DNA of 64,000 bases from contig CASDXP010000001.1 in the NCBI GenBank assembly GCA_949285455.1, positions 124,001 to 188,000 of the forward strand, written 5' to 3'. This document shows positions 1-64,000 of the stretch, in pieces. The number at the start of each line of letters is the position of its first letter. The stretch's first letter is position 1. Source of the stretch: an uncultured bacterium (GTDB lineage Bacteria > Bacillota_I > Bacilli_A > RFN20 > CAG-826). The notes beneath the pieces are model-generated. The model did not search any database. It saw nothing but the letters and a program-made list of their open reading frames with translations, and was not told the DNA's origin. Both the position numbers and the translations under genes were made by a program.

Positions 1-474
1 TTGAAATTCGCTTATTTGCTCAGCTAGAAAACAGACGACATATTGAGCTTCAAGTAGACCATTTTGATCTTTAGAAACATCTAAGACACCTAAAAGCCTT
101 TTAATTTTAATATCGATACCAGCTTCTTGTTTGACTTCGTTGATAGCTGCTTCGCTCGGCGTATCGCCTAAATCGCACCATCCACCTGGTAAGGAATAGG
201 CATTATCTTTACTTTCTCTTACGAGCAGTAGTTCATTTTTTTCATTGAACACTAAGGTTCGACAAGAAATATTAGGTGTCGGATATAAATCTTTAATAAA
301 ATAATTCGGGCGATCAAATTTTTCATCTAAAAAATGTTCTAAAACATCCATCGACCTCTCTTCTACTTCCTTATAATTTTCAATAGCGTAAGGGTCTTTA
401 GAATATTTTAAGCCAATCTTTGCAATAGCGAGCATCCTCAAGACGTAATTATAAAATTCTTTGTTATCGATCAT
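1..474 (-). CDS. Nudix hydrolase, C-terminus cut by the window edge
   Basis: The reverse strand from 474 reads without a stop to base 1, giving about 158 residues; the C-terminus lies outside the window. Residues 1-60 resemble the helical N-terminal domain of YjhB-type ADP-ribose pyrophosphatases. A Nudix box follows at about residues 97-120 (GGWCDLGDTPSEAA, then NEVKQEAG). It is slightly degenerate: D replaces the first E, N the R, and Q one of the EE pair, so metal binding may be weaker. The start ATG at 474 is preceded by a GAGGT ribosome binding site. The family hydrolyses nucleoside diphosphates linked to another moiety; the substrate is not known here. The downstream neighbour is divergent. 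Confidence 0.85.
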   Translation of the reverse strand, partial: MIDNKEFYNYVLRMLAIAKIGLKYSKDPYAIENYKEVEERSMDVLEHFLDEKFDRPNYFIKDLYPTPNISCRTLVFNEKNELLLVRESKDNAYSLPGGWCDLGDTPSEAAINEVKQEAGIDIKIKRLLGVLDVSKDQNGLLEAQYVVCFLAEQISEFQ

Positions 475-523
475 ATTTTTACCTCATTTTTAAATAAATT
501 AACTAGCATTCGTAAATTACACG

Positions 524-529
524 TATAAT
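524..529 (+). promoter_or_regulatory. -10 box TATAAT of a near-leaderless gene
   Basis: A perfect TATAAT lies 10 bases before the ATG at 540 and 4 bases before the ATG at 534. No ribosome binding site is visible. Transcription would start near 536, so translation from 540 would use a leader of only a few bases. Confidence 0.5.
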
Positions 530-539
530 AATAATGTTT

Positions 540-992
540 ATGGATAATTTTCTCTACTCTTTATTGAGCATGCCCGCGATCATTGCTATCACCGCTATCA
601 TAGTCATCCTTCTCGGTGTCGCAATTTTCTTGTTGACTGGTTTCATCCACGTCAAGAAAGGCTACATCGCTATTATCGAACGCGTCGACATCTACGTGAA
701 GATGTCTAAGAAACGCTGGAATTATTTCCCACCTATTTTATATCGCCGCGCTGGCTATTATTTTTTAGGGATAAATGATCGAGAAATTAATCTTCCTAAC
801 GGGGTGAAAGCTAAATTATTTTATGAAATTAAAGATGTTTTACTCTATCATTATTCCGGCCACAACATCAAAGCCGCTATCGATAGATATTATTTTTTAA
901 ATAATAATCATCTCAATATCGACATATTAAAAGATGCTTTAAATTCGATTGGAATAAATTTTATTGAAATCGTCGAAATTAAACAAAATTAA
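540..992 (+). CDS. Single-helix membrane protein with short SPFH-like domain
   Basis: This 150-residue protein has one strong membrane helix at residues 10-35 and then a domain beginning HVKKGYIAIIERVD. That pattern, with a later NLPNGVKAKLFYEIKDV segment, recalls the start of an SPFH/stomatin domain, but it is much shorter than stomatins and lacks their coiled coil. The ATG at 540 is preferred to the one at 534 because the -10 box would start transcription after 534. The stop codon is only two bases from the convergent glmS stop. No function can be given; the SPFH link is an inference from pattern only. Confidence 0.5.
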   Translation: MDNFLYSLLSMPAIIAITAIIVILLGVAIFLLTGFIHVKKGYIAIIERVDIYVKMSKKRWNYFPPILYRRAGYYFLGINDREINLPNGVKAKLFYEIKDVLLYHYSGHNIKAAIDRYYFLNNNHLNIDILKDALNSIGINFIEIVEIKQN

Positions 993-994
993 TA

Positions 995-2779
995 TTATTC
1001 GACGGTGACAGATTTAGCTAAATTGCGAGGCTTATCGACATTTAAGCCTTTTTTAATAGCAGTATAATAAGTTAGATATTGAGCGACCATCACTTTCGAC
1101 ATCGGCGAAAGGTATAATGGTGAATCGCAGACGACGATATCATCGCCTTCAATTGATAAAGATTTAGATGAAACGACGAATACTCTTCCACCCCTCGCTT
1201 TAATTTCTTGGAAACCGTTGCGCATTTGATGGGCAGTTTTTTCTTCGGAAATAAAAGCGATGGAAGGAAATTTATCAGAGATGAGCGCAATCGGACCATG
1301 TTTCAATTCACCAGCTTGGACAGCGCTAGAATTGATGTAGGTCACTTCTTTCATCTTCAAAGCCCCTTCTAACGCAGTCGAATAATCGATGCCTCGCCCT
1401 AAGAAGAACAAATTATCGTATTTAGCAATTTCTTCTGCAATAGGAATAAGTTTTTCTTTGTTTTGAATAATTTTTTCTAAACATTTAACTTGTTCTCTCA
1501 TCTCATTGAAATGATGACCTTTGATGAAAGCTGCATCTAAAAGCATGATGAGCAACGCAAGTTCGGATTGATAAACTTTCGTCGATGCCACGCTTACTTC
1601 TACGCCACTATAAAGATTTAAATAATATTCAGCTTTTCTTGCCAAAGAAGAATAACGATTATTCGTAATTGTTAAAAGATGATAAGCGTTATCTTGAATG
1701 AACGGAATACATTTGAGCAAATCTGCTGTTTCGCCACTTTGCGAAATGATAATGAACAGAGGATTTTTACTCATGACGACTGGATGATAAGCGAATTCAC
1801 TGGCGATGTAAGCGCTAGCGAGTTTACCCTTCGCTCTAAGTAGATCGACAGCGATCAAAGAAGCGTGATAGCTTGTTCCACAAGCTAAGAAAATAATTTC
1901 GCTCGCTCTTTCAATAATTTTTAATAATTTTGCGTCAAAAGTATATTCGTCATTGAAGACGTAATTTTTAATTAATCTTTCGATGCAGCTTGGCGTTTCT
2001 TCAATTTCTTTTAGCATGAAATGAGGATAGCCATTAAGTGAGACATCAAGATTTTCACTACTTCTTTCGACGAGTTTAATTTTTTCTTCTACGCCTTGAA
2101 AGAAGACGTGAATTTCATCTTTAGTAATGTAGCCATATCTTCCATCTTTTAAATCCACGAACTGATGCGAAATATCCGCCATCGGAATTTGATCGCTCGC
2201 AAGATAATTGGCCCCTTCACCTTTACCAATTAATAAAGGTGATAAATTTTTAGCAAAATAAAGTCGCTGAGGTTCATCAAAATGAACGATAGCTAAAGAA
2301 TAAGAACCATTTAATTTAGAAGTAGCAATTTCGATAGCTTCAAGCATGTTTTTAGCGCTATTTCGAAGATGATAAGCGATTAAATTTGCAATAATTTCAC
2401 TATCGGTATTGCCGTAGAATGAGACACCTTTAGAAACTAAAAAATCTCTAATCTTCGTAAAATTTTCAATCACTCCGTTATGTACTAAAATAATTTTACG
2501 GTCGAATGAATGGACAGGATGACAATTAGAAATTGTTACTCCACCATGCGTCGCCCATCTAGTATGAGCGATACCGACGCTAGGAACTTGTTCAAAAGTC
2601 GAAGGTACTTGCCTATCTAAGTTATCGACGACACCGACGCTTCTTTCGAGCAAAGAAAAAGTGCCATTAGTGACAAATAAACCACAAGAATCGTAACCAC
2701 GATATTCAAGTTTTCTTAATCCATTTAGTAAATAACTACGAAAATCTAATGCCCCACAGGCACCAACGATACCACACAT
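995..2779 (-). CDS. glmS: Glutamine-fructose-6-phosphate aminotransferase (isomerizing)
   Basis: GlmS makes glucosamine-6-phosphate from fructose-6-phosphate and glutamine, the first step towards UDP-GlcNAc and peptidoglycan. The 594-residue length is normal. The N-terminal glutaminase domain starts MCGIVGACG with the catalytic Cys2, and HTRWATHG and NCHPVHS follow. Two SIS sugar-isomerase domains come after it, with ACGTSYHAS and SQSGETAD in the first, and the protein ends in the conserved KSVTVE. It follows glmM by 7 bases, so there is no room for a glmS ribozyme and the pair is co-transcribed. The start ATG has an AGGA site about 11 bases upstream. Confidence 0.97.
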   Translation of the reverse strand: MCGIVGACGALDFRSYLLNGLRKLEYRGYDSCGLFVTNGTFSLLERSVGVVDNLDRQVPSTFEQVPSVGIAHTRWATHGGVTISNCHPVHSFDRKIILVHNGVIENFTKIRDFLVSKGVSFYGNTDSEIIANLIAYHLRNSAKNMLEAIEIATSKLNGSYSLAIVHFDEPQRLYFAKNLSPLLIGKGEGANYLASDQIPMADISHQFVDLKDGRYGYITKDEIHVFFQGVEEKIKLVERSSENLDVSLNGYPHFMLKEIEETPSCIERLIKNYVFNDEYTFDAKLLKIIERASEIIFLACGTSYHASLIAVDLLRAKGKLASAYIASEFAYHPVVMSKNPLFIIISQSGETADLLKCIPFIQDNAYHLLTITNNRYSSLARKAEYYLNLYSGVEVSVASTKVYQSELALLIMLLDAAFIKGHHFNEMREQVKCLEKIIQNKEKLIPIAEEIAKYDNLFFLGRGIDYSTALEGALKMKEVTYINSSAVQAGELKHGPIALISDKFPSIAFISEEKTAHQMRNGFQEIKARGGRVFVVSSKSLSIEGDDIVVCDSPLYLSPMSKVMVAQYLTYYTAIKKGLNVDKPRNLAKSVTVE

Positions 2780-2786
2780 ATATTAA

Positions 2787-4142
2787 TTATTCCTCGCTTT
2801 CAATAACTCGATAGATATTTTGACAAATCTTCTCACAAAGTTCTAAAGTTTTAGCTTCGCACATGATACGGATAAGAGGTTCCGTTCCGCTTTTACGAAT
2901 AAAAATTCTTCCTTCACCATCTAATAAATTTTCATTTTCTTCGATGATCTTTTTAACTTTTTCATTTTCTAACACTATGGAATTTTTATCTTTAAGACGA
3001 TAATTTAACATCAACTGCGGATAGATAGTTATCTCTTTTAGGACTTCATCAAAATTATGGCCCAATCTAACATATTCATTAAGTAAAGCGACCATAGTAA
3101 GAAAACCATCGCCTGTTTCAAGTTTATCATATTGAATAATATGACCTGATTGTTCTCCACCTAAAATGTAACCATGTTCTTTTAAACTTCTTTGAACATA
3201 TTTATCGCCCACATCCGTAGTGATGACATCGATATGTTCTTTTTCTAAAGCTTTCAATAAACCGATGTTAGACATTTTCGTAATGACAATTGCATTACCT
3301 ACTAATTTATTTTGTGCTTTCAAAGCTTTCGCTAAAATAAATAAAATCTTATCACCATCGATTACTTCACCATCACGATTGATGCACATCACTCGATCAG
3401 CGTCGCCATCGAAAGCAAAGCCAAGGTCAAAATGACCTTCTTTCATCTTTGTAACGATGCCCTCTAAATGTGTGCTACCAGCATTGAGGTTAATATTTTT
3501 ACCATCTGGTTGATCATTTATAAAAGTAACTTCCGCTCCTAAGGTAGCAAAAAAAGCTGGTGCAATTGCGCTTGCAGAACCATTTGCTAAATCGAGAAGT
3601 AAACGTATGCCTTTTAAATCGGAAGTAAGATAAGATTTTAAAAATTGTACGTATTCTTCTTTCACTTTCGAAGATGGAACAAGTTTACCAGCGTGAGCGA
3701 ACTTCTTAATTTCTAAATCATCTTTTTCTTTTTCGATATATTGTTCAATTTCTACTTCTAAATCTTCGCTTATTTTTGAACCGGTACTAGAGAAAACTTT
3801 TATCCCATTATCGGTGTAAGGATTATGGGAAGCAGAAATCATGATACCATAGGTATATTTTCTTTTATTGATAAGATAAGAGACGCTAGGAGTCGAAGTC
3901 ACCCCTAAATCGTAAACATTAGAGCCAGATTTAGTAATACCTTCCACTAAGGCACTTAAAAGTAAAGAACCACTATATCTAGTGTCCCTTCCGATGACGA
4001 TATAATTTCTTTTACCAGTTGTATTAAATCCAATATAACGGCCAAGGCGATAAGCCATCTCACGCGTCAAGCCTTCACCATATTTTCCTCTGATGCCATC
4101 CGTGCCAAATAGGTGCGGGGTAATTTGATTACATTTCTTCAT
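2787..4142 (-). CDS. glmM: Phosphoglucosamine mutase
   Basis: GlmM converts glucosamine-6-phosphate to glucosamine-1-phosphate. The 451-residue protein starts MKKCNQITPHLFGTDGIRG, matching the FGTDGIRG start of the family. The active-site serine loop ISASHNP and the metal loop DGDADR are present, as is the C-terminal phosphate-binding RKSGTEPLIRIM. An upstream in-frame extension would add 38 unrelated residues read inside cdaA and is rejected. The chosen ATG overlaps the end of cdaA by 14 bases, suggesting translational coupling. In Bacillota GlmM can bind and restrain CdaA, which fits this tight linkage. Confidence 0.96.
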   Translation of the reverse strand: MKKCNQITPHLFGTDGIRGKYGEGLTREMAYRLGRYIGFNTTGKRNYIVIGRDTRYSGSLLLSALVEGITKSGSNVYDLGVTSTPSVSYLINKRKYTYGIMISASHNPYTDNGIKVFSSTGSKISEDLEVEIEQYIEKEKDDLEIKKFAHAGKLVPSSKVKEEYVQFLKSYLTSDLKGIRLLLDLANGSASAIAPAFFATLGAEVTFINDQPDGKNINLNAGSTHLEGIVTKMKEGHFDLGFAFDGDADRVMCINRDGEVIDGDKILFILAKALKAQNKLVGNAIVITKMSNIGLLKALEKEHIDVITTDVGDKYVQRSLKEHGYILGGEQSGHIIQYDKLETGDGFLTMVALLNEYVRLGHNFDEVLKEITIYPQLMLNYRLKDKNSIVLENEKVKKIIEENENLLDGEGRIFIRKSGTEPLIRIMCEAKTLELCEKICQNIYRVIESEE

Positions 4143-4947
4143 TATTCTCTTCCTCTTCATCTCGCATGTAATTTTCGAAGACACGGAGGAAGTTATCGAG
4201 TTGTACGGATTCGAGTTCGCCTCCATAAGCGATGGAAATACGGCCTGTCTCTTCACTTACGACGACAGTGACGGCATCGGAAATCTCACTGATGCCAATA
4301 GCCGCGCGATGTCTAGAACCATATTTGCCAGTAAGCGGTTTAGTGGTCGGAGTAAAATAGACGCTCGCGGCGACAATTTTATCGCCGTGAATGACGACTG
4401 CACCATCGTGCAAACGTGTGCCTGGATAGAAGATAGTGACGAGTAATTCCATCGTCACCGGTGCTTCGACGACCGTGCCACTACGCATTACATCGCTTAA
4501 TGGCGTATGCCTTTCAAACGTGATGAGAGCTCCAATTTTATGTTTGGATAAATATTGAACTGCATCATCAACTGTTTTATAAAGAGCTTCACGATCGAAA
4601 ATTCTTTCCACTTTATTTCTTCTTCCGACATTTAAAAGACGCTTACTTTTAAGTGGATTAGCAAGATAGCTACGCAAAGTAGAAATGTTAACGGTAAAGA
4701 CAAGAATTAGTCCAGCTGCGAATAAGACGAAACTAACAATAGTTAAGATATCCATGTTCAAGATGAAACTTAAAATGGTGAGGAAAGCTAGAACACTAGA
4801 GTAAATGTAAACTGGAATGCGTTTGATAAATTTAAAGACGATGAAAAGGAAAAAACCTAACAAGAGAATGAGAATGATCAAAGTTAAGATATTTTGCCAA
4901 TTCGTAAAATCTTTGACGACACCAGTTGCATTAAATGTTCCAGGCAT
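4129..4947 (-). CDS. cdaA: Diadenylate cyclase (c-di-AMP synthase)
   Basis: CdaA joins two ATP to make c-di-AMP, a messenger that controls K+ and osmolyte uptake and wall homeostasis. Three membrane helices occupy about residues 20-95. The DAC domain follows with the catalytic LHDGAVVI and the GSRHRAAIGISE motif. At 272 residues it has the usual length. An AAAGGA site lies 9 bases before the ATG. In most Bacillota the order is cdaA-cdaR-glmM; here glmM overlaps cdaA directly and no YbbR/CdaR gene lies between or beside them. Confidence 0.96.
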   Translation of the reverse strand: MPGTFNATGVVKDFTNWQNILTLIILILLLGFFLFIVFKFIKRIPVYIYSSVLAFLTILSFILNMDILTIVSFVLFAAGLILVFTVNISTLRSYLANPLKSKRLLNVGRRNKVERIFDREALYKTVDDAVQYLSKHKIGALITFERHTPLSDVMRSGTVVEAPVTMELLVTIFYPGTRLHDGAVVIHGDKIVAASVYFTPTTKPLTGKYGSRHRAAIGISEISDAVTVVVSEETGRISIAYGGELESVQLDNFLRVFENYMRDEEEENNEEM

Positions 4948-4968
4948 AAGACTAATTCCTTTCTAAAG

Positions 4969-5454
4969 TTAACGAATCCAACGGTGAGCAAATCTAGAAG
5001 CCGCGGCCGCTGCAATCGCACCGACGATATCGTCGATGAATGTATTACAGTGTCCATCTTTTTTGCCTTCTTTGTTCAGTTTATCAATAATCTTATATTT
5101 CTTCTTATCGATGTAACCAAAATTGGTCAAAGCAATAGAGCCATATAAGTTACAAATACCGTAAGCTAAAACTTCATCTACACCATATAGGCCTTCATCA
5201 CGGTCTAATAATTCTTCTAATTCCTTATCGTGAAATGATTTCGATTCGACGAGTCGATCAAGTTCGATCGCCGTCATAATTGCGAATTGCACTTCTCTTT
5301 TTTCGATGACGCTTACGACAGATTCACGTAATTCTTCCATCTTCAAATCGAGATGATAATCCGCTTGTAAATATCTTGCGCATTCCGCAATATCATCGAT
5401 ACTTACTCCACGCATTTCCAATAAGTCGATACATTTTCTTAAATAATCAGCCAT
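4969..5454 (-). CDS. YutG-like phosphatidylglycerophosphatase A family protein
   Basis: The protein of about 161 residues has the PgpA/YutG pattern: RDEGLYGVDEVLA, YGSIALTNFGYIDK, and a C-terminal HCNTFIDDIVGAIAAAAASR. The family is linked to dephosphorylation of phosphatidylglycerophosphate, but YutG-type members lack the C-terminal membrane helices of E. coli PgpA and their role is unsettled. A longer frame begins at 5520, but an extended -10 (TGGTATAAT, 5479-5471) lies inside it. The start is therefore at 5454 or 5466; neither has a clear ribosome binding site. It opens the cdaA-glmM-glmS operon. Confidence 0.8.
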   Translation of the reverse strand: MADYLRKCIDLLEMRGVSIDDIAECARYLQADYHLDLKMEELRESVVSVIEKREVQFAIMTAIELDRLVESKSFHDKELEELLDRDEGLYGVDEVLAYGICNLYGSIALTNFGYIDKKKYKIIDKLNKEGKKDGHCNTFIDDIVGAIAAAAASRFAHRWIR

Positions 5455-5470
5455 AATTTTTACCATATCG

Positions 5471-5479
5471 ATTATACCA
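5471..5479 (-). promoter_or_regulatory. Extended -10 promoter of the yutG-cdaA-glmM-glmS operon
   Basis: The reverse strand reads TGGTATAAT, an extended -10. It is 4 bases before the ATG at 5466 and 16 before the ATG at 5454, and no ribosome binding site follows. The -35 region is weak (TTTCAC at 17 bases). A short or absent leader is implied. Confidence 0.5.
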
Positions 5480-5637
5480 AACATAGTTTGTAAGTGAAAG
5501 TTAGATTTTTTCTTCAACATTCAATAACGCTAATTTAGCCGATAAAAGTCCATTATTTACGTGAGAAATATTTTTAAATTATTTTCGAATCGCTCGATAA
5601 AAATTAACACTTGTTCAAAAATTGTTACTTTTGGCAG

Positions 5638-5665
5638 TCGACAAAAAACACTTATAGAGTATAAT
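5638..5665 (+). promoter_or_regulatory. Sigma-A-type promoter of the DegV gene
   Basis: TCGACA (5638-5643) and TATAAT (5660-5665) are separated by 16 bases. The AAGGAG ribosome binding site is at 5681-5686, just before the ATG at 5694. This is one of the few promoters in the window with both boxes and a normal leader. Confidence 0.6.
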
Positions 5666-5693
5666 ATAGGCAGTCAATTTAAGGAGAACAAAT

Positions 5694-6590
5694 ATGAAAG
5701 TTTATATTACCTCTGACGACAACTCGGGCATTACACCAGAAGAAGCAAAGAAGCTCAATATCACTATCATTTCGATGCCTATCATCATCGATGGTTCGCC
5801 CTATTATCAACATAAGACATTAACTGAAAAAACTTTCTATGAAAAATTGATGGGTGGCTCTAATGTTTCCACTTCTCAACCTTTACCACAAGATTTAGTT
5901 AACGTTTGGGATAAGTTATTAAAAGAATACGATCAAATCGTCCACATACCAATGTCAAGCGGCTTATCAAACTCTTGTCAAATGGCCAAAATGCTCGCCG
6001 AAACTCCTCCATACGTCGGTAGAGTTTTCGTCGTCGATAACCATCGAATTTCAGTCACTTTAAAAAGTTCAGTCTACGACGCAATCGCCTTAGCGAAACT
6101 TGGTTTAAGCGGACAAGAAATCAAAGATAAGTTAGAAGAAGATGGCTTCAATTCAGAAATTTATATTATGGTCGACACCTTAAAATTTTTAAAGAAAGGT
6201 GGCCGTGTTACCCCTGCCGCAGCGGCGTTTGCAGGTGCGCTTAACATCAAACCCATCTTAAAAATTGAAGGTGAAAAACTTGACGCATTTAAAAAAGTCA
6301 TCGGAACGAAGAAAGCTAAATTAGCGATGATCGAAGCTATCGAACATAACTTAGCGACGAACTTCAAGGATACACCACGCGAACAATTAGCGTTCGCTAT
6401 CGCTTATACTTTCGATGAGAACGAAGCTAATTTATTTAAAAGACAAGTTTTAGAACATTTTGGTATCAAAGATGTGATGATGAATCCCTTGTCTCTTTCC
6501 GTCGCTACGCACATTGGACCAGGCGCCTTAGCGATCACTGTCACTCACGTCTTCGATAAAAATTTATCGGTAGATAATTATCAAGAATAA
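5694..6590 (+). CDS. DegV family fatty-acid-binding protein
   Basis: The 298-residue protein has the DegV fold markers: a TSDDNSGI start, GGSNVSTSQP at about residues 55-64, IPMSSGLSNSCQMA at about 86-99, and a KFLKKGGRV segment near residue 165. DegV/FakB proteins bind a single fatty acid and hand it to the FakA kinase for phosphorylation before phospholipid synthesis. No fakA lies in the window, so the role is inferred from the family. The gene is monocistronic, with its own promoter, an AAGGAG site and a terminator. Confidence 0.92.
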   Translation: MKVYITSDDNSGITPEEAKKLNITIISMPIIIDGSPYYQHKTLTEKTFYEKLMGGSNVSTSQPLPQDLVNVWDKLLKEYDQIVHIPMSSGLSNSCQMAKMLAETPPYVGRVFVVDNHRISVTLKSSVYDAIALAKLGLSGQEIKDKLEEDGFNSEIYIMVDTLKFLKKGGRVTPAAAAFAGALNIKPILKIEGEKLDAFKKVIGTKKAKLAMIEAIEHNLATNFKDTPREQLAFAIAYTFDENEANLFKRQVLEHFGIKDVMMNPLSLSVATHIGPGALAITVTHVFDKNLSVDNYQE

Positions 6591-6595
6591 GGATG

Positions 6596-6620
6596 AAAGA
6601 GCGAACAATCGCTCTTTTTT
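6596..6620 (+). terminator. Rho-independent terminator after the DegV gene
   Basis: A 9-bp stem AAAGAGCGA / TCGCTCTTT with an ACAA loop is followed by a T run. Confidence 0.9.
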
Positions 6621-6644
6621 CGTCCTCAAAAAAGGAGATAAATT

Positions 6645-7145
6645 ATGGAAAAGAAAAATAAGGAATTACGCGGTCTTCGTCTCTTCTATCACGTCATGAA
6701 ACAGACCCATATGTTACCAATTATCGGTGGCTTCATCATCTATTTTTTCATCATGGCCACCATCATCTTTTTCACTTGTAATACAAGCGTCACCGAATAT
6801 TCTAACATCAATAATTATGGCGATGCTTTATGGTTTAGCTTTGCTAGCGTCTTCACTATTGGTTATGGTGACATCTGGGTTAGCGGCGCTCTTGGTCGTA
6901 TCCTCACCGTCTTACTTGTCATCTACGGCGTCTTCATCATCGCTATCATCCCTGCTGTCTTTTTAACTTATTATCAAGAGAAAATGAATCAAAAATTTAA
7001 CACTTCTACCTCTTATCTATTAGATAAATTAGAGCACCTAGAAGATTTGAGTAAAGAAGAATTAAAAAATCTCTCTTCTGACATCAAGAATTTTAGACGT
7101 AGAAAAGAGACTTTCAGAAAGGAAAAAGACGAAACGTCAAATTAA
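6645..7145 (+). CDS. Two-helix potassium channel pore protein
   Basis: The 166-residue protein has two membrane helices (about 20-45 and 85-110) around a pore loop with the selectivity filter TIGYGD near residue 72, as in KcsA-like and Kch-like channels. The C-terminal 50 residues are charged and helical, with no RCK domain of their own. An AAAGGAG site precedes the ATG. The stop shares the palindrome TTAA (7142-7145) with the convergent trkA-like gene, so both genes end on the same four bases. Two separate RCK proteins next door suggest gating partners, which is an inference. Confidence 0.93.
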   Translation: MEKKNKELRGLRLFYHVMKQTHMLPIIGGFIIYFFIMATIIFFTCNTSVTEYSNINNYGDALWFSFASVFTIGYGDIWVSGALGRILTVLLVIYGVFIIAIIPAVFLTYYQEKMNQKFNTSTSYLLDKLEHLEDLSKEELKNLSSDIKNFRRRKETFRKEKDETSN

Positions 7146-7801
7146 GAGAAAATTTCTTCTAATTCTTTGAATAAATTATCGCTTGCGAAGAACATAATTC
7201 TATCGCCAGGATAAATCATCGTTTGACCATTCGGGACAATTAAATCTTCCCCATGATAAATTGCGATCATCAAAGCGGACTTCGGTAGATGGAGTTCGCT
7301 TACTTTTTTACCTACAGCGTGGCTTCCTTCATTCGCCACTAATTGGACGATTGAATGTCCACCTTTGGAAAGTTTTAACAAAGTTAAGAATGAACGCATG
7401 CTCATCTCTTCCACTACTAGGTGACCGATGATATCAGCTTGGTTGATAGAAGCATCCACGCCCATACCAAAATTGAAAAGCCAGGCGTTGTTAGGATTGT
7501 TGACACGTGCGATGACTCTAGGCGCTTGAAATTCAAATTTAGCGATCATCGAACAGACTAAATTTGTTTCATCATGTCCCGTCACGCAAGCGACGACATC
7601 AGCCTTATCGATATTGACTGTCGCTAAGACGTTAGGATCGCTCGCATCGCCATATAAGACATGTTCCTCACCAAATTTTTTCATCAAATTAGAAATGTGC
7701 GATTGATTGAAATCGATGACCATGAAGTCACAATCATTTTTCTTTAAGAGGTCGGCCATGTAAGTACCGATTTGTCCACCACCAATAATTAATGCATACA
7801 T
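7142..7801 (-). CDS. TrkA/KtrA-type RCK protein (second copy)
   Basis: The 219-residue protein has a Rossmann-type RCK_N domain starting MYALIIGGGQIGTYMADLL, an acidic end of strand beta-2 (VIDFN) and YGDASDP, followed by a TrkA_C (RCK_C) domain from about residue 135. Such proteins sit on the cytosolic face of K+ transporters or channels and bind nucleotides; in KtrA relatives the RCK_C domain binds c-di-AMP. Only 15 bases separate it from the upstream paralogue, so they are co-transcribed. No TrkH/KtrB pore gene is nearby. Confidence 0.92.
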   Translation of the reverse strand: MYALIIGGGQIGTYMADLLKKNDCDFMVIDFNQSHISNLMKKFGEEHVLYGDASDPNVLATVNIDKADVVACVTGHDETNLVCSMIAKFEFQAPRVIARVNNPNNAWLFNFGMGVDASINQADIIGHLVVEEMSMRSFLTLLKLSKGGHSIVQLVANEGSHAVGKKVSELHLPKSALMIAIYHGEDLIVPNGQTMIYPGDRIMFFASDNLFKELEEIFS

Positions 7802-7816
7802 AATTATTCTTCCCTC

Positions 7817-8467
7817 CTAAATGCCTAAAATATTTTTCAAAGTGCGTTTCGCTGAAGTACGAGTGACAAGGTAAAGAATATCACCCGTTTGAATGACATC
7901 TTCTTTCTTTGGGATGAAAGAAGTATCATCTCTTACAATCGCGATGACTTTGATATTTTGTTCTTCTTCAATTTCTTCTAATATCATACCTTCGACGCTC
8001 GGTGTCGCGGTGATACGAACGATTTCTGTCGAAGCATCGCGACCTAGTAAGGCTAAAGAATCGAAAGTATTAAATGAGACGAGTTCGATTGCCCTATCGA
8101 CAGCGAAACCAGTAACGGAAATTGTCCTTATACCTAACGCTTCAAAAATCTTTGCTTTCCTAGGGTTATAAATACGCGCGATGACATGTTTTACATAGTA
8201 GATGTCTTTAGCAATCTTTGCCATCACACTATTAATTTCATCGCTTCCCGTCGCGGCGACGAAGATATCCGTATATTCAATTTCTGCCTCTTCTAAAATA
8301 TCTTTATCCATCCCATTTCCGACGATTTGGGTGCCGTTAAAATCCGCGCCTAAATCGTAAAATTTATCGGGTGATAAATCGATGATGGTAATCGTATGGC
8401 CGCGCCTATAAAGTTCAAGCGCTAAAGCGGAACCAAATTTTCCTGAACCGACGATGAGTACTTTCAT
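7817..8467 (-). CDS. TrkA/KtrA-type RCK protein (first copy)
   Basis: The 216-residue protein starts MKVLIVGSGKFGSALALEL, a GxGxxG-like nucleotide site, with FVAATGSDEINSV in the RCK_N domain and a TrkA_C domain in the last 75 residues ending near TGDILYLVTRT. It is a paralogue of the following gene, so the pair may form a mixed gating ring. It lies 4 bases after the P-type ATPase stop, which places ATPase, RCK and RCK in one operon for cation homeostasis. Confidence 0.92.
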   Translation of the reverse strand: MKVLIVGSGKFGSALALELYRRGHTITIIDLSPDKFYDLGADFNGTQIVGNGMDKDILEEAEIEYTDIFVAATGSDEINSVMAKIAKDIYYVKHVIARIYNPRKAKIFEALGIRTISVTGFAVDRAIELVSFNTFDSLALLGRDASTEIVRITATPSVEGMILEEIEEEQNIKVIAIVRDDTSFIPKKEDVIQTGDILYLVTRTSAKRTLKNILGI

Positions 8468-8471
8468 AAAA

Positions 8472-11363
8472 CTATTCCTCTACTTTCTTACATTTTATAA
8501 CATTTTTACGTCTTTTAAGATATTTTCTTAATTCTTCGATGCCGATGACGATAAATGGGAAGGTAAGCATGATGAGCCAAATGCGGTAATCGTAGATGGC
8601 ATTCGTCTCTAAGACGACCGTATTTAACATCGGAACGAATAAGACGATGATAAGTAAGGCAATTTCGGCGACGATACCAATTAAAATTGAACGATTGGAG
8701 AATAAGCCAACCTTAAAGGTTGAATCTTCTTCCGTACGACAATTGAACACCATCCCGACTTGACAGAAGACGATACTTGCTAAGATGACGCTCGTCGAAG
8801 ACATCCAATATTCGCTTCCTTGTGTGGGGAAACCAGTGAATGAACCAGTTTGGAAATAGACGTACATAAAGTAAGCGAAGACCGCTAAAGCGGAAGTGAC
8901 TAAACCTAGATAGAACGCCCGTCCATAAAGTTTTTTCGTAATCAAATGTTCATCTTTCTTACGCGGTGGCTTATCCATGATGCCAGGCATCGGTTTTTCT
9001 GAACCTAAGCCTAAAGCTGGAAGCATATCCGTCCCTAAGTCGATGATTAAAACTTCTAAGATAGTAAGCATCATCGGCACTCTTCCAATAGTGAGTAATG
9101 GAATTAAGACGGGAATCGCTTCTGGAATGTTCGAATTGAAGATGTAAGTGATGAATTTCTTAATATTAGCAAAGATTGTTCTTCCTTCTTCAATCGCAGT
9201 GACGATGGAAGCAAAATTATCATCGGTTAAAATCATGTCCGCTGCGTCTTTTGCAACGTCCGTTCCAGCGATGCCCATCGCGATACCAATGTCCGCTTTT
9301 TTAAGCGCCGGTGCGTCGTTAACGCCATCTCCTGTCACAGCGACAATTTCACCAAGTTCTTGTAGACAAGAAACGATACGATATTTTTGTTCAGGCGCCA
9401 TCCTTGCAAAGATGATTTCCCCTTTAAGTAAAGTCTTTAGTTCATCATCGTCCATGGCATTAAGTTCCGCCCCACTTACGACGTGCGGATCTTCGCCTTT
9501 AACGATGCCAATATTTCTTGCTATCGCTAAAGCGGTCAAAGAATAATCGCCCGTAATCATGATAATTTTAATGCCAGCTTTATGGCACGTCGCAATCGCA
9601 TTTTCAATACCTTCTCTTGGTGGATCTTGCATCGCTTCTAAGCCAAGGAAAGTTAGATCTTGTTCGATGAGTTCAGGCGTATAATCGGAAATAGCTAGAG
9701 GAAGTTTATCGCTACGCTTAATGTAACGAAGCGCCATTCCTAAAACTCTTAAGCCATTCCTAGCGTATTTATCATTTGCCGCCATCGCTTTCTTCTTATC
9801 TTCTTCTTCAATTTCTCTAATCTTACCATTTTCTAAAATGTATTTACATTTATCGATCAATTCTTTCGGCGAGCCTTTAGTGTAAGCGATACGCTGCGCT
9901 CCATCGACTTCACGGTCAAGTTGATGGATAGTCGTCATCATCTTTCTTACGCTATCGAAAGGTAAAGCTCTAATACGCGGAGTTAAACGAAGAATATTTG
10001 GTCCACTTACTAAACCTTTCTCCGCTACGACGCCTAAACATGCTTCCGTCGGATCACCTAGAACGATAAATCTATTCTCTTCTTTTTTATGAACAATTTT
10101 GGCATCGCTACATAACGCCCCACAAGTTAGTAAGGCCTTTAAATCTTTATTATTTAAAGCGGTAATAGGTTCTTTTCTTTCATTTAAAATTTCACCTTTT
10201 AAAGAATAACCACTACCAGTAACGCTAAGTTCGCCCGTCGGTAAATATAAATATTTAACTGTCATTTCATTTTTCGTTAAAGTACCAGTTTTATCTGAAC
10301 ATATAACCGTAGTGGAACCAAGCGTTTCAGCTTTAGATAAAGATTTCACTAATGCCCCTTCTTTAGCAAGTCTTTGCACAGCTTTCGCTAAAGATAAAGA
10401 AACTGTGGGCAGTAACCCTTCCGGAATGAAAGCGACGATCATTCCTAAGGCGACGACAAATTGTTGTAAATACATGCTCGGTTTATCAAAACCTTCGACG
10501 ACACCATAGGTGATAACTGAAAAGATAAAGACAATTAAACCGATACTTAAAGCAATTAAAGCAATTGTTTTCGTCATCTTTTCTACTTCGTTTTCTAAAG
10601 GCGATTTAGATTCACCGATTTCTTGCGTTAAAGAAGCAATCTTACCAAATTCCGTGTCCATCGCCGTTGCGATGACGACGCATCTTGCCGTGCCGGTAGA
10701 AACTGAAGTTCCAGCGAAGACGATATTTTTCGCACGAATGGAAGTTTCCGGTAATTCTTTATGTGGTTCGCTCGTCTTTCTTGAAGGCGTCGCTTCTCCA
10801 TCTAACGCACTTTGATTACACGTTAAATCGTTGCAGTTCAAAATGCGCGCATCCGCGCTTATTCTATCCCCTTCAGAAAGGATGATGATATCACCGACGA
10901 CTAAATCTTTCGCTTCGATTTGCTGTTCTTGGCCGTCTCTAATGACACGGGCGTAACTTGGAAGCATCTTCGAAAGTGCTTCGGTCGATTTCATCGCTTT
11001 ATGTTGTTGAAAAAATGAAAATAGACCGTTGATGATATTAACTAAAAATATCGCGATAGCGAGATAAAGCATCCCTGGATCTTTTAAAGGTCCGATCGAA
11101 GATTCACTTTCTTCAGCGATGAAGCAAGCGACGATAGAAATCGTCCCAGCAATCCAAAGGAGGATCGCTAACATGGAGGTGAAGTTTTTAAAAAAGACTT
11201 TAAAAACATTTTCTTTTTTCTTCTTAGCGATAATATTAGGCCCATTTTTTAATAATCTTTCTTCCGCTTCTTTCGCGCTGAGCCCATGTGCGGAAGTATT
11301 AAATTCATCGTAGATTTGTCTCGATGTCGCTTTATATATTTTATTTAACCGTTCTTGTTCCAT
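8472..11363 (-). CDS. P-type cation ATPase resembling Na,K-ATPase alpha subunits
   Basis: The 963-residue pump has an N-terminal cation-ATPase domain, ten likely helices, the phosphorylation site ICSDKTGTLTKNEMTV near residue 350 and the hinge TGDGVNDAPALKKADIG. Helix 4 reads IPEGLL rather than the PEGLP of SERCA pumps, helix 5 has SNIPEAIPVLI, and helix 6 has IDLGTDMLPALGL. These match patterns known from Na,K- and H,K-ATPases (type IIC). Substrate is inferred as Na+ and/or K+; a Ca2+ pump cannot be excluded. It is first in an operon with two RCK proteins. Confidence 0.88.
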   Translation of the reverse strand: MEQERLNKIYKATSRQIYDEFNTSAHGLSAKEAEERLLKNGPNIIAKKKKENVFKVFFKNFTSMLAILLWIAGTISIVACFIAEESESSIGPLKDPGMLYLAIAIFLVNIINGLFSFFQQHKAMKSTEALSKMLPSYARVIRDGQEQQIEAKDLVVGDIIILSEGDRISADARILNCNDLTCNQSALDGEATPSRKTSEPHKELPETSIRAKNIVFAGTSVSTGTARCVVIATAMDTEFGKIASLTQEIGESKSPLENEVEKMTKTIALIALSIGLIVFIFSVITYGVVEGFDKPSMYLQQFVVALGMIVAFIPEGLLPTVSLSLAKAVQRLAKEGALVKSLSKAETLGSTTVICSDKTGTLTKNEMTVKYLYLPTGELSVTGSGYSLKGEILNERKEPITALNNKDLKALLTCGALCSDAKIVHKKEENRFIVLGDPTEACLGVVAEKGLVSGPNILRLTPRIRALPFDSVRKMMTTIHQLDREVDGAQRIAYTKGSPKELIDKCKYILENGKIREIEEEDKKKAMAANDKYARNGLRVLGMALRYIKRSDKLPLAISDYTPELIEQDLTFLGLEAMQDPPREGIENAIATCHKAGIKIIMITGDYSLTALAIARNIGIVKGEDPHVVSGAELNAMDDDELKTLLKGEIIFARMAPEQKYRIVSCLQELGEIVAVTGDGVNDAPALKKADIGIAMGIAGTDVAKDAADMILTDDNFASIVTAIEEGRTIFANIKKFITYIFNSNIPEAIPVLIPLLTIGRVPMMLTILEVLIIDLGTDMLPALGLGSEKPMPGIMDKPPRKKDEHLITKKLYGRAFYLGLVTSALAVFAYFMYVYFQTGSFTGFPTQGSEYWMSSTSVILASIVFCQVGMVFNCRTEEDSTFKVGLFSNRSILIGIVAEIALLIIVLFVPMLNTVVLETNAIYDYRIWLIMLTFPFIVIGIEELRKYLKRRKNVIKCKKVEE

Positions 11364-11483
11364 ACCTTGTAATCCTAATGAAATACAAGCAATATGATAT
11401 AAAAATTTATTTAAAAAATAAACAAGGAGTTACGAAAATATTTCATTAATTGAAAGATGAGGTGAATGAAGGCCATAAAAAGA

Positions 11484-12764
11484 CTACATCCACTTATCAT
11501 CTAACAAGAAGTCTTCTAAGCTCGTATGATAATAACCTCTTTCATCAAAATAAGCTAAAAGACATTCCTTTTCGACGATGATTTTTTTGAATGCATCTTT
11601 TAAAAGATCGAAAGCTTTCGTTTCCTCAAGGTATTTTTTTTCATCGCTTAACGTATGGACAGATTGGATGTAATATTTCGTATTATTTTTCGTCGCGACG
11701 AAATCAATTTCTAATTGTTTCTTATAATTTTTTTCTTCGACCTTATAATTGTAATTATAATTGCCGACGTCAACTTTAAAACCTAAGACTCGCAAATGGT
11801 TGAAGATGACATTTTCCATCAAGTGATTTTCTTCCACTTGACGAAAATTGATCGAAGCATTTCTTAAACCCGTATCGACAAAATAATATTTGAGCGGAGA
11901 GCCGATATATTTTCGACCCTTAACGTCGTATCTTTGGGCGTCTTTAACGATGAAAGCATCGCTAAAATAAGTAAGATATTTATTTATCGTCGATGGGGCA
12001 ACGTTACGTTTTAAGTTAGTTTTAAAAGTGTTCGCTAATTTAGTGACGCTAATTAAAGAGGAGGTCGAAGAAGATAGAAAGGCTAATAAAGAATCTAAAA
12101 CATCTTTATTTTCTTCGATACGATGTCTTTCGATAATATCTTTTAGGTACACATTTTTTAATAAATCGTGTAAGTAATCATCTTTTTCTTGCTCACTTTT
12201 CATCTCTAAAATCAAAGGCATGCCACCATAAATTAAATAATTCTTCAAAGCATCTTTTTTATCTTCGACGTTCGTAAAATATTCCTTATAAGTTAGAGGA
12301 TAGACTCTAATTTCATCAATTCTTCCGCGGAAGATAGAAAGAATATCGCTCGATAGCATCATCGAATTCGAACCAGTGACGTAGATATCTAGTGCATCGT
12401 AACTATTTAACTCATTTAATAATTCGTAAATGTAGATGAGATCATCTACCCCTTCTACCATCGCTTTTTCTAAATATTGAATTTCATCGATGAAAAGATA
12501 ATATTTTTCATGAGCGTAAACCATGCGCGTCTTCACGTAATCTAAAAGATGATAAGGATTACGATATTTAAAATCGCTCATCTTATCTAATTGAATTTTG
12601 ATGATGTTTTCTTCTTTGACGCCAATGGAAAGTAGATAATTATAAAACAAAGAGAATAGCAAAGTAGATTTACCAACGCGACGAATGCCGGTGATGACTT
12701 TAACTAAACTACTATCTTTTTTAGCGATCAATTGGTGTAAATATAAATCTCTTGCAAACATCAT
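11484..12764 (-). CDS. AAA ATPase with C-terminal DUF4143
   Basis: The 426-residue protein has a P-loop GIRRVGKSTLL near residue 28, a Walker B FIDEIQYLEKA near residue 95, a sensor TGSNSMMLSS, and a C-terminal DUF4143 region with an LEIDFVATKN segment recalling a PD-(D/E)XK fold. This family is common in gut bacteria and its role is not established; toxin- or nuclease-like roles have been suggested. The start is taken at the third of several close ATGs, 6 bases after AGGAG. Its promoter and leader lie within a duplicated 42-bp unit. Confidence 0.9.
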   Translation of the reverse strand: MMFARDLYLHQLIAKKDSSLVKVITGIRRVGKSTLLFSLFYNYLLSIGVKEENIIKIQLDKMSDFKYRNPYHLLDYVKTRMVYAHEKYYLFIDEIQYLEKAMVEGVDDLIYIYELLNELNSYDALDIYVTGSNSMMLSSDILSIFRGRIDEIRVYPLTYKEYFTNVEDKKDALKNYLIYGGMPLILEMKSEQEKDDYLHDLLKNVYLKDIIERHRIEENKDVLDSLLAFLSSSTSSLISVTKLANTFKTNLKRNVAPSTINKYLTYFSDAFIVKDAQRYDVKGRKYIGSPLKYYFVDTGLRNASINFRQVEENHLMENVIFNHLRVLGFKVDVGNYNYNYKVEEKNYKKQLEIDFVATKNNTKYYIQSVHTLSDEKKYLEETKAFDLLKDAFKKIIVEKECLLAYFDERGYYHTSLEDFLLDDKWM

Positions 12765-12804
12765 TTTCATCTCCTATTTTTTCGGATATACGAAATTTTA
12801 TAAC
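12763..12804 (-). repeat. Promoter-leader repeat, gene-proximal copy
   Basis: This 42-bp unit contains the start codon region, the AGGAG site and, on the reverse strand, GTTATAAAAT followed by the near-palindrome TTTCGTATATCCGAAA. The palindrome overlaps where transcription should start, as an operator would. It recurs 74 bases upstream. Confidence 0.7.
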
Positions 12805-12836
12805 ATAATTATACACAAAAATAGGCAAAATTAACA

Positions 12837-12878
12837 ATTTTCATCTCACAATTTTTCGGATATACGAAATTTTATAAC
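12837..12878 (-). repeat. Promoter-leader repeat, distal copy
   Basis: This unit matches the proximal copy except at about four positions. The ribosome binding site has decayed (TGTGAG) but the ATGAAAAT relic of the start remains. The last 27 bases, including the palindrome, are identical. Between the copies the reverse strand carries TGTGTATAAT. Confidence 0.7.
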
Positions 12879-12883
12879 TTGGC

Positions 12884-14593
12884 TTACTTCAATTTATTGA
12901 GAGTTAAAACGAAACTTCTGGCTAATAATTTATCTTCTTTATAGTTATGGCTAAGAAGAATTTCTTCATCATCTATTTGGTAAGCAGAAACATCTTTGCT
13001 CATATTGATGATAAGTTTAATTTCTTTTTCTTCATCAAATCTTTTTAAGATGAATAAGTTCTTATCGCAATCTACACTAATACCTAAGTTATTAATATTT
13101 TGTTCTTCATGAATTTTTGCTAAGGCTTTGATCATCTTTAAAATATCGAAGTTCCACTGACTTTCATCCCAATCGAAGCACTTACGGTTATTTGGATCCG
13201 CTAAGCCAGTTAGACCAATCTCATCACCGTAATATAAACAAGGCACACCAATGTAAGTATAAAGTAAGGCATAACCGATAAATAACTTATCAATATCTTC
13301 CTTACATTCGCTATAAAAACGCGGGATATCGTGCGAAGAAAGTAAGTTCAATAAATTGTAATTCACCGGCGTTTTATAGCGAAAATAGTTGCTCACTAAG
13401 CGATTTTTAAACTTTTCTGCATCAATTTTTTCATGCGCAACATAATCTAAAACATCGCGCGTAAAAGCGTAATTCATGATGCTATCAAATTCGAATCCAT
13501 CATTTAAAAATGCATGCGCGTCATGCCAATTTTCACCAAGTAAAACGATATCATCTTTAATTTTTCTTAATTCATTTTTTAATCTAATCCAAAAAGAATG
13601 AGGAATCTCATCGCTTACATCCAAACGATATCCATCGATGTTGAAATTAATGACGTAATGTTTTGCGGCTTCGATAATATAATCTTGCACTTCTACATTA
13701 TTGAGATTAAGTCTGGGTAAGAACTTACCGATACCAAACGCTTCGTAATTACCTTTCTTCATATCGACTTTATCGCCTTCGATATAAAACCAATCGTAAT
13801 ATTTAGAATTTCTTCCATATTTCTTTACATCTTCAAAAGCGAAGAAATGCCTAGATACGTGGTTGTAGACACCATCGAGTAAGATGATCATTTTTCTTCG
13901 ATGCAGTTCTTCCACTAAAGTTTTTAAATCTTCATCGCTTCCAAAATCATGCGCAACTTGAAAATAATCGACCGTATCATATTTATGGTTCGTTTCAGCT
14001 TCAGAAATAGGCGTAAGATATAACGCATTGATATTTAAAGACTCGATGTAATCAAGTTTATTAATGACGCCTTTTAATGTTCCACCAGCGATGGAAGAAG
14101 AAGTAATTTTATCGCCCCACTTTATATTGATACGTGGATTGAAATTATCTTCTTTATTAAATCTATCGACAAAGATTTGATAAAAGCGTCTATTGGCTAA
14201 GACTGGACTAACTTTAATTAAATCATTCTTATTAATATAAGAAACTTGGAAAAAATTAAATTGCCCTTCGCTTATATCGTAACTATCGCTTACTCCAAAT
14301 TCACTAAAATATTTAACGCTTCCATCTTCTAAAGTAAATTTGAAGACGTAAGCTAATCTTTTATCGCTTAGCCTCAATCTTGTAACGTAATAATCTTTAC
14401 TATCGTCACTTGCCACTTTCTTCATCGTTAAAAATTTGACGAATTTATGAAACTTATATTTTTCGTTGTACATAAGTTCCACCTTCAAGATATCATCATC
14501 TTTTTTCGTAATTAGCCTTATCTCCACTTCATTTAAAGATAAAGCAAAAGAATAAATTGAATCACTATTATGTCTTAAACTTGAATTTTCCAT
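12884..14593 (-). CDS. GH13 neopullulanase/cyclomaltodextrinase-like enzyme (copy 2)
   Basis: The 569-residue protein has an N-terminal beta domain (1-125) and a GH13 barrel. LLDGVYNHV is near residues 238-246, GYRLDVSDE carries the nucleophile Asp near 325, LLGENWH the acid Glu near 354, and SSHDIPR the third Asp near 422. There is no signal peptide, so it acts in the cytosol on imported maltodextrins. It closes the operon GH13-malE-malF-malG-malK-GH13 and is a full-length paralogue of the first gene. The product range (maltose, glucose or panose) cannot be read from sequence. Confidence 0.93.
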   Translation of the reverse strand: MENSSLRHNSDSIYSFALSLNEVEIRLITKKDDDILKVELMYNEKYKFHKFVKFLTMKKVASDDSKDYYVTRLRLSDKRLAYVFKFTLEDGSVKYFSEFGVSDSYDISEGQFNFFQVSYINKNDLIKVSPVLANRRFYQIFVDRFNKEDNFNPRINIKWGDKITSSSIAGGTLKGVINKLDYIESLNINALYLTPISEAETNHKYDTVDYFQVAHDFGSDEDLKTLVEELHRRKMIILLDGVYNHVSRHFFAFEDVKKYGRNSKYYDWFYIEGDKVDMKKGNYEAFGIGKFLPRLNLNNVEVQDYIIEAAKHYVINFNIDGYRLDVSDEIPHSFWIRLKNELRKIKDDIVLLGENWHDAHAFLNDGFEFDSIMNYAFTRDVLDYVAHEKIDAEKFKNRLVSNYFRYKTPVNYNLLNLLSSHDIPRFYSECKEDIDKLFIGYALLYTYIGVPCLYYGDEIGLTGLADPNNRKCFDWDESQWNFDILKMIKALAKIHEEQNINNLGISVDCDKNLFILKRFDEEKEIKLIINMSKDVSAYQIDDEEILLSHNYKEDKLLARSFVLTLNKLK

Positions 14594-14690
14594 GCTTCAA
14601 TTTTATAAAATTTATCTTTTAAAATAAATAGAAATTCATGATGAAAATAATAGAACCTTTTTTCTTTAGAAAAATTTAGAAAATTAATAA

Positions 14691-16433
14691 TTATTTATTC
14701 TTTTCTTTCTTAATTTTCTTCACTTTCGTATATAGAAGCATGCCGTTGAAGAAATCATCATTACGATCAATTCTTAACGTTAAATATTCATTCTTTTGAT
14801 CACGGCTCACTAAGAGCATCTTCGCATTTAAATCATAAAGTTTTTCGACGAGCAAATATTTATGTGCTTTGACGAAAGTTTTATCTTCGTGCACGACGTA
14901 AAATTCTTGACCTATTTTTTTCGCTTCGACATCGATGATAGGCTTATTTATTTCATCGTTCACCATGATGACATTTTCGTCTTTATCGCACACGCTTAAT
15001 GCCGTTAAAGAAGCGTAAAGTTTTACTTTTTCCCCTACTTTAAAATGCTTATCTTTTTCGCACATGAACGTAATACGTATTTGATCTTTTTTCATCCTGG
15101 CAAAATAGACGTTAGATTTAGAACGGACGTCCTTAGCTCTAATTTCTACTTCCACTTCAAAATCATCCTCATTTTCGCGTTCAAGTTTAAAAGCCGCTGA
15201 TGGCACTCTAACCTTACCTTCTTCACTAGTGAATTCGTCCGTTAATGACTTATTTAAGAAATCTTTGATGACATATTTCTTATCGATATGTAAATCATTT
15301 TCTTCCAATTTCAAAGAAACAGGAATGTAGTTATAATCATTAATTTTTAAGATGGAAACTTCTTCTTCGTTAAATAGATGGATTTTATCTTTATTTACTT
15401 TAAGATAAATTGGACCTTTCAAATCATCACCCATATCCATCTTTAAAGAAACGATCGTATTTTCTTCTCTTCCTGGTAAAGATAAATACAATAAAGTTTC
15501 ATTGCCAAGTTTTTCAATTAAATCGATCTTTTCGACATAGAAATCGTAATCTTCCTCACTAGCGATATCAAAATCGGATGGTCTAATACCTAAGATGAGA
15601 TTTTGTTCATCGTAACCTTCCATCATCTTATTTTTTGTTTTCTCAGATAAAGTTAAGGAAGTATTTTCATCTAAAATTAACTTATCACCTTTTAAGGTGA
15701 CTTTAAAAATATTCATCTGAGGCGAACCTAAGAAAGTCGCGACGAAAACATTGACTGGGTGTTCATATAAATTCACCGGTGTATCAATTTGTTGGACGAA
15801 GCCATCTTTCATGACGACGATTCTATCACCCATCGTCATCGCTTCAGTTTGATCGTGCGTAACATAGATGAACGTGCCCGCTACTTGCTTATGCAATTTA
15901 GAAATTTCACTACGCATTTGGACGCGAAGTTTTGCATCTAAATTTGATAAAGGTTCATCGAACAAGAAAGCTTTTGGATTTCTAATGAGGCAACGACCTA
16001 ACGCTACTCTTTGTCTTTGTCCACCGCTTAATTCTTTCGGCTTCCTTTCCAATAATTCTTCGATATTTAATAACTTTGCGACGCTATTAACTTTTTCTTT
16101 GATAACTTCTTTCTTTTCGTGATGACATTTTAAAGAATAACCTAAATTATCGAAGACGGACATGTGAGGATATAGAGCATAGTTTTGGAAAACCATCGCA
16201 ATATCGCGGTCACGTGGTTCGATATTATTCACTAATTTATCGCCGATATAAATTTTTCCTGAGGTAATTTCTTCTAGACCAGCAATCATTCTTAAAGTCG
16301 TCGATTTACCGCATCCAGAAGGTCCGACGAAGATGATAAATTCTCCATCTTCAATTTCTAAATTGAAATCGGAAACTGCACGCACATTTCCTTTATAAAC
16401 TTTTGAGACGTCCACTAATGTAACTTTTGCCAT
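14691..16433 (-). CDS. malK: Sugar ABC transporter ATPase, MalK/MsmX type with long C-terminus
   Basis: The ATPase that drives maltodextrin import has Walker A GPSGCGKSTT near residue 38, the signature LSGGQRQRVALGR, Walker B AFLFDEPLSNLD and the switch His in YVTHDQTEA. TOBE-like segments extend to about residue 370. The protein has 580 residues against about 370 for the family. The extra 210 residues are charged, beta-rich and soluble, and read like further OB/TOBE-type modules. It lies 6 bases after malG. The extension might serve regulation or other substrates, which is not known. Confidence 0.93.
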   Translation of the reverse strand: MAKVTLVDVSKVYKGNVRAVSDFNLEIEDGEFIIFVGPSGCGKSTTLRMIAGLEEITSGKIYIGDKLVNNIEPRDRDIAMVFQNYALYPHMSVFDNLGYSLKCHHEKKEVIKEKVNSVAKLLNIEELLERKPKELSGGQRQRVALGRCLIRNPKAFLFDEPLSNLDAKLRVQMRSEISKLHKQVAGTFIYVTHDQTEAMTMGDRIVVMKDGFVQQIDTPVNLYEHPVNVFVATFLGSPQMNIFKVTLKGDKLILDENTSLTLSEKTKNKMMEGYDEQNLILGIRPSDFDIASEEDYDFYVEKIDLIEKLGNETLLYLSLPGREENTIVSLKMDMGDDLKGPIYLKVNKDKIHLFNEEEVSILKINDYNYIPVSLKLEENDLHIDKKYVIKDFLNKSLTDEFTSEEGKVRVPSAAFKLERENEDDFEVEVEIRAKDVRSKSNVYFARMKKDQIRITFMCEKDKHFKVGEKVKLYASLTALSVCDKDENVIMVNDEINKPIIDVEAKKIGQEFYVVHEDKTFVKAHKYLLVEKLYDLNAKMLLVSRDQKNEYLTLRIDRNDDFFNGMLLYTKVKKIKKEKNK

Positions 16434-16439
16434 AACAAA

Positions 16440-17312
16440 TTATCCTTTCACAGCACCGCTAGTCATACCATTGACCATGTACTTAACTAAGAAGAAATAT
16501 AAGACGACGATTGGAACAGCGATGAAGACGCTACCGGCGGCAAATCTAGCAAATTCGTTTTGCCCTAATTGCATCAAACCAACTGCCACTGTCCAATTGC
16601 TCTTATCGATTAATAATAATTTAGGAAGAATGAAATCTGACCAAGGCCAAGTAAAGCTTGTCAAAGCCGTATAAACAATAATTGGCTTTGCTAAAGGTAA
16701 AGTAATAGTCGCAAATATTCTTGCATTCGTCGCTCCATCAATTTTGGCGGCTTCATAAATCGATTGAGGAATCGTATCGAAGAAGCCTTTTTGCACGAGA
16801 TAGCCTAAAGGCGCGGTACAAGAATAGATGAGAATTAATCCCCAAATATTATTCACGATATTAAATTGTGTCATCAAAATGTAGATGACTGTCATCCCCA
16901 TGAAGCTTGGAAACATCGAAAGCACTAAAGTGGATTTCATCAAACCTTTTCTAGCTTTGAATTGGAAATAAGAAATGACGTAAGCTGTACCAATAATTAA
17001 AAGTGTCGAGAAAATACAATTGAAGATAGCGATCACTAATGTATTCAAGAGCCACTGCGGATAATTATGATTAGCCGTATCAGTAAATAATTTGATGAAA
17101 GCATCGAAAGAATAAGCTTCAGGGAAGAACCCAGGCGTATCATAAAGCGAACCAGTCGCTGAAAAAGAAGATAATATGAGCCATAAGCAAGGGAAGAGAA
17201 AAATCGCGCATACGACAATTAAAACGCAATAAATTGCAATTGCTCCTAGAACTTTTTTTACTTTATGATTCATCGCCTTATTGTTCGGACGAGTTAAACT
17301 CAACGTTTTCAT
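16440..17312 (-). CDS. malG: Maltodextrin ABC transporter permease MalG
   Basis: The 290-residue permease has six membrane helices and the EAA loop EAAKIDGATNARIFATITLP near residues 188-207 that docks on the ATPase. It ends in MVNGMTSGAVKG, the usual MalG tail. It overlaps malF by 4 bases, and a GGAGG site inside the end of malF serves its ATG. Confidence 0.95.
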   Translation of the reverse strand: MKTLSLTRPNNKAMNHKVKKVLGAIAIYCVLIVVCAIFLFPCLWLILSSFSATGSLYDTPGFFPEAYSFDAFIKLFTDTANHNYPQWLLNTLVIAIFNCIFSTLLIIGTAYVISYFQFKARKGLMKSTLVLSMFPSFMGMTVIYILMTQFNIVNNIWGLILIYSCTAPLGYLVQKGFFDTIPQSIYEAAKIDGATNARIFATITLPLAKPIIVYTALTSFTWPWSDFILPKLLLIDKSNWTVAVGLMQLGQNEFARFAAGSVFIAVPIVVLYFFLVKYMVNGMTSGAVKG

Positions 17313-18661
17313 CGGAAAGTATCCTCCTTCTTATAAGCTGGGGATTTGATGTAAATAATTAAAGAAATTGAAGAAGTAATTATAAATATAATTAATGATA
17401 TCGCCGCCCCGATAGAATAATATTTGTTGTCGATGGAAAGACGATATAACCAGTTAATTAATAAGTCCGTATCATTAGAAACGAAATAACCTTCGGTGGT
17501 TATTGTTGATCTTAAGAAATAGAACACCCCGAAATTATTGAAGTTACCGATGAAAGAAGTGATGAGCGTTGGAGTCGTGGCGAAGACGACGAAAGGTAAA
17601 GTAATATCTTTAAATTGCCTAGCAGATCCCGCGCCATCAATTTTGGCGGCTTCGTATAAATCGCTATTAATATTGCTTAAAATACCAGTCGCTAAAAGCA
17701 TGACGCTAGGAACGGTGAGCCAAGCATTGATTAGTAAACCGATAAATCTTGCCCACCACGTCCCATCTTCTGTCAAGAAAGGAATAGGGTTTCCGCCATT
17801 TGCTGTAATCATATTGTTGATTGGACCACCTTGTGCGAACATAAATTTGAATGCCGTCAAGGTGATAAAGCCAGGAATAGCGTACGCTAAGATAGGAAAT
17901 AAACGCCAGAAGAATTTACCTTTAACAATCTTCTTATTAAGTAAGATTGCAAGCAATAAACCTAAGACATAATTTAATAATGTCGTCGCTACAGCCCAAA
18001 GAATATTCCATCCTAAAATCTTGAAGAACGTTGGACCTATTTCTCCTAAAGAGAAAATTTGTATAAAATTCTCTAAACCAACCCAATCCACTAAGACAGG
18101 AGGAATGTAAGGTTCACCATAATTTGTAAACGCCACTAAGATCATGAAGACGATTGGAATGACGCTGAAGATGATCGTGCCAAGTAATGGGAGGAATAAG
18201 ACTGTTTTATAAAACTTCTTATCCAATAAATCTTTTAAATCATCTTTAAATTTTTTGGGCTTTTCACCCTTTAACACTAATTTAGAAGTATTATTTGCAT
18301 CACGTACATTAGAAATGTAAAGAGCGATAAATAAGATTAAAAGGAAGACGGACATCAAACCTAAAAGTAAGAAGATGACCGAATTATCGCCTCCTTTACC
18401 AGTCCAAGGATCACCTTGTACCGTTCCTAAAGTAAATAAGCCAACAATCCATTGGAAACCGTAGATTGCAAAGAATAAAATACCTAAAATTTCCACGCCA
18501 AGATACATGATGCCTCGTCCTACTTGACGATACATAAATTGGCCTAAGCCCATGAGGCCCATGCTCGCTTTTGTATTAGAATTTGCGACTTTGAAGAAGT
18601 TGATAAAATTCGTCCAAGAATCGCTTATTTTAATTCCTAATTTTTGAAAGGCTCTTTTCAT
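17309..18661 (-). CDS. malF: Maltodextrin ABC transporter permease MalF
   Basis: The 450-residue permease has the EAA loop EAAKIDGAGSARQFKDITLP near residues 338-357. Before the normal six-helix core there are two extra helices (about 50-75 and 95-115) in a 150-residue N-terminal extension. The start is the ATG 7 bases after GGAGGAG; a TTG one codon earlier is possible. It lies 37 bases after the malE stop. Partner of MalG and MalK. Confidence 0.95.
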   Translation of the reverse strand: MKRAFQKLGIKISDSWTNFINFFKVANSNTKASMGLMGLGQFMYRQVGRGIMYLGVEILGILFFAIYGFQWIVGLFTLGTVQGDPWTGKGGDNSVIFLLLGLMSVFLLILFIALYISNVRDANNTSKLVLKGEKPKKFKDDLKDLLDKKFYKTVLFLPLLGTIIFSVIPIVFMILVAFTNYGEPYIPPVLVDWVGLENFIQIFSLGEIGPTFFKILGWNILWAVATTLLNYVLGLLLAILLNKKIVKGKFFWRLFPILAYAIPGFITLTAFKFMFAQGGPINNMITANGGNPIPFLTEDGTWWARFIGLLINAWLTVPSVMLLATGILSNINSDLYEAAKIDGAGSARQFKDITLPFVVFATTPTLITSFIGNFNNFGVFYFLRSTITTEGYFVSNDTDLLINWLYRLSIDNKYYSIGAAISLIIFIITSSISLIIYIKSPAYKKEDTFR

Positions 18662-18701
18662 CAACTTCTCCTCCTTTTACTTTAACAAGTAAATAGTTAT
18701 G

Positions 18702-20165
18702 TTATCTATCTAATAAATGAATCGCATCGTAAATATCTTGCGATAATTGTTCTAAGGCCGCTTGAATTTTATCTAACGTATCATATTTTGCATTCGCACC
18801 GCGGTTTGGATCTGCGGCGACATCAGCCATGAATGAACCGGCTGGAGTCCACACTTGATCGATAGCTTTAATTGAAGGCATAAGGACGATGCTACCATTA
18901 GAAACGCGGTCGAAAAGTTGCTTTGAAAGTTCAGTTGATTCAGCGGCGACGTCGCTTCTAGCTGGAGCAATTTGTAAAATTTCTTCCCTTAATTTTGCCA
19001 TTTCATAAGAAGTAGCGAAATTGATGAACGCTAAGGAAGCATTAGGATATTTTGTATAACTTGACATAGCGTAGCCATTAATGCCACCCATTTGTTTACA
19101 TTCGATCATCTCCTCGCTCGGATTCATCAAATCACCATTCGCTGGTAAATCTGGGAATGGTACACCGATGATATTTTCTTCCGCTAAAGCGGTCGCTTCT
19201 TCTAAACTTAAGCCTTTTTCACTTTGATAAGTTGTAGCTAAAGTTGAAACGATGACACTTCTTACATCAGGCGTGGTCACGCTTGAGAAATATTTACCTG
19301 ACGCCATCGCCCCAGAAATAGCAAGTTTTGCACTATCGTCGATGCAAGCTGCGCTCATCTCCGCGGCAAATTGTCTTAAAACTTGAACTCCAAGTTTTGC
19401 CTCTCCTTTATGTAATCCCACATCTTCATCATCGCGGTTATTATCGCCGAATAAATAACCACCATAACTAAATAAATAACCGCTTGAGAAATAGAAATCA
19501 TTCAAAGAAAATTCGAAACCATATTTCGTATTATCTTGTTCATGATACATCTTAGAAAATTCGTAAAGATCAACTAAATTTTCTACCATATCAGGAACGC
19601 CATTTTGATCATCGTCCCAATTGGTTTGCCAATCCGCTGGCAATAAATCTTTACGATAATAAAGTAAGGGTGATTGAATGTTGAGCGGTACACCAAAGGT
19701 GTAATTTACTCCACCTACTTCAGCTTGATAAGCTGCTTAAGCGGCCTCAGGAATAGCGTTACTTTGATAAGCTTCAATCTTATCGACTGGAAGAGGTGTA
19801 ATATGTTTATCTTGTACCCAACCCATCAAAACATCATTAGCCTGATAGACGACATCTGGTCCATAACCGTAAGGGCCGCTATTAGGTAAGTCAGCGAATT
19901 CACCTTGATTCGCATCGACCGCGGTGATGTTATATTCAGCGTAAGTTTCATTGAAGGCTTCTAACAATTCATCGAGATAGCCCATCTTGATGGCCGTGTC
20001 ATTTTCGACAACTTTAATCGTTGCCCCTACTTCCAAATTGCCATCGAACTTATCGAAGACTCCTACATCTCCGCCATCATCAGGATCGTCCCCACCTCCG
20101 CAACTAGCGAGTCCTAGAACTAAAACGGACAATAATAATGTGGAAAAAAGTTTCTTACTTCTCAT
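18702..20165 (-). pseudogene. malE: Maltodextrin-binding lipoprotein malE split by an in-frame TAA
   Basis: The gene starts with a lipoprotein signal (LLLSVLVLGLASCGGG, lipobox LASC) and a Gly/Asp-rich linker, after a TAAGGAGG site. At residue 143 the frame meets TAA (19737-19739). The same frame then runs on without a shift to 18702, coding AAYQAEVGGVNYTFGVPL and the whole C-terminal lobe. The total is 487 codons, a normal length for the family. Only one codon is wrong, so this is a nonsense mutation, a base-calling error or a readthrough site. Both flanking transporter and enzyme genes are intact, which favours a very recent mutation or an error. Confidence 0.9.
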
Positions 20166-21873
20166 AGTTTTTTACCTCCTTAGTGATAATAAATCCTTCA
20201 TGTAGTAAGTTTTTAAAATTGTAGTTATTTGCTAAGACAATTTCCCCTTTAGGTAAAATTGTTTTGATTTCGTTTGATAAATTGACGTATAAAGTTATAA
20301 CTTTGTTTTCATTAAATCTTTTCAAAATAAATACACCATTTTTTTCTTCGATGCTAATATCTAATTCGTTCATCTTCTCTTCTTTATGGAGAGTAAGCAA
20401 AGATTTAATCATCTCATTAATCTTTTTATCCCACTTATTTTCATCCCAAATAAAACAAGCGCGATTAAGTGGATCATAGCCACCATCTAAACCAATTTCA
20501 TCTCCGTAATATAAGCAAGGCACACCAATGTAGGTGTAAAGTAAAGCATAAGCGATAAGATAACGGTTGACATTATGTTTACAATCTTCTAAAAAGCGAT
20601 CGACATCGTGGCTAGAAAGTAAATTTAATAAGTTATAATTGACGTTATGTTTATACCTAAATAAATTCGAAATTAAACGATTTTTAAACGTTTTCGCGTC
20701 ACTTTTCTCGTACGCAACATAATTTAAAACTTCTTTCGTAAAAGCATAATTCATGATGCTATCGAATTCAAAGCCTGTATTTAAATACGTATGAGCGTTA
20801 TGCCAATTTTCCCCTAATAAGACGATATCTTTTTTTATCTTTTTCAGTTCGAATCTGAATTTTAGCCAGAAAGTATGAGGGATTTCATCGCTCACATCGA
20901 GTCTAAAACCATCGATATGATAATTTAAGACGTAGTGCTTCGCTACCTCGATAATATAATCTTGCACTTCTTCATTATTTAAATTCAATCTTGGTAAATT
21001 GGGACAACTAGCGAAAGTCTCATAATTTTTCTTACTTTCATCAACTTTTTCCCCATCGATGAAAAACCAATGGTAATATTTGGAATCTTTGCCTTTTTCT
21101 TTCACATCTTTAAAAGCGAAAAATTCATCGGAGACATGATTGAACACACCATCGAGTAAAATGATCATATCTTTCTTGTGAAGTTCTTCCACTAAAGAAG
21201 ATAAATCTTCTTCACTACCAAAATCTTCGCTAATCTTATAATAATCGATCGTATCGTATTTATGATTGGAATACGACTTGAAAATAGGCGTCAAATAAAG
21301 AGCGTTAATGCCGAGACCTAGAAGATAATCAAGCTTTTGTTTAACGCCCATTAAATTGCCGCCGGCGATCGTTTTAGAAGTCACTTTATCGCCCCAGGAA
21401 ATATTTATGCGAGGATTAACATTTGAGGGATCATTATAAAATCTATCGACAAAAATTTGATAGAAACGACGATTTTGCAAAATAGGATTAACTTTAATGA
21501 TATCTAATGGATTGATGAATGAAACTTGAAAGAAATCGTAAAATCCTTTCGAGATATCGTAAGTTTCAGACACGCCACTTTCGCTAAAATAATAAATTTT
21601 ATGATCTTGTAAGGTCAACTTGAAAACGTAGGCAAAGCGTTTATCTTTCAATTTGATCCTACGCACGTAATAATCGTAAATATCGTCGTGACAAATTTTA
21701 GGCATAACTAAAGTTTTCACACATTCATGAAATGAATATTTATCGTTATACACTAATTCAACTTTCGCAATGTCATCATCTTTCTTAGTTAACAAACGAA
21801 TTTCTACTTCATCTTCGCTTGTAGCAAAAGAATAGATCGAATCACTTTTATGTCTTAAAGCTGCTTTGTCCAT
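20155..21873 (-). CDS. GH13 neopullulanase/cyclomaltodextrinase-like enzyme (copy 1)
   Basis: The 572-residue paralogue of the enzyme at the other end of the operon shows the same order: N-terminal beta domain, LLDGVFNHVS, GFRLDVSDE (nucleophile), LLGENWH (acid/base) and SSHDVDR. It has no signal peptide and should act on maltodextrins in the cytosol. It is first in the operon, with an AAAAGGAAAC site before its ATG, and its end overlaps malE by 11 bases. The start is back-to-back with the LacI-type regulator. Confidence 0.93.
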   Translation of the reverse strand: MDKAALRHKSDSIYSFATSEDEVEIRLLTKKDDDIAKVELVYNDKYSFHECVKTLVMPKICHDDIYDYYVRRIKLKDKRFAYVFKLTLQDHKIYYFSESGVSETYDISKGFYDFFQVSFINPLDIIKVNPILQNRRFYQIFVDRFYNDPSNVNPRINISWGDKVTSKTIAGGNLMGVKQKLDYLLGLGINALYLTPIFKSYSNHKYDTIDYYKISEDFGSEEDLSSLVEELHKKDMIILLDGVFNHVSDEFFAFKDVKEKGKDSKYYHWFFIDGEKVDESKKNYETFASCPNLPRLNLNNEEVQDYIIEVAKHYVLNYHIDGFRLDVSDEIPHTFWLKFRFELKKIKKDIVLLGENWHNAHTYLNTGFEFDSIMNYAFTKEVLNYVAYEKSDAKTFKNRLISNLFRYKHNVNYNLLNLLSSHDVDRFLEDCKHNVNRYLIAYALLYTYIGVPCLYYGDEIGLDGGYDPLNRACFIWDENKWDKKINEMIKSLLTLHKEEKMNELDISIEEKNGVFILKRFNENKVITLYVNLSNEIKTILPKGEIVLANNYNFKNLLHEGFIITKEVKNYEK

Positions 21874-21921
21874 AAAATGTTTCCTTTTTTAAATATGAAG
21901 AATAAGTTAGAATTATTTTTG

Positions 21922-22707
21922 ATGAAGAAGAAGATTACTATGCAAGATATCGCCAAGATGTGTGGCGTCAGTGTCGCAAGTGTTTCTTACGTCTTAAACG
22001 ACAAGAAGGATTCGCGTATCACCGAAGCGACGAAGCAGAAGATCTTACAGATCGCTAATCTTTACATGTATCGCTCTAATCCTTATGCAAGAAGTCTAGC
22101 CACCGGCGAAATTCATAACATCCTTTTCTTCTACGGTGAGAATGACTTTCCTCTTTACCAAGCGGAAGTTTTAACTTTCATCAATCATCTTTCCACTCAT
22201 CTAAGACCTTATAAATACAATATCACAATCGCTCCTAACAATATGATTGCGAAATATAACTACGTTGACGCTATCATCACTTACCGTGTCGATAAAGAAA
22301 CTTTTACCAAACTTGGAGAATTAAATTTTATTCCTTTAATTTCCATCGATTGTCTTATCGAAGATAATCTTTTCTTTGAAATCAACAATTCTTTCAAATC
22401 TTTAAATCCTAATGGATTTACTTATTTTTCATTACCTTATTTAGATCTTAAGACTATCTCTTCTTTAAAAGAACGTTTTGATATTCATTTCATCCAAGAT
22501 TTCAAATCCTTAGAGGAAGAAGTGAAGAAATTAGATAAACCTTTGATCGTCTTCAATGCATCTTTACATCATTATCTAGATGTCTTAAATGTCAAACATA
22601 GTTTCTATGACGTCGATAAATTAGAGAAATTTGACGCTATCATCGAAGCTTTAAATTTAGCCATCAATCGCGAAGAGAGCGAGAAACATCAATATTTCAT
22701 CGATTAA
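21922..22707 (+). CDS. LacI-family regulator of the maltodextrin locus
   Basis: The 261-residue protein begins MKKKITMQDIAKMCGVSVAS, a LacI helix-turn-helix, followed by the hinge region RSNPYARSLATG. The sensor domain is short (about 200 residues against 270 or more), so ligand binding may differ. An upstream in-frame ATG at 21877 would add 15 residues and nearly abut the divergent GH13 start; the start at 21922 fits the family better. No ribosome binding site is seen, but TAGAAT lies 8 bases before it. A matching operator lies upstream of the lipoprotein gene at 24237. Confidence 0.88.
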   Translation: MKKKITMQDIAKMCGVSVASVSYVLNDKKDSRITEATKQKILQIANLYMYRSNPYARSLATGEIHNILFFYGENDFPLYQAEVLTFINHLSTHLRPYKYNITIAPNNMIAKYNYVDAIITYRVDKETFTKLGELNFIPLISIDCLIEDNLFFEINNSFKSLNPNGFTYFSLPYLDLKTISSLKERFDIHFIQDFKSLEEEVKKLDKPLIVFNASLHHYLDVLNVKHSFYDVDKLEKFDAIIEALNLAINREESEKHQYFID

Positions 22708-22710
22708 CCA

Positions 22711-22741
22711 TGGGTGCGGTAAGAAGGATAATCCGCACCCA
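22711..22741. terminator. Bidirectional hairpin between convergent genes
   Basis: A 9-bp stem TGGGTGCGG / CCGCACCCA with a 13-base loop lies between the LacI stop and the lipoprotein stop. T runs are weak on both sides, so efficiency is uncertain. Confidence 0.65.
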
Positions 22742-22761
22742 CAGTTTTCAAATGTTTAGAA

Positions 22762-24237
22762 TTAGACTACCGGAGTAATCGTGATGATGTGAGAGTACGT
22801 GTCGATGGAAATGTTATATTGACCAGGAGTGTTGAAGACAATATTTGCCGCACTTAGATCATAGGAAGCATCCGCCACCGCAACGTAAGCTGAGCCGAAG
22901 AAATCGACGTATGGGCTTGCAAGTTCAGCATTGTAATATTGAATACCTAATTGCTCACCAGCAGCACTCACAGTAATTGGAGTAGCAAGTTCCATAACAT
23001 CAGGATCAACCGCATTTTGCGTGAGTTTCAAACTTTCATCGATACCCCAACTTCTTCCGCCGAAATTACCATCGACGTAATAAGAAGCAACAGTTGGTGT
23101 ATATTCATCATTCTTCGTCACTTCTAATGTTTCTGCTTCCGCATCGTAAGTAAAGCTATAATAACCATCTACGACTACTTTCATATTAGCTTCGCCTGTG
23201 ACGAGGGCTTTACTTTCTTCCGTCAAGTTAGAGCCGCGAATATAAGCATTACCTTCACTTACTTCACCACTAGCAGTATCGGTAACTATGGAAGCAAACA
23301 TAAATTCATCGCTCGCTCTTAAATAAACATTATTTAAAGTATGGATACCATCGGTTTCGACCATCAAGGTGTGATCATTTTGTAAATCTGCCCAAGAAGT
23401 AATTTCAGCACCTTTCATGAAGAAGGTCGTCGTCGTCTCTGGTCTAGATTCCGTCGAATCGCCAACTCTAACCCACTCTAATGTATCGTAGTAGTTACGA
23501 TTGTCATAAGTTTCTGGTGAATCATCTTTTTGGAAATCGCCAGCTGGATAAGTCGTGAGCGTGAATTTGTAACGACCATCGACATTCGCCGTAATATTAG
23601 AGGTGTAATTATCCGCACCTAAACCACCGCCGACGGAGAAATATTCCGTTCCATCACGAGTTGGTTCAACTAAGTAACCGCCACCTCTTTGATGGCCCCA
23701 AGAAACAGCACCAGTTTCTTCATCGATAACAGGATCTGTGAATTGGAATTGATCGCCACTAAATAAGTTAATTTCAATGGTGTAGATGTTCGCACTATCA
23801 TTATCTTCTTTGACCATATAATGTTCATCGTTGAACACAGTACCCCAGTTAGAGGCTCTCAATAATTCCGTTTGACCACTACCCGCCAATGCCCAGCGAC
23901 GCGTGTCTTCTTGATAAGAGACAAAGGAACCAAAGATCGATAAATCATCGGTGACTGGCGTCGTAAAATCGTAAGCATGCGTTAACGTTGGTTCACCATA
24001 CCAGCCAAGGAAAGTCTTATCGGTGACTGTATCGCTTGGATCCCATTCAGGAGCGGTTTTCCCATCTTCTACTTCTTCGGTGTGAAGAACAGTTTCTCCA
24101 TCAAGATAGGAGACCGTATGTGTTTCATCATCCCCACCTGGACCAGGTCCTGGATCTGGATCATCGCATGAAGAAACCCCCATGACGAGCGCCACTCCAC
24201 ATAAAAGTGGCAAAATTGTGAATAGCTTTCTTTTCAT
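22762..24237 (-). CDS. Carbohydrate-binding-type surface lipoprotein
   Basis: The 491-residue protein has a lipoprotein signal ending in VSSC and a DPDPGPGPGG linker. An InlB-B-like repeat follows at about residues 40-110 (KTFLGWYGEP...YDFTTPVTDD), then at least three beta-rich modules with aromatic motifs such as GRYKFTLTTY and GYYSFTYDAE. These resemble starch-binding outer modules of the SusE/CBM kind. The start is the second ATG, 7 bases after GGAGG. A LacI-type operator overlaps its promoter, which ties it to maltodextrin use. The exact ligand is inferred. Confidence 0.75.
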   Translation of the reverse strand: MKRKLFTILPLLCGVALVMGVSSCDDPDPGPGPGGDDETHTVSYLDGETVLHTEEVEDGKTAPEWDPSDTVTDKTFLGWYGEPTLTHAYDFTTPVTDDLSIFGSFVSYQEDTRRWALAGSGQTELLRASNWGTVFNDEHYMVKEDNDSANIYTIEINLFSGDQFQFTDPVIDEETGAVSWGHQRGGGYLVEPTRDGTEYFSVGGGLGADNYTSNITANVDGRYKFTLTTYPAGDFQKDDSPETYDNRNYYDTLEWVRVGDSTESRPETTTTFFMKGAEITSWADLQNDHTLMVETDGIHTLNNVYLRASDEFMFASIVTDTASGEVSEGNAYIRGSNLTEESKALVTGEANMKVVVDGYYSFTYDAEAETLEVTKNDEYTPTVASYYVDGNFGGRSWGIDESLKLTQNAVDPDVMELATPITVSAAGEQLGIQYYNAELASPYVDFFGSAYVAVADASYDLSAANIVFNTPGQYNISIDTYSHIITITPVV

Positions 24238-24270
24238 TAGCATTCCTCCAAATGTGTGCCTAATCGCTAC

Positions 24271-24288
24271 TGCTTAAACGTTTAAGCA
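24271..24288 (-). promoter_or_regulatory. Perfect LacI-type operator palindrome
   Basis: TGCTTAAACGTTTAAGCA is an exact 18-bp palindrome with a central CG, the hallmark of LacI-family operators. It begins 15 bases after the -10 box and 34 bases before the start codon, so a bound repressor would block early elongation or initiation. Confidence 0.85.
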
Positions 24289-24302
24289 CTTTCTTTACTT
24301 AC

Positions 24303-24331
24303 ATCATAATGGCAAAATTTCACCATTGCAA
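24303..24331 (-). promoter_or_regulatory. Promoter of the carbohydrate-binding lipoprotein gene
   Basis: On the reverse strand TTGCAA (24331-24326) and TATGAT (24308-24303) are separated by exactly 17 bases, followed by the operator. It is the best consensus promoter in the window. Confidence 0.75.
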
Positions 24332-24454
24332 ATAAATTTTTTTCATAAATTTTTTCGCTTATTTTTTTTAAGCAGAGACCTCTTTTTCCTTAATATATTA
24401 AACATTTAATAATAAAGAAAAGACTTGAGAAAATTTCATAAAAAATTAAGCAGA

Positions 24455-24488
24455 TAAAAAGGCTAGGAAATTTAATTTAACCCTAGCC
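24455..24488 (-). terminator. Rho-independent terminator after the 953-residue gene
   Basis: On the reverse strand GGCTAGG and CCTAGCC form a 7-bp stem around a 14-base loop, followed by TTTTTATC. Confidence 0.85.
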
Positions 24489-24515
24489 TCAAGAGTGAAA
24501 AGAGTTGAACTTCGA

Positions 24516-27377
24516 TTAAGCTTTTACTTCGCTAATCTTAGTGACCCCTAATTCATCATTTTGATGTAAGGTTATGAAGTTATTCATCTTACTCATATCT
24601 AATTCTTCACCTAAATTTACTAAATTTAAGGATGCGTTAAGAGAAATATGTACACCGACATTAATGTTAAGAGTAACATCGATGCCTTTTAATTGTTTGT
24701 TCACTTCATCCGCGTAAACTTTGATGAGAATATTATTTAAATCTTCGTTTTTAGTTAGTTCATAAAGATTGAAATCGAGATAGAAATATTGACCAGTAGA
24801 ATTATATTCTAAGTCGTTAATTAAATTTTCGTAATGGATAATTTGACCTTCCGTATTAGGCGTAGAAGTTTCGATCATATTAAGATACATGTCACGTAAA
24901 TCTAAGATGAACTCTAACATGTAATCTAAGATATTATTAAAGAAGGTATCTAAATCCACGACTTGGGTGTAAGTGACATCGTATTTAGAACCAAATAGGC
25001 TTTTCTTTTGATCGTAATCCGTCTTCTCTAAATAGATGAGACCGTCTTCATAATAAATTGCCGCACTTCTTTCGATGTTCAATAAACTTGATTGAATATA
25101 ATCTGTATTATCGTTCACTGCGGCGATGACAGGCACATCAGGCAAATCAACCGCTAAAGAGACGTTACCGGCATCATTTTTAATTTTGATATCGACTGGT
25201 AAATCGACATTCATAATGTTGAGAAGATTCAAATTGACGTTCCCGCTAAAATGGTAGTCGTTATAAACTGCGGTATTGATACCTAATTCAAGGAACAATC
25301 TTAAATCGTTAAAATCGAAATAAGTATCGGAGATTTTAAGTCTACTTTCTTCTAAAGAAGCATCGTAAGCTTTTAGATCTAAAGAAATATTTAACGTTTC
25401 ACTTCCAAACGTCACGTTAGAAATATCTAGACCATATAAATTAGATTCATCGTAACGAATAGAAATCGACATATTTAAATCATCAAATCCTAATAACGCT
25501 CCAGAAAGATTGAAGGAAATAAGCGTAGAGGTGACATTTAAATTAGAAATGCTTGGTGTCGCTAAAAGTAAACCATAATCCCCTCCAATTAAAGCAGTAT
25601 ATAAAGGAGTAGATTCAATCATCGTAATAATATCACCAAATAATTCCATGAAATGTTCATCGCGGTTATTGATGACATCTTTTATCATCTTAAAAACATC
25701 CTCGATAGCGTTCCCATCCATCTTGGCTCTTAAATTGGAGTTATAAGCCATGAGTAAATTATTATCTTTACGGTAATCAGCTTGGATACGATGTGCGTAA
25801 TTAGAGCGATCCACTAAGGTGACTTCACCAAAACCAAATTTTTCATAGACGTCGAATTGGAAGCCACCATCTAACGTCAATTTAGGTGTATCGATATCGC
25901 TAGATACCATTTCCCCTGCTAATTCGATTCTAAATTGATTTTGTTTGGTCAAGTTAAAAATTGTCGGCACTAAGTTGAACGCCGGATCGATCGCCACATA
26001 TTTACTTACTTCTGGCGATTTGAGATCGTAGGCTAATTGATTTAAAATTAAATCAAAATGATAACCACCGAAACTGACATCTTTTAAAGAAATACCAATT
26101 AACGAATCTGAAGAAGAAAGCGATAAACTAAATTCTTCCATCTCTAGACCAAAAATTGATAAATCGAATGTAATAGTCGTAATTTCTTGGCTCACTTCGA
26201 TCTTTTTAATCCAACTATTTAAATTTTCTAGATTAGTTAAGATGTTCATAATTTCATCCATCGCTAAGCCATCAGAAACACTTGTGAGGAAATTAGATAA
26301 CGCTTCATCACCAATTTGTTGGAGTAGATAAGACACTAAGGAAGCGATAGATTCCGCTTGGACGCTGATGAAATTGACATCACCTTGATTTAGATAGATT
26401 GTCTTATCTAAATAATAAAGTTCAAAGTTATGACTTCTAGCGTTCTCATTTAAACTAAAATCTAAAGCGTATTGATTATTCGTTAAATCGAAAGATAAAT
26501 CACCCGCTAAATCGATGAGAGGTAATAAGTTTTCATCTTTCATTGATACATTTAAATTAAATGTATTTGTCTTAGAATTAAACGTATGATATAAATTCTT
26601 AAATAAGTTAGTTAAAGGTTCCATACTTTGATAAACTGGTGAACCTTCGACACTTTCAGGACTGACGATCGGACTAGTAGAACTAGTTCTAGTAATATCG
26701 ACATCTAAGAAAGCGAACATATCTTGATAGAAGAACTTGTTCGTTCTTAAACCGGTGAATTCATAATTGAAATCAGATTTAAAAAATAAAGAAATATTTT
26801 CGTCGATGGCAAGTTCAAAAACGTAACCATCTGGATCCACTAACGGTTCCATGGCTTCAATTTTACCTAGTAAGCCTGCTAAATCTAAATTTACTAAGGA
26901 ATCAGGTAAAGCAACGTTAATATTTAAAGACGATAACATGTCGATAAAACTTAAGATATTTGCGTTACTCATCTTTAGATGAGAATCGTTATAATCTAAA
27001 AATAATGTTTCATCGATGTAAGTCGCACTTGCGTTAACTTTAGAACCACCAAAATTGATATCTAAATCGCCTTTAATTTTTAAATTGGTTAAATCGCTCG
27101 CATCCGCGCTCGCATCAATTAAGACCTTGCCTTGACTTAAAGAAGGCTGATAAGTAAAACTAAGTTCACCATCGACGTCAAACGTCTCAAGCGAAGTAAG
27201 TGAAGACATTAAAATTTCGCTTGGTTTCAAGGGCGGTTCAGGATCTGGTTCAATGGGGGTTGGCCCAACGCTTTGTGAACCGATGGCCATACATAGGTAA
27301 TAACTTCCAAAGCCTGAAGCTGTTAGCAAAACTAAAAAAGTTGCCGTCTGCTTTAAAAATCCTTTCATCTTTTTCAT
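24516..27377 (-). CDS. Large exported beta-repeat protein
   Basis: I do not recognise a named family for this 953-residue protein. It starts with a signal or anchor helix (residues 9-30) and a Pro-rich linker (PTPIEPDPEPPLKPSE). The rest is soluble and beta-rich. The same pattern returns at least four times (near residues 60, 270, 500 and 720): a strand series such as DGELSFTYQ, a DLDINFGG-type strand, then a short YIDETLFLDYND-type hairpin. This recalls the LolA/LppX fold of lipid-binding lipoproteins, repeated in tandem, but that is an inference. It overlaps the upstream gene by 4 bases and ends at a clear terminator. Confidence 0.6.
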   Translation of the reverse strand: MKKMKGFLKQTATFLVLLTASGFGSYYLCMAIGSQSVGPTPIEPDPEPPLKPSEILMSSLTSLETFDVDGELSFTYQPSLSQGKVLIDASADASDLTNLKIKGDLDINFGGSKVNASATYIDETLFLDYNDSHLKMSNANILSFIDMLSSLNINVALPDSLVNLDLAGLLGKIEAMEPLVDPDGYVFELAIDENISLFFKSDFNYEFTGLRTNKFFYQDMFAFLDVDITRTSSTSPIVSPESVEGSPVYQSMEPLTNLFKNLYHTFNSKTNTFNLNVSMKDENLLPLIDLAGDLSFDLTNNQYALDFSLNENARSHNFELYYLDKTIYLNQGDVNFISVQAESIASLVSYLLQQIGDEALSNFLTSVSDGLAMDEIMNILTNLENLNSWIKKIEVSQEITTITFDLSIFGLEMEEFSLSLSSSDSLIGISLKDVSFGGYHFDLILNQLAYDLKSPEVSKYVAIDPAFNLVPTIFNLTKQNQFRIELAGEMVSSDIDTPKLTLDGGFQFDVYEKFGFGEVTLVDRSNYAHRIQADYRKDNNLLMAYNSNLRAKMDGNAIEDVFKMIKDVINNRDEHFMELFGDIITMIESTPLYTALIGGDYGLLLATPSISNLNVTSTLISFNLSGALLGFDDLNMSISIRYDESNLYGLDISNVTFGSETLNISLDLKAYDASLEESRLKISDTYFDFNDLRLFLELGINTAVYNDYHFSGNVNLNLLNIMNVDLPVDIKIKNDAGNVSLAVDLPDVPVIAAVNDNTDYIQSSLLNIERSAAIYYEDGLIYLEKTDYDQKKSLFGSKYDVTYTQVVDLDTFFNNILDYMLEFILDLRDMYLNMIETSTPNTEGQIIHYENLINDLEYNSTGQYFYLDFNLYELTKNEDLNNILIKVYADEVNKQLKGIDVTLNINVGVHISLNASLNLVNLGEELDMSKMNNFITLHQNDELGVTKISEVKA

Positions 27378-28273
27378 ACATTTTCTCCTTCATAATTAAA
27401 ATTTGTATTTAAACTCGGAATGTCAATTTTGACATTTGGATAATAAAAATCTATTAGATGCGCATTAGAGGTGTGCGCTCCCATCATGTAAACGGTATAA
27501 ACTTCATCGATTTCACGCTTCACTAAATTTAATTCATCATCTAAAGTAATTTTCATCTCGACGCTAGTAAATTCTGGTTTTCTTGATAAATCGGACATCT
27601 TTTCCATTTGTTTGACGTAACGAAGGACACTCGTGGTAGGATTTAAAGATAAGCTAATAACATAGTTATTTTCTTCTTTACTTACTTCACTATTTAAAAC
27701 TGTCTTAGAAGAGATAATATAAATCGAACTTCTTTTTAACGTTTTCCCCCACTCATCTTCATAATCATTTAGATTGGAAATAGTTTTATCTTCTTCGTTC
27801 CAAGAAGCACTGCTACCATCTTTAATATCTTTCCCATCGTATGTCGTTACACTTCCCGCTTCTTGATAAAATCTTTTAGCGACGCTTACGATACCAGATT
27901 GAGAAATTGATTCATTGAAATATAAATCATCATTTTTAATACTTACGCTTCTTAAAGTTTGATTGACGATCGAAGCAGCAATATTTCCATCCGTCACACT
28001 ATAAGAATTTGTTTCTAATTCAAATTTATGGTAGGCAATATTCGCTAATTCATATGGTTTAAAATTGCTATAATCACCATTCGCATTAAGATACTCCTTA
28101 TATAAAGATTCAATATCATCTTCATAATTTAAAGGGTCGAAAGCATCGTAATTAGTTTTGGGTCCTAAAAATTCTTGACCAAAAAACACTCCCACTCCGA
28201 CACCAGTTGAGATGGCGATGACTGAGACGATGGATGTGATGATAATTTTTTTCTTGCTAAGTTTATTTTTCAT
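27374..28273 (-). CDS. Exported protein of unknown function
   Basis: The 299-residue protein has a short basic N-terminus and one membrane helix (residues 8-30), followed by a soluble extracellular domain with no motif I can name. A helical segment rich in Tyr and Asp (ESLYKEYLNANGDYSN) leads into alternating strands. It overlaps the next gene by 4 bases, so the two are translated together and may form one envelope complex. The divergent neighbour is an XRE regulator. Confidence 0.55.
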   Translation of the reverse strand: MKNKLSKKKIIITSIVSVIAISTGVGVGVFFGQEFLGPKTNYDAFDPLNYEDDIESLYKEYLNANGDYSNFKPYELANIAYHKFELETNSYSVTDGNIAASIVNQTLRSVSIKNDDLYFNESISQSGIVSVAKRFYQEAGSVTTYDGKDIKDGSSASWNEEDKTISNLNDYEDEWGKTLKRSSIYIISSKTVLNSEVSKEENNYVISLSLNPTTSVLRYVKQMEKMSDLSRKPEFTSVEMKITLDDELNLVKREIDEVYTVYMMGAHTSNAHLIDFYYPNVKIDIPSLNTNFNYEGENV

Positions 28274-28429
28274 AGCAAGCGATATTAAAAACTTTTTTCT
28301 AGTTTTTGTCCCCCTCTTATTAAAGACCTAGAAAATAGAGTATTATCTAATAATTAGAGAATAGATAAAAATCACTCTCTTTTTTGGAGAGTTAGATGAA
28401 AAAACTTTTTTAATAAAGTTTAAAATAGT

Positions 28430-28435
28430 TATAAT
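28430..28435 (+). promoter_or_regulatory. -10 box TATAAT of a leaderless regulator gene
   Basis: A perfect TATAAT ends 7 bases before the ATG at 28443 and no ribosome binding site exists between them. The predicted first transcribed base is within the start codon or next to it. Confidence 0.55.
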
Positions 28436-28442
28436 AGACAGC

Positions 28443-29048
28443 ATGGAAGAATTGAAAAGAATAGTCGGAAAAAATTTGACGAACTTAAGAAAAGAAAAGA
28501 AGATGACGCAATTAGAAGTCGCAGAATTATTTAATTATAGCGATAAAGCTGTCTCCAAATGGGAAAATGGTGATACTTTACCAGATTTAGAAACGCTTTA
28601 TAAACTTGCGACATTTTATGGCGTCACTTTAGATTATTTAGTCAAAGAAGATAGAAGTAGGGAAAAAGACCGTTACCGATTAAGACCACAAAATAAAATA
28701 TCGATCACTTGTCTTTTAGTAAGTCTCGTGTGGATGCTCGCTACGATCATTTACGTGTGGCTATTAATGCTAAACGAAATTAATTATTGGCAAACCTTCG
28801 TTTGGGCGATTCCTGTATCTTGCCTTGTCTTATTTACTATCAACCACGTCTGGGGTAAAAGAGTTTATATCTTTTATATATCCACCATCTTTATTTGGTC
28901 GCTCATCACTGCTTGTTATCTCTCTTTCTTAGCTTACAATCCTTGGCCTTTATTCTTGCTTGGTATTCCTGCCGAAATATCTTTAATTCTTTGGGTCGGC
29001 ATCAAAGATTCACTATTCACGATAAAAAATAGAAAAGAAAAGAAATAA
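28443..29048 (+). CDS. XRE helix-turn-helix regulator with membrane domain
   Basis: Residues 1-65 form an XRE/Cro helix-turn-helix (NLRKEKKMTQLEVAELFNYS, then KAVSKWENGDTLPDL). After a charged linker, four membrane helices fill residues 82-190. Such one-component regulators sense the membrane or a small molecule and bind DNA from there. The subtilase gene follows by 5 bases, so the pair is an operon and the protease is a likely target or partner. The ATG appears leaderless. Confidence 0.88.
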   Translation: MEELKRIVGKNLTNLRKEKKMTQLEVAELFNYSDKAVSKWENGDTLPDLETLYKLATFYGVTLDYLVKEDRSREKDRYRLRPQNKISITCLLVSLVWMLATIIYVWLLMLNEINYWQTFVWAIPVSCLVLFTINHVWGKRVYIFYISTIFIWSLITACYLSFLAYNPWPLFLLGIPAEISLILWVGIKDSLFTIKNRKEKK

Positions 29049-29053
29049 CGAAT

Positions 29054-30556
29054 ATGAAAAAACATAAAATTATTACTTCGTCTATATTTTTAACATTGTT
29101 AACCCTCACCTCTACACCAAGTTTAATTAATTCCACTACTGATAAGGTAGATTTAACTAGTTTAAAAACTTTAAAAGCTTCTTCTTTAGCCTATACTTCT
29201 ATCGCCTCTAATGAAGAATTTTATTCTTATCAAAAAGAACAACAATTCGATATTTTAAATGCGACGAGCGTTCTAGATTCTTATCGAGGTGAAGGAGTAA
29301 CTATCGCTGTCATCGATACGGGCGTAAGATATGACGCAGCTGCCTTTTCCCCAAATGGCGCAAACGTCTTATCGAATAGAAGCGCTTCTTTTACTTACAA
29401 TTTTCAAACTGAACAAGTCGAAACAAAAATCGTCAGCAGATATCGTAACGATTATTCACTCCTAGCGGAAGATCCAACTTACGATTACGAACAAGGCTCT
29501 TCCCCTTTAATTCACGGTACTTCTGTCTCTGGTGTCATTAAAGAACCAGTCAATAATCAAGGTGGAATGGGGCTCGCTAGCGAAGTGGAATTAATTCATC
29601 TAAAACTCGCGAATTTAAATACAGCGGAAATCGCTGAAGCTTTAAATTACATCTATTACTTAGGCGATGTCGATATCATCAACATGTCTTTAGGTTTCGT
29701 CGATTCGACCCCAGAAGAAACAGCCTTAATCAACTCAGTTTTTAGCCCGATGTTCGAAGCTCTTTACGTCGAACAAGGTGTCTTAATTTTTGCCGCTTCA
29801 GGAAATGATGATACATATAATGATTATTTCCCCGCTTGTAATGACTATGTCATTTCAATAGGCGCACTCGCGGACCAATCAAAAGAGAAAAGAGCCGATT
29901 TTTCCACTTACGGTTACGTCGATTTAATGGCTCCAGGCTACGCCTTTACTCCTTACGTTAATTACGTTTACCCTTACACTTACGATTCTTATGATCCAGA
30001 ATATGGTATCAATAGTTACGCTATTATGACTGGCACTTCTTTTGCTTCCCCACTTTCCGCTGCTAGCGCAGCCCTATATCAAGCAAAATATAAAGACGCC
30101 ACGAACGAAGAAACTAGACTCGCCATGTTTCATAGCGCTATCGACATAGATGAAAAAGGACACGATATTTATACAGGTTATGGAAGAATCGATGTCGAAG
30201 CTTTATTAAATTACGATAACGTTACGGCAGGTCATGATGGCTTTGTAAGTTTATTTAATGAAAATACTTCTAACGTTGTTACAAGCGATGCATGGTACGA
30301 ACTTGGTAATAGATATCATGCATTATCCAATAGATCTAAAGATGCTATAAAAAATGATACGTCATTTATGAATTCTTACAATCAAATAAGAGAAACTTAT
30401 AATTACGATGATTTTTTAAATGAAGATAGATTCCCTACACCTGTCGGAGATTACATCGATATCGTTTTAATCGTTATATCCATCTTAATTATCATCATCA
30501 GTGTCGCTATCATCTTCGTCGGTAGGAAGATGAAAACGAAGAAAAATAGCCAATAA
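29054..30556 (+). CDS. Membrane-anchored subtilisin-like serine protease (S8)
   Basis: The 500-residue protein has a signal peptide (residues 5-25) and a prodomain-like stretch to about residue 70. A peptidase S8 domain carries the catalytic triad: Asp in AVIDTGVRYD, His in HGTSVSGV and Ser in GTSFASPLSA; the oxyanion Asn is in FAASGND. A C-terminal helix (about 470-492) and a basic tail anchor it, so it is an ectoenzyme, in the manner of mycosins. It is co-transcribed with the XRE-membrane regulator. Confidence 0.93.
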   Translation: MKKHKIITSSIFLTLLTLTSTPSLINSTTDKVDLTSLKTLKASSLAYTSIASNEEFYSYQKEQQFDILNATSVLDSYRGEGVTIAVIDTGVRYDAAAFSPNGANVLSNRSASFTYNFQTEQVETKIVSRYRNDYSLLAEDPTYDYEQGSSPLIHGTSVSGVIKEPVNNQGGMGLASEVELIHLKLANLNTAEIAEALNYIYYLGDVDIINMSLGFVDSTPEETALINSVFSPMFEALYVEQGVLIFAASGNDDTYNDYFPACNDYVISIGALADQSKEKRADFSTYGYVDLMAPGYAFTPYVNYVYPYTYDSYDPEYGINSYAIMTGTSFASPLSAASAALYQAKYKDATNEETRLAMFHSAIDIDEKGHDIYTGYGRIDVEALLNYDNVTAGHDGFVSLFNENTSNVVTSDAWYELGNRYHALSNRSKDAIKNDTSFMNSYNQIRETYNYDDFLNEDRFPTPVGDYIDIVLIVISILIIIISVAIIFVGRKMKTKKNSQ

Positions 30557-30563
30557 AAGTTAG

Positions 30564-30641
30564 AAAAACGGGGCACTTTGCCCCGAAAATCATTCAAAAA
30601 ACGGGGCACTTTGCCCCGAAATGAACAAGAAAAACGGGGCA
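30564..30641 (-). terminator. Two tandem terminators and a third half-copy
   Basis: CGGGGCACTTTGCCCCG occurs at 30569-30585 and again, identically, at 30602-30618. A third copy at 30635 keeps only the first arm (CGGGGCA). Each has AAAAA before it, so on the reverse strand the hairpins are followed by T runs and terminate leftward transcription, protecting the convergent subtilase gene. Confidence 0.8.
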
Positions 30642-30700
30642 GTTAAAACCATATGCTTCTTAGAAGCATAAATATATAAAAGTTCACATTTAAATAATAA

Positions 30701-31342
30701 TTAGTTTTTTAAGCAACCAATAGGAACAATATGAATACCATTTTTTGTCGTCATGCTTTCTCCTACGCCAGTAATAATAATTAAGGCGGAAGGTTCTTTT
30801 TGGAACATTGATGGATCCTTGATTTTACTATTGTACTTAACGATTTCTTTTTTGATCTTGAGCAAATGTTCTTCAGCATTCTTGATAGCGTTAATTCCCC
30901 CGACTTTTATTTCGATGAGTGCATATCTACCATCACTCATTTTTAATACCGCATCCGCTTCTAATCCATTCCTATCACGGAAGTGATAAGTTTTAGCATT
31001 TAGTGAATCAGCATAGATGAGCAAATCACGTAACACGAGATTTTCAAAAAATGGGCCAAAATTTATTGGTTGATTCATCATTTCTTCAAAACTTAAGTTG
31101 AGTGTAGCTATAGCTAGTGAGGGATCAACAAATATTTTTTTGGTTGAAGAAACAATATATGAACGAGATTTAAAACCGGCGGAAAATGGTTCAATTTCTT
31201 CGATGATATATTTCTTTTTTAAAATATTACGATAGCGTAAAAAAGTTGATGGAGAGATATCGCGATTATCTTCACTAACAATGTTTACTAGCATCTTAGT
31301 GTAATTAGCCATGGTGGCAGTATTTCTTGCCAGTTCTTTCAT
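30701..31342 (-). pseudogene. C-terminal remnant of a DUF4143 AAA ATPase
   Basis: The 213-residue frame matches only the C-terminal half of DUF4143 ATPases: a winged-helix part (STFLRYRNILKKKYIIEE) and the nuclease-like part with RNGLEADAVLKMSDGRYALIEIKVG. The P-loop and Walker B half is missing, and the upstream sequence is unrelated (a flavoprotein fragment). It may still be translated, but the family's ATPase activity is lost. Compare the intact relative at 11484-12764. Confidence 0.75.
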
Positions 31343-31348
31343 AATGAT

Positions 31349-31588
31349 TCAAATATAATCGCTTTGATATGGACTTTTAACAGAACTTTCTTCATCATCT
31401 TCTTCATCAAAATTTAAAATAATGTTTTCGACAATTTCCTTAGCAAGGCAAGGATGAAGATTTGACCTCGCTAAGTCGATATCAACTATTTCATGATCTG
31501 CCTCTATCGCTCCTTTTTTAAATTCATCCACTAAAGTATTAGAAGTTCCGTGTAGATGTGGGCTACTACGTAAGATAACTATTTTCAT
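31349..31588 (-). pseudogene. N-terminal remnant of an NADPH-dependent FMN reductase/flavodoxin
   Basis: The 79-residue frame starts MKIVILRSSPHLHGTSNTL, the FMN-phosphate loop of the family, and continues to LHPCLA. The sequence then switches to an unrelated acidic tail (NFDEEDDEESS) and stops. Full members have about 180-200 residues, so two-thirds is gone. Confidence 0.7.
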
Positions 31589-31636
31589 AAATGTCTCCTT
31601 ATAAATTCATCCATCTTCTCAAATGCAATAATATGT

Positions 31637-31708
31637 TTAAGTATTATTAAGTTCAGCAAATTTAGGGGCTAAATCGCCTAAACCATTTCTACCTGCTTTT
31701 TGTTTCAT
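31637..31708 (-). pseudogene. N-terminal remnant of a carboxymuconolactone decarboxylase-like gene
   Basis: A well-formed AGGAAGGAG site is followed by an ATG and only 23 codons reading MKQKAGRNGLGDLAPKFAEL, which is the typical start of the CMD/AhpD-like family (usually over 100 residues). Together with the next fragments it marks a decayed two- or three-gene block. Confidence 0.6.
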
Positions 31709-31732
31709 CGTTTAATAATTCTCCTTCCTTAA

Positions 31733-31763
31733 AAATAAAAAATGCTATAACTGATTTATAGCA
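31733..31763 (-). terminator. Rho-independent terminator after corA
   Basis: On the reverse strand TGCTATAA and TTATAGCA form an 8-bp stem with a 5-base loop, followed by TTTTTTATTTTT. Confidence 0.85.
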
Positions 31764-31800
31764 CTTCAAGTTAAGTTTAAGTCAACACTTAATTATTAAA

Positions 31801-32772
31801 TTATTTTCTTTTATGCCTTATACCACTTCCGATGAAAAATAAAACGATCGCCCCGATGATAGCAAAGATGGCACATATGCATAAGATGATCCAAAAACCA
31901 TATTTATTATCATCGAGTGGTAAATATTCTAAATTCATCCCATAAATTGAAGCGATTAAAGTTGGTAAAGAAATGACGATAGTAATGACCGATAATGTTT
32001 TCATTATCGTGTTCATATTATTATTGATCACACTAGCGAAAGCATCCATCATCCCTGAAAGAATGTTTCGATAAATCGAACACATTTCCATCGCTTGATC
32101 CATTTCCACTTCCGCATCTTCCATCAAATCAAAATCATCTTCAAATCTTTTATAAGTTTGACTTCTTAATAATTTAGATAGAACACCTTTATCCGCATTT
32201 AACGCGGTGGAAAAATACACTAAGGCTTTATTCTTATCCATCAACTCTAAAACTTCTTTATTTTTCACTGAAGTGCGAAGTTTAATTTCTAAAGCTTCCG
32301 TATGAGCGTTTATTTTCTTTAAGTAAGTAATAAATAAAGTCGCTAAGCGATAAATTAAATGAAGCGTCAATCTCACATGTTTATGTGGTTCCACTAATTT
32401 GACTTTCTTAAACACTTCAGAAATTAAAGCCACATCATGTTTACAAATAGTAACGTAATAATCTTTGTTATAAGCAATGATGAAAGGCACAGTCGTATAA
32501 TTAACTTTTTCTTCATCTAACATTAAAGGCGTATCTAAAACAATTAAAGAATCACCATCATCTTTATCCACACGTGCACTTTCTTCATCATCTAAAGCGC
32601 AATTTAAAAAATCTAAAGAAATACCCGTCAGTGCATTAATCTTCTTTAAATCTTCAAGAGTAGGATTAGAAAGATGAACCCAACTTCCCACTTCTAAAGA
32701 AGTTAAATCATCAACATTTTCATAATCCTTAGATTCGATCTTTTTATTTATTTCTTGATACACTCTTAACAT
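31801..32772 (-). CDS. corA: CorA-family divalent cation channel
   Basis: The 323-residue protein has the long cytosolic helical domain and two C-terminal membrane helices of CorA. The signature YGMN is at about residue 278, at the end of the first helix, and a basic tail (SGIRHKRK) follows. It imports Mg2+ (or Co2+/Ni2+ in some members) as a pentamer. An extended -10, TGCTAAAAT, ends 6 bases before the ATG, with no room for a normal leader. A terminator follows. Confidence 0.93.
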   Translation of the reverse strand: MLRVYQEINKKIESKDYENVDDLTSLEVGSWVHLSNPTLEDLKKINALTGISLDFLNCALDDEESARVDKDDGDSLIVLDTPLMLDEEKVNYTTVPFIIAYNKDYYVTICKHDVALISEVFKKVKLVEPHKHVRLTLHLIYRLATLFITYLKKINAHTEALEIKLRTSVKNKEVLELMDKNKALVYFSTALNADKGVLSKLLRSQTYKRFEDDFDLMEDAEVEMDQAMEMCSIYRNILSGMMDAFASVINNNMNTIMKTLSVITIVISLPTLIASIYGMNLEYLPLDDNKYGFWIILCICAIFAIIGAIVLFFIGSGIRHKRK

Positions 32773-32778
32773 GCCCTC

Positions 32779-32787
32779 ATTTTAGCA
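32779..32787 (-). promoter_or_regulatory. Extended -10 of corA, leaderless
   Basis: The reverse strand reads TGCTAAAAT, then six bases, then the ATG. Transcription would begin at or within one base of the start codon. Confidence 0.5.
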
Positions 32788-32922
32788 CGTAAAAAATAAA
32801 AAGGAATAGAGGAAAAATATAGCATTCATAGATATTTCATTGAAATTATTATTTTAAAATTCAATACTTAAATTAATCTTTCTAGAAATGTTCTCCTCAT
32901 TATTTTAAAGGAGAAATTAAAA

Positions 32923-33837
32923 ATGCAAAAATTGTTAAATAATGTAATCATAGATTACATAAAAATTAAGAATACCATTTTGAATCCATCAACATTAGCG
33001 AGATATCATAATTTATTTGAAAATCATATAAAAGAGTGGTTTCAAGAAATTAATATTATTGAAATTAATAATTCTATACTTCAAAAATATGTTGATGAAC
33101 AATGGAAAAAAACAACAAGTATAGTTATTAGAGAAGCAATATTACTAATCAAACTCGCATTGAAAAGAGAAGCAAAAATATCAAATTATAATATGCCGTT
33201 AATAGATTTGGATTTCCCTCCACTAATAAAAAAGAAAAATGTAGAGACGCTTACCAGAGTCGAAGAGAAACAAGTAATCAACTACATCTTGAACGGCGAA
33301 AAACAAAAATATTGTGGAATCGTCTTATCTTTGCTCACAGGGATGAGAATCGGTGAAATATGTGCGCTAAAATGGAACGATATTGATTTAAAGAAAAGAC
33401 AGATCAATGTGAATAAGACATTGCAGAGGATATGTCTTAAAGACAAAAAATCAATGATTCAAATTGGCAAAACAAAAACATCTTCTGGTTCAAGGAACAT
33501 ACCTATCAGCAATTTTCTCTATGATTTTTTGATATCTATCAAACCCTCAAACCGTGACACCTACTTTCTTACCAACACAACGACTCCAAAGGAACCTAGA
33601 AACTATAGGAAGATCTATAAAACGCTCCTCAAGAAGCTAAAGATAAAACCCACTACTTTCCATGCCTTACGACACACCTTTGCGACTAGATTGATTGAAA
33701 ACAAAGTTGATATCAAAACAATATCCGAGCTTTTGGGGCACGCTTCCACCAATATTACTATTTCCATCTATGTTCACAGCGAATACAGCACAAAAAGGAA
33801 AGCTGTCAAATCGCTTGATAACCTAATCCTCAAATAA
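32923..33837 (+). CDS. Tyrosine recombinase of the hsdS shufflon
   Basis: The 304-residue recombinase has an N-terminal SAM-like core-binding domain (1-95) and a catalytic domain with Arg in LTGMRIGEICALKW, His-x-x-Arg in HALRHTFATRL, His in LLGHAST and Tyr in ISIYVHSEY. An AAAGGAG site precedes the ATG. Its stop codon lies inside the first copy of the 37-bp inverted repeat that bounds the hsdS cassettes. As in the phase-variable type I systems of streptococci, its likely role is inversion of hsdS segments rather than phage integration; no other phage genes or attachment sites are seen. Confidence 0.92.
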   Translation: MQKLLNNVIIDYIKIKNTILNPSTLARYHNLFENHIKEWFQEINIIEINNSILQKYVDEQWKKTTSIVIREAILLIKLALKREAKISNYNMPLIDLDFPPLIKKKNVETLTRVEEKQVINYILNGEKQKYCGIVLSLLTGMRIGEICALKWNDIDLKKRQINVNKTLQRICLKDKKSMIQIGKTKTSSGSRNIPISNFLYDFLISIKPSNRDTYFLTNTTTPKEPRNYRKIYKTLLKKLKIKPTTFHALRHTFATRLIENKVDIKTISELLGHASTNITISIYVHSEYSTKRKAVKSLDNLILK

Positions 33838-33868
33838 AGACTTTAAGGTACCGAAATTAAGGTTTAAA
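33832..33868 (+). repeat. Inverted repeat IR1, copy a (hsdS 5' end)
   Basis: This 37-bp repeat starts AAATAAAGACTTTAAGG and encodes KDFKVPKLRFK, the conserved start of HsdS. It is identical, in opposite orientation, to 37718-37754. Inversion between them would bring cassette A behind hsdM. Confidence 0.92.
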
Positions 33869-34941
33869 TTCCTACTAATTCGCTATCATGGGATGCTTTA
33901 AACTACATGTGTGGATCGCTTCGCAATTTGCATTATGGGATTATACATTCGAATACAAACGAAATTCTTTCGGCTGTTAATCTTCCGTTTATAAACAATT
34001 GTTCTATTCCTAAAAAATATACAAAGGCAATTCCTGGGGATTTATTTTTGGCAGATACTTCTGAAGATAGGAAGGATTGTGGGAAAGGAATAGAAATAAA
34101 TGGCTTAAGTAATCATGAGGTCGTGGGCGGTCTTCATACAATGCATATTAGAGACAAACAGTCTTTGTTTGTTCCTTTTTACAAAGCATTATTTACACGA
34201 TCAAATGCATTTCATAAATTTGCTTATAAATATTCAGAGGGAATTAAAGTTTTTAGTCTAAAATCTTCACTTTTCAAATATTTAGATTTTTATTACCCCG
34301 AAAAGCTTGAACAGCAAAAAATTGTAGATTTATTCGAGTATATTGATACAAAGATTGCATTAGTGGAGAAAAAAATTGAAGCCCTTAAAAAGTATAGAAA
34401 AGGTATTGTTAATTCGTGGTTTAAAAATATTGGAAAAGCAGTAAAACTCTGTGAGTTGGTAAAACAACAAACCTCACAACTACTCACTCATCAAATCAAG
34501 AATAATATCGGAACTTATCCTGTGTACGACGCAACCGGGAACATATGCAAATCTATTGATTTTTATATGAATGAAAACGACTCAATAGCCATCATAAAGT
34601 ATGGATCTGGATGTGGTAGAACTTTCATTACACGCAATAAACATTGCGTTCTTGGAACTATGTCTGAATTAATTCCATTAAAGCACGATGATTTGACTTA
34701 TATTTTTGCCTTTACTGAAAGCGCTAAATTTAAAAAAATATGCAAGAAATATATTGAAGTAGGTACCACACCTAATCTTTATTATTCCGATTATTCCACC
34801 GAATTAGTTTATTATCCAGATGAGAGGGATAATTTTGTTAAATTGATAGATTCAATTAGTAAAAAGTGTGTTCACTTAGAAACGGAAAAAGAAAAGTTAG
34901 ACCAATTTAAACGACAATTATTGAAAGATATGTTTATATAA
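33868..34941 (+). CDS. Silent hsdS cassette A, two target-recognition domains
   Basis: The frame codes a first recognition domain (SWDALNYMCGSLRN onward), the central helices with EALKKYRKGIV near 34380, a second recognition domain, and the C-terminal helices ending LLKDMFI. It lacks promoter, ribosome binding site and start codon. Relative to the KDFKVPKLRFK frame in repeat IR1a, this frame is shifted: between the repeat and the first Trp there are 20 bases, where a multiple of three is needed. So if inverted to the expression site, the first half would be out of frame unless repaired or recombined. The second half is usable through IR2. Confidence 0.8.
   Translation: MPTNSLSWDALNYMCGSLRNLHYGIIHSNTNEILSAVNLPFINNCSIPKKYTKAIPGDLFLADTSEDRKDCGKGIEINGLSNHEVVGGLHTMHIRDKQSLFVPFYKALFTRSNAFHKFAYKYSEGIKVFSLKSSLFKYLDFYYPEKLEQQKIVDLFEYIDTKIALVEKKIEALKKYRKGIVNSWFKNIGKAVKLCELVKQQTSQLLTHQIKNNIGTYPVYDATGNICKSIDFYMNENDSIAIIKYGSGCGRTFITRNKHCVLGTMSELIPLKHDDLTYIFAFTESAKFKKICKKYIEVGTTPNLYYSDYSTELVYYPDERDNFVKLIDSISKKCVHLETEKEKLDQFKRQLLKDMFI
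34371..34407 (+). repeat. Inverted repeat IR2, copy a (central conserved region)
   Basis: This 37-bp stretch starts AAAAATTGAAGCCCTTAAAA, codes the end of the first HsdS coiled coil (KIEALKKYRKGI), and is identical in inverse orientation to 37154-37190. Inversion here would exchange the second recognition domains of cassettes A and D. Confidence 0.92.
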
Positions 34942-34947
34942 ACATAT
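34928..34947. repeat. Palindrome shared by the ends of cassettes A and B
   Basis: ATATGTTTATATAAACATAT is a perfect 20-bp palindrome that encodes the C-terminal MFI and stop codon of both convergent cassettes, which overlap by 8 bases. A near copy with one changed base lies at the C/D junction (36623-36642). Confidence 0.85.
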
Positions 34948-36055
34948 TAGTGAGAAGGTATCGCTTTGCTGCTTTTAACCATACTAATTCATTTTCTAAA
35001 TTTTGAATTTTTTCATCTAACAACGAAAACAAAATAGCAAGTTTCTTGTTTCCGATAGTCGAAGGAACTCCGAAATTTTGCAAATAAGCTCTATCTATGT
35101 TTTTTAGCCCACTTCCTAGAAAACCGACATATGTAATCCTGTCTTTTTGAGAATCTAAATACTCATATAAGTTTCGTGTTGTCCATTCGTTCTCGCTTTG
35201 AAAGCAAATGCAGTGATCACTATAAGCAAATGGCCCATTTGACAGTCTAAACCCAGCTTCGCCACCGTCATTAGCAATGATATAACAACCATCATTCATA
35301 AATGAATTAATGGTCCCAATTTTCTCTCCAGATAGATAAAAAGGGTATTTCCCATTTTCGACAGAATTTCCAGCGCTAAGCTTACTTTTAGGCATAAATA
35401 AAACCAACGATTTAAGCTTTACATATGCCTCCTTAGGTGTCCTTCTGAAAGCAATTTTTTGAATACCTTTTCTATACTTTTTAAGGGTGGCTATTTTTGC
35501 TTCTAATACTTCAAGTTTATAGTCTGTTAAAGATAAGAATCTTGCTATTTTATTTTGTTCTATTATTGATGGATAAGAAACATATATTGATTTGACAATT
35601 TCTTTATTTAAGTTCGAAACAACTCCGCCAGCAGCCGCTTTGTAATATTGCGACTTACAAATATTACTTTCTAAGTATGCTCTTAAAAACTCTTTATTAA
35701 ATTCATTACTAAATTCTGATATCAATAGCCAACCGTCATGTATAGCTCCGTCAATATTTAGAATATATGGTCTGCCAAAACTCATGGAATTCGATAGAAG
35801 AAGATCACCTTTATGCACAAGCCTAGTATTTTTGACCCCTTCAAAAATTATTTTTTCTTCCGTCTTATTTATATATCCAGATTCGTCTGCGTCACTTATT
35901 TTGATCCAATTAATACCATCATTATTTTTAGAAATATATTTTTCAATTGGTCTTGGCGAACCTCCTCTTTCAATTTTTACTAAATTTCCAAATTTTGAGA
36001 TAGACCAACTTTTTTTGAACTCCTTAAACCTTAACTTCGGTATCTTAAAGTCTTT
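34934..36055 (-). CDS. Silent hsdS cassette B, complete but without start codon
   Basis: From the IR1-like repeat the frame reads KDFKIPKLRFKEFKKSWS and is open for 373 codons to LLTNMFI. It has two recognition domains separated by TLKKYRKGIQ. The first contains GGSPRP and LLLSNSMSFGRPYIL. There is no ATG, GTG or TTG with a ribosome binding site at the start, and TAA lies a few codons upstream, so it is a silent store. It lies in the same orientation as the expressed gene, so it would need two inversions, or a direct-repeat exchange that deletes intervening DNA, to be expressed. Confidence 0.82.
   Translation of the reverse strand, partial: KDFKIPKLRFKEFKKSWSISKFGNLVKIERGGSPRPIEKYISKNNDGINWIKISDADESGYINKTEEKIIFEGVKNTRLVHKGDLLLSNSMSFGRPYILNIDGAIHDGWLLISEFSNEFNKEFLRAYLESNICKSQYYKAAAGGVVSNLNKEIVKSIYVSYPSIIEQNKIARFLSLTDYKLEVLEAKIATLKKYRKGIQKIAFRRTPKEAYVKLKSLVLFMPKSKLSAGNSVENGKYPFYLSGEKIGTINSFMNDGCYIIANDGGEAGFRLSNGPFAYSDHCICFQSENEWTTRNLYEYLDSQKDRITYVGFLGSGLKNIDRAYLQNFGVPSTIGNKKLAILFSLLDEKIQNLENELVWLKAAKRYLLTNMFI
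35462..35487 (-). repeat. Inverted repeat IR2, copy b
   Basis: These 26 bp are identical to the core of IR2 copies a and d; the match stops after CCCTT on the first-domain side. It codes LKKYRKGI of cassette B. Confidence 0.88.
36023..36055 (-). repeat. Inverted repeat IR1, copy b (diverged)
   Basis: This copy matches 30 of the 33 aligned bases of copies a and d. The differences are the AAGATACC, GAAG and final G positions. It opens cassette B and lies only ten bases from IR2 copy c, in opposite orientation. Confidence 0.85.
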
Positions 36056-36065
36056 AGAGAAGGAA

Positions 36066-36086
36066 CCTTAAAAAGTATAGAAAAGG
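36066..36086 (+). repeat. Inverted repeat IR2, copy c
   Basis: A 21-bp core common to all four IR2 copies (CCTTAAAAAGTATAG then AAAAGG) opens the half-cassette C. Confidence 0.88.
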
Positions 36087-36636
36087 ACTGATCCAAATTG
36101 GCCTAAATCAAGTGTATTCCTCAGACTCTTTTGTTCACTTTTCAGATTTATATGTTGATGTTAACGAAAGAAATATTGATGGGTTAAATCAATATACTGT
36201 CGGCAAGGAAGGCTTAAAGCCAATTCTTGAATCAAATTATGATTTGCAGAACCATAAAATCTTTCATCCTAATTGTTTATTGATAGGAATTGGAATTGAG
36301 GAAATTGCTGTCTCAGTAAATGACTCAGGAAGCGTAAGTCCTGTTTATAATGTTTATAGAATAAACAATAAAGACTATTTGAATTACACTCGATTCTTCC
36401 TGAAATCAATTCTTTGGCGAAAGAAAGCTTTTATTACACGTAAATCAACAAGAAGAGAATATGAAATCGATACAAAAGAGCTTTTAATGCTTAATCTTCC
36501 TGCTCCAGTTGATTTACAGTTTGATAAAGTTTGTAATTCCATTGAAGGCTTAGATATTTTAATTCAACAATTTACAAATAAGTTGAAACAATTAAACAGG
36601 GTGAAATCATATCTTTTAAAGAACATGTTCATATAA
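36066..36636 (+). CDS. Silent hsdS half-cassette C, second recognition domain only
   Basis: The frame begins in the IR2 core (LKKYRKGLIQIGL) and codes a single recognition domain followed by the C-terminal helices ending LLKNMFI, 189 codons in all. There is no first domain, no start codon and no ribosome binding site. An internal ATG would give a shorter product, but nothing supports it. It can only be used by recombination at IR2, which would place it as a new second half of the expressed HsdS. Confidence 0.82.
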
Positions 36637-37750
36637 ACATATTTGCCAGTAGATATTGTTTAAAAGATTTCATCAGCTGTGCTTTCTTTTTTAGATTTTC
36701 AATTTGGGATTCAGTCAATTCATTTAACTTATTTAATTCAGCATCTGATAGATTAGGAAGTATTACTTTAAGATTAAAAAACCACTTTTGATCTAAATGT
36801 TTTAGTCCAGTTCCTTGGAAGCCTGCTATATTGATTCTTTTCTCATTTGCCACCAAGAAATAATATAAACCTATAGCGTGTGCTATTGGTCTTAAAATAA
36901 GGCAATCAGACATCGCAGAAAATTTGCCATCATAATATTTAACAGAAGCTGTTCCACCTGTATTTATAATTAAATATTGGCCGTTGAAAATATATTCGTC
37001 GCAATATTTCTCAATACCTTCATCATTATTTATGAAAAACGGATATGAACCGATATCTTTTCCATACGAAGACGCTAAACCCGTCTTCTTTTCTACTCTA
37101 ACTAAATCTCTAATTTTTGATGCTAGAGAGCCTTTTTTAATTAGGTGATGGATAATACCTTTTCTATACTTTTTAAGGGCTTCAATTTTTCCGTCCATAT
37201 ATTTGATTTTTGAATTAATCAAATTAAGAAAATGTGCTATTTTCGTTTGTTCTTCTTCGGAAGGAGAAATCATTATATTTATATTGAAAAAGTCATCTGG
37301 AGATAAATTTAATAGGCCGTGATTTCTTGCACCTTCTCCAGAGATTAGTTTAACCTGCTTATTCCATTTGCCTGAGTCAAAGTATTTAACCAAATAGTCT
37401 GAATCGATATTGCTTATTGAAAAACAGATATAAAGTGATGAAAGAGCACCTTGTTCGAAGTAATCAAGTCGTTTTATTGCGCCATATGGATATCCGTTCG
37501 AATACGATTTATTATAAGCGAATTCGCCGTTTTGAATGATGTAATAATTGGAAAGATTTAGACTAGCAATTTGCTTATCAAAATAATCATATTGGTTTAT
37601 AAGACCTTTTTGAGCAGAAATTGTTAATGGCACTAATGGAAGGTTGTTTTTATTTTTCCTTTTGATTCGAACAGAAATATCCTTAAGTTTGATATTTTCC
37701 CATTCTTTAACGAATTTTTTAAACCTTAATTTCGGTACCTTAAAGTCTTT
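36629..37750 (-). CDS. hsdS: HsdS at the expression site (cassette D), no canonical start codon
   Basis: HsdS sets the DNA target of the M2S and R2M2S complexes. The frame reads KDFKVPKLRFKKFVKEW, a first recognition domain, KIEALKKYRKGII in the central repeat, a second domain and LLANMFI, about 373 residues. A good GAAAGGAGG site follows hsdM, but the next in-frame codons are GGG CAA AAT AAA GAC with no ATG, GTG or TTG. The first such codon is a GTG at 37633, which would remove about 40 residues. The frame is the same as hsdM, separated only by UAG (37766-37768). One lost G (AAAATGAAAG to AAAATAAAG) would explain both facts. Confidence 0.85.
   Translation of the reverse strand, partial: KDFKVPKLRFKKFVKEWENIKLKDISVRIKRKNKNNLPLVPLTISAQKGLINQYDYFDKQIASLNLSNYYIIQNGEFAYNKSYSNGYPYGAIKRLDYFEQGALSSLYICFSISNIDSDYLVKYFDSGKWNKQVKLISGEGARNHGLLNLSPDDFFNINIMISPSEEEQTKIAHFLNLINSKIKYMDGKIEALKKYRKGIIHHLIKKGSLASKIRDLVRVEKKTGLASSYGKDIGSYPFFINNDEGIEKYCDEYIFNGQYLIINTGGTASVKYYDGKFSAMSDCLILRPIAHAIGLYYFLVANEKRINIAGFQGTGLKHLDQKWFFNLKVILPNLSDAELNKLNELTESQIENLKKKAQLMKSFKQYLLANMFI
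37154..37190 (-). repeat. Inverted repeat IR2, copy d
   Basis: This is the exact 37-bp inverse partner of 34371-34407, inside the expressed hsdS. Confidence 0.92.
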
Positions 37751-37754
37751 ATTT
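37718..37754 (-). repeat. Inverted repeat IR1, copy d
   Basis: This is the exact 37-bp inverse partner of 33832-33868, lying between the hsdS ribosome binding site and the first recognition domain. Confidence 0.92.
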
Positions 37755-37765
37755 TGCCCTCCTTT

Positions 37766-39331
37766 CTAGAACTTTGGAAGTCCTAATTCTTCAAGATATT
37801 TATTGAGTTCTTCTGTTACTTTTTTATCTTCTTCGTCGAGTCTCTTATACTCGGCCATAACGGCGTTGATGTCGATTTCCTCTTCTTCTTCGAAAGTATC
37901 GACATATCTAGGAATATTGAGATTGAATTCGTTTTCTTTTAGTTCCTCAATAGTTGCTAAATGAGCAAATTTCTCAATTTCTTTCTTAGATGAATAAGCA
38001 TCCATTATTCTTTGAATGTCTTCATCCCTTAAAAGGTTTTGATTCTTACCTTTTTCAAAGTATTTAGATGCATCGATGAAATAAACATTGCGGTCAGTCT
38101 TGTTCTTTTTGAATACGCAGATGCAGGCAGCTATTGTCGTTCCATAAAACAAGTTTTCAGGTAGACCGATGACAGTATCTAGATAGTTCCTAGTCTCGAC
38201 GAGATATTGTCGAATAACTTTCTCGGCATTGCCTCTAAATAAAGGACCGTGAGGCAAAACGACAGCCATGCAACCAGTCGCACTTAAGCTATGAATCATA
38301 TGCTCCACGAAAGCATAATCCGCGTATGACTTAGGTGCAAGTTTGCCAGCGCCGGAAAAGCGTTCGTCCTGTTCCATGGTTGAATTAGGATCCCAATTTG
38401 CAGAGAAGGGAGGATTTGCGACAACAATATCCATCTTTCCATAGGTCTTTTGGTCTTCACTTGGGTTTTTAAGAGTGTCACCTTGGTGAATAGTAAATTT
38501 ATTGAAATTGACATGATGTACGAGCATGTTCATTCTCGCTAAGTTACAGGTTGTAGTATTTAATTCTTGGCCATAGATATGGATATATTTTCCTGCTTTT
38601 TCACTTAATCTGTCTATGACTTGAATGAGTAAGGAACCGGAACCACAAGCAGGGTCACTTATGTATTTGACATCCTTTAAATCTTTCGTAACAAGTAAAC
38701 TTAATAACTTTGAAACTTGTTGAGGTGTATAAAATTCCCCTGCTTTCTTACCTGCGGATGCGGCAAATTGGCCAATTAGATATTCATAAGCATCACCTAG
38801 CAAATCAATTCTGCTATCCATAAAATTAAAATTAATTTCATCTATTGCGCTTATTAATTTGCTAATCAATTCACCCTTTTCTTTATAAGTTGAACCTAAT
38901 TTATCAGAGGTAAGATTGACATCATTAAACAATTTTGAAAGTTGATCTTCACTTTCTTGTCCTTTTGTAGAATCAGAATAATTTTTAAATGCGGTTGCTA
39001 AATCTTCAAGTTCAAAAGAACCTACACTAATCTTCTTAACTAAACTTTTAAAAAGATAATTTGGTTCGATGAAATAGCCAAGACCTAGATTAATAATAGC
39101 CATTTCTCTACATTGATTTGGCGAGGCTTCATAAAATTCTTCGACAGTCGAATGAAGTTTACTTTTGAATTCGCTTTCTTCGTGCTCGCTGATATAGCGA
39201 TAGAAGATCAAACCCAAGATATAATCTTTGAATTCGTTTGCATCCATGTTCCCACGAAGAGAATTAGCCATTTTCCACAGCTTAGTGTGAAGCTCTCTTT
39301 TTTGATTAAGTTCAGTTTCTACAGTATTCAT
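37766..39331 (-). CDS. hsdM: Type I DNA methyltransferase subunit HsdM
   Basis: The 521-residue subunit has the HsdM N-terminal helical domain, the AdoMet motif DPACGSGSLL near residue 226 and the catalytic NPPF (VVANPPFSANWD) near 308, as in N6-adenine methyltransferases of the type IC (EcoR124I-like) group. An AAGGAG site precedes its ATG. It stops with TAG, after which the same frame continues into hsdS. It lies 11 bases after the half-sized S-like gene. Confidence 0.96.
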   Translation of the reverse strand: MNTVETELNQKRELHTKLWKMANSLRGNMDANEFKDYILGLIFYRYISEHEESEFKSKLHSTVEEFYEASPNQCREMAIINLGLGYFIEPNYLFKSLVKKISVGSFELEDLATAFKNYSDSTKGQESEDQLSKLFNDVNLTSDKLGSTYKEKGELISKLISAIDEINFNFMDSRIDLLGDAYEYLIGQFAASAGKKAGEFYTPQQVSKLLSLLVTKDLKDVKYISDPACGSGSLLIQVIDRLSEKAGKYIHIYGQELNTTTCNLARMNMLVHHVNFNKFTIHQGDTLKNPSEDQKTYGKMDIVVANPPFSANWDPNSTMEQDERFSGAGKLAPKSYADYAFVEHMIHSLSATGCMAVVLPHGPLFRGNAEKVIRQYLVETRNYLDTVIGLPENLFYGTTIAACICVFKKNKTDRNVYFIDASKYFEKGKNQNLLRDEDIQRIMDAYSSKKEIEKFAHLATIEELKENEFNLNIPRYVDTFEEEEEIDINAVMAEYKRLDEEDKKVTEELNKYLEELGLPKF

Positions 39332-39342
39332 ATTTTTCTCCT

Positions 39343-39936
39343 TTATTCTTTATTTAATTGTGATTTTAGAAAATAGTTTATCATCCTATGTGTAACATCA
39401 GCTTTAAGTTTTTTAATTCTTATGAGCCTTCGAGATAAATCGTAAGCTTTTCCTATTTTTATTTGTTTGTCGATATCACAGCACTCTATCTCTATATCCT
39501 TAAATGTGCTTATCGGAATTACCACTACTCGACTCGTCTTTTGATATAGTGGAAGTAATTGTTTTTTTACATCGCTATTTTCGTTAATAAGCCAGCACAG
39601 ATAGTAAGGGTCAAGTTTTTTCTTGTTTTCTATTCTTATAACAGCAAAGTTAGATAGCACGAGTTTACCTGCTCTATTTTTTTCGATAACCATTGCATTA
39701 CCAGAACTTATGCCAATCAAGACATCGCCTATTTGACTATATAGACAATTCTTATATCTACTGCGATTTACCATTACACAATTTTCTAAAGGCAAATAGT
39801 CGGATTGATTGCAATAATAACTTAGTTCTTGCATCGTCAAAGCTTCATATGGAATTCCACTACTGTCTTCTGATTTTATTCTAGTGAGAATCGAACCCTG
39901 GGATATCTCTGCTAATTGATTAATTTTATATTTCAT
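39343..39936 (-). CDS. Half-sized HsdS-like protein between hsdR and hsdM
   Basis: The protein of about 197 residues begins KYKINQLAEISQGSILTRI, like a single HsdS recognition domain, has SGNAMVIEK and LSNFAVIRI strands, and ends in a coiled-coil-like helix (SRRLIRIKKLKADVTHRMI). It carries one recognition domain where HsdS has two. It has its own AAGGAG site and lacks the IR1 and IR2 repeats, so it is not part of the shufflon. It could dimerise as a fixed half-S, or modulate the complex; neither is proven. Confidence 0.75.
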   Translation of the reverse strand: MKYKINQLAEISQGSILTRIKSEDSSGIPYEALTMQELSYYCNQSDYLPLENCVMVNRSRYKNCLYSQIGDVLIGISSGNAMVIEKNRAGKLVLSNFAVIRIENKKKLDPYYLCWLINENSDVKKQLLPLYQKTSRVVVIPISTFKDIEIECCDIDKQIKIGKAYDLSRRLIRIKKLKADVTHRMINYFLKSQLNKE

Positions 39937-39996
39937 CATGTCTCCTTATTGAAACTTACACAAATATCTTAAATCTTTCTATTTCGAGTGTCAATA

Positions 39997-40014
39997 GATA
40001 TTTACGCAAATATC
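39997..40014. repeat. Short inverted repeat between hsdR and the half-S gene
   Basis: GATATTTACGCAAATATC has 7-bp arms and overlaps the hsdR stop. It could be an operator or an RNA hairpin that adjusts expression within the operon. Confidence 0.4.
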
Positions 40015-42820
40015 AATATAGTGTTATGTCATTAAAGCGATCAAAATATCCTTTTATTGAAGCGGGTAGAGCGTTTGAAAGTTCGATACGCTCCTTTATC
40101 GAAATGTCTTTATTTTTGCTGAGGAGATTTGTAACTTCTCTATTAAGTTCGATATCATCTTGATAAAATGCATAGTCTTCAATAATATTACGCAAGTCGT
40201 CTCTATTTACATTGTATTCACTACTTATACTATCAAGAGCATCATTTTTTTCCTTATTGATAAATTGTTCATATTCAATAATAGGATCCTTATCGTATAG
40301 GCCTTCAATATTTTGATCCATGAATTCAGTTACGAATTTCAATAATAGTTCTTTTTTAGACTTTTCGTTAATAGAGGCAACAAGACGTATAATTTTATTT
40401 CTTGTTTTCTTTTTGTCGGTGTCATCGCCTTTTTGATATCTTCTCAATAATTCAACAAGATAATCAAAATCAACTTTAACTCTTCCTAGGAGCTCAATTT
40501 CGAAATCAATATCATTCAGAATTGATTCCCTGTTTACTAAAGGTTTCACTCTGTTGTAAATGTCTTTGTAAAGGCCTTGCAATTCATAGTATGTCTTCAT
40601 ACTAACTTCAGTGTTTTCGATATCAAAGTCAACATAATTAATAGCTTGATTGTACGTATGCATTAATTTTCTAAATAAATTAACAAACTCGGCTTGGTCC
40701 TTTTCAGAACGCGAATCTGCTAACTTTCTTTTATCTTTGCACTCTTTATAGTATTCATTAAGTCTTTTGATTAAGTCATCAAGTGGTAATAATGTAACAT
40801 CATTATAAACATCGACGTCGTTATTAAAATGTGCTAGGGCTTCATCCATCGTCGCTCTAGATGTTTGATAGCAAACAATATTACCGCAAATTTTAGTTTC
40901 ATCATAAGTTCTTATGGTTCTTGATATCGCTTGAATAAGACCATGCATACGCATGGATTTATCAAGAAAAAGTGTATTACAACGCACAAAATCCATCCCG
41001 GTGAGACATTTATCAACAACCAAAAGAATATCAAGATTCTTATTTCTAAAATTGTTGATTACATCTCTTTCATATTGAGAGTAAGTTGAAATAGAAAAAT
41101 TAGAATTGTTCTCTGGCCTTTTATTATATTCCTCGATGATTTTTTCCAATTCATCCTTAGCTATTGTTGGATCATCACCTTCTTTACAATCTTCATTTGG
41201 ATCATATGAATAAATAGCAGCTATTTTTAAATTTAATTTGTTGTTAAGCAATGCTTTGTAGTATTTAATTAAAAGTTTGATGGATTGACAAGCAAAAATG
41301 GCATTGTATTTTTTATTTGCTGTCTTGCTTTCATAGTGCTCAAGTAAATCATTAACGACGATATTAATTCTTTTATCATTTAAGAGGGCTTCCTCATAGT
41401 CAATGCCCTGCACTCGCTTATCTAACTGAGTCATTACACCATCTTTAAGCTTTATGGTATTAATATAGTCAATACAAAGTGGAAGAACGTTTCGGTCTCC
41501 AATTGCTTCCTTCAAAGTGTACGTGTGCACCGGCTTACCAAAATACAAAGAAGTAAGTTTAGCATTTTCTGTGACTTCATCTTCTTCGGTAAAAATAGGT
41601 GTTCCTGTAAAACCATAATATAAAGCGTTTGTGAAGTATCGCTCAATTACCTTTCTCATCTCACCTGCCTGTGAACGATGACATTCATCAAACATAAAGA
41701 TAATTTTTTTATTTTTGAAAGGAAGTAATCTATCAACATTTCTTCCTTTTAGAGCATTAGACATCTTGTTGATGGTAGAAATAATTAACTTTTTGTTAGA
41801 TTCAATATCCTTTATCAATGAATCGGTTTTTTTGACATTCGTAAATTCTTCCAACGTGGAAGACATATAAGAGTTAAAATCGTCAACTGTCTTATCATCT
41901 AAATCTTTTCTATCGACAAGGAAAAAAACTTTGTCCACTTCTTTCCTCAACGACATTGCAAAGGCGAATTTAAATGAGGTTAGTGTTTTACCTGAACCAG
42001 TAGAATGAAAGCAATAGCCGTTAGCGTTGCTCTTGAGGCATCTATTTTTCAAAGCCTCAAAAGCATAGATTTGGTATGGCCTCATGACGAATAGTTTCTT
42101 TTGTGAAGCACTATCAATCATATAATTGAAAACTAATTTAAATAAAAACGGGCAAAACAAAAACTCCTCTTCAAAATCATAGAGAAGATTGACGTTTTCG
42201 TTTTCCATGTCGGTCCACACGAAACAATTGCTCTTTTTTATATCTGTATCATTATTAGCGAAATAGCGCGTGTGTTGTTCATTAGAAATGACGAAAATTT
42301 GTATAAAATTAAATAATCCTTTGTAATTTCCGTCGCGTTTATATCGGAGAACTTGGTTAAAAGCTTGATTGATTTCAACGCCGGGCTTTTTAAGTTCTAT
42401 TTGAACAAAAGGAAGACCGTTTAATAAGAGGGTAACATCAAAGCGTCCAGTGTATTTACCGCTAACAGTGATTTGATGTGCAACTTCGAAATGATTCTTC
42501 TCTATATCGTCGAGATCTACGAGTTTAAGATAAACGGGGTATCCATCTCTTTTAATTATATCTATTTTTCCAGTTCTTAAAATTTGAGAAGCCTCAAAAA
42601 CACTCTTATTTTCTAAATAGATACAAATATTCTTAAACTCATCGTTAGTTAATTCTTCTCCGTTTAACTTTTCCTTGTTCAATTCATTAAGATGTTTTCT
42701 AAAATTACTTTTTAATTCTTCGTAGCTAGAAATTGCGCTGTAGCGGTACCAATTGCGTTGAATTATTTCTATAAATTTTTTCTCAACATCATATTCAGTT
42801 GTATAATCGCTGTTATGCAT
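40013..42820 (-). CDS. hsdR: Type I restriction endonuclease subunit HsdR
   Basis: The 935-residue motor-nuclease has an N-terminal PD-(D/E)XK domain with GRFDVTLLLNGLPFVQIELKK, a Walker A FHSTGSGKTLTSF near residue 275, a DECH box (MFDECHRSQ) and later helicase motifs such as TGMDFVRCN and QAISRTIRTY. It cuts DNA unmodified at sites set by HsdS after ATP-driven translocation. The ATG five codons into the open frame is used because it lies 8 bases after GGAGG. It is the first gene of the leftward hsdR, half-S, hsdM, hsdS operon. Confidence 0.96.
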   Translation of the reverse strand: MHNSDYTTEYDVEKKFIEIIQRNWYRYSAISSYEELKSNFRKHLNELNKEKLNGEELTNDEFKNICIYLENKSVFEASQILRTGKIDIIKRDGYPVYLKLVDLDDIEKNHFEVAHQITVSGKYTGRFDVTLLLNGLPFVQIELKKPGVEINQAFNQVLRYKRDGNYKGLFNFIQIFVISNEQHTRYFANNDTDIKKSNCFVWTDMENENVNLLYDFEEEFLFCPFLFKLVFNYMIDSASQKKLFVMRPYQIYAFEALKNRCLKSNANGYCFHSTGSGKTLTSFKFAFAMSLRKEVDKVFFLVDRKDLDDKTVDDFNSYMSSTLEEFTNVKKTDSLIKDIESNKKLIISTINKMSNALKGRNVDRLLPFKNKKIIFMFDECHRSQAGEMRKVIERYFTNALYYGFTGTPIFTEEDEVTENAKLTSLYFGKPVHTYTLKEAIGDRNVLPLCIDYINTIKLKDGVMTQLDKRVQGIDYEEALLNDKRINIVVNDLLEHYESKTANKKYNAIFACQSIKLLIKYYKALLNNKLNLKIAAIYSYDPNEDCKEGDDPTIAKDELEKIIEEYNKRPENNSNFSISTYSQYERDVINNFRNKNLDILLVVDKCLTGMDFVRCNTLFLDKSMRMHGLIQAISRTIRTYDETKICGNIVCYQTSRATMDEALAHFNNDVDVYNDVTLLPLDDLIKRLNEYYKECKDKRKLADSRSEKDQAEFVNLFRKLMHTYNQAINYVDFDIENTEVSMKTYYELQGLYKDIYNRVKPLVNRESILNDIDFEIELLGRVKVDFDYLVELLRRYQKGDDTDKKKTRNKIIRLVASINEKSKKELLLKFVTEFMDQNIEGLYDKDPIIEYEQFINKEKNDALDSISSEYNVNRDDLRNIIEDYAFYQDDIELNREVTNLLSKNKDISIKERIELSNALPASIKGYFDRFNDITLY

Positions 42821-42835
42821 ATTTGATTCCTCCAA

Positions 42836-43189
42836 AAAAGCAACTTATGTAAATTGTATTTCAGTATAATATTAGCATCTATTTGATTTCATTTGAATAT
42901 TTTTTAAAAAATGGTTGCATAACATTTCCAATATTCTAGATGTTCCATAAAAACTAGCGGTGCAGAGGCTTTTTCTATTCCAAACTTTAAAAAGCGTAGG
43001 CTTACGACCACAAATTCGACATCATTAATTTATGATTGCAAAAGTATAAGACTTTTCCAAAATCCAATATAGATACTTGAAATATTGTGTCAATTATTTA
43101 AGAAATAAATTTGTGAGAGCCAACACACAATTTATTTTATCTTTGTAATATAACAACGCTTTTATCAATATATCTTTGTGGTTGCATGA
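42836..43189. other. AT-rich intergenic region with the hsdR promoter
   Basis: No gene is seen here. On the reverse strand TGCTAATATTATAC near 42870-42883 could supply the hsdR -10 box. A short CGTA/TACG hairpin lies near 43000. Otherwise nothing stands out. Confidence 0.4.
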
Positions 43190-43804
43190 TTATTTCAAAA
43201 AATATTTGTAAAAGCACTCATTAACGGCTTCAATATAGCAAATAAACGAAGGATGATTGTCATCTCGTTGCTTTAGATACATATTTTTCTTGTCTAAATA
43301 ACATTTTCGTACTTCTTCCCATAAATTTTTATCTTTTAAGTGCTTTGCTTTTACAGATGATTTGCCAGAATGAGGGGCTTTGTTCCAATAATACCGATCG
43401 TTCTTTACTATGCCTGTCTTTTTATGAATTAAACGATGCCAATCACCGTTAATATCTTTCATTACAATGCAAACATCCATGCTGAACTTGAGATTAGGTT
43501 CATCTTTAAAATTAATCGGATAGGTAGTTAACGAAGAAGTGGAATCTTGAATGTCTCTTAAACCTTGTTTTTTCATTATCGTATTTAGGCACTTTCTAAT
43601 TGTTTCTTTTAAAAATCTACAATCATAAATGTCATCACATTTTTGAATTAGCAAATTATAGTCAAAATCAATACTACCGTTTCCATTTTGGGTAACCAAA
43701 TTTCTAGCACCGATTCCAACCAAAATATATTGAGTGCTTATGCCTTTTTCTAAAAGTAATTTTACTAATTCTTTGAGGTCGGACGCACATGATGTTTGTG
43801 CCAT
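43190..43804 (-). CDS. Putative nucleotidyltransferase-fold protein
   Basis: The 204-residue protein has GIGARNLVTQ followed after a short gap by SIDFDYNLLI, a G...DxDxN arrangement like the G[GS]...[DE]x[DE] motif of nucleotidyltransferases, with another acidic strand (FSMDVCIVM) about 75 residues later. This is a pattern match, not proof. Its place next to the restriction locus and its own strong promoter are consistent with a defence role, such as AbiE-like or CD-NTase-like enzymes. No partner toxin or effector is adjacent. Confidence 0.5.
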   Translation of the reverse strand: MAQTSCASDLKELVKLLLEKGISTQYILVGIGARNLVTQNGNGSIDFDYNLLIQKCDDIYDCRFLKETIRKCLNTIMKKQGLRDIQDSTSSLTTYPINFKDEPNLKFSMDVCIVMKDINGDWHRLIHKKTGIVKNDRYYWNKAPHSGKSSVKAKHLKDKNLWEEVRKCYLDKKNMYLKQRDDNHPSFICYIEAVNECFYKYFLK

Positions 43805-43904
43805 TTTTAAAAAGTCCTATCTTTCACAAAATGATACATAAAAATCTCCTAATTTTTTTCATACCAACCATTTGAATTATATATCGAATACTTCAAATCG
43901 TTAA

Positions 43905-43933
43905 ATTATTAATAAAAGTCGAACCATTGTCAA
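43905..43933 (-). promoter_or_regulatory. Promoter of the nucleotidyltransferase-like gene
   Basis: On the reverse strand a perfect TTGACA (43933-43928) is followed after 17 bases by AATAAT (43910-43905). The leader to the ATG would be about 95 bases. An inverted-repeat-like GTTAACGTTTAAC lies about 20 bases upstream of the -35 box. Confidence 0.6.
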
Positions 43934-43984
43934 CAACTATTTTTACTTTTTTAAAACTTGTTAACGTTTAACACCGATGGGCTT

Positions 43985-44224
43985 TTAATCACCGCTTATC
44001 TCATGTCCTGCTTTAGCGGTTATCATCATTCGCATCCTTTTATTAAATTCAATCTTGTCAACATTCAACTCAAATTTATCTTTCCCCACTTCCACAATCA
44101 CTTTATCTTTAATCAACATTTCTAACACTTCACGAGCTTTCTTATAACCAAATCCGAAACTCTTTTGAAGATAAGAAATACTTAAATATTTCGTTTTATC
44201 AACAATTTTATTTATCATATTCAC
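43985..44224 (-). CDS. FtsK-gamma-like winged-helix protein
   Basis: The 79-residue protein reads LSISYLQKSFGFGYKKAREV, then LIKDKVIVEV, which matches the pattern of the DNA-binding gamma domain of FtsK/SpoIIIE (a winged helix with SxxLLQRxFxIGYxxA). It stands alone without the motor domain. It overlaps the membrane-protein gene by 4 bases and ends the WYL-nuclease operon, so it may direct that system to DNA. Confidence 0.6.
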   Translation of the reverse strand: MNMINKIVDKTKYLSISYLQKSFGFGYKKAREVLEMLIKDKVIVEVGKDKFELNVDKIEFNKRMRMMITAKAGHEISGD

Positions 44225-44646
44225 TCTAATGTATCTAAAAATAATTGGTGTGATTTTTCTTTAATTAAGCGCTTATTATCATCGTAAATAAGAACATCGT
44301 ATTTTTCTAAAATGTTCCAGATGTCCTTGCGATCAAATCTTTTATCAAAAACGTGAACTGTATAAAGAGGTGCGCCATTTAGATAGCCTTGACGAGTAAA
44401 ACTAATCTTAGAACGTTTGATACCATTTCTAACTAAATCGAGTTTAACTTCATACATCCACTTCTCTTCCCCTTTTATTAATCCTTGTTGATATTTCTTA
44501 TCTTCTTGCATAAATTCTATTTTCTTCGCTAATTTGAAAGAGAAATATATTATTAATATAAAAACGCAAAGTGCACTTATTAAAGCTAATCCATATTCAT
44601 CAAAAAATGAATTGAAACTATAACTATTTTTATTATCGTTTTTCAT
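44221..44646 (-). CDS. Single-helix membrane protein of unknown function
   Basis: The 141-residue protein has a membrane helix at about residues 18-42, then a short coiled part, then a soluble cytosolic domain (DLVRNGIKRSKISFTRQGYL) that I do not recognise. It lies 18 bases after a PolC-like gene and overlaps the winged-helix gene by 4 bases. In defence operons such proteins often act as membrane effectors; here that is only a suggestion. Confidence 0.5.
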   Translation of the reverse strand: MKNDNKNSYSFNSFFDEYGLALISALCVFILIIYFSFKLAKKIEFMQEDKKYQQGLIKGEEKWMYEVKLDLVRNGIKRSKISFTRQGYLNGAPLYTVHVFDKRFDRKDIWNILEKYDVLIYDDNKRLIKEKSHQLFLDTLE

Positions 44647-44664
44647 TTCTTCGTCCTTTCTTTT

Positions 44665-45303
44665 TTAATATCTAACTTTTAAATTTCTTAAAACTCTAAA
44701 ATATAAATCACGCTTATAAGTCAAAAAATAAAATAAATATAATCCAAGAATTGTATGTAAAAGCACTTCTTTTCTAGAAAAAAGATAATTAATTTTTAAG
44801 GTGTAATCTTTTCCCCAACTTTCATATTTCTTTGGAAACTTATGTCCTTTAATCTTCGTTTTAAATTCTTCATCAAATTGATTTGCTTTTATCTTACAAA
44901 TTAATGTTTCCTCATCTATTTTAAAATAATCAATCAAATCATCTTGATTCGTGGGAATTTCGTAAACACTCATCTCTTTTACTAAATTTTCAATGTTATT
45001 CGTGTAAGTACCATTTGATATGGCAATACCAACTAGAACAGATAATTCCTTCACCGTCTTAGGATTAAATACATTCACTAAGGCTATAAAGAAGTTTGAA
45101 GAAAATAAGCCTAAGCTTTCATCTTCCACTTCTTTTGATTCTTTTAATAACTCAATAAGAGAATTTAAATCAATTTCATCTAATCTTGTATGGGTAACTT
45201 TTCTAAGTTTATCTAAAATGTGCAAAGTCTTTCCTAAGTTAATAATTTTTCTTGTTTCTTTTCGAGTTTTATTCACTAATGCGTCAAATTCTTTTTGTTT
45301 CAT
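44665..45303 (-). CDS. Small protein resembling the C-terminal region of PolC (copy 2)
   Basis: I find no named family for this 212-residue protein. However, NPKTVKELSVLVGI, then NGTYTNNIENLV, then NQDDLIDYF follows in order the PolC pattern PKTFSELVxISGLSHGT, NAxELI, RDDIMVYL. The end (YESWGKDYTLKINYLF, then YFLTYKRDLYFRV) resembles the PolC segment WYIDSCKKIKYMFPKAHA...YY. The catalytic aspartates of the polymerase palm are absent, so it cannot polymerise. The likeness is from memory of the family, not an alignment. Confidence 0.4.
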   Translation of the reverse strand: MKQKEFDALVNKTRKETRKIINLGKTLHILDKLRKVTHTRLDEIDLNSLIELLKESKEVEDESLGLFSSNFFIALVNVFNPKTVKELSVLVGIAISNGTYTNNIENLVKEMSVYEIPTNQDDLIDYFKIDEETLICKIKANQFDEEFKTKIKGHKFPKKYESWGKDYTLKINYLFSRKEVLLHTILGLYLFYFLTYKRDLYFRVLRNLKVRY

Positions 45304-45345
45304 TTTATTGCTCCTCGCTAATGTTTTTAACTTAAATATTTATAT

Positions 45346-45900
45346 TTATTGCAACTGATTAGGATAATAATATTTATAGAATGCTAAAGAGTAGATATAA
45401 CTTGCTTCACTACATGAAGTCGTATAATTCGTTAGTGATCTAATGTTTTTAATCCATTCTACTTCTTCTTTACCTATATCACTTGATTCTAGTAAAAGTA
45501 TTTCCCATTCGTGAAGATTACCTAAATCAGCGATAATTCTTTTAGAACTTTCTAAACATATTTCTTTATCCAAAAGATAGGTAAGTAATTCGTCTTTATT
45601 GCTAAATAAAAAACTCTTTTTATCTTTTAATATTTTCATTACTAATTTAAAAGAAAAATAATGAGAATTTAAAATGGAAATAATGAACACTAAATCATCA
45701 AATTCTTTTGCTTCTATAATAGCCGCTAATGAATAAAAGATATCTGGATTTAGATTTAAATATTCGTCAATATTGAAATCATTATCTTTTCTAAAGATAT
45801 AATCCAAAACTTTTGGATCATCTTTAGGAATATTTTTAAAATCAAATCCTGTTACTTTACTTAAACTGGCGAGTTTCTTAAAATAAATATTATCGTGCAT
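45346..45900 (-). CDS. Small protein resembling the C-terminal region of PolC (copy 1)
   Basis: The 184-residue protein reads YFKKLASLSKVTGFDFKNIP, then KDDPKVLDYIF, which follows the PolC pattern LxxLTGIDPKTIPxDDPxVxxLF. Later come SNKDELLTYLL, then EWEILLLES, EEVEWIKNI and CSEASYIYSLAFYKYYYP, matching in order the RDDIMVYL, EWEEEM, WYIDSCKKI and [22 protein letters not shown] segments. It and the next gene look like divergent, polymerase-dead relatives. The start 6 bases after GGGGTG is preferred to one five codons earlier. Confidence 0.42.
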   Translation of the reverse strand: MHDNIYFKKLASLSKVTGFDFKNIPKDDPKVLDYIFRKDNDFNIDEYLNLNPDIFYSLAAIIEAKEFDDLVFIISILNSHYFSFKLVMKILKDKKSFLFSNKDELLTYLLDKEICLESSKRIIADLGNLHEWEILLLESSDIGKEEVEWIKNIRSLTNYTTSCSEASYIYSLAFYKYYYPNQLQ

Positions 45901-45945
45901 TTCTTCACCCCACATCGTTACTTATTAATATAAATAACACATGTA

Positions 45946-45961
45946 TTAGGTCTTAAAATGG
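45946..45961. promoter_or_regulatory. Putative WYL-regulator operator, internal copy
   Basis: TTAGGTCTTAAAATGG lies 46 bases before the first PolC-like gene. It matches a motif before the WYL gene at 15 of 16 bases, in the same orientation. Confidence 0.5.
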
Positions 45962-45988
45962 CACAATGAAAAAAAATAATTTGTTTTT

Positions 45989-46927
45989 TTAATCTTTTAC
46001 ACCTAAATATTTCAAATATTCATCCGCTGGCATCGTATTTTTATCATTAGAAACTTCTTCAGTGCGACCATCAATTCTAATGAATAGATGGAATTTTATT
46101 TTTTCAACAAAATGTTTTTTTAATTTTTCACTATTTAAAATCTTCAAAGTATCTTTGATAGTGTGAACAATATTTTTTTCTATTTCTGATTCTTTAACGA
46201 GTGAATCTTTCTTTGGCAAACAATAATAATAAATTAAATGCGAAGTTAAATTTTTATTTCTATTTTTTTCTATTCCCATCAAATGTGCACAAAATTGTTT
46301 AAAATCGAAGCCGCTATTTTCTTCGATACCTACACCGCTTGTTTCAAACTTAATATAGCCTTTGGAAGTAAACCAATCTTTAAATTCATCTTTGCCGACA
46401 AAAAGATTAAGTTTTTTATCAAAATATCTTTCACTTAGTGCTTTCTTATGGGTATCGAAAAATTCATGGCATTTACATTCGAAAAAATATTCACTTTTCT
46501 TCGTTTTAAAATAAGCATCTAAATGCGCGGTCGCACCTTTATTACCTGATATTATATTTAGATCTTTTTCGAAATGGATTTGTTCGCTAATTTCAACATT
46601 ATCTTCTTCAATTTTACGTGCAAAATATTTGTAGCCATCATTTCTCAATGAAAAGAAACAAAAACTAGAGCTAGAACCAATTGATAAGAATTTAGGAGGC
46701 ATAGACCCTTTTTCTTTCAGTTCTTGACCGCTACCGCTCTCATACTCTTTTAAATGACCACTCTTTTCTAATTCATTTTTAATTTCTTTAGATTTTTCTT
46801 TATTAAAATAATTCGTATAGTTCTTATGAATTTCATAGCCAAAATAGCTAGCCTTTATATCATCGTTTCCAATGTAATCTTTCTTTAATATTTCATCATA
46901 TTTTTTCTTTAAATCTTTTTTATTCAC
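45989..46927 (-). CDS. Putative PD-(D/E)XK nuclease
   Basis: The 312-residue protein has ATAHLDAYFKTKKSEYFFEC followed by KCHEF near residues 132-157: an Asp, a strand, then E-C-K, the D...ExK pattern of restriction-type nucleases of the PGN_0703-like group. Its N-terminus is charged and helical. The start is a GTG 1 base after the WYL gene; the AAGGAG site lies inside the last codons of that gene, so they are translationally coupled. A DNA-cutting effector is the most likely role, inferred from motif and context. Confidence 0.6.
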   Translation of the reverse strand: MNKKDLKKKYDEILKKDYIGNDDIKASYFGYEIHKNYTNYFNKEKSKEIKNELEKSGHLKEYESGSGQELKEKGSMPPKFLSIGSSSSFCFFSLRNDGYKYFARKIEEDNVEISEQIHFEKDLNIISGNKGATAHLDAYFKTKKSEYFFECKCHEFFDTHKKALSERYFDKKLNLFVGKDEFKDWFTSKGYIKFETSGVGIEENSGFDFKQFCAHLMGIEKNRNKNLTSHLIYYYCLPKKDSLVKESEIEKNIVHTIKDTLKILNSEKLKKHFVEKIKFHLFIRIDGRTEEVSNDKNTMPADEYLKYLGVKD

Positions 46928-46928
46928 T

Positions 46929-47816
46929 TTATTTGCTCCTTATAGTATTCAAATATTTTTCTAGATAAGCGATGTATTTGGTTTTAAATTCATCATTCAA
47001 AATAACATAATCCTCTGCGGGAATACGAAACAATGGATAAAATAATTCGTTTTCACTATTAGATGAGACTTTAAATTCTAATCCATCAGCCTTACCTTTC
47101 CCTTCAAAATATTTAATAAATTTTTCTAAAGCGTTTCTATCTTTACAACTCACCTTTAAAGTCGTTTTTTCATTCGTTAGTTTAATACCATAATCATTTA
47201 AGGAACTTTGCAAATATTTTTCCATTATTTCGTCTTTTTTAAATTTCTTTTGAAACACGATCTTATTAATAAACGCTACATTGTAAATTTTTAATTTATT
47301 ATCATTCAGACCATATAAATAATAAGAATGGTTCGAGTAAATAATTTTATATGGCTCAACAATTATTTTTGCATTTATATTTTTATACCTAAAGGCAATG
47401 GAAAAGCTCTGCTTCATTGCATTGACGATATCGCACAAATTATCTAATGTTTTTGTAGATAAATCATTATCGCCTTCAATAAATTTTGTTGAAACATAAT
47501 TTGGTAATTCTTTTAAACTATCTTCTACTTTTTGATTATGTTTCATCGAAAGCAAGATCGCCAAAGATATATTAGGCATTAATAATAAATTTTCATCTAG
47601 CGGATCTTGCAACATATACCCGCCATTAGATCCCCTCTTCGTTTCAATATAAAAACCAGATAAATCTAAATCGTAAAGATAACGCCTAACGTGTCTTGAT
47701 GAATTATAATCTAAATCTAGATAATCTAAAATTTCATCTAGCTTCGTGTATCTATTATTTTTCTTTCTCTCATTTAAAAAATAAAGGACTTGTAATTCTT
47801 GGGATATTTTTGACAT
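46929..47816 (-). CDS. Helix-turn-helix WYL-domain regulator
   Basis: The 295-residue protein starts MSKISQELQVLYFLNERKK, a winged helix of the DeoR/HTH_11 type, with RHVRRYLYDLDLSGFYI. A WYL domain follows (IVEPYKIIYSNHSYYLYGL) with a C-terminal extension. WYL proteins bind ligands, often nucleic-acid pieces or nucleotides, and commonly control defence genes. The start is the ATG after GAGGAGG; an upstream in-frame ATG ten codons earlier lacks a site. A 16-bp motif 36 bases upstream recurs inside the operon. Confidence 0.88.
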   Translation of the reverse strand: MSKISQELQVLYFLNERKKNNRYTKLDEILDYLDLDYNSSRHVRRYLYDLDLSGFYIETKRGSNGGYMLQDPLDENLLLMPNISLAILLSMKHNQKVEDSLKELPNYVSTKFIEGDNDLSTKTLDNLCDIVNAMKQSFSIAFRYKNINAKIIVEPYKIIYSNHSYYLYGLNDNKLKIYNVAFINKIVFQKKFKKDEIMEKYLQSSLNDYGIKLTNEKTTLKVSCKDRNALEKFIKYFEGKGKADGLEFKVSSNSENELFYPLFRIPAEDYVILNDEFKTKYIAYLEKYLNTIRSK

Positions 47817-47851
47817 GTTCTTCCTCCTCAAGTTAAATTTTAACAAATAAT

Positions 47852-47867
47852 TTAGGACTTAAAATGG
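47852..47867. promoter_or_regulatory. Putative WYL-regulator operator, promoter copy
   Basis: TTAGGACTTAAAATGG lies 36 bases before the WYL gene and differs at one base from the copy at 45946. The positions suggest autoregulation and control of the downstream part of the operon. Confidence 0.5.
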
Positions 47868-47962
47868 AAGAAATGTATTTATGATAAAAGTTCTTACAAA
47901 CTAATATTCAAAATATTAAAAACTATCTTCTTATAGATAATTTATGAAAACCCCTACTTGTC

Positions 47963-48427
47963 TTATTTTTCACTTTTATTTTGTTTTCTAACGTCTTTAT
48001 ATTTTGCTGGACTAGCTTTGATATATTCACCATTAATGGAAAGTTTAATGCTTCTAAATTCACCAAATTCAGCGAATACTTTATTACCGTTTTCATCTAC
48101 GTATTCAATATCAGGCGCAACGAAGAAATTAGGAAAGCGTTTAAGTAGTTTATTTTCTTCGAATAGTTCGACGATAAAATTTCCTTTAAAAGCGTAATAT
48201 ACCTTTCCATTACCATCGAATTTTTTTACGCATGGAATTAATGAGAGCGGAAAAGCTGCTAAAAACAAGATAAATATGACGACAAAAGCTATTAATATTG
48301 CCAAAATTGCAATGTTTTTAGGATATAATCCTAACAAGAGCATAAAAATTACCGTAATCACTAAGCTTATAGCAAGACCAATCCCAGTTACTAACCTAGT
48401 AACAAATAAATGTTTAATTCTTCTCAT
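47963..48427 (-). CDS. Two-helix membrane protein of unknown function
   Basis: The 154-residue protein has two adjacent membrane helices (about 13-35 and 40-65) and a cytosolic beta-rich domain (NGKVYYAFKGNFIVELFEEN). I do not recognise the family. It stands alone, 146 bases upstream of the WYL gene and 82 bases downstream of the methyltransferase fusion. Confidence 0.55.
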   Translation of the reverse strand: MRRIKHLFVTRLVTGIGLAISLVITVIFMLLLGLYPKNIAILAILIAFVVIFILFLAAFPLSLIPCVKKFDGNGKVYYAFKGNFIVELFEENKLLKRFPNFFVAPDIEYVDENGNKVFAEFGEFRSIKLSINGEYIKASPAKYKDVRKQNKSEK

Positions 48428-48509
48428 ATGTTTTCATCCCCTATTTTTTAAGATACATGCATTATATCGTTTTTGTTTATTCTTAAAAAGTGACTATGAT
48501 TAAAAACAT

Positions 48510-50927
48510 TTAAATTAACTTAACAAATTTTGAATTGATGTGTTCCATTCTTTTAATCGTAACATCTTGGCAGATATTAGACTCATTATTAGAAATGAGA
48601 ATATAATGCCTATTCCCACCATCTTCTTGATTTAACTCTTCGACTGCTTGCCCCACTGTACCGCTCCCAGCGAAAAAATCTAACACTAAGGAGGTTTTAG
48701 ATGTCGTAGCCCTGACGAGTTCTTTCATCAATTTGACAGGCTTAGGAGTAGAAAAATAAGTACGGTCACCAAAAATTTGAGCGATTTCATCTTTTGCAGA
48801 TGAAGTCGTACCAAAACAATCGAACACTTCCGGTAATTCGCTAAGGCTTTCTTTTAATACATCTCCTTCGATGTATGGCTGATTAATTTTATTAAATTTG
48901 TTTTCTTTGCCTTTCTTACAAATGATAATGTTTTCAAAATCGGTTTGAACTTTATTTGGATTTAACACTACTCTATTCGCATCGAAGAAAGGATGTTTTT
49001 TCTTCCATTTGTGAACGCTGATGTTTTCTTCACCGAAAATAGACTTAGAAATATTGATTAAATTTTCTAATTCGCCATCATCGATATTAATTATTAAAAA
49101 CCCTTCTTTACTTAATAAAGAATACGCTAATTGCATTCTTTGTTTCATAAATAAGGCATAGCCTTCTTCGTAATTTTCATCTTTGTAACCGATGTAATCA
49201 ATATGAGAATTATAAGGAGGGTCAATGAGGATAGCATCAATCTTATTTTTGTAAGCTTTTTGCATCGATTTCAAAGAATATAAATTCTCTGATTCGATGA
49301 CGTAATTTGAACGTTCATCCCTTATCTTAATATCTAGATGACAATTCGCAAACGCATTATTGTCCACGATTGTTTCTTTATAAATAGAAATCGATTTCAA
49401 ATCAGAGCAATAAGCAAAAGCCCATTCCCCAATATAAGTTATTAAATCACTACAATACACTTCTTTTAAATTTGAACAATTTGTGAAGCACGATTTATTG
49501 ATAAGACTTACATTACGTAAATTAATTGCGGTCATAAGACTGCAGCCTGAAAACGCTCCTCTTTCCAAAGTAGTGACACTATCTCGAAGATGAACTTCAC
49601 CTACAGCTTTCCAATTAGGATAACAAATAATTTTTGAGCAATCTTCATTATATAAAACATCATCGATGACTTTAAATTTAGAACTTCGGCTCTCAAAATG
49701 TATATTTTTACAAGCGACGAAAGGATTATAACCAATATCTTCTAAACTTGAAGGAAAAACAATTTTACTAATACCTTCACAATTCCAAAAGGAATTTCGG
49801 TTGATAGTTTTAACTCCTTCTGGAATGATGAGATTATCGCTTTTAATCTTTCTTAATGCCCCGACAATGGAAGTTTTATAGCGATTGTAAATGATATCGT
49901 TTTCAACGTGATAGGCATCGCTTAGACAAATAAGATTTAATTTCGTACAGCCTGAGAAAGGGTTATTTTCCATTTTTAAAAGGGAGCGTGGCAAGACAAT
50001 TTCTTCGAAGCGGTCGCATAAATAAAAAGCATGCTTTCCAATTATTTTAATACCTTCTTCTATTCTTAATTTTGTTTCTGATTCATGAATAGAGCAATAG
50101 ATTAATTGCTCTTTATCTCTTGAATAAAGAATACCATTTTCATAAATGAACATCTTCGATTCATTTCTAATTTGAACATTTAAGCACCCAGCAAAAGGAT
50201 TATTACCAATAAAATTAACGTTTTTGGGGATGTTTACTTTCTTTAAATTCTGGCAATTGTAAAAAGTATCTCCACCCATATTTTTCAAAGAATTAGGTAA
50301 GACTACTTCTTCGATTGTTTGATTATCCCAAAATAAAGCTGGCTCTAATGATTCGACACCCTCTGGAACGATAACTTTTCTATCGTGGCCTAGATATTTA
50401 ATTGCAGTCGTCTCATCGAAAATAAAATCATCATTTTGAAAATCAATAATTTGTTTCTTTTTAAAATGTTGTTCATCATTTTTTTCTTCAAATAAGCCGT
50501 AATCATAAAGTTCACCATTAAAAGCAAATTTACTTTTATATTCAACCACACCACTCATCAGTCGAGATTTATAAAAACATTCGTTATTTTTAATAACTTT
50601 TGGAAATGTTTCATCCCAAACGATGAAATGAACATGAAAATTTTTGAAGAAGAGATGATCTTGATAAATTTCAAACTCATCGAAATAATAGCCTAATAAT
50701 AAAAGTCTATCTAAACATTCCAAAGCGACGAAACTTTCGTGCGTATCTAATTTAAAAAGTTCTTTTTCTTCACAATACAATATTTGTTTATCAACATCGA
50801 TTTTTAGCTTTATTCCAACCAAATATTGTTTTTCAAATATATTCTCATCTGTTTCAAGGAAACGTAAAGCCCAATATAAAGCTGTATACTTCATATTTTG
50901 ACTTAATCTTAAATCACCTAACGCCAC
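48510..50927 (-). CDS. Leucine-rich-repeat (BspA-type) fused to an N6-adenine DNA methyltransferase
   Basis: The 805-residue protein has three parts. Residues 1-190 are an unknown N-terminal region. Residues about 190-555 hold at least ten LRR_5/BspA repeats, such as IEEVVLPNSLKNMGGDTFYN and LKKVNIPKNVNFIGNNPFAG. Residues 560-805 are a beta-class methyltransferase with ILIDPPYNSH near 567 and, later, LDFFAGSGTVGQAV near 750, the order seen in type III Mod enzymes. BspA repeats usually lie on secreted proteins, but here there is no signal peptide. The GTG start has GAGGA 8 bases upstream and overlaps the kinase gene by 14 bases. The repeats may act as a protein- or DNA-binding platform. Confidence 0.85.
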   Translation of the reverse strand: MALGDLRLSQNMKYTALYWALRFLETDENIFEKQYLVGIKLKIDVDKQILYCEEKELFKLDTHESFVALECLDRLLLLGYYFDEFEIYQDHLFFKNFHVHFIVWDETFPKVIKNNECFYKSRLMSGVVEYKSKFAFNGELYDYGLFEEKNDEQHFKKKQIIDFQNDDFIFDETTAIKYLGHDRKVIVPEGVESLEPALFWDNQTIEEVVLPNSLKNMGGDTFYNCQNLKKVNIPKNVNFIGNNPFAGCLNVQIRNESKMFIYENGILYSRDKEQLIYCSIHESETKLRIEEGIKIIGKHAFYLCDRFEEIVLPRSLLKMENNPFSGCTKLNLICLSDAYHVENDIIYNRYKTSIVGALRKIKSDNLIIPEGVKTINRNSFWNCEGISKIVFPSSLEDIGYNPFVACKNIHFESRSSKFKVIDDVLYNEDCSKIICYPNWKAVGEVHLRDSVTTLERGAFSGCSLMTAINLRNVSLINKSCFTNCSNLKEVYCSDLITYIGEWAFAYCSDLKSISIYKETIVDNNAFANCHLDIKIRDERSNYVIESENLYSLKSMQKAYKNKIDAILIDPPYNSHIDYIGYKDENYEEGYALFMKQRMQLAYSLLSKEGFLIINIDDGELENLINISKSIFGEENISVHKWKKKHPFFDANRVVLNPNKVQTDFENIIICKKGKENKFNKINQPYIEGDVLKESLSELPEVFDCFGTTSSAKDEIAQIFGDRTYFSTPKPVKLMKELVRATTSKTSLVLDFFAGSGTVGQAVEELNQEDGGNRHYILISNNESNICQDVTIKRMEHINSKFVKLI

Positions 50928-51495
50928 GTTTATATTCCTCTAGAATTATATCCACTACTTCTTCGACGCTTAAATCAGTGGAATCAATTAAAATATAAGG
51001 CAAACGATATTTTTTGCAAAAATAAAGCATCTTACGATAAATTTCTTCAGATTTGTGCACTTTATTGATGTCATCAACAATTTTGTCTCTATTTCTAATT
51101 CTTCTAACTATAACGCTTTCTTTTGCATAAAGAATTACGGTTAAATCAGGCTTAGGTGTTTTCTTTACTAACAAAGCGTAAATATCTTCATTATCCTTCG
51201 TTCCACTCCAAGCATAATTAGAAGCAAGATGACGATCAGTGACGATATTAACATCTTTAAATCTATCGAAGATATAGACGTTACCAAGCCCGTAGAATAA
51301 GGAAGTAAAGTTACGATCTTCACTCGCGTTTACCATATTTCTTATGCGGAGATATTCTTCAAAAGAAGAAGCATCTTTATCGAATAAATAATGCAAAGGT
51401 TTTTCAATAAATTTGTAGCCAAGTTTTTTAGCTAAGAGTTGGCAAGTAGTCGTCTTTCCAACGCCATCCATGCCTTCAATTGATATATGGTGCAT
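50914..51495 (-). CDS. dTMP kinase-like deoxynucleotide kinase
   Basis: The 193-residue protein has a P-loop (EGMDGVGKTTTCQLLAKKLG) at residues 7-26, a DRH motif (VTDRHLASNYAW) near residue 87 and a lid region with RRIRNRDK. These place it with thymidylate or deoxynucleoside kinases, in the cytosol. It overlaps the phosphoesterase gene by 20 bases and the methyltransferase fusion by 14, in an operon that makes deoxynucleotides. It is more divergent than a housekeeping Tmk, so it may be a second enzyme; the nucleotide used is not certain. Confidence 0.82.
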   Translation of the reverse strand: MHHISIEGMDGVGKTTTCQLLAKKLGYKFIEKPLHYLFDKDASSFEEYLRIRNMVNASEDRNFTSLFYGLGNVYIFDRFKDVNIVTDRHLASNYAWSGTKDNEDIYALLVKKTPKPDLTVILYAKESVIVRRIRNRDKIVDDINKVHKSEEIYRKMLYFCKKYRLPYILIDSTDLSVEEVVDIILEEYKRGVR

Positions 51496-52039
51496 CTTTA
51501 TTTTTCTCCTTTATAGTGATAAGTTCATCTAACGTACGTGGTTTAAATCCTATGACATCCACTCCTGCATTATATGCAGGTTTATCTTTATAATATTCTT
51601 TCATCTGGGCATAAGCTGGGCCATTAAGTGCGGTCTTATTATGGATGTGACCATACACTAAGATCCCTTCTCTATTAAATTCCATCCAATCCATCAAAGG
51701 ATAATGACAAAGACATACTTTCCTACCATTATCGATGATGAGCTTGATAAATGAAATATCTAAAAAGAGGCGTGATTCTTCATATAATTTCTCAAGTTTT
51801 TCGTCGTGATTACCAACAATCAAATATTTCTTTCCTTTAAGTTTCCTTAAAATGTCGATGACACCAGTAAAATTATCTTCCGCAACATCACCTAAAATGT
51901 AAACATCATCATCGTCATTCACTCTGCTATTCCAATTATCGATAATAAGTTCACGATATTGTTCTATACTATATTCCCGATGACATTTTTTAAACACTAA
52001 CAGATCATCGAAATGAATATCTGCAATGTAATAAATCAT
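51476..52039 (-). CDS. Calcineurin-like metallophosphoesterase
   Basis: The 187-residue protein has all metal motifs of the family in order: YIADIHFDD near residue 4, ILGDVAED, IVGNHDEKL, LCHYPLMDW and YGHIHNKT. It should be an active dinuclear phosphoesterase. The target is unknown; family members of this size cut nucleotides or phosphodiesters. It lies 2 bases after nrdD. Confidence 0.88.
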   Translation of the reverse strand: MIYYIADIHFDDLLVFKKCHREYSIEQYRELIIDNWNSRVNDDDDVYILGDVAEDNFTGVIDILRKLKGKKYLIVGNHDEKLEKLYEESRLFLDISFIKLIIDNGRKVCLCHYPLMDWMEFNREGILVYGHIHNKTALNGPAYAQMKEYYKDKPAYNAGVDVIGFKPRTLDELITIKEKNKDAPYIN

Positions 52040-52041
52040 GA

Positions 52042-53736
52042 CTAATTAGCCCTCCTTGTCTTCGCTTCGTGTTTTTTTCCACTCGTAAAATAATCTTCGA
52101 TTTCAAGATAACCACTCACGCGACGAATGCGAGTAATATCTTTGCTTCCACAAATGGGGCAAACATCAAAAGTTCCTGACGTTCCGCAATTGTTACAAAC
52201 ATCTTTAGGATAATTAAATCCTAAGTAATGTACGCCTGCCTTGATAGCAATTTCCACTAGTTCATCTAAACCTTCATCATTCCCTAATGGTGCTTCTTGA
52301 AGCTCAACATAGGTAATGCAGCCACCATTCGCATAAAGATGAAACTTACCTTCTAATTCAATCTTTTTATATGCTGGTAAATTCGAATCCACATTGACGT
52401 GAAAAGAATTCGTATAGAATGATTTATCTAAACATGGATGCTGATATTTTTTCTTATCAATTTCGATAAATCTTCCGCTAATTAGTTCGCCACTCGTCGC
52501 TAACAAAGAAAAATTAAGATGATATTGCTCGATCAATTTATCAGCGTATTCCCTCATAAATTTAACGAAGTCTAACGCAAGAACGTAATATTTTTCATCT
52601 TCGTAATATCTTTTTTTGCTCAGTATTTCTATTGCTTCACTAAGGCCGATAAAGCCTAAAGATAAAGTTCCATGTTTGAACGTGCCTTCAAGCCCTACTT
52701 CATTGATATCTTCACAAGTGAGGTGATATTTTCTATTCGTGGGGAATAGATTGATATCACTATGGCATGTTTTATGGTAACGATCTAACAAAATATCTTT
52801 AGTAATTGAAGCCACTTCTAACCATTTTGCTTTAAATAATTCATACTTTTCTTCTAGAGAAGTATTAGGTTTTAATTCAATCGTTTCTAATGCTAAACGA
52901 GGAAGATTTATTGATATATTATCAATATTGCTTCTTCCTATAGCACCTTCTTTGCCAAATATATCTGCGACAACACGCGTTCTACAACCCATGATTGATA
53001 ATTTATATGGATCAGTTTTTTTATCTGCTTCGCAATCGCAAAGTAGATAAGTTGGAATCATTTTTTTAGCGGTGCAAAGCAAAGCTTTTCTTAATAAATC
53101 AAAATTAGGATCTTGAGAAAATCTATTGGCTCCTCTATGCACTTTAAAAACGATGTTAGGCTTATAAATAAGATTATTAGAGTGATAGAAAGAATCGATG
53201 AAAGTTGCAGTTAAGAATCTAGCAAAATCGTCCGTTCCAAGCCCCATGCAAAATGTGACGTAATAACTAGTTTGGCCCATGCGCGTATGCATTTCATTAC
53301 ACCATATAATAAGCGAACTAATGCAGGCTCTAAATAAGCTTTCATTATTTTTATAACTCACACCTAATTCAGTAAAAATCTTCGAAAAATCGATATCGAA
53401 ATTCGCAAATGACATCCCACCACTTTGCTCATTTCCAACTTTAGCTAATAACTCTTTGATAAAATCAAAGACACCAACGATAATATAACTTGTCTCTTTT
53501 CCTTTAAAGTTTTTGTAGGGAAAAGCGTTTAAAATATCGAAAGTAAGACAATTATAGGTTAAACCATAAGCATCTAAATCATGGATATGAATATAACCCT
53601 CTTCGTGCAATTTTGCCCAAGCAGGATTTAAAGAATTTAATATTTTTCTTTTATAGTCTTTTTCACCTACGTTATAAACATAACCAACGTAGCTCTTACG
53701 ATTTGCAGCATTGTCGTTTTTATTTTGATTTTTCAA
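52042..53736 (-). CDS. nrdD: Anaerobic ribonucleoside-triphosphate reductase
   Basis: This glycyl-radical enzyme reduces NTPs to dNTPs without oxygen. The 564-residue protein contains IHIHDLDAYGLTYNC with the active-site Cys, and at the C-terminus a zinc site (CNNCGTSGTFDVCPIC) and the glycyl-radical segment RVSGYLE. The usual N-terminal ATP-cone is missing (about 700 residues in E. coli), so dATP inhibition through that domain is lost; short forms resemble phage T4 NrdD. The TTG start has GAGGTG upstream and overlaps nrdG by 17 bases. Confidence 0.93.
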   Translation of the reverse strand: MKNQNKNDNAANRKSYVGYVYNVGEKDYKRKILNSLNPAWAKLHEEGYIHIHDLDAYGLTYNCLTFDILNAFPYKNFKGKETSYIIVGVFDFIKELLAKVGNEQSGGMSFANFDIDFSKIFTELGVSYKNNESLFRACISSLIIWCNEMHTRMGQTSYYVTFCMGLGTDDFARFLTATFIDSFYHSNNLIYKPNIVFKVHRGANRFSQDPNFDLLRKALLCTAKKMIPTYLLCDCEADKKTDPYKLSIMGCRTRVVADIFGKEGAIGRSNIDNISINLPRLALETIELKPNTSLEEKYELFKAKWLEVASITKDILLDRYHKTCHSDINLFPTNRKYHLTCEDINEVGLEGTFKHGTLSLGFIGLSEAIEILSKKRYYEDEKYYVLALDFVKFMREYADKLIEQYHLNFSLLATSGELISGRFIEIDKKKYQHPCLDKSFYTNSFHVNVDSNLPAYKKIELEGKFHLYANGGCITYVELQEAPLGNDEGLDELVEIAIKAGVHYLGFNYPKDVCNNCGTSGTFDVCPICGSKDITRIRRVSGYLEIEDYFTSGKKHEAKTRRAN

Positions 53737-54175
53737 TGTGAATCACCTCTTTGAAGACTTGATTAGTCGAACCGACATAAGGAGTTGTCGTCGTATGTAG
53801 TAAATGCATATAAGGACCGTATTTAACATATTTTAAATATTTGAGAATATTATATGGAACATCTTTTAAATCTCTACCAGTATAAAGACAAATGTCGAAA
53901 TCTGTTAATTTTTCTAGAAGTTCTTCTAAAGCTCTAATCTGTAATAAGGGCTCGCCACCGCTTATCGTTAACTTCTTATTTTTGCATTTCTCACGAATCA
54001 TCTTTTCCAATTCATTAACGCTAATTGATGTGCCAGCATGTATGTCCCAAGTTCTTTTATTGTGACATCCTTCACAGTGCTTATCGCAACCTTGTAAGAA
54101 TAAAACGGTACGATAGCCTGGGCCATCGCAAAGTGATGGCCTTGGCATTAATGAATTAATTAATATATTCGTCAT
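53720..54175 (-). CDS. nrdG: Anaerobic ribonucleotide reductase activating enzyme
   Basis: NrdG makes the glycyl radical in NrdD. The 151-residue protein carries the radical-SAM motif CDKHCEGC near residues 30-37, the NrdG start DGPGYRTVLFLQGC and the AdoMet motif ISGGEPLL. It is upstream of nrdD, the reverse of the common nrdD-nrdG order, and overlaps its neighbours on both sides. Confidence 0.95.
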   Translation of the reverse strand: MTNILINSLMPRPSLCDGPGYRTVLFLQGCDKHCEGCHNKRTWDIHAGTSISVNELEKMIREKCKNKKLTISGGEPLLQIRALEELLEKLTDFDICLYTGRDLKDVPYNILKYLKYVKYGPYMHLLHTTTTPYVGSTNQVFKEVIHIEKSK

Positions 54176-54620
54176 CGTATATCTCCCAGAGCAATAAATC
54201 GTAATTGGAGCAATCTCGTCTAGTTAGTTCGTCTAAGATATTATTCTTTTTCTTTGTATATAATACTCTATCTAGACGTCTTATTTTAGATATCTTTTTG
54301 TCATTTTTGGTAACAACTTTTTCTAAGACGATTCTTTCATCTAAGTTTTCGATCAAATTCTGCTGTTGTTTATTTTTACAACGGAGGTAGGGATCAGAAC
54401 TATTGACCTTTTGAAGCCTACAATATTCATTTTTATCAATTTCTCGACAATTGATGATAGCAAATTTTTGATGATGTTTAACTCTAGCTATCGATCTAGC
54501 TTTCGCACTTGCTTCGCGACCATTCGTGGCGGCAACCGGAAATGTGATGGGAATATATTTATTTCTTCCTACGTGACCGCATTTGCAGATTACTGCGTAA
54601 TATTTAATTGGATTTTGCAT
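54156..54620 (-). CDS. Small zinc-ribbon-like protein heading the nrdGD operon
   Basis: I do not recognise a named family for this 154-residue protein. Its N-terminus, YYAVICKCGHVGRNKYI, holds a CxCGH motif, with a further Cys in AIINCREI and later in RRDCSNYD, so metal binding is possible. The C-terminal half is very basic. It has an AAAGGAGAC site and is first in the operon, overlapping nrdG by 20 bases. A regulatory or accessory role for the reductase is an inference. Confidence 0.55.
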   Translation of the reverse strand: MQNPIKYYAVICKCGHVGRNKYIPITFPVAATNGREASAKARSIARVKHHQKFAIINCREIDKNEYCRLQKVNSSDPYLRCKNKQQQNLIENLDERIVLEKVVTKNDKKISKIRRLDRVLYTKKKNNILDELTRRDCSNYDLLLWEIYDDEYIN

Positions 54621-54682
54621 AAGTTTAGTCTCCTTTCGACTATAACCATATTTTCTATCATATCAAAAATAAAGTTTTTCAC

Positions 54683-54707
54683 TATTTCACAATTTTTTTG
54701 TGTAGAA
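54683..54707. promoter_or_regulatory. Dyad in the divergent promoter region
   Basis: CACAA and TTGTG arms, five bases apart (54688-54702), lie between the divergent nrd operon and the WYL-like gene. The sequence does not match the NrdR box. It could be a binding site for the WYL-like protein. Confidence 0.35.
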
Positions 54708-54773
54708 AAGTTATAATTTTATCACGAAATATGCAAATTTTTGTGTATAATTAGTTACAAATAGGAGCAGAAC

Positions 54774-55658
54774 ATGGAATTTAATAATCGTACAAGAATA
54801 AATTTAAGTGGCCTAGCGAAGAAAATATTAGAGAAAGATATTTTTATTTTCAACGCAGATGAACAAAAGCAAATTGGAACTTACATCAATAAAGTTTTAC
54901 ATGCTTTTACAAAAATAGAAATACCAGTCGACAATAATCTCGCCAAAGAAAAAGGTACTTCCGAAGTCTATTATATTAATGATAAAAATATCGATTGGTT
55001 CGTTAGTTGTGCCTCACAAACGAAAGCCTATAAAGAAAGAGAGGATGATTCTTCATCCACCTTCTTTAAAGTGATAATTGAAAGCTACTGTCGCCTTCCT
55101 TATCCTGAAAGAGCGAATTTTATCTTGCACGAATGTATTCAAAACATTGAAACCGCTATTGCTAGACAAACGAAAATAACTTTAGAAACATATAACAAAT
55201 TAATGAAAGTTTCGCCTTACAAAATTGTTCCTTCTAAAGATACAGTATTTACATATTTGGTCTTCAAAAATGATAAAAAATTTGATGCTATTCGCTTAAG
55301 TCTTATAAAAAGCGTCAGAGTGCTTCGTGAACTTTATCACTTTAATAAAGAAGAAATGAAACTTGTCGATAATGCTTTAATTAATTTCGGCCCTTCCTTT
55401 GCGTTTGAAAATATGACCACTATCCATATTAAGTTTTTGAATGAAGATGGCGAAAAAAGATATTTATATTCAACTTTACAAAGACCGATGCATGAAAGAA
55501 TTATCGGTAAGAACGAAAGGATTTATGAATTTAAATGTTCAGAAAAACAAATATTATATTTTTTCTTCAGCTTCGCAGGCGATATAGAAATAATTGAGCC
55601 TATAGAATTAAAAAATAGATTCAAACAAATGTATAAAGATGGGTACGAAACCGTTTGA
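54774..55658 (+). CDS. WYL-domain-like protein without a clear helix-turn-helix
   Basis: The last 45 residues (KCSEKQILYFFFSFAGDIEI, IEPIELKNRFKQMY) match the C-terminal pattern of WYL regulators, which place the operator-distal helix there. The N-terminal 100 residues (RTRINLSGLAKKILEKDIFI) show no obvious winged helix. GGAGCAG precedes the ATG and TATAAT lies about 22 bases upstream. It is divergent from the nrd operon and 20 bases before the ASCH gene, so it may regulate one or both. Confidence 0.6.
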   Translation: MEFNNRTRINLSGLAKKILEKDIFIFNADEQKQIGTYINKVLHAFTKIEIPVDNNLAKEKGTSEVYYINDKNIDWFVSCASQTKAYKEREDDSSSTFFKVIIESYCRLPYPERANFILHECIQNIETAIARQTKITLETYNKLMKVSPYKIVPSKDTVFTYLVFKNDKKFDAIRLSLIKSVRVLRELYHFNKEEMKLVDNALINFGPSFAFENMTTIHIKFLNEDGEKRYLYSTLQRPMHERIIGKNERIYEFKCSEKQILYFFFSFAGDIEIIEPIELKNRFKQMYKDGYETV

Positions 55659-55664
55659 TTGTTC

Positions 55665-55670
55665 TATAAT
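55665..55670 (+). promoter_or_regulatory. -10 box TATAAT before the ASCH gene
   Basis: The box ends 8 bases before the ATG at 55679 and lies only 6 bases after the previous stop. There is no ribosome binding site, so this gene would be leaderless from its own promoter. Confidence 0.5.
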
Positions 55671-55678
55671 ATTCACAT

Positions 55679-56620
55679 ATGCCAAACTTTCACTTTTATA
55701 CATTAAAACCTAAACCATATAACGCTATGGAAAAAGGTTATAAAACAATCGAGATGCGTTTAAATGATGAAAGACGCCAATTGTTAGAGATTGGTGATTT
55801 CATCATCTTTACTAATACGGAAGATAAAAACAAATCATTATTAACAGTAATTAAAGATTTAAAACAATACCCTAGTTTTAAAGAATTATATGAAGATACA
55901 CCTAATAAACTAGACTTAGGTTATTTAGAAAATGAAGTTTCTAGCTATGAAGATATGTACGAATATTATTCGAAAGAAAAGATTGATAAGTATCACGCTT
56001 TAGCAATCTACCTTAATCATATCCACTTCTTTAAAGTTAATGATAAAAATCATGCGGATTATAACGATTTACAAGAAATATTAGGTTTCGATTATTCAGA
56101 TAATCATTTAATCATTAAAAACTACAACTATTTAGACTGCGATGAAGAATATAAATTAAGTCTTGATGAATTTATTAAACTTTATAAAAAGATTGCTCTA
56201 ATAAGTGAAAATGACGCCAAAAGTGAAATAAAAGAAAAAGAAGAAAGCTTTAATAAATCATTAGAAGAAATTACTAATTGGATCGAAAAAGAAAAACAAC
56301 TATTAGAAAATCAAAAATATCTTCATTTTGAATCTTTAAATAGTCCTTTTAAAAAGAATCAGGAAGTAAAGATGAAAAAGAAAGTCGATGTTGCCAAAAA
56401 AGACGATATATTTTTCTTAGATGATGTCATGTTAAAAGATAATATTTTATATTATTCGTTAAAAGTAGTGAGTGATAAAAAGAATCGAGGCATATATATC
56501 TTAGGCACAGATTATTTATATACTTCAAATGATTTTGAAATCGTCGAAAATAAATTCATTAGAGATGAATATTATGTAGGTAAAATAATCACTAATAAAG
56601 ATATTGAGATTTATAAATAA
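55679..56620 (+). CDS. ASCH-domain protein with long C-terminal extension
   Basis: Residues 1-110 form an ASCH domain: LKPKPYNAMEKGYKTIEMRL with the conserved Lys, then LEIGDFIIFTN. ASCH domains relate to PUA folds and bind or modify RNA; some hydrolyse modified nucleosides. The remaining 200 residues hold a charged coiled coil (about 185-215) and a beta-rich end (SLKVVSDKKNRGIYILGTDY). The fusion is not one I know. It follows the WYL-like gene by 20 bases and a small RNA gene lies just downstream on the other strand. Confidence 0.72.
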   Translation: MPNFHFYTLKPKPYNAMEKGYKTIEMRLNDERRQLLEIGDFIIFTNTEDKNKSLLTVIKDLKQYPSFKELYEDTPNKLDLGYLENEVSSYEDMYEYYSKEKIDKYHALAIYLNHIHFFKVNDKNHADYNDLQEILGFDYSDNHLIIKNYNYLDCDEEYKLSLDEFIKLYKKIALISENDAKSEIKEKEESFNKSLEEITNWIEKEKQLLENQKYLHFESLNSPFKKNQEVKMKKKVDVAKKDDIFFLDDVMLKDNILYYSLKVVSDKKNRGIYILGTDYLYTSNDFEIVENKFIRDEYYVGKIITNKDIEIYK

Positions 56621-56634
56621 ATTCGATTAAGTTT

Positions 56635-56731
56635 AAAAAAAGACGTTTTTAGGTGCGTCACCACCGCGCGAATAGGTTTTAGGTCTCTAGTCCGACCACT
56701 CTTGGGATTTTTAACGTCTATCCCTGACACC
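56635..56731 (-). ncRNA. Compact pseudoknotted small RNA with own promoter and terminator
   Basis: On the reverse strand a -10 box TACAAT (56740-56735) precedes a roughly 97-base RNA that begins GGTGTCA and ends in seven Ts. Helix 1 pairs GGTGTCA with TGACGCACC, leaving a GC bulge. Helix 2 is GGGAT/ATCCC, and its loop carries AGACGTT. That loop pairs exactly with the AACGTCT just before the T run, a 7-bp pseudoknot. A further hairpin is GGTC/GACC around GGACTAGA. No open reading frame fits. I cannot match it to SRP, 6S, tmRNA or a riboswitch I know. Confidence 0.6.
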
Positions 56732-56734
56732 ATC

Positions 56735-56740
56735 ATTGTA
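56735..56740 (-). promoter_or_regulatory. -10 box of the small RNA
   Basis: TACAAT on the reverse strand predicts a start at 56728-56731, exactly at the first helix of the RNA. A TTGATT-like -35 lies about 15 bases upstream. Confidence 0.45.
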
Positions 56741-56814
56741 TCATAAAAACAAAAAAATCAATAACTTTTATATTCATTAAAAATGAATATTCATCGCAAA
56801 ATTTAATTATGATA

Positions 56815-57012
56815 CTATTTTTGATTCAATTTATAAGTATTAAAAGATTTATAAGTTTCCACCACTTCTAATAATCCTTCATTATTAAGTTCTTCTAACG
56901 CTCTTACTGCCTTAGGAAAACTCCAACAAAGATCAATTTGGATGCGACTAATACTTATAACAACATCTTTATCTTTATAAAATTCAATAACTTTTAATGC
57001 TTCTTCGCTCAT
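56815..57012 (-). CDS. Second FtsK-gamma-like winged-helix protein
   Basis: The 65-residue protein reads ISISRIQIDLCWSFPKAVRA, then LEELNNEGLLEVV, the same winged-helix pattern as the protein at 43985. It stands alone with an AAAGGAAATA site. A small DNA-binding regulator is likely. The small RNA lies 84 bases downstream in the same direction but has its own promoter. Confidence 0.6.
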   Translation of the reverse strand: MSEEALKVIEFYKDKDVVISISRIQIDLCWSFPKAVRALEELNNEGLLEVVETYKSFNTYKLNQK

Positions 57013-57128
57013 GATTATATTTCCTTTCTTTTTATTGAATTTATTATAGCTTAATTAATCACTAATTTTGAATTCATTTATGAATTGTGCTAATATCAAT
57101 CCATGAATAAAAGGAAGAAAAAATAAAT

Positions 57129-57383
57129 ATGGTCTACACTTATCAAACTAAAGGAACTTGTTCTAGATTAATCGATATCGATTACGATGAAAATACACAT
57201 ATTATCAATAATGTTACTTTCCATGGTGGTTGTCCTGGAAACACCTTAGGTGTCGCTACGCTAAGCAAAGGTAAAACCTTAGAGGAAATAATTTCATTAT
57301 TAAAAGGCATTAAATGTGGTTATAAACCCACTTCTTGCCCAGATCAACTCGCTAAAGCATGCGAAAATATTATTAATTCTTAA
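57129..57383 (+). CDS. TSCPD domain protein (TIGR03905-like)
   Basis: The 84-residue protein has four conserved cysteines: in GTCSRLI, FHGGCPGN, GIKCGYK and the name motif PTSCPDQLAKA. The family relates to the TSCPD domain at the end of some ribonucleotide reductases and may bind a metal. AAGGAAG precedes the start. Function is not established. Confidence 0.88.
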   Translation: MVYTYQTKGTCSRLIDIDYDENTHIINNVTFHGGCPGNTLGVATLSKGKTLEEIISLLKGIKCGYKPTSCPDQLAKACENIINS

Positions 57384-57396
57384 TCATTTTTTATTT

Positions 57397-57885
57397 TTAA
57401 AGCAAATAAGAATATGTATCATATTCTCCATAAAAATATTGCTTTCTTTGTTCAAACTTAAAGCCTAACTTTTTATATAGCTTAATGGCTCTTTCATTAA
57501 TTGGATGAACCATAATACCTATTCCTTTATAACCTTTAGTTTTTGCTTCATTAATTATTTGATGAATAAAATAAGTAGCGATACCTTGATTTTCACAACC
57601 AGTTTTAACCATAAGACGCGATATAGCTAGTAAATTAGAATGTAAGAACACTTCTTCTTCAAATTCTTCAATAGTTGGGGCCACACTTGCGTAAGCAATT
57701 ATTTCATCTTCATCATTTAAAATGATTCTACCTCTACCACTTTCAATATCTTCTTTTATTAATTCATCGCTTGGATATTTTTCATTCCATAAAGGTAAAT
57801 TTAAAGAATTTAACCTAACGATAACTTCTTTTTTAAGAGTATTACAAGTATGAATGTCTTTTTCACTAGCGAAACAATATTTCAT
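57397..57885 (-). CDS. GNAT-family N-acetyltransferase
   Basis: The 162-residue protein shows the GNAT core: ISRLMVKTGCENQGIATYF holds the acetyl-CoA-binding Q/RxxGxG/A loop, and NERAIKLYKKLGFKF is the family end motif. The substrate is unknown. It is convergent with the TSCPD gene, 13 bases apart. Confidence 0.92.
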   Translation of the reverse strand: MKYCFASEKDIHTCNTLKKEVIVRLNSLNLPLWNEKYPSDELIKEDIESGRGRIILNDEDEIIAYASVAPTIEEFEEEVFLHSNLLAISRLMVKTGCENQGIATYFIHQIINEAKTKGYKGIGIMVHPINERAIKLYKKLGFKFEQRKQYFYGEYDTYSYLL

Positions 57886-57938
57886 AATGATTAAAGTTTA
57901 AATTGTATCATCCAAATTGCAACACTAAATCGAGTCAT

Positions 57939-58026
57939 ATTCCTATAAATATTGGAAGTAAATTCCGGAAAATGTAGAACTTTCATTCCTATAAATGTAG
58001 ACTTTTCATTCCGAAAAATGCAACAC
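57939..58026 (-). repeat. Four tandem 23-bp repeats, likely IS21-family end remnant
   Basis: Units begin at 57939, 57962, 57985 and 58008, exactly 23 bases apart, with the pattern ATTCCnnnAAATGTAGAAC. On the reverse strand the array reads TGTTGCATTTTTCGGAATG onward, the style of multiple repeats found at IS21-family ends. TGTTGCA also recurs at the other side (57925-57919). No istA or istB gene is present. Confidence 0.6.
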
Positions 58027-58124
58027 AATTTTAAGAACTGCACTAGTGTTTTTTTTAACTTCTTGAAAAAAAAGAACTATATGTGAAAAATACTTATATT
58101 ATGCATAACGAGCAATTAATTAAA

Positions 58125-58556
58125 TTAGGCTTTATTTTTTCTTTTTTTAAACTTGAAATTGTTTTTGTATCTACGATCTAGTATTTCGTTAACTTCTTTG
58201 TTACATTCTTCATAAGAAATTTTTCCTTCATTAAGTTTCTTAAAAGCTTCATATACTTCGTCATAAAGTTCAATAAAGTTAGATGATGTTAGTTTTGGAA
58301 CAACACACATATCTTCTTTTAAACCCTCAAATATATAATCCGGAATATCATCATTTTTGCTAACAAAATTGATATCTTCTTCCTTTACGTAGCACCAGCC
58401 TCTAAATGATTTAGGATCATAGTCCCAAAAAAGTATCATAATGTAGGCATTTTCTTTTTCATCAAAGGAAAAAATCTTGCCTACCTCAAACTCAGAGCCA
58501 AGACGTATTTTAACATAAACTATATCGTCTTTTTTAAACTTATAAATATTAGGCAT
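58125..58556 (-). CDS. Hypothetical protein with SH3-like N-terminus
   Basis: I do not recognise this 143-residue protein. Residues 5-60 (FKKDDIVYVKIRLGSEFEVG, KIFSFDEKENAYIMILFWD) alternate strands like a small SH3 or Tudor-type barrel, and the C-terminal half is helical and ends in a basic tail (KFKKRKNK). No clear ribosome binding site was found and neighbours give no clue. Confidence 0.5.
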   Translation of the reverse strand: MPNIYKFKKDDIVYVKIRLGSEFEVGKIFSFDEKENAYIMILFWDYDPKSFRGWCYVKEEDINFVSKNDDIPDYIFEGLKEDMCVVPKLTSSNFIELYDEVYEAFKKLNEGKISYEECNKEVNEILDRRYKNNFKFKKRKNKA

Positions 58557-58709
58557 GTGGATTAGGGTTTGGGCTATCAGGGTGTTCTTTAATTTTTTAT
58601 GGCTTAAAGAATAGTAACTATCTAGATTTTATTATAAAGACACAGCGTGTTAAATCGTAGCGATTTTAAAGATATAGTTTTTTTGCTAAACATTTGGTAT
58701 ATTAAAAGC

Positions 58710-59099
58710 ATGAGAAACCTATTTCAAAGCAGATTTACTCCGATTGGAATGATTTTAGATATTTTCGCCGCGAGCGGAAAAAGAAGAATATCTTACGCTA
58801 TTCAAACTTTAGTTATGCTAGCTATTTCAGTTTTAGCGATCTATGGTCTTAAAGTCATGTTCAATTTTACTATCGATGAGAATTTCGTTCTTTTCATCGT
58901 AGGAACAGCATTTTGTGTCATGACTTTAATTATTGTCACTTTGCCAGTTATTATTGCTTCAATCATGCTTTTTATCGCTAGTTTAATAGGCACGATCAAA
59001 AGTGATGAACGAGCTTTGAATGCCGTAAGTCTAGTCATTACTATTATCGCTATCATTTTAACAATTATCTTCATCTATTTAGTGCTAGCTGTGTTTTAG
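58710..59099 (+). CDS. Small multi-helix membrane protein
   Basis: Starting at the ATG at 58710, the 129-residue protein has three membrane helices (about 30-50, 60-92 and 105-127) after a short basic N-terminus (FAASGKRRISYA). An upstream in-frame start at 58647 would add 21 residues but has no site. TATATT lies 6 bases before 58710, so it may be leaderless. Function is unknown. Confidence 0.6.
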   Translation: MRNLFQSRFTPIGMILDIFAASGKRRISYAIQTLVMLAISVLAIYGLKVMFNFTIDENFVLFIVGTAFCVMTLIIVTLPVIIASIMLFIASLIGTIKSDERALNAVSLVITIIAIILTIIFIYLVLAVF

Positions 59100-59106
59100 A
59101 TTATAA

Positions 59107-59136
59107 AATTAAAAGGACCGCTAAGTAGCGATCCTT
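59107..59136 (-). terminator. Terminator of the lipoprotein operon
   Basis: On the reverse strand AAGGATCGCT and AGCGGTCCTT form a stem with one C/A mismatch and a 4-base loop, followed by TTAATTTT. Confidence 0.75.
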
Positions 59137-59161
59137 CCATCAACAAGAAATCTTAAAGCCA

Positions 59162-59944
59162 CTAACTTGGAAAGTCTGGATAATCATCTGGATTTAATTT
59201 TTCATCCGTATAATCATTTAGTTCACCATAGGTGTATAAATAATCGTAACTTTGGTATTGATAATTTACTCCGCCCACTAAAGATTGTAGCATCTCTCCT
59301 GAACAAGCAGTAATTTTACCTTCTTCGATGAGAATTGTATCATTTCTTTCAAAACTAAATTCTTCATCCATACCATTCGCAGCGTATTTGACAAGTTTAA
59401 ATTCAAGTCGATGCTCACCATCTTCACTTAAATCGACATCTAAGAAATTTGTCGTTAACACTAGTCCACTAGAGTCTTCGCTTAAGATACCTATCGCATA
59501 ATCTAAGACGTTCGTGATGTAAGGAGCAGTAAAGCCTAAATTTAATAATCCATTCCTTGCTGTTTCATCTAAGACGTAACGATTTTTATAACCTTCATTA
59601 CCAAACAATCTAATTTGATAAACGAAGTCATCTTTGATACCTCTTTCTTCGATACCGCTAATAGATGTTTCGTCAATTGTTTGATTAAACTCACCACGAA
59701 TAAAATCGTCGTTATAAAGATTTAATGTCCCACTTTCACTCACATTGACTGATATTCCATAATAATCTTCTTGTTCAATTTGATAATTTTGTGTAGCTAC
59801 AACATCATCAAAACTAGATAAATCATCTTTCATTCCTTCTAATATTTCAATATCGCTAGGTGGACTAGGCGGTACAGGGGGATTTTCTCCGCAGGCACTA
59901 AGAAGGAAAGGAATAGCTAATATAAGAACTATTTTCTTTTTCAT
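59162..59944 (-). CDS. Lipoprotein of unknown function (small paralogue)
   Basis: The 260-residue protein has a lipoprotein signal ending LLSAC, a Pro-rich linker (PPVPPSPPSD) and a beta-rich domain. Motifs such as GTLNLYNDDFIRGEF and GLVLTTNFLDVDLS recur in style in the two larger lipoproteins upstream. It starts 4 bases after the preceding gene. No known family was recognised; it should sit on the outer face of the cell membrane. Confidence 0.65.
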   Translation of the reverse strand: MKKKIVLILAIPFLLSACGENPPVPPSPPSDIEILEGMKDDLSSFDDVVATQNYQIEQEDYYGISVNVSESGTLNLYNDDFIRGEFNQTIDETSISGIEERGIKDDFVYQIRLFGNEGYKNRYVLDETARNGLLNLGFTAPYITNVLDYAIGILSEDSSGLVLTTNFLDVDLSEDGEHRLEFKLVKYAANGMDEEFSFERNDTILIEEGKITACSGEMLQSLVGGVNYQYQSYDYLYTYGELNDYTDEKLNPDDYPDFPS

Positions 59945-59948
59945 AACT

Positions 59949-61733
59949 TCATTCTTCTACAAGATAGAAATCTTGTGACCTATATGTCACATCGTAAGTT
60001 AATTCGATATGTTTGCCATCTAAAGTAATCGTTCCATCATCGAATACCATCGTCGGTTCTTCACTCGCGGTCGATGTGCAATTAGAAACAGTAATGTCCA
60101 TACCGTCGATGACAAAGTTAAATGTAGTCGTACAGTAATGGCTTCCATCCCCGTTATAATATTCAATCGTAATGACATCACCTCCGGCGGTTAAATAAGC
60201 ATAAGCACCATCGCCCATAAAATTATCCCATCTATATGTACTACTATGTAATAAATCAGTGAGTTCACTAGAAGTTAAAGGAGTGGCAAGATTATAAGTG
60301 ATAGTTTCTTTTACTTCTTCATTACTTAACGAATAGAAAGTAACACTTACTTCTTTACTCGCATTTACGTCTAAAACATTAAAACTATATTCGACGTAAC
60401 CATCGTTTTGATCAACTACACTAATTTCTAAGACGCTTGGATCGCTAATTTCAAACGCTAAATCTTCGATGCTCGCTGAACTTGGTCGGACGAAGACATA
60501 AATTGAATTGTAAGTATAACCTTCATAGATTGTTCTAACACCATCTTCATTTTGTATGGAACTTCCCATATCGCTATAAGAAATACCCTGTACAGGTGGA
60601 ATATTGACACCAATTTCTAAAGTTTTAGAGACACCAGTTTGACTTTCCACTACGACCGAAGCATGACCTTGACCGGTTGTAACAAAGACGTTCCCATCGA
60701 TATCAATAACATCACTATTTGTGGTAGAAACCGGATATAATTCTAAATCGATGGCTTTTGAAGGTAGATAATCGCTCGCTTCGAAATGAATATATTCGCC
60801 TAAAGGTAAATTGTTTAAAGAAACATATTCTTTCCCATTATCGCCATAGATGAAAGCGACAACTTCATTTACTTCTGCTAAGAAATAATCTTCAGGATTG
60901 ATAATTTCACTATTAGTGGTCGAAGCCACTCTAGCGTCATAAGAAATGTTATAAGTTGAAGTTAATGTGTTGACGTAAACATCATCTTCGCCACGTGAAA
61001 TCGTCGCTTGATAAACTGTTTCTGCACTTACCATTTTTTCATCTTCGACGACAATTTCAAAACTGATCGCAATTTCATTTAAATAATCTTCATCATCAAA
61101 TGAATAAGTGAATTCATCTAGTGAATAAATTGTTTGCGTTTCGTTCTCTTCTACTTTCGCATTGATGGAAACGCCTTGTAAATTCACATTACCGGTCAAA
61201 TTAGCCTGGATGAACTGGGCCACTAATAAAGTCGATTGTTTAGAAATTTGACCAGGAACGCTAGATTGTAATAAATAAGATACTCCATCCCCTGATGGAT
61301 CACCATCTTCTACGACTGGTAAACGATAAGCACTATCGTACCAAATACCAGTTAATAAATCGTCATTTTCATAATCTTGCACTAAATAGATAACTTTTTG
61401 GCCACTATAAGTTTTAGTTTGAACGAGTCTTACGTAAGAATTATTGTATTCTGTTCCATCTTCGTAACTACTTTTCAAAGTAGCGGTGGCAAAAGATGTT
61501 TCATCATTATAAATGTTCATCGTCTCATCTAATGAGATGATATTTCCAGCGCTATCTTCTACTTCATTAAACACTACTTTATTTGATTCATTTACTTCAT
61601 TAACGTATAAATCGCCACTCAATAAGGAAACGACATCTTCTAAAGCAATAGTGCTTGCTGGTGGTTCACTTGGTTCGCCGCAACCAGTTAAAAGAAGAGC
61701 GAAAGCTGATAACACTAACAAACTTTTCTTCAT
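59949..61733 (-). CDS. Large surface lipoprotein with Ig-like region
   Basis: The 594-residue protein has a lipobox LLTGC, a PSEPPAS linker, an N-terminal region of about 270 residues similar in style to its neighbours, and a middle part (TTNSDVIDIDGNVFVTTGQG, HASVVVES) like bacterial Ig-like (BIG2) domains. The C-terminal 110 residues (WDNFMGDGAYAYLTAGGD) resemble the end of the next lipoprotein. AAAGGAGG precedes the start. Function is unknown. Confidence 0.7.
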   Translation of the reverse strand: MKKSLLVLSAFALLLTGCGEPSEPPASTIALEDVVSLLSGDLYVNEVNESNKVVFNEVEDSAGNIISLDETMNIYNDETSFATATLKSSYEDGTEYNNSYVRLVQTKTYSGQKVIYLVQDYENDDLLTGIWYDSAYRLPVVEDGDPSGDGVSYLLQSSVPGQISKQSTLLVAQFIQANLTGNVNLQGVSINAKVEENETQTIYSLDEFTYSFDDEDYLNEIAISFEIVVEDEKMVSAETVYQATISRGEDDVYVNTLTSTYNISYDARVASTTNSEIINPEDYFLAEVNEVVAFIYGDNGKEYVSLNNLPLGEYIHFEASDYLPSKAIDLELYPVSTTNSDVIDIDGNVFVTTGQGHASVVVESQTGVSKTLEIGVNIPPVQGISYSDMGSSIQNEDGVRTIYEGYTYNSIYVFVRPSSASIEDLAFEISDPSVLEISVVDQNDGYVEYSFNVLDVNASKEVSVTFYSLSNEEVKETITYNLATPLTSSELTDLLHSSTYRWDNFMGDGAYAYLTAGGDVITIEYYNGDGSHYCTTTFNFVIDGMDITVSNCTSTASEEPTMVFDDGTITLDGKHIELTYDVTYRSQDFYLVEE

Positions 61734-61759
61734 CTAATTTGTCCTCCTTTGCTAAAGCA

Positions 61760-61796
61760 TAATAAAACCGAAGTAGGTCTAATGACCTACCCCGGT
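61760..61796 (-). terminator. Terminator between two large lipoprotein genes
   Basis: On the reverse strand ACCG, two unpaired bases and GTAGGTC pair with GACCTAC, two unpaired bases and CGGT, around a 4-base loop and followed by TTTTATT. Partial termination here would set a graded level for the two downstream lipoproteins. Confidence 0.8.
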
Positions 61797-61812
61797 AAAT
61801 TAAATTGTAAAA

Positions 61813-63888
61813 TTAATAGGTACTTAAATCAGCAGTTTCAAAATCTAACTTTTCATCAAGTGCGGTCATCGTACAAGTGCGTTCAGTACCGCCAAAGTGG
61901 AATGAATAAGTAAAGTCGATAGATTCATTCGTAGGATTTGAAAAACCAATGATGCAATAATAGACAGATTCTGCTTCAGGGTCATAATCGCTTAAAGTAA
62001 GCGTTAAGGTTGCATCATCTAAAGTCCACTTGAAAGGAACAATTTCGCCTTTCCTACTTTCGTAACAAACATATTCACCCGTACCATCCGTTTCAAAGTT
62101 AACGAAATGGTCACCCCAACCAGAAATACTACCGTGTAAGGTTGTCGTAGTTAAGAATTGACGAATAAGAGCTGGATCAGGTTTAACGATGACGCTAAAT
62201 GAAATATCATCATTAATGCTTGAATCCGCTACGGAAGCATATGTTAAAGTAACATCGCCTTCAGTTTCACCAGTGATGTTAAAGACACCCGCTACATCAG
62301 TAGGTTCGATGCTGACATTACCGGTTGAAGAGGAACTAACTTCCACCGTTGCTTCTTGACTTGCTCCACTTGGAATAATAGAAACGGTTAAAGTCGAAGT
62401 TTCATTTAAATAGACAACTTCACCAGTATTTAAAGTTGCACTAATGCTACGTGGATCGGGTTGAATAACTTCAATTGTTACTTCTTTGATGACCCCTGCT
62501 CCATTATCGTAAAGTAAAGTCGTCGTACCGGTTCCATTGATGATAGGTGTACCATCTGCTTCAAAGATAATTTTTTCTTCTTCTTTAGAACCAAGTAAGA
62601 TGGGGTTCACTAAAGCTTTTTCAGCAGTTAAGACTTCGAATTCGGAAGTAAGTTCGCCACTATCTTCAACGACACCATCAGTCGCATCGTAAGTTGAATA
62701 ACTTCCTTCAATTTGATAAGAAAGATGAACATCATATTCATTATTAATGACTAAATCATCGACATTGACACCTTCCACTTCATCTTTGTAAGCGACGACA
62801 CCAGTATAAGTTAAAGATTCAATTTCGCTTGGATTAGCGCCTTCGTAAGGAAGACCAGTATCAGGATTAATATCCATTTCATCGTAAATACGATTTTCAA
62901 AATTGATGCTTTCGATAAAATTATTACCATTAACGGTCATGGTCATATGAATTAAACTTTCCGTATCGCCATAATAATCGATGTTTTGGCCTTCGATTGT
63001 TAAAGTGTAAGAAGATGTTTCAATTGCACTAGTTAAAGTGATATTCGTCCATCCTTCACTTCCTTTGTTTAGTAAAGATTCAGATGAATTAGAAAATAAT
63101 GCATTAGAAATAGCATCATTAAAACCAACTTGACTAGCGATAGCGTCACTTGCGTCGCTTCTTAACATTTCGTAAGGATTTAGCGAATCCGTTTCATCGC
63201 TTAAAACCGCAATCGCTGCGCTTTCACTATAGCCATAACTATCTTGTTCACCGAGTAAACTATATAAATAATTATCAGTTAAAGTGAACACTGCTTCATT
63301 ATAACGGCTGGAAGAACCATTAAATTCGCTACCTTTGACAATAGCATTACCGTTTCTTCCTACTTTAGATTCGTAATGATAACTTTCTACGGTGTTGCCC
63401 ATCGGGGAACGAGAAAAGTTACCGACGTAAGTCGCACTTTCTAAATAAGTAGCGTTCGCACTTAAAGCCGAGCCATTTAAAAGTTCGTAAACTTCTTCGA
63501 CAGTCGTAGGAACTTCTTCTCCGACAACTGTGCCTGGATCAAGTAGATTAGAAGGTCCAATTTCTTCTAAAGTGACAGCGATGACGCTATCTTGTTTGGG
63601 CATAGTAATAGAATAACTTCCATCGAAAGAATATAAGACGACATCATTAAATGTCACTTCATCGACGATCTTATTGCTTTCTTCCACTAAGATGTCAAAG
63701 TTAAGCACTTCGCCTGCTTCATAACGTCCATCTTCGGACGGATTAGTGACGTTGATGCTCGACCCAGTTTCAGCATTAAGAGTAAGATTATAGGTCGTCG
63801 GAGCGGGTGGAGTATTAGGCTCGCCACATGAAGCAAGTAGGAGCGTAAGCCCTCCCATCAACGCAACTGTTAGGTATGATTTTTTCAT
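61813..63888 (-). CDS. Large surface lipoprotein with InlB-like and Ig-like repeats
   Basis: The 691-residue protein has lipobox LLASC, a PNTPPAP linker and a module at residues 33-110 (YEAGEVLNFDILVEESNKIV, SYSITMPKQDSVIAV) of the kind seen in cell-surface repeats. An N-terminal region follows that is shared with its neighbours. A BIG2-like domain comes next (TGEVVYLNETSTLTVSIIPS, GASQEATVEV), then a C-terminal domain related to that of the next gene. An AAGGAGGT site sits 5 bases before the ATG. A role in adhesion or polymer binding is an inference. Confidence 0.7.
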   Translation of the reverse strand: MKKSYLTVALMGGLTLLLASCGEPNTPPAPTTYNLTLNAETGSSINVTNPSEDGRYEAGEVLNFDILVEESNKIVDEVTFNDVVLYSFDGSYSITMPKQDSVIAVTLEEIGPSNLLDPGTVVGEEVPTTVEEVYELLNGSALSANATYLESATYVGNFSRSPMGNTVESYHYESKVGRNGNAIVKGSEFNGSSSRYNEAVFTLTDNYLYSLLGEQDSYGYSESAAIAVLSDETDSLNPYEMLRSDASDAIASQVGFNDAISNALFSNSSESLLNKGSEGWTNITLTSAIETSSYTLTIEGQNIDYYGDTESLIHMTMTVNGNNFIESINFENRIYDEMDINPDTGLPYEGANPSEIESLTYTGVVAYKDEVEGVNVDDLVINNEYDVHLSYQIEGSYSTYDATDGVVEDSGELTSEFEVLTAEKALVNPILLGSKEEEKIIFEADGTPIINGTGTTTLLYDNGAGVIKEVTIEVIQPDPRSISATLNTGEVVYLNETSTLTVSIIPSGASQEATVEVSSSSTGNVSIEPTDVAGVFNITGETEGDVTLTYASVADSSINDDISFSVIVKPDPALIRQFLTTTTLHGSISGWGDHFVNFETDGTGEYVCYESRKGEIVPFKWTLDDATLTLTLSDYDPEAESVYYCIIGFSNPTNESIDFTYSFHFGGTERTCTMTALDEKLDFETADLSTY

Positions 63889-64000
63889 ATACTACCTCCT
63901 TTTGAATGCTATATAAGATAATACTAATAAAAACAAAATAAAGTATTTTTTAATAAATTTAAAAATAATTTATAAAGATAGCGAATCTATTAGTGTTTAA
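63889..64000. other. AT-rich upstream region of the lipoprotein run
   Basis: The ribosome binding site lies at 63895-63902. On the reverse strand TATTATCTTATATAGC near 63925-63910 may hold the -10 box. No gene is seen to the window end. Confidence 0.4.

Follow-up and report, generated by a model that had tools for sequence, protein, structure and literature searches.

Phase-variable inverting type I restriction-modification (RM) loci carry silent hsdS' copies that have no start codon (PMC7394358). In the SpnIII/ivr locus of Streptococcus pneumoniae and in the loci of Streptococcus suis and Enterococcus faecalis (PMC7394358, PMC4948785), hsdR and hsdM occur with one hsdS gene located behind hsdM, with inverted and startless silent cassettes, with a tyrosine recombinase, and with repeats both before the first target recognition domain (TRD1) and between TRD1 and TRD2. 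The locus described here shares all of these features. It differs from the SpnIII/ivr type in that the hsdS frame in the expressed position is startless as well, and in that a half-hsdS gene is present between hsdR and hsdM. In the SpnIV/tvr locus of S. pneumoniae, too, hsdS fragments are shuffled and a tyrosine recombinase is present, but shuffling proceeds by excision and reintegration, and the locus has the regulators TvrA and TvrT (PMC6265443). A conserved half-hsdS upstream of hsdM is a feature of our locus, and the sections of that source used here describe none for SpnIV/tvr.

The window, a stretch of 64,000 nucleotides from an uncultured gut bacterium, holds a complete type I RM locus together with three silent hsdS cassettes and a tyrosine recombinase gene (Table 1). 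As in other inverting type I RM loci, hsdR and hsdM adjoin hsdS, several hsdS cassettes lie in opposite orientations, inverted repeats precede TRD1 and separate the TRDs, and the recombinase gene is located at the locus. The start codon that the hsdM-proximal hsdS of this class should have is missing. The locus is thus read as a damaged member of the inverting class, which has the layout but not the working start.

Table 1. Features of the restriction-modification locus. Positions refer to the window; L111, L112 and L113 are the three closest relatives.
Feature	Position	Strand	Evidence or remark
hsdR, type I restriction subunit, intact	40013..42835	-	Pfam HSDR_N, SWI2_SNF2, EcoR124_C
half-hsdS, 198 aa, single target recognition domain, specificity-like, between hsdR and hsdM	39343..39939	-	profile match to S subunits, PADLOC
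hsdM, 521 aa, stop TAG at 37768-37766	37766..39331	-	Pfam N6_Mtase, HsdM_N
hsdS frame in expressed position, without start codon, about 374-378 codons	36629..37765	-	
Shine-Dalgarno sequence AAAGGAGGG, kept before the startless hsdS	37757..37765	-	GGAGGG conserved in L111-L113
Site of the 36-bp absence relative to L111 and L112 (exact position ambiguous by a few A)	37753..37756	-	
IR1, expressed-side copy of the N-terminal inverted repeat AAATAAAGACTTTAAGG	37718..37754	-	
IR2, 21 bp, central repeat between the two target recognition domains	37158..37178	-	
Other IR2 copies (four copies in total)	34383-34403; 35466-35486; 36066-36086	+; -; +	
Silent half cassette C, second recognition domain only	36066..36636	+	
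Silent cassette B, open frame from IR1 on, without start codon	34934..36056	-	
Silent cassette A, from IR1a on, frameshifted	33832..34941	+	
Tyrosine recombinase, TAA stop inside IR1a	32923..33837	+	Pfam Phage_integrase

Read on the minus strand from 37768, the junction between hsdM and hsdS is TAG AAA GGA GGG CAA AAT AAA GAC TTT AAG GTA CCG. The hsdS frame continues that of hsdM and stays open beyond the hsdM TAG as far as 36632, which agrees with the original prediction that hsdS is in frame with hsdM across one UAG. The sequence is also as described there with respect to the start: a strong Shine-Dalgarno sequence follows the hsdM TAG, yet no ATG, GTG or TTG is found in the hsdS frame before codon 45. 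The first such codon, a GTG at 37633 and the 45th codon after the TAG, is not directly preceded by a Shine-Dalgarno sequence; an in-frame ATG is not reached until codon 165. The frame had been called the expressed hsdS, which is correct for its position next to hsdM; the word is used here in this positional meaning only and makes no statement on expression.

The same operon is present in the three closest relatives, the uncultured Bacilli L111 (a contig of genome G003; HsdM 99% identical), L112 (97%) and L113 (a contig of genome G148; 92%). These loci resemble the window in the order hsdR, half-hsdS, hsdM, hsdS, in hsdM, which is 92-99% identical, and in having the same IR1; the recombinase is common to the window, G003 (89%) and G148 (69%). 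In all three relatives the ribosome binding site is followed by an ATG, a short leader and then the AAT AAA GAC TTT AAG of IR1. The leader reads MEENNQNKEPLN in L111 and L112 and MEENKNNNEPLN in L113, with its final N being the AAT. Whereas the relatives thus keep an ATG and some 12 leader codons before IR1 and end hsdM with TAA, the window has neither of these, and its hsdM ends with TAG. In the alignment of the window with L111 and L112 exactly 36 bp are absent between GGAGGGCA and AAATAAAGAC, and both flanks are conserved. The absent segment starts directly behind GGAGGGCA, reaches the left end of IR1 and corresponds to the ATG and the 12-codon leader. When L111, L112 and L113 are aligned with the window, the window alone is without this segment, and no copy of the leader turned up in the rest of the window's genome. 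A start codon was identified in all relatives that have a co-directional hsdS just after hsdM (42/42; relatives fetched by HsdM and scored by a simple motif test, with one row, L189, that may not be hsdS), and the window is without one. An ATG in relatives at this position had been named in advance as the finding that would speak against the original prediction. In substance this is what they carry, with the ATG located 12 codons further upstream.

The comparison also changes the nature of the lesion. A G lost from AAAATGAAAG had been proposed, and this candidate was rejected: AAT AAA GAC is ancestral and lies within the coding sequence of the relatives, and it is the 36 bp upstream that are absent instead. 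Judged from the aligned sequences, AAATAAAG is ancestral inverted repeat and coding sequence, neither a damaged start nor an ATGAAAG minus its G. The observation that the same sequence recurs at IR1a is correct, but it does not represent a second lost G. Both copies are the inverted repeat itself, and IR1 has the same sequence at the integrase stop of G003; the apparent loss was seen twice because both sites are the same repeat. What is retained of the earlier proposal, and supported, is that a lesion at the start probably switches the gene off, the actual lesion being a 36-bp loss relative to the relatives.

Further copies of the AAATAAAGACTTTAAGG repeat are located at 33832-33868 on the plus strand, at the integrase stop, and at 36056-36027 on the minus strand, in a silent cassette and from TAAAG on; shuffled sequence gave 0 such matches, and a repeat scan of IMG/VR gave no match. 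IR1 starts the S frames at 33832 (plus strand), 36056 (minus strand) and 37754 (minus strand), and the silent cassettes have no start codon of their own.

The locus is a known kind of shuffling system with its start segment lost, and we consider it likely that this reflects a real and recent 36-bp deletion of a fixed start segment, which leaves the shuffled hsdS without a usable start. Since the cassettes begin at IR1 and bring no start with them, the fixed segment between hsdM and IR1 would provide the sole translation start of the shuffled hsdS. This segment would have lost 36 bp including the ATG and 12 leader codons, perhaps by slippage at a short A-rich homology or by faulty action of the recombinase at the IR1 edge. 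The Shine-Dalgarno sequence would now abut IR1, with the hsdS frame left without a usable start. Full-length HsdS is probably not made, and no inversion state is predicted to restore hsdS translation, because inversion does not move the start segment and the cassettes are startless. The loss is most likely a recent deletion, and the lesion looks like an ordinary small deletion and does not point to an unusual mode of translation. Because all cassettes of a shuffling hsdS locus rely on one short fixed segment for their start, a single small deletion would silence all specificities together.

Comparison with the relatives removes the claim of unusual translation, for which two routes had been suggested. 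The retained Shine-Dalgarno sequence and the fully open hsdS frame of about 374-378 codons could be taken to indicate initiation at a near-cognate codon close to the Shine-Dalgarno sequence, or internally at GTG 37633 to give an N-terminally cut HsdS. However, the codons that the Shine-Dalgarno sequence could serve in this frame are CAA, AAT, AAA, GAC, TTT and AAG; none of the near-cognates CTG, ATA, ATT and ATC is among them, and the first in-frame ATC lies 25 codons after the TAG. Use of GTG 37633, with no Shine-Dalgarno sequence, would moreover cut off the beginning of the first recognition domain, and ordinary starts are present in all relatives compared. Such initiation is therefore very improbable. 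Readthrough of the UAG into an HsdM-HsdS fusion draws on the shared frame of hsdM and hsdS, which the TAG alone interrupts, but L111 and L112 are likewise in frame with a TAA and an ATG, and in L113 hsdS is out of frame. The shared frame is thus incidental and older than the loss, since it exists behind a normal ATG in L111 and L112 and is absent from L113. A tRNA with a CUA anticodon was not found among the Rfam tRNA matches and ARAGORN calls, release factor 1 (RF1) is present, and TAG serves as an ordinary stop that ends 7 of the 52 long frames in the window. In such a fusion an untranslated ribosome binding site would have to serve as the linker. With neither a conserved stop and frame nor a suppressor tRNA detected, we regard readthrough as extremely improbable. 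Frames of 860-925 aa in the family, considered as candidate natural HsdM-HsdS fusions that might support readthrough, resembled on inspection by eye HsdM with a long C-terminal extension and no added HsdS.

How long ago the segment was lost can be approached through the neighbouring genes. With L112 as outgroup, the window branch shows 62 synonymous and 2 nonsynonymous changes in hsdM, 91 and 10 in hsdR, and 13 and 1 in half-hsdS. hsdM is still under strong constraint; if the loss of HsdS freed hsdM, it would have been unconstrained for at most about 3% of the window branch, a rough bound that ignores multiple hits. The constraint implies that the loss is very recent, that half-S has kept the methylase useful, or that the assembly is in error. 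In the case of an error the genome would carry the ATG and leader, and the 36 bp would have dropped out during the joining of contig pieces at the boundary of a repeat that is present in several invertible arrangements. Such an artefact would account for the lack of relaxation of hsdM, hsdR and half-hsdS on the window branch. The join coincides exactly with the left edge of IR1, and repeat edges are also places where assemblies go wrong; the contigs of close relatives end inside the locus, which is thus hard to assemble. The breakpoint itself fits a recombination accident as well as a faulty join. The shared repeat is, however, only about 37 bp long and thus shorter than a read, which favours a real deletion. 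The missing bases would also be unique sequence adjoining hsdM, which a graph assembler normally keeps, and the window is contiguous through all repeats. We therefore regard an assembly artefact as rather unlikely.

The half-hsdS gene is kept directly upstream of hsdM in several Bacilli, namely L111-L114, L126 and L128, with weaker matches in L182, L187 and L169. A profile of seven half-S members matches the solved S subunits 1yf2 (E 2.3e-6), 5ybb and 3okg; three of the seven match Pfam Methylase_S at E up to 1 (best 2.3e-7), and the window half-S protein matches PADLOC Specificity_I models. By analogy, half-S may give a constant second specificity. A functional half-S is plausible because, for SpnIV, an HsdS with one working recognition domain was inferred to function as a dimer that acts on a near-palindromic site (PMC6265443). 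The 36-bp loss might then be real and fixed, with the shuffling specificity locked off and hsdR and hsdM kept useful via half-S, probably as a dimer. We consider this combination unlikely; if true, the system would have a constant and a switchable specificity, with the start segment as the master switch. The conserved half-specificity gene in any case raises the testable question of a constant second specificity.

The cassettes do exchange, since the TRD1 in the window's expressed position sits in a silent cassette in G003 (a between-species comparison). The G003 (L111) and G148 (L113) contigs end in hsdS cassettes or at the integrase-side repeat, whereas the window runs through this region (33800-37760). 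This contrast may mean that mixed inversion states are absent, or that another sequencing method was used. In both the window and G003, the TAA stop of the recombinase (33832-33837 in the window) lies within the inverted repeat IR1a. A one-base shift of the frame follows IR1 closely in cassette A, at about 33868-33873 within 33865-33875 of the plus strand, and when inverted into place the cassette would give no full HsdS even with a start.

What the first reader, a model, noticed from the sequence alone, without database searches (positions are those of the whole stretch)
48510..50927. Cytosolic BspA-type leucine-rich repeats fused to an adenine methyltransferase
BspA repeats are known mainly from secreted surface proteins. 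Here at least ten sit between an unknown N-terminal domain and a type III Mod-like methyltransferase (DPPY before FAGSG), with no signal peptide and no restriction gene. The repeats could replace a target-recognition domain or dock a partner. I know of no described enzyme of this design.
Basis: partly seen in the sequence, partly recalled or inferred. Interest (0 to 1): 0.76.

Follow-up and report, generated by a model that had tools for sequence, protein, structure and literature searches.

The report
Mobile nucleotide-supply and DNA-methylation gene cassette
A DNA-methylating enzyme joined to a leucine-rich-repeat arm turns out to be the last part of an undescribed gene cassette that also carries its own anaerobic DNA-building-block factory and moves between gut bacteria (and at least one phage) into regions rich in anti-virus genes.

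Summary
One open frame (48510-50927, minus, 805 aa) encodes a ~180-aa N-terminal domain, BspA-type LRRs (15 predicted strands) and a complete type III Mod-like adenine methyltransferase. The join is no artefact: about 20 other MAG loci carry the same fused gene (49-63% identity). In a sister clade, including a gut phage, the two parts are separate adjacent genes, so the fusion joins two former partner proteins.

The gene always ends an operon: NrdG, NrdD (an accessory class III ribonucleotide reductase), often a phosphoesterase, a thymidylate-kinase-like enzyme, LRR, MTase. Kinase, NrdD and MTase accompany the LRR gene in every relative whose contig is long enough. The 25 carrier genomes checked all have another NrdD match too. 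The cassette is sporadic (13/279 genomes of the order), co-inherited, sits in a hypervariable hotspot, and its neighbours match defence-gene models far more than a matched control. The Mod-type recognition insertion is ~100 aa shorter than in true Mods, no Res gene is present, and the LRR carries a conserved ridge.

Most likely it is a mobile accessory system, probably defence-related, in which the LRR guides or docks a fixed-site DNA adenine methyltransferase. Function is inferred, not shown.

The parts
48510..50927 (-). LRR-methyltransferase fusion gene, 805 aa
   Evidence: single ORF; Pfam LRR_5 and N6_N4_Mtase; AF2 pLDDT 89.5; full-length fused relatives
50388..50927 (-). N-terminal alpha/beta domain, aa 1-180, no Pfam family; conserved MKYTALYWALRF and SRLVSG motifs
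49320..50387 (-). BspA-type leucine-rich repeats, aa 181-536, 15 predicted strands; family-invariant ridge at two residues shortly before the conserved F of each repeat
49293..49337 (-). Junction, aa 531-545: where separate LRR and MTase genes meet in the Clostridia/phage clade
48510..49307 (-). Type III Mod-like beta-class methyltransferase, aa 541-805 (DPPY 49212-49223, FAGSG 48660-48674)
48762..49007 (-). Short, conserved region in the place of the target-recognition domain, aa 641-722
50914..51495 (-). Thymidylate-kinase-like (d)NMP kinase, 193 aa; overlaps the LRR-MTase start by 14 nt
   Evidence: Pfam Thymidylate_kin 7.9e-17; found in 38 of 38 related loci
51476..52039 (-). Small calcineurin-like metallophosphoesterase, 187 aa (optional part)
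   Evidence: Pfam Metallophos; 24 of 38 related loci
52042..53736 (-). Accessory class III ribonucleotide reductase NrdD, 564 aa, without the N-terminal extension of canonical enzymes
   Evidence: Pfam NRDD 1e-99; catalytic residues align with phage T4 NrdD; cassette copies group together
53720..54175 (-). NrdG-type radical SAM activase, 151 aa
   Evidence: Pfam Fer4_12 and Radical_SAM; CxxxCxxC read in the sequence
54156..54620 (-). 154-aa protein with KCGHVG motif, unknown (optional part)
   Evidence: 19 of 38 related loci
32816..55664 (.). Variable island holding the cassette and a type I RM system; lacking in one sister genome and replaced by other genes in another

Best explanation
The gene encodes the DNA-modifying arm of a horizontally moved cassette (NrdG, NrdD, kinase, LRR, MTase; optional phosphoesterase and KCGHVG protein). 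SHOWN by sequence: the parts, their obligatory linkage, co-inheritance, sporadic presence, defence-rich surroundings, and that the LRR and MTase parts exist as separate adjacent genes in a sister clade. INFERRED: (1) the LRR arm, through its repeat-specific conserved ridge, targets or docks the MTase, doing the job of the missing Mod-type recognition insertion; (2) the MTase puts N6-methyl groups on adenine at one fixed, family-wide DNA site, because its recognition region does not diversify; (3) NrdG activates NrdD, which, having no ATP-cone for dATP shut-off, makes dNTPs beyond the normal set-point, and the kinase returns dNMPs to the pool; (4) together they act in defence or counter-defence between phages, mobile elements and their anaerobic hosts, by marking DNA and sustaining its synthesis. 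Steps 1-2 are fairly likely, step 3 likely from the enzyme families, step 4 the least certain.
For: Fused relatives with the same layout, 49-63% identity. Fused and split forms are one clade each, SH-aLRT 100; the split LRR and MTase genes overlap or abut. Linkage: kinase in 38/38 loci; NrdD missing only from two loci cut by contig ends; MTase missing only where contigs end. Co-inheritance: identity matrices correlate, r = 0.70-0.76, 0 of 5000 permutations as high. Accessory nature: every one of 25 carrier genomes has at least one further NrdD match, in most a full-length canonical one; cassette NrdDs group together in the quick tree (support only 69). NrdD active site intact against T4 NrdD. 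Mobility: absent from 3 same-genus genomes, 13/279 in the order; hotspot near-empty or differently filled in sisters; carried by phage PV036423; serine recombinases near several copies. Defence setting: 103 neighbour proteins hit 113 PADLOC families at E<=1e-8, several at 1e-106 to 1e-151, against 18 families for 91 control proteins around the host NrdD of carrier genomes. LRR as conserved (60% mean identity) as the MTase core (59-65%); recognition-like region also 60%, not hypervariable. Ridge positions -3/-2 conserved at 0.94/0.97 while exposed strand positions are at ~0.56. MTase fold Z 27.9 to Mod subunits; recognition insertion short by ~100 aa or more.
Against: No nuclease or other killing component is in the obligatory core, so a restriction-type defence is not visible. 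The defence role rests on neighbourhood, not on any assay; PADLOC family counts are not independent (one protein can hit many models). LRR targeting is inferred from conservation and fusion only; no complex was modelled and there is no DNA-binding evidence. The short recognition region resembles ordinary small MTases such as M.MboIIA, which need no helper. The methylated base and site are unknown; beta-class enzymes include N4-cytosine methylases. Nearly all relatives are MAGs, so some host names may be binning errors.
Confidence: 0.5

Rival explanations
1. Element-serving module: NrdD/NrdG/kinase supply dNTPs and the MTase protects newly made DNA from restriction, for replication of a phage or integrative element, not for host defence.
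For: Many phages carry NrdD; phage PV036423 carries the whole cassette and IMG/VR contig L083 carries its upstream part up to the contig end; serine recombinases lie next to several copies.
Against: Only 1 of 50,697 phage records has the cassette and the viral-contig scans found one truncated copy. In PV036423 it lies beside the recombinases, away from the structural genes. Typical phage NrdDs are only ~30% identical to it. No polymerase, primase or helicase is in the core.
Confidence: 0.25
2. Restriction-type or abortive defence in which the variable neighbours (DUF4238 protein, 271-aa protein, DEDDh exonuclease, others) are the effectors and the LRR-MTase marks self.
For: A DUF4238 + 271-aa + membrane-protein block precedes the cassette in about a dozen loci and a DEDDh exonuclease follows it in several; related genes accompany it on the phage.
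Against: None of these is constant; the window copy has none of them; the recognition region is conserved rather than diversified as expected in an RM arms race.
Confidence: 0.15
3. An accessory metabolic operon for anaerobic growth; the MTase is an epigenetic regulator and the LRR a structural spacer.
For: NrdD active site intact; the hosts come mostly from anaerobic gut and rumen samples.
Against: Hosts already have their own NrdD; distribution is sporadic and in a hotspot; the LRR ridge is strongly conserved.
Confidence: 0.1

Closest known systems
Type III restriction-modification Mod subunits (Mbo45V 7dsu, Mod 6k0w, EcoP15I 4zcf)
   Same: MTase fold Z 27.5-27.9, DPPY before FAGSG, DGGNR stretch
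   Different: recognition insertion ~100-130 aa shorter, no Res partner, N-terminal LRR arm instead of the Mod N-terminus
BspA-type LRR surface proteins (4gt6, 4h09, 4fs7, PcpA)
   Same: repeat consensus and fold
   Different: no visible signal peptide, joined or paired with a DNA methyltransferase, family-invariant ridge
Class III ribonucleotide reductase NrdD/NrdG (phage T4, host copies)
   Same: active-site residues, zinc cysteines, NrdG next door
   Different: 564 aa without the N-terminal extension, second copy in the genome, fixed partnership with kinase and LRR-MTase
Prokaryotic viperin systems with nucleotide kinase
   Same: radical SAM protein plus thymidylate-kinase-like enzyme; PADLOC hits of the kinase to VakA and weak ones of NrdG to pVip
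   Different: radical SAM protein is an NrdG beside an NrdD, not a viperin; LRR-MTase present

Membership tests
Type III restriction-modification system | Mod-type beta-class adenine MTase core | tested here: met
   PADLOC MTase_III 1.5e-46; Z 27.9 to Mods
Type III restriction-modification system | Res helicase-nuclease gene next to mod | tested here: not met
   no Res homologue (blastp and phmmer with an E. faecium Res) among neighbours in the related loci and the window
Type III restriction-modification system | Long target-recognition insertion between motifs IV-VIII and X-I | tested here: not met
   DPPY to FAGSG 179-185 aa in 25 sequences against 284 (E. faecium Mod) and about 300-318 (PDB Mods)
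Orphan beta-class DNA methyltransferase | complete catalytic motifs | tested here: met
   DPPY and FAGSG conserved
Orphan beta-class DNA methyltransferase | acts alone, no obligatory partner genes | tested here: not met
   kinase in 38/38, NrdD in all loci not cut by contig ends
Orphan beta-class DNA methyltransferase | methylates adenine N6 in a DNA motif | not testable with these tools
   needs methylome data
BspA-like secreted surface protein | LRR_5 repeats | tested here: met
   Pfam 1.8e-49
BspA-like secreted surface protein | signal peptide or cell-wall anchor | tested here: not met
   read by eye in the sequence, no predictor available; the C-terminus is the MTase
Class III ribonucleotide reductase (the cassette's NrdD) | glycyl-radical Gly, two active-site Cys, four zinc Cys, NrdG activase next door | tested here: met
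   N62-C63, C251, G542, C514/C517/C526/C529 aligned with T4 NrdD and invariant in six cassette copies
Known anti-phage defence system (PADLOC 2023) | matches a described multi-gene system | tested here: inconclusive
   MTase hits type II/III MTase models; kinase hits PDC-M51B and VakA; NrdD hits none; newer catalogues not available

The most novel reading that the evidence does not exclude
A new class of mobile defence or counter-defence system in anaerobes that couples its own dNTP synthesis (oxygen-sensitive glycyl-radical RNR plus kinase) to DNA adenine methylation aimed by a leucine-rich-repeat specificity arm, with BspA LRRs in place of a DNA methyltransferase recognition domain.
Probability: 0.35. 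Interest if true: 0.9.

Novelty: categorically new. Interest (0 to 1): 0.77.

Why it matters
All component families are known, but I found no described system that ties a ribonucleotide reductase to a DNA methyltransferase, nor a leucine-rich-repeat arm on a DNA methyltransferase. The strict linkage across Bacilli, Clostridia and Spirochaete MAGs and one phage means the parts very likely work together. The split relatives make the LRR-as-specificity-subunit idea directly testable with two purified proteins and a methylome. If defence is confirmed, it would add nucleotide supply plus methylation as a strategy; if it serves the element, it shows how mobile DNA equips itself in anaerobes.

Tried and rejected
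Assembly join or missed stop: rejected. Unique oddity of one genome: rejected, it is a family. Phage core gene module: scans of viral contigs with three alignments of cassette proteins (LRR-MTase, split LRR, kinase) gave only one truncated cassette contig; the NrdD scan gave that same contig and otherwise unrelated phage NrdDs. Plasmid-borne copies: none with 80% or more coverage. Type III RM membership: no Res, no long recognition insertion. Fold of the 154-aa KCGHVG protein: confident model (pLDDT 88) but best PDB match only E 0.09 (ribosomal proteins), not significant. N-terminal domain: no Pfam or NCBIfam family; the whole-model fold searches are dominated by the LRR and MTase, so its fold is untested. 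The careful NrdD tree did not finish; the quick tree was used, with long viral branches. Literature searches found no description; the library holds open-licence papers only.

Full report
OBSERVATION. The window encodes, on the minus strand at 48510-50927, one uninterrupted 805-aa frame. Pfam finds LRR_5 (1.8e-49) and N6_N4_Mtase (1.7e-34, aa 563-781); the first ~180 aa match nothing. An AlphaFold2 model built from 32 relatives has pLDDT 89.5 and pTM 0.82, with an N-terminal alpha/beta domain, 15 LRR strands and a methyltransferase. Solved-structure matches split cleanly: BspA-like surface LRR proteins for the middle, type III Mod subunits for the end, no chain with both.

THE JOIN IS REAL, AND ITS HISTORY IS VISIBLE. 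Five of 95 related genomes hold full-length co-linear relatives at 51-62% identity, and a scan of genome contigs gave 36 loci, mostly from Bacilli, Clostridia and Spirochaete MAGs (some are the same genomes as). In nine relatives the LRR protein (~530-558 aa) and the MTase (~276-292 aa where complete) are separate adjacent genes; these are Clostridia-type MAGs at 41-44% identity and the gut phage NatCom_17901 (PV036423). Fused and split forms each make one clade (SH-aLRT 100). Two partners that fuse in one lineage are a classic sign of physical association (general knowledge, inference here).

THE OPERON. Gene maps show the same order almost everywhere: (regulator) - KCGHVG protein - NrdG - NrdD - phosphoesterase - kinase - LRR - MTase, with overlapping or abutting genes. 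A direct tblastn table over 38 loci finds the kinase in 38, NrdD in 36, NrdG in 34 and the MTase in 32; the missing ones are at contig ends. The phosphoesterase (24) and the KCGHVG protein (19) are optional. Pairwise identities of LRR, NrdD and kinase correlate (r 0.70-0.76, 0 of 5000 permutations), so the cassette is largely inherited as a block; L029 is an exception, with a fused LRR-MTase but NrdD and kinase nearest the split clade, which suggests module exchange.

THE RNR IS ACCESSORY. The window's genome has a canonical 802-aa NrdD elsewhere plus the 564-aa cassette NrdD; the same-genus genomes without the cassette have one or none. All 25 carrier genomes checked have at least one further NrdD match besides the cassette copy, in most a full-length one with about 600-660 bits. 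The cassette enzyme aligns with phage T4 NrdD over most of its length, keeping N62-C63, C251, G542 and four zinc cysteines. It lacks the N-terminal extension in which the ATP-cone of canonical enzymes lies (lengths; the consequence, loss of dATP shut-off, is inference from the family).

MOBILITY AND SETTING. Presence is sporadic: 13 of 279 genomes in the order, 10 of 56 genera. In sister genome G003 the aligned flanks of the window's island (window 32688 and 57384) are 136 bp apart; in G002 the same place holds 8.35 kb of other genes, among them two helicase-like proteins and an AAA ATPase (names by my reading of the sequences). The island (32816-55664) also holds a type I RM system. Of proteins near the cassette in other genomes, 103 hit 113 PADLOC families at E<=1e-8, with very strong hits (type II REase, PDC-S01, PDC-S23, SoFic, CARF; also AriA, AbiLi, PtuA, GajA); 91 proteins around the housekeeping NrdD of carrier genomes hit 18, some of them expected housekeeping look-alikes. 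This is the main evidence for a defence connection; it is circumstantial. Phage carriage is rare: 1 of 50,697 phage records.

THE METHYLTRANSFERASE AND THE LRR. The MTase is closest to type III Mods but its motif IV to motif I distance is 179-185 aa in all 25 sequences measured, against 284 in an E. faecium Mod and about 300-318 in PDB Mods. No Res homologue was found near any copy. The recognition-like stretch is as conserved (60% mean identity) as the catalytic parts, unlike RM recognition domains in an arms race, and the LRR is equally conserved (60%) while the N-terminal domain is at 41%. In each LRR with the F..C turn, the positions 3 and 2 residues before the conserved F, ordinarily variable surface positions in BspA repeats (own knowledge, not tested on a control family), are nearly invariant across the family (0.94 and 0.97) yet differ from repeat to repeat, while the exposed strand positions are variable (about 0.56). 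That is the pattern of a specific binding ridge rather than a mere spacer; what it binds is unknown.

MECHANISM. I commit to an accessory mobile cassette in which the LRR targets or docks a fixed-site adenine methyltransferase and the NrdDG/kinase genes sustain dNTPs, most likely in phage/mobile-element conflict (confidence 0.5 overall; architecture and linkage above 0.95). The strongest rival is a module that serves the element's own replication. A classical type III RM system is excluded by tested features. Nothing here shows methylation, the site, or protection; the first experiments are listed under next steps.

NOVELTY. No open-licence paper found describes the fusion or the cassette, and the cassette proteins match no described multi-gene system in PADLOC 2023 as a set. 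Since each known system considered fails on a tested defining feature, I rate the cassette categorically new in composition, while stressing that its parts are known families and its function is unproven.

Noticed in passing
window 32923-42835: Type I RM system with several hsdS copies in both orientations, a tyrosine recombinase and a perfect 37-nt inverted repeat (33832-33868 / 37718-37754): looks like a phase-variable specificity shufflon.
   Followed up: no
window 54156-54620 and L028, L039, L041 etc.: 154-aa KCGHVG...GKEAA...PRVKHDHKDAI protein, conserved in half of the cassettes, confident model, no significant fold match.
   Followed up: partly
L039:2211-5719 and about a dozen loci: Three-gene block (DUF4238, 271-aa protein, membrane protein) upstream of the cassette, partly also on phage L082; possibly a separate Abi-like unit.
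   Followed up: no
L028:12424-13395, L030:12426-13556: DEDDh exonuclease with an extra C-terminal region directly after the LRR-MTase gene in several loci.
   Followed up: no
L029: Mosaic cassette: fused LRR-MTase but NrdD and kinase closest to the split clade.
   Followed up: partly
L042 genome (G107) and L045 genome (G110): G107 has two cassette-type NrdDs; G110 has an extra 716-aa NrdD scoring like the cassette type.
   Followed up: no
L048:7145-8878: NrdD of a Mycoplasmataceae MAG is broken into three frames while the kinase stays readable; decay or another genetic code.
   Followed up: no
window 46929-47846 and 54774-55658: Two WYL-type proteins flank the cassette; 45989-46927 is a possible nuclease with only a weak Cas4 hit.
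   Followed up: no
L082 4496-8813 (phage PV036423): The phage also carries two other DNA methyltransferase genes with a PAPS reductase between them, reminiscent of a DNA sulphur-modification unit.
   Followed up: no

Follow-up and report, generated by a model that had tools for sequence, protein, structure and literature searches.

A tandem-pseudoknot RNA of an uncultured bacterium is a likely antitoxin of a type III-like module with a PBECR4-family predicted nuclease

The minus strand of the window (the whole stretch of 64,000 nucleotides analyzed here) carries a small RNA composed of three tandem H-type pseudoknots. We consider it very likely that this RNA acts as the antitoxin to a PBECR4-family predicted nuclease and that the two form a type III-like toxin-antitoxin module. 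The RNA-PBECR4 family looks undescribed, and in the window the toxin appears to have been lost and the RNA orphaned. Comparisons of sequences establish the anatomy of the locus, the linkage between RNA and PBECR4 genes, the covariation of the helices, the loss of the toxin gene and the presence of phage copies. The features of the locus are as follows.

56743-56735, minus strand: extended -10 promoter element TGA-TACAAT, identified by sequence (counterpart in the same-genus genome G003, TGA-TATAAT)
56635..56729, minus strand: antitoxin-like RNA, three tandem H-type pseudoknots (covariance model R1 and covariation)
56704..56729, minus strand: unit 1, H-type pseudoknot
56729-56726 (TGTC) with 56718-56715 (GACG), minus strand: unit 1 helix S1, both-side changes in 3/4 pairs
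56724-56720 (GGGAT) with 56708-56704 (ATCCC), minus strand: unit 1 helix S2, both-side changes in 4/5 pairs
56670..56697, minus strand: unit 2, H-type pseudoknot with loop TAAAAC
56697-56694 (GGTC) with 56685-56682 (GACC), minus strand: unit 2 helix S1, both-side changes in 2/4 pairs
56692-56687 (GACTAG) with 56675-56670 (CTATTC), minus strand: unit 2 helix S2, both-side changes in 4/6 pairs
56642..56665, minus strand: unit 3, H-type pseudoknot with loop TAAAAA
56665-56662 (GGTG) with 56655-56652 (CACC), minus strand: unit 3 helix S1, both-side changes in 1/4 pairs
56659-56656 (GACG) with 56645-56642 (CGTC), minus strand: unit 3 helix S2, both-side changes in 2/4 pairs
56641-56635, minus strand: T-run end of seven T, terminator-like, also the junction of the toxin-gene gap
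55679..56620, plus strand: convergent ASCH-domain gene (Pfam ASCH, E = 6.3e-5), now adjoining the RNA

The both-side changes of each helix were counted over 27 distinct homologues. Helix S2 of unit 2 contains a C-U mismatch in the window (56690/56672), and S2 of unit 3 is paired in 100% of cells of the homologue alignment. The match of covariance model R1 spans 56631-56733 (110.3 bits), the 5' start of the RNA would lie 6-8 nt past the -10 box, and the coordinates are compatible with a single RNA of ~95 nt. At the RNA locus, no sigma-70 promoter of two hexamers with a spacing of 16-18 nt was found, no -35 element being seen at that distance. Much of this agrees with the original prediction, which had read from the letters an RNA of ~97 bases with a -10 box, a GGGAT/ATCCC helix and a T-run end in a GC-rich patch of AT-rich DNA. 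The -10 box is present in extended form, the helix corresponds to S2 of unit 1, and the G+C content is 47% at 56640-56739 compared with ~20-25% on either side. Further support for a small structured RNA that has a -10 box of its own and ends in a T-run comes from the covariance-model matches described below. The proposed length roughly agrees with the coordinates, and the pseudoknotted nature of the RNA is also supported, although the conserved pairings differ from those that had been proposed. An Rfam scan, one of the checks attached to that prediction, found no family reaching its gathering score anywhere in the window, and single-sequence folding of both strands was no better than that of shuffles (z = +0.23 and +0.44). 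The original prediction had no means of seeing the tandem repeats, the toxin gene that relatives carry or its loss from the window.

We searched 196 genomes of the family at the DNA level and obtained copies with 81-96% identity, mostly from other genera. From 13 of them we built model R1; a search of the 196 genomes with it gave 42 copies at E ≤ 1e-4, spread over 34 genomes and including the relatives used for the model. Two of the four genus genomes searched (G001 and G002) had no RNA copy, and the distribution is thus patchy. In the comparison with G003, 1/90 columns of the RNA differed, versus 50/355 columns of the upstream DNA (Fisher P = 1.3e-4); this conservation and the 42 covariance-model copies indicate that the RNA is more than a chance structure. 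In 10 of the 42 loci, the RNA lies ≤260 nt downstream of a same-strand tRNA gene, a possible integration site.

To assess covariation we used alignment A4, which holds 28 chosen non-duplicate sources (R1, E ≤ 1e-8) out of the 42 RNAs; both the 28 and the 42 rows include close relatives and MAG assemblies, and their counts are not independent. Three successive H-type pseudoknots were paired in 88.6% of cells of A4, compared with 37-44% for slid versions of the structure. Both-side changes were observed in 16/27 pairs (82 such cells; 0/500 shuffles reached either value), counts that lean to S2 because R1, built from sequences including orphans, holds the S2 helices in its structure and not the S1 helices. 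A sequence-only MAFFT alignment of 13 rows was 91.3% paired, with 24 compensatory cells (0/500 shuffles) and 8 pairs with both-side changes, the last value not being exceptional (58/500 shuffles). Covariation was seen in all three units and in both helices of each pseudoknot. The relatives carry 2-4 tandem H-type pseudoknots (three in the window), each with an A-rich crossing loop (TAAAA).

Directly after the T-run of the RNA, G003 has a same-strand gene of 169-170 aa. The ORF adjoining the RNA in relatives encodes PBECR4 (PF18813; Pfam E = 1e-13, 8.4e-19 and 7.3e-19 for three proteins), and the G003 protein passes the PF18813 gathering score (52.5 bits versus 27). When three toxin proteins were scanned against Pfam at E ≤ 1, PBECR4 was found and no ToxN-type family. 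The parts of PMC5512222 available to us describe PBECR domains as predicted metal-independent RNases of the barnase/EndoU/colicin/RelE fold; the available passages of PMC9403866 concern PBECR3. A structure model of PBECR4 (pLDDT 95.6) gave no Foldseek match at E ≤ 0.001, and its best VIA-align score (Z = 3.6) was to an unrelated protein, with RelE-type toxins and no ToxN among the weak rows; a sequence search against solved structures returned nothing useful. An invariant NFLHLTG motif and a conserved late-strand Thr could fit the His plus Ser/Thr active site reported for BECR RNases. PADLOC gave a single match that is not credible (E = 0.01), NCBIfam gave none, and PHROGs gave families of unknown function (best E = 9e-4). 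In the incomplete part of the literature that was covered, nothing was found under the names PBECR4 or GP20-b.

The linkage was also evident when the protein was taken as the starting point. PF18813 had 28 matches in 22 of the 196 family genomes, a number in which one gene split into two fragments (G052:C18) accounts for two rows and which includes one contig-edge copy. In 23 of the 28, R1 (E < 1e-3) immediately preceded the gene in the same orientation. The distance from the end of the R1 match to the PBECR4 start codon was usually 0-20 nt (87 nt in L049). A T-run of at least five was present in all 15 loci with a full-length toxin, while a classical hairpin ahead of the T-run was not general. 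Among the five matches without R1 at E < 1e-3, L071 had R1 at E = 0.15, L072 lies at a contig edge, and the other three (L065, L070 and L073) are preceded by an RNA of another kind; there is therefore no one-to-one correspondence between toxin family and RNA type. Aligned across L065 (1285-1470), L070 (2125-2330) and L073 (2078-2250), this other RNA is a conserved structured element of ~150-180 nt before another PBECR4 clade; L073 has a weak drum match (31.9 bits).

The toxin gene is missing from the window. When the window was aligned with G003, the flanks showed 85-90% identity and were interrupted by a 792-bp gap with ends in T-runs; the absent segment carries the PBECR4 gene, which in G003 sits between the RNA and the ASCH-domain gene. 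No PBECR4 match was found in the whole genome that contains the window (G000), and one of the four genus genomes searched, G003, still has the toxin. Since linked RNA-PBECR4 pairs are common in other genera, we infer a deletion in the window lineage. Solitary RNAs are frequent: downstream of the 42 RNAs we found full-length PBECR4 in 15 cases, a broken full-length gene in 2, a truncated gene in 7 and none detected in 18, of which 2 have little downstream sequence (contig ends). The toxin-less RNAs fit the model as well as those linked to a toxin (bits, P = 0.55), carry 1.83 units on average versus 1.87, and have kept their units in 17/18 and their T-runs in 16/18 cases; a -10 box by a permissive pattern was present in 12/18, versus 14/15 of those with a full-length toxin. 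This intactness argues for a function in trans, and a common RNA without toxin is what would be expected if the RNA protects. In the other direction, none of the 28 protein-first PBECR4 matches is shown without a structured RNA upstream, L072 being at a contig edge. This asymmetry is no more than suggestive, since the RNA was what first delimited the PBECR4 genes of its class.

These solitary copies bear on the alternatives. The RNA might be a cis-acting leader or attenuator, whose pseudoknots control only the transcription or translation of the downstream PBECR4 gene; its location immediately ahead of the start codon, from which a T-run separates it, would suit such a role, as would the related-looking GP20-b RNAs that stand at phage scaffold gene starts as cis elements. 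We nevertheless regard this as improbable, given that 18 of the 42 RNAs have no toxin detected downstream and are equally intact, that the window RNA is constrained despite its solitude (the 1/90 versus 50/355 differences noted above), and that no toxin gene was detected close to the phage copies. The two copies of G007, one with no toxin and one with a short remnant, differ by compensatory changes (GAATAG/CTATTC in L038 and GAACAG/CTGTTC in L039). A more serious possibility, though one we lean against, applies to the window copy alone: it may be a relic that was orphaned recently and no longer functions. The clean 792-bp gap could be recent, G003 still keeps the toxin, and the junction could alternatively be produced by MAG assembly or strain mixing; the same low divergence of the RNA relative to its upstream DNA and the many solitary copies with intact pseudoknots across genera speak against a relic.

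The original prediction had explained the RNA differently, as a switch in which the tail pairs with the loop of the GGGAT/ATCCC helix and toggles termination. The exact 7-bp complement AGACGTT/AACGTCT does exist in the window and in G003, but it is exact in only 2 of 28 homologues, 0/7 of its pairs show compensatory changes, with no gain over shuffles, and its bases serve in two covarying pseudoknots. Covariation was thus confirmed for the three H-type pseudoknots and not for the loop-to-tail pairing; nothing supports switching between terminated and open states by this unconserved helix, and we consider it extremely improbable. In the antitoxin reading, which we retain, the window RNA has possibly been kept as protection.

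On that antitoxin reading, most transcripts would end at the T-run, leaving the RNA in excess, and its pseudoknot units would bind PBECR4 and block the RNase site, while read-through would yield a little toxin. If RNA synthesis failed, as in phage shut-off, the RNA would decay and the nuclease would act. In the window, where the toxin appears to be deleted, the solitary antitoxin could still neutralize incoming toxins of the same specificity.

When genome contigs were scanned with a PBECR4 alignment, 46 loci were obtained, which by record titles belong to Bacilli/Erysipelotrichaceae, Lachnospiraceae, Clostridia, Granulicatella, Peptoniphilus, Anaerotignum, Treponema and other spirochaetes. Many of the upstream regions contain repeats of a common plan (S1, S2, S1', A-rich loop, S2'). 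We compared 58 PBECR4 upstream regions with those of 148 control ORFs using an H-pseudoknot scanner, which is tuned to the class A plan, as it was written after the class A repeats had been seen, and was applied identically to the controls. At least one unit was found in 55/58 PBECR4 upstreams versus 50/148 controls (Fisher P = 5e-17), and at least two units in 35/58 versus 5/148 (Fisher P = 7e-19). The mean number of units was 1.83 in PBECR4 upstreams, 0.28 in shuffled sequences and 0.39 in control upstreams, and unit number varies between loci, as in repeat antitoxins. The 58 regions derive from 88 domain hits, from which we removed duplicates, hits that began beyond position 40 of the profile and hits with <150 nt of upstream sequence; they still hold a few repeats of the same gene in two frames or loci (L069 twice). 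One of the three upstreams without a unit (L167, genome G371) has a drum RNA instead.

Copies of the unit were also found in viral contigs, five with a 27-base unit pattern and seven in all when a looser pattern was added. One contig (L195) carries a complete module, with the RNA match at 7749-7846 and PBECR4 at 7916-8470, and the other six have one or two units and no PBECR4 detected in the 10-15 kb examined per contig. According to ARAGORN, the unit lies in or beside a same-strand tRNA cluster in L190, L191, L192, L194 and L196, with the unit of L192 separated from its neighbors by 5-7 nt on each side and that of L194 by ~5 nt on one side; in L193 it lies between protein genes. The S2 sequences of the six units of L190-L194 differ, and each pairs at 5 or all of its 6 positions. 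Viral identity is supported by phage proteins for L190, L192, L193, L195 and L196, and by the IMG/VR label only for L191 and L194. Exact-pattern viral scans with the window sequence and the unit 3 pattern found nothing, nor were there matches when two phage units were compared with named phages by blastn. The PBECR4 protein alignment, used to scan viral sequences, gave one locus (L122). PBECR4 of the class A type was absent from the phage and plasmid records searched, and the clostridial and Lachnospiraceae types were absent from the plasmid records searched. The clostridial type occurred in four phage records, with PBECR4 confirmed by HMM in the three examined; by eye, similar repeats stand upstream of PBECR4 in L182 and L184, and none were recognized in L183. 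In L182 (Erysipelothrix phage phi1605), the PBECR4 relative and its repeats are located between type III restriction and site-specific recombinase genes.

A broader reading, about evenly balanced in our judgment, is that PBECR4 proteins are widespread anti-phage toxins kept in check by pseudoknot RNAs (those of the repeat classes and drum), and that phages counter them with single antitoxin pseudoknots inside tRNA clusters, from which tRNA processing would release them; the toxin target hinted at would be tRNA or translation, and solitary bacterial copies would act alike. If the antitoxin reading holds, type III-like systems would gain a toxin family outside ToxN across Bacillota and Spirochaetes, stand-alone PBECR4 proteins would acquire a candidate role, a function would be suggested for the orphan Rfam family drum, and natural phage-borne RNA antidotes would be indicated.

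Another known RNA family, drum (RF02958, annotated as sRNA), also occurs next to PBECR4 genes. We scanned 295 genomes and then a partly overlapping set of 395, each time with two above-cutoff matches, and both (L185 184-295 and L186 1501-1606; genomes G432 and G371) lie directly upstream of PBECR4. Two weaker matches (L187, and L188 near a contig end) had no PBECR4 by HMM. The window gave no drum match, and the architecture of its RNA is different. At L104, positions 12-68 of the minus strand match the pemK RNA (RF02913; 36 bits versus a gathering score of 34.8).

GP20-b (RF03003) resembles the RNA in its pseudoknot-like units with CCUAAAAA loops. The window RNA fell below its gathering score (22.6 bits, E = 0.011, versus 36.2), and seven GP20-b matches were obtained in 295 genomes, the window itself included. 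GP20-b was rejected as the same system, as it mostly stands before phage scaffold genes beside head genes and not before PBECR4. At L130 (6142-6203), L131, L133 and L135, it is flanked within prophage head modules by a MuF/minor-capsid gene on one side and a scaffold gene, or a gene in the scaffold position, on the other, with RNAs that resemble TAAAA pseudoknot units, and at L132 it precedes a scaffold-like gene. At L134 (149-206, genome G434), the match corresponds to a class A RNA of 2-3 units that stands alone ahead of a gene resembling RNase Z; elsewhere, the G434 genome has two PBECR4 matches. The scaffold gene of L130 was named by Pfam, and the other scaffold and RNase Z names come from reading the translations. 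Pfam found no PBECR4 in four head proteins near GP20-b, and PBECR2 at E = 0.015 in one.

Described systems offer partial parallels, as far as the available parts of their reports go. AvcID (PMC10511110) and AbiF (PMC12373285) likewise combine an RNA antitoxin or regulatory ncRNA with a non-ToxN toxin, which is a deaminase in the former and an Abi_2 protein in the latter. The pseudo-ToxI of phage phiTE (PMC3475682) is a phage copy of a bacterial RNA antitoxin repeat that can suppress the toxin, whereas the viral copies here have one or two units, are located in or beside tRNA clusters in five of six contigs and are candidates for a similar function. Close counterparts are ToxIN, CptIN and TenpIN, in which, by the available parts of PMC5086642, an RNA of tandem H-pseudoknot repeats lies just upstream of an endoRNase toxin with a terminator between. 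Here, too, an RNA gene is directly upstream of the toxin on the same strand (23/28, the toxin of the window being gone), and its tandem repeats are each a pseudoknot, as indicated by covariation and the controlled unit scan. The toxin differs, being PBECR4, whose nuclease activity is predicted, rather than a member of the MazF-like ToxN/CptN/TenpN families; no resemblance between the repeats was noted, and here a separate terminator hairpin is often missing, with the last pseudoknot abutting the T-run. The shared gene order and tandem pseudoknots, together with a toxin outside the ToxN family, are why we classify the module as type III-like.
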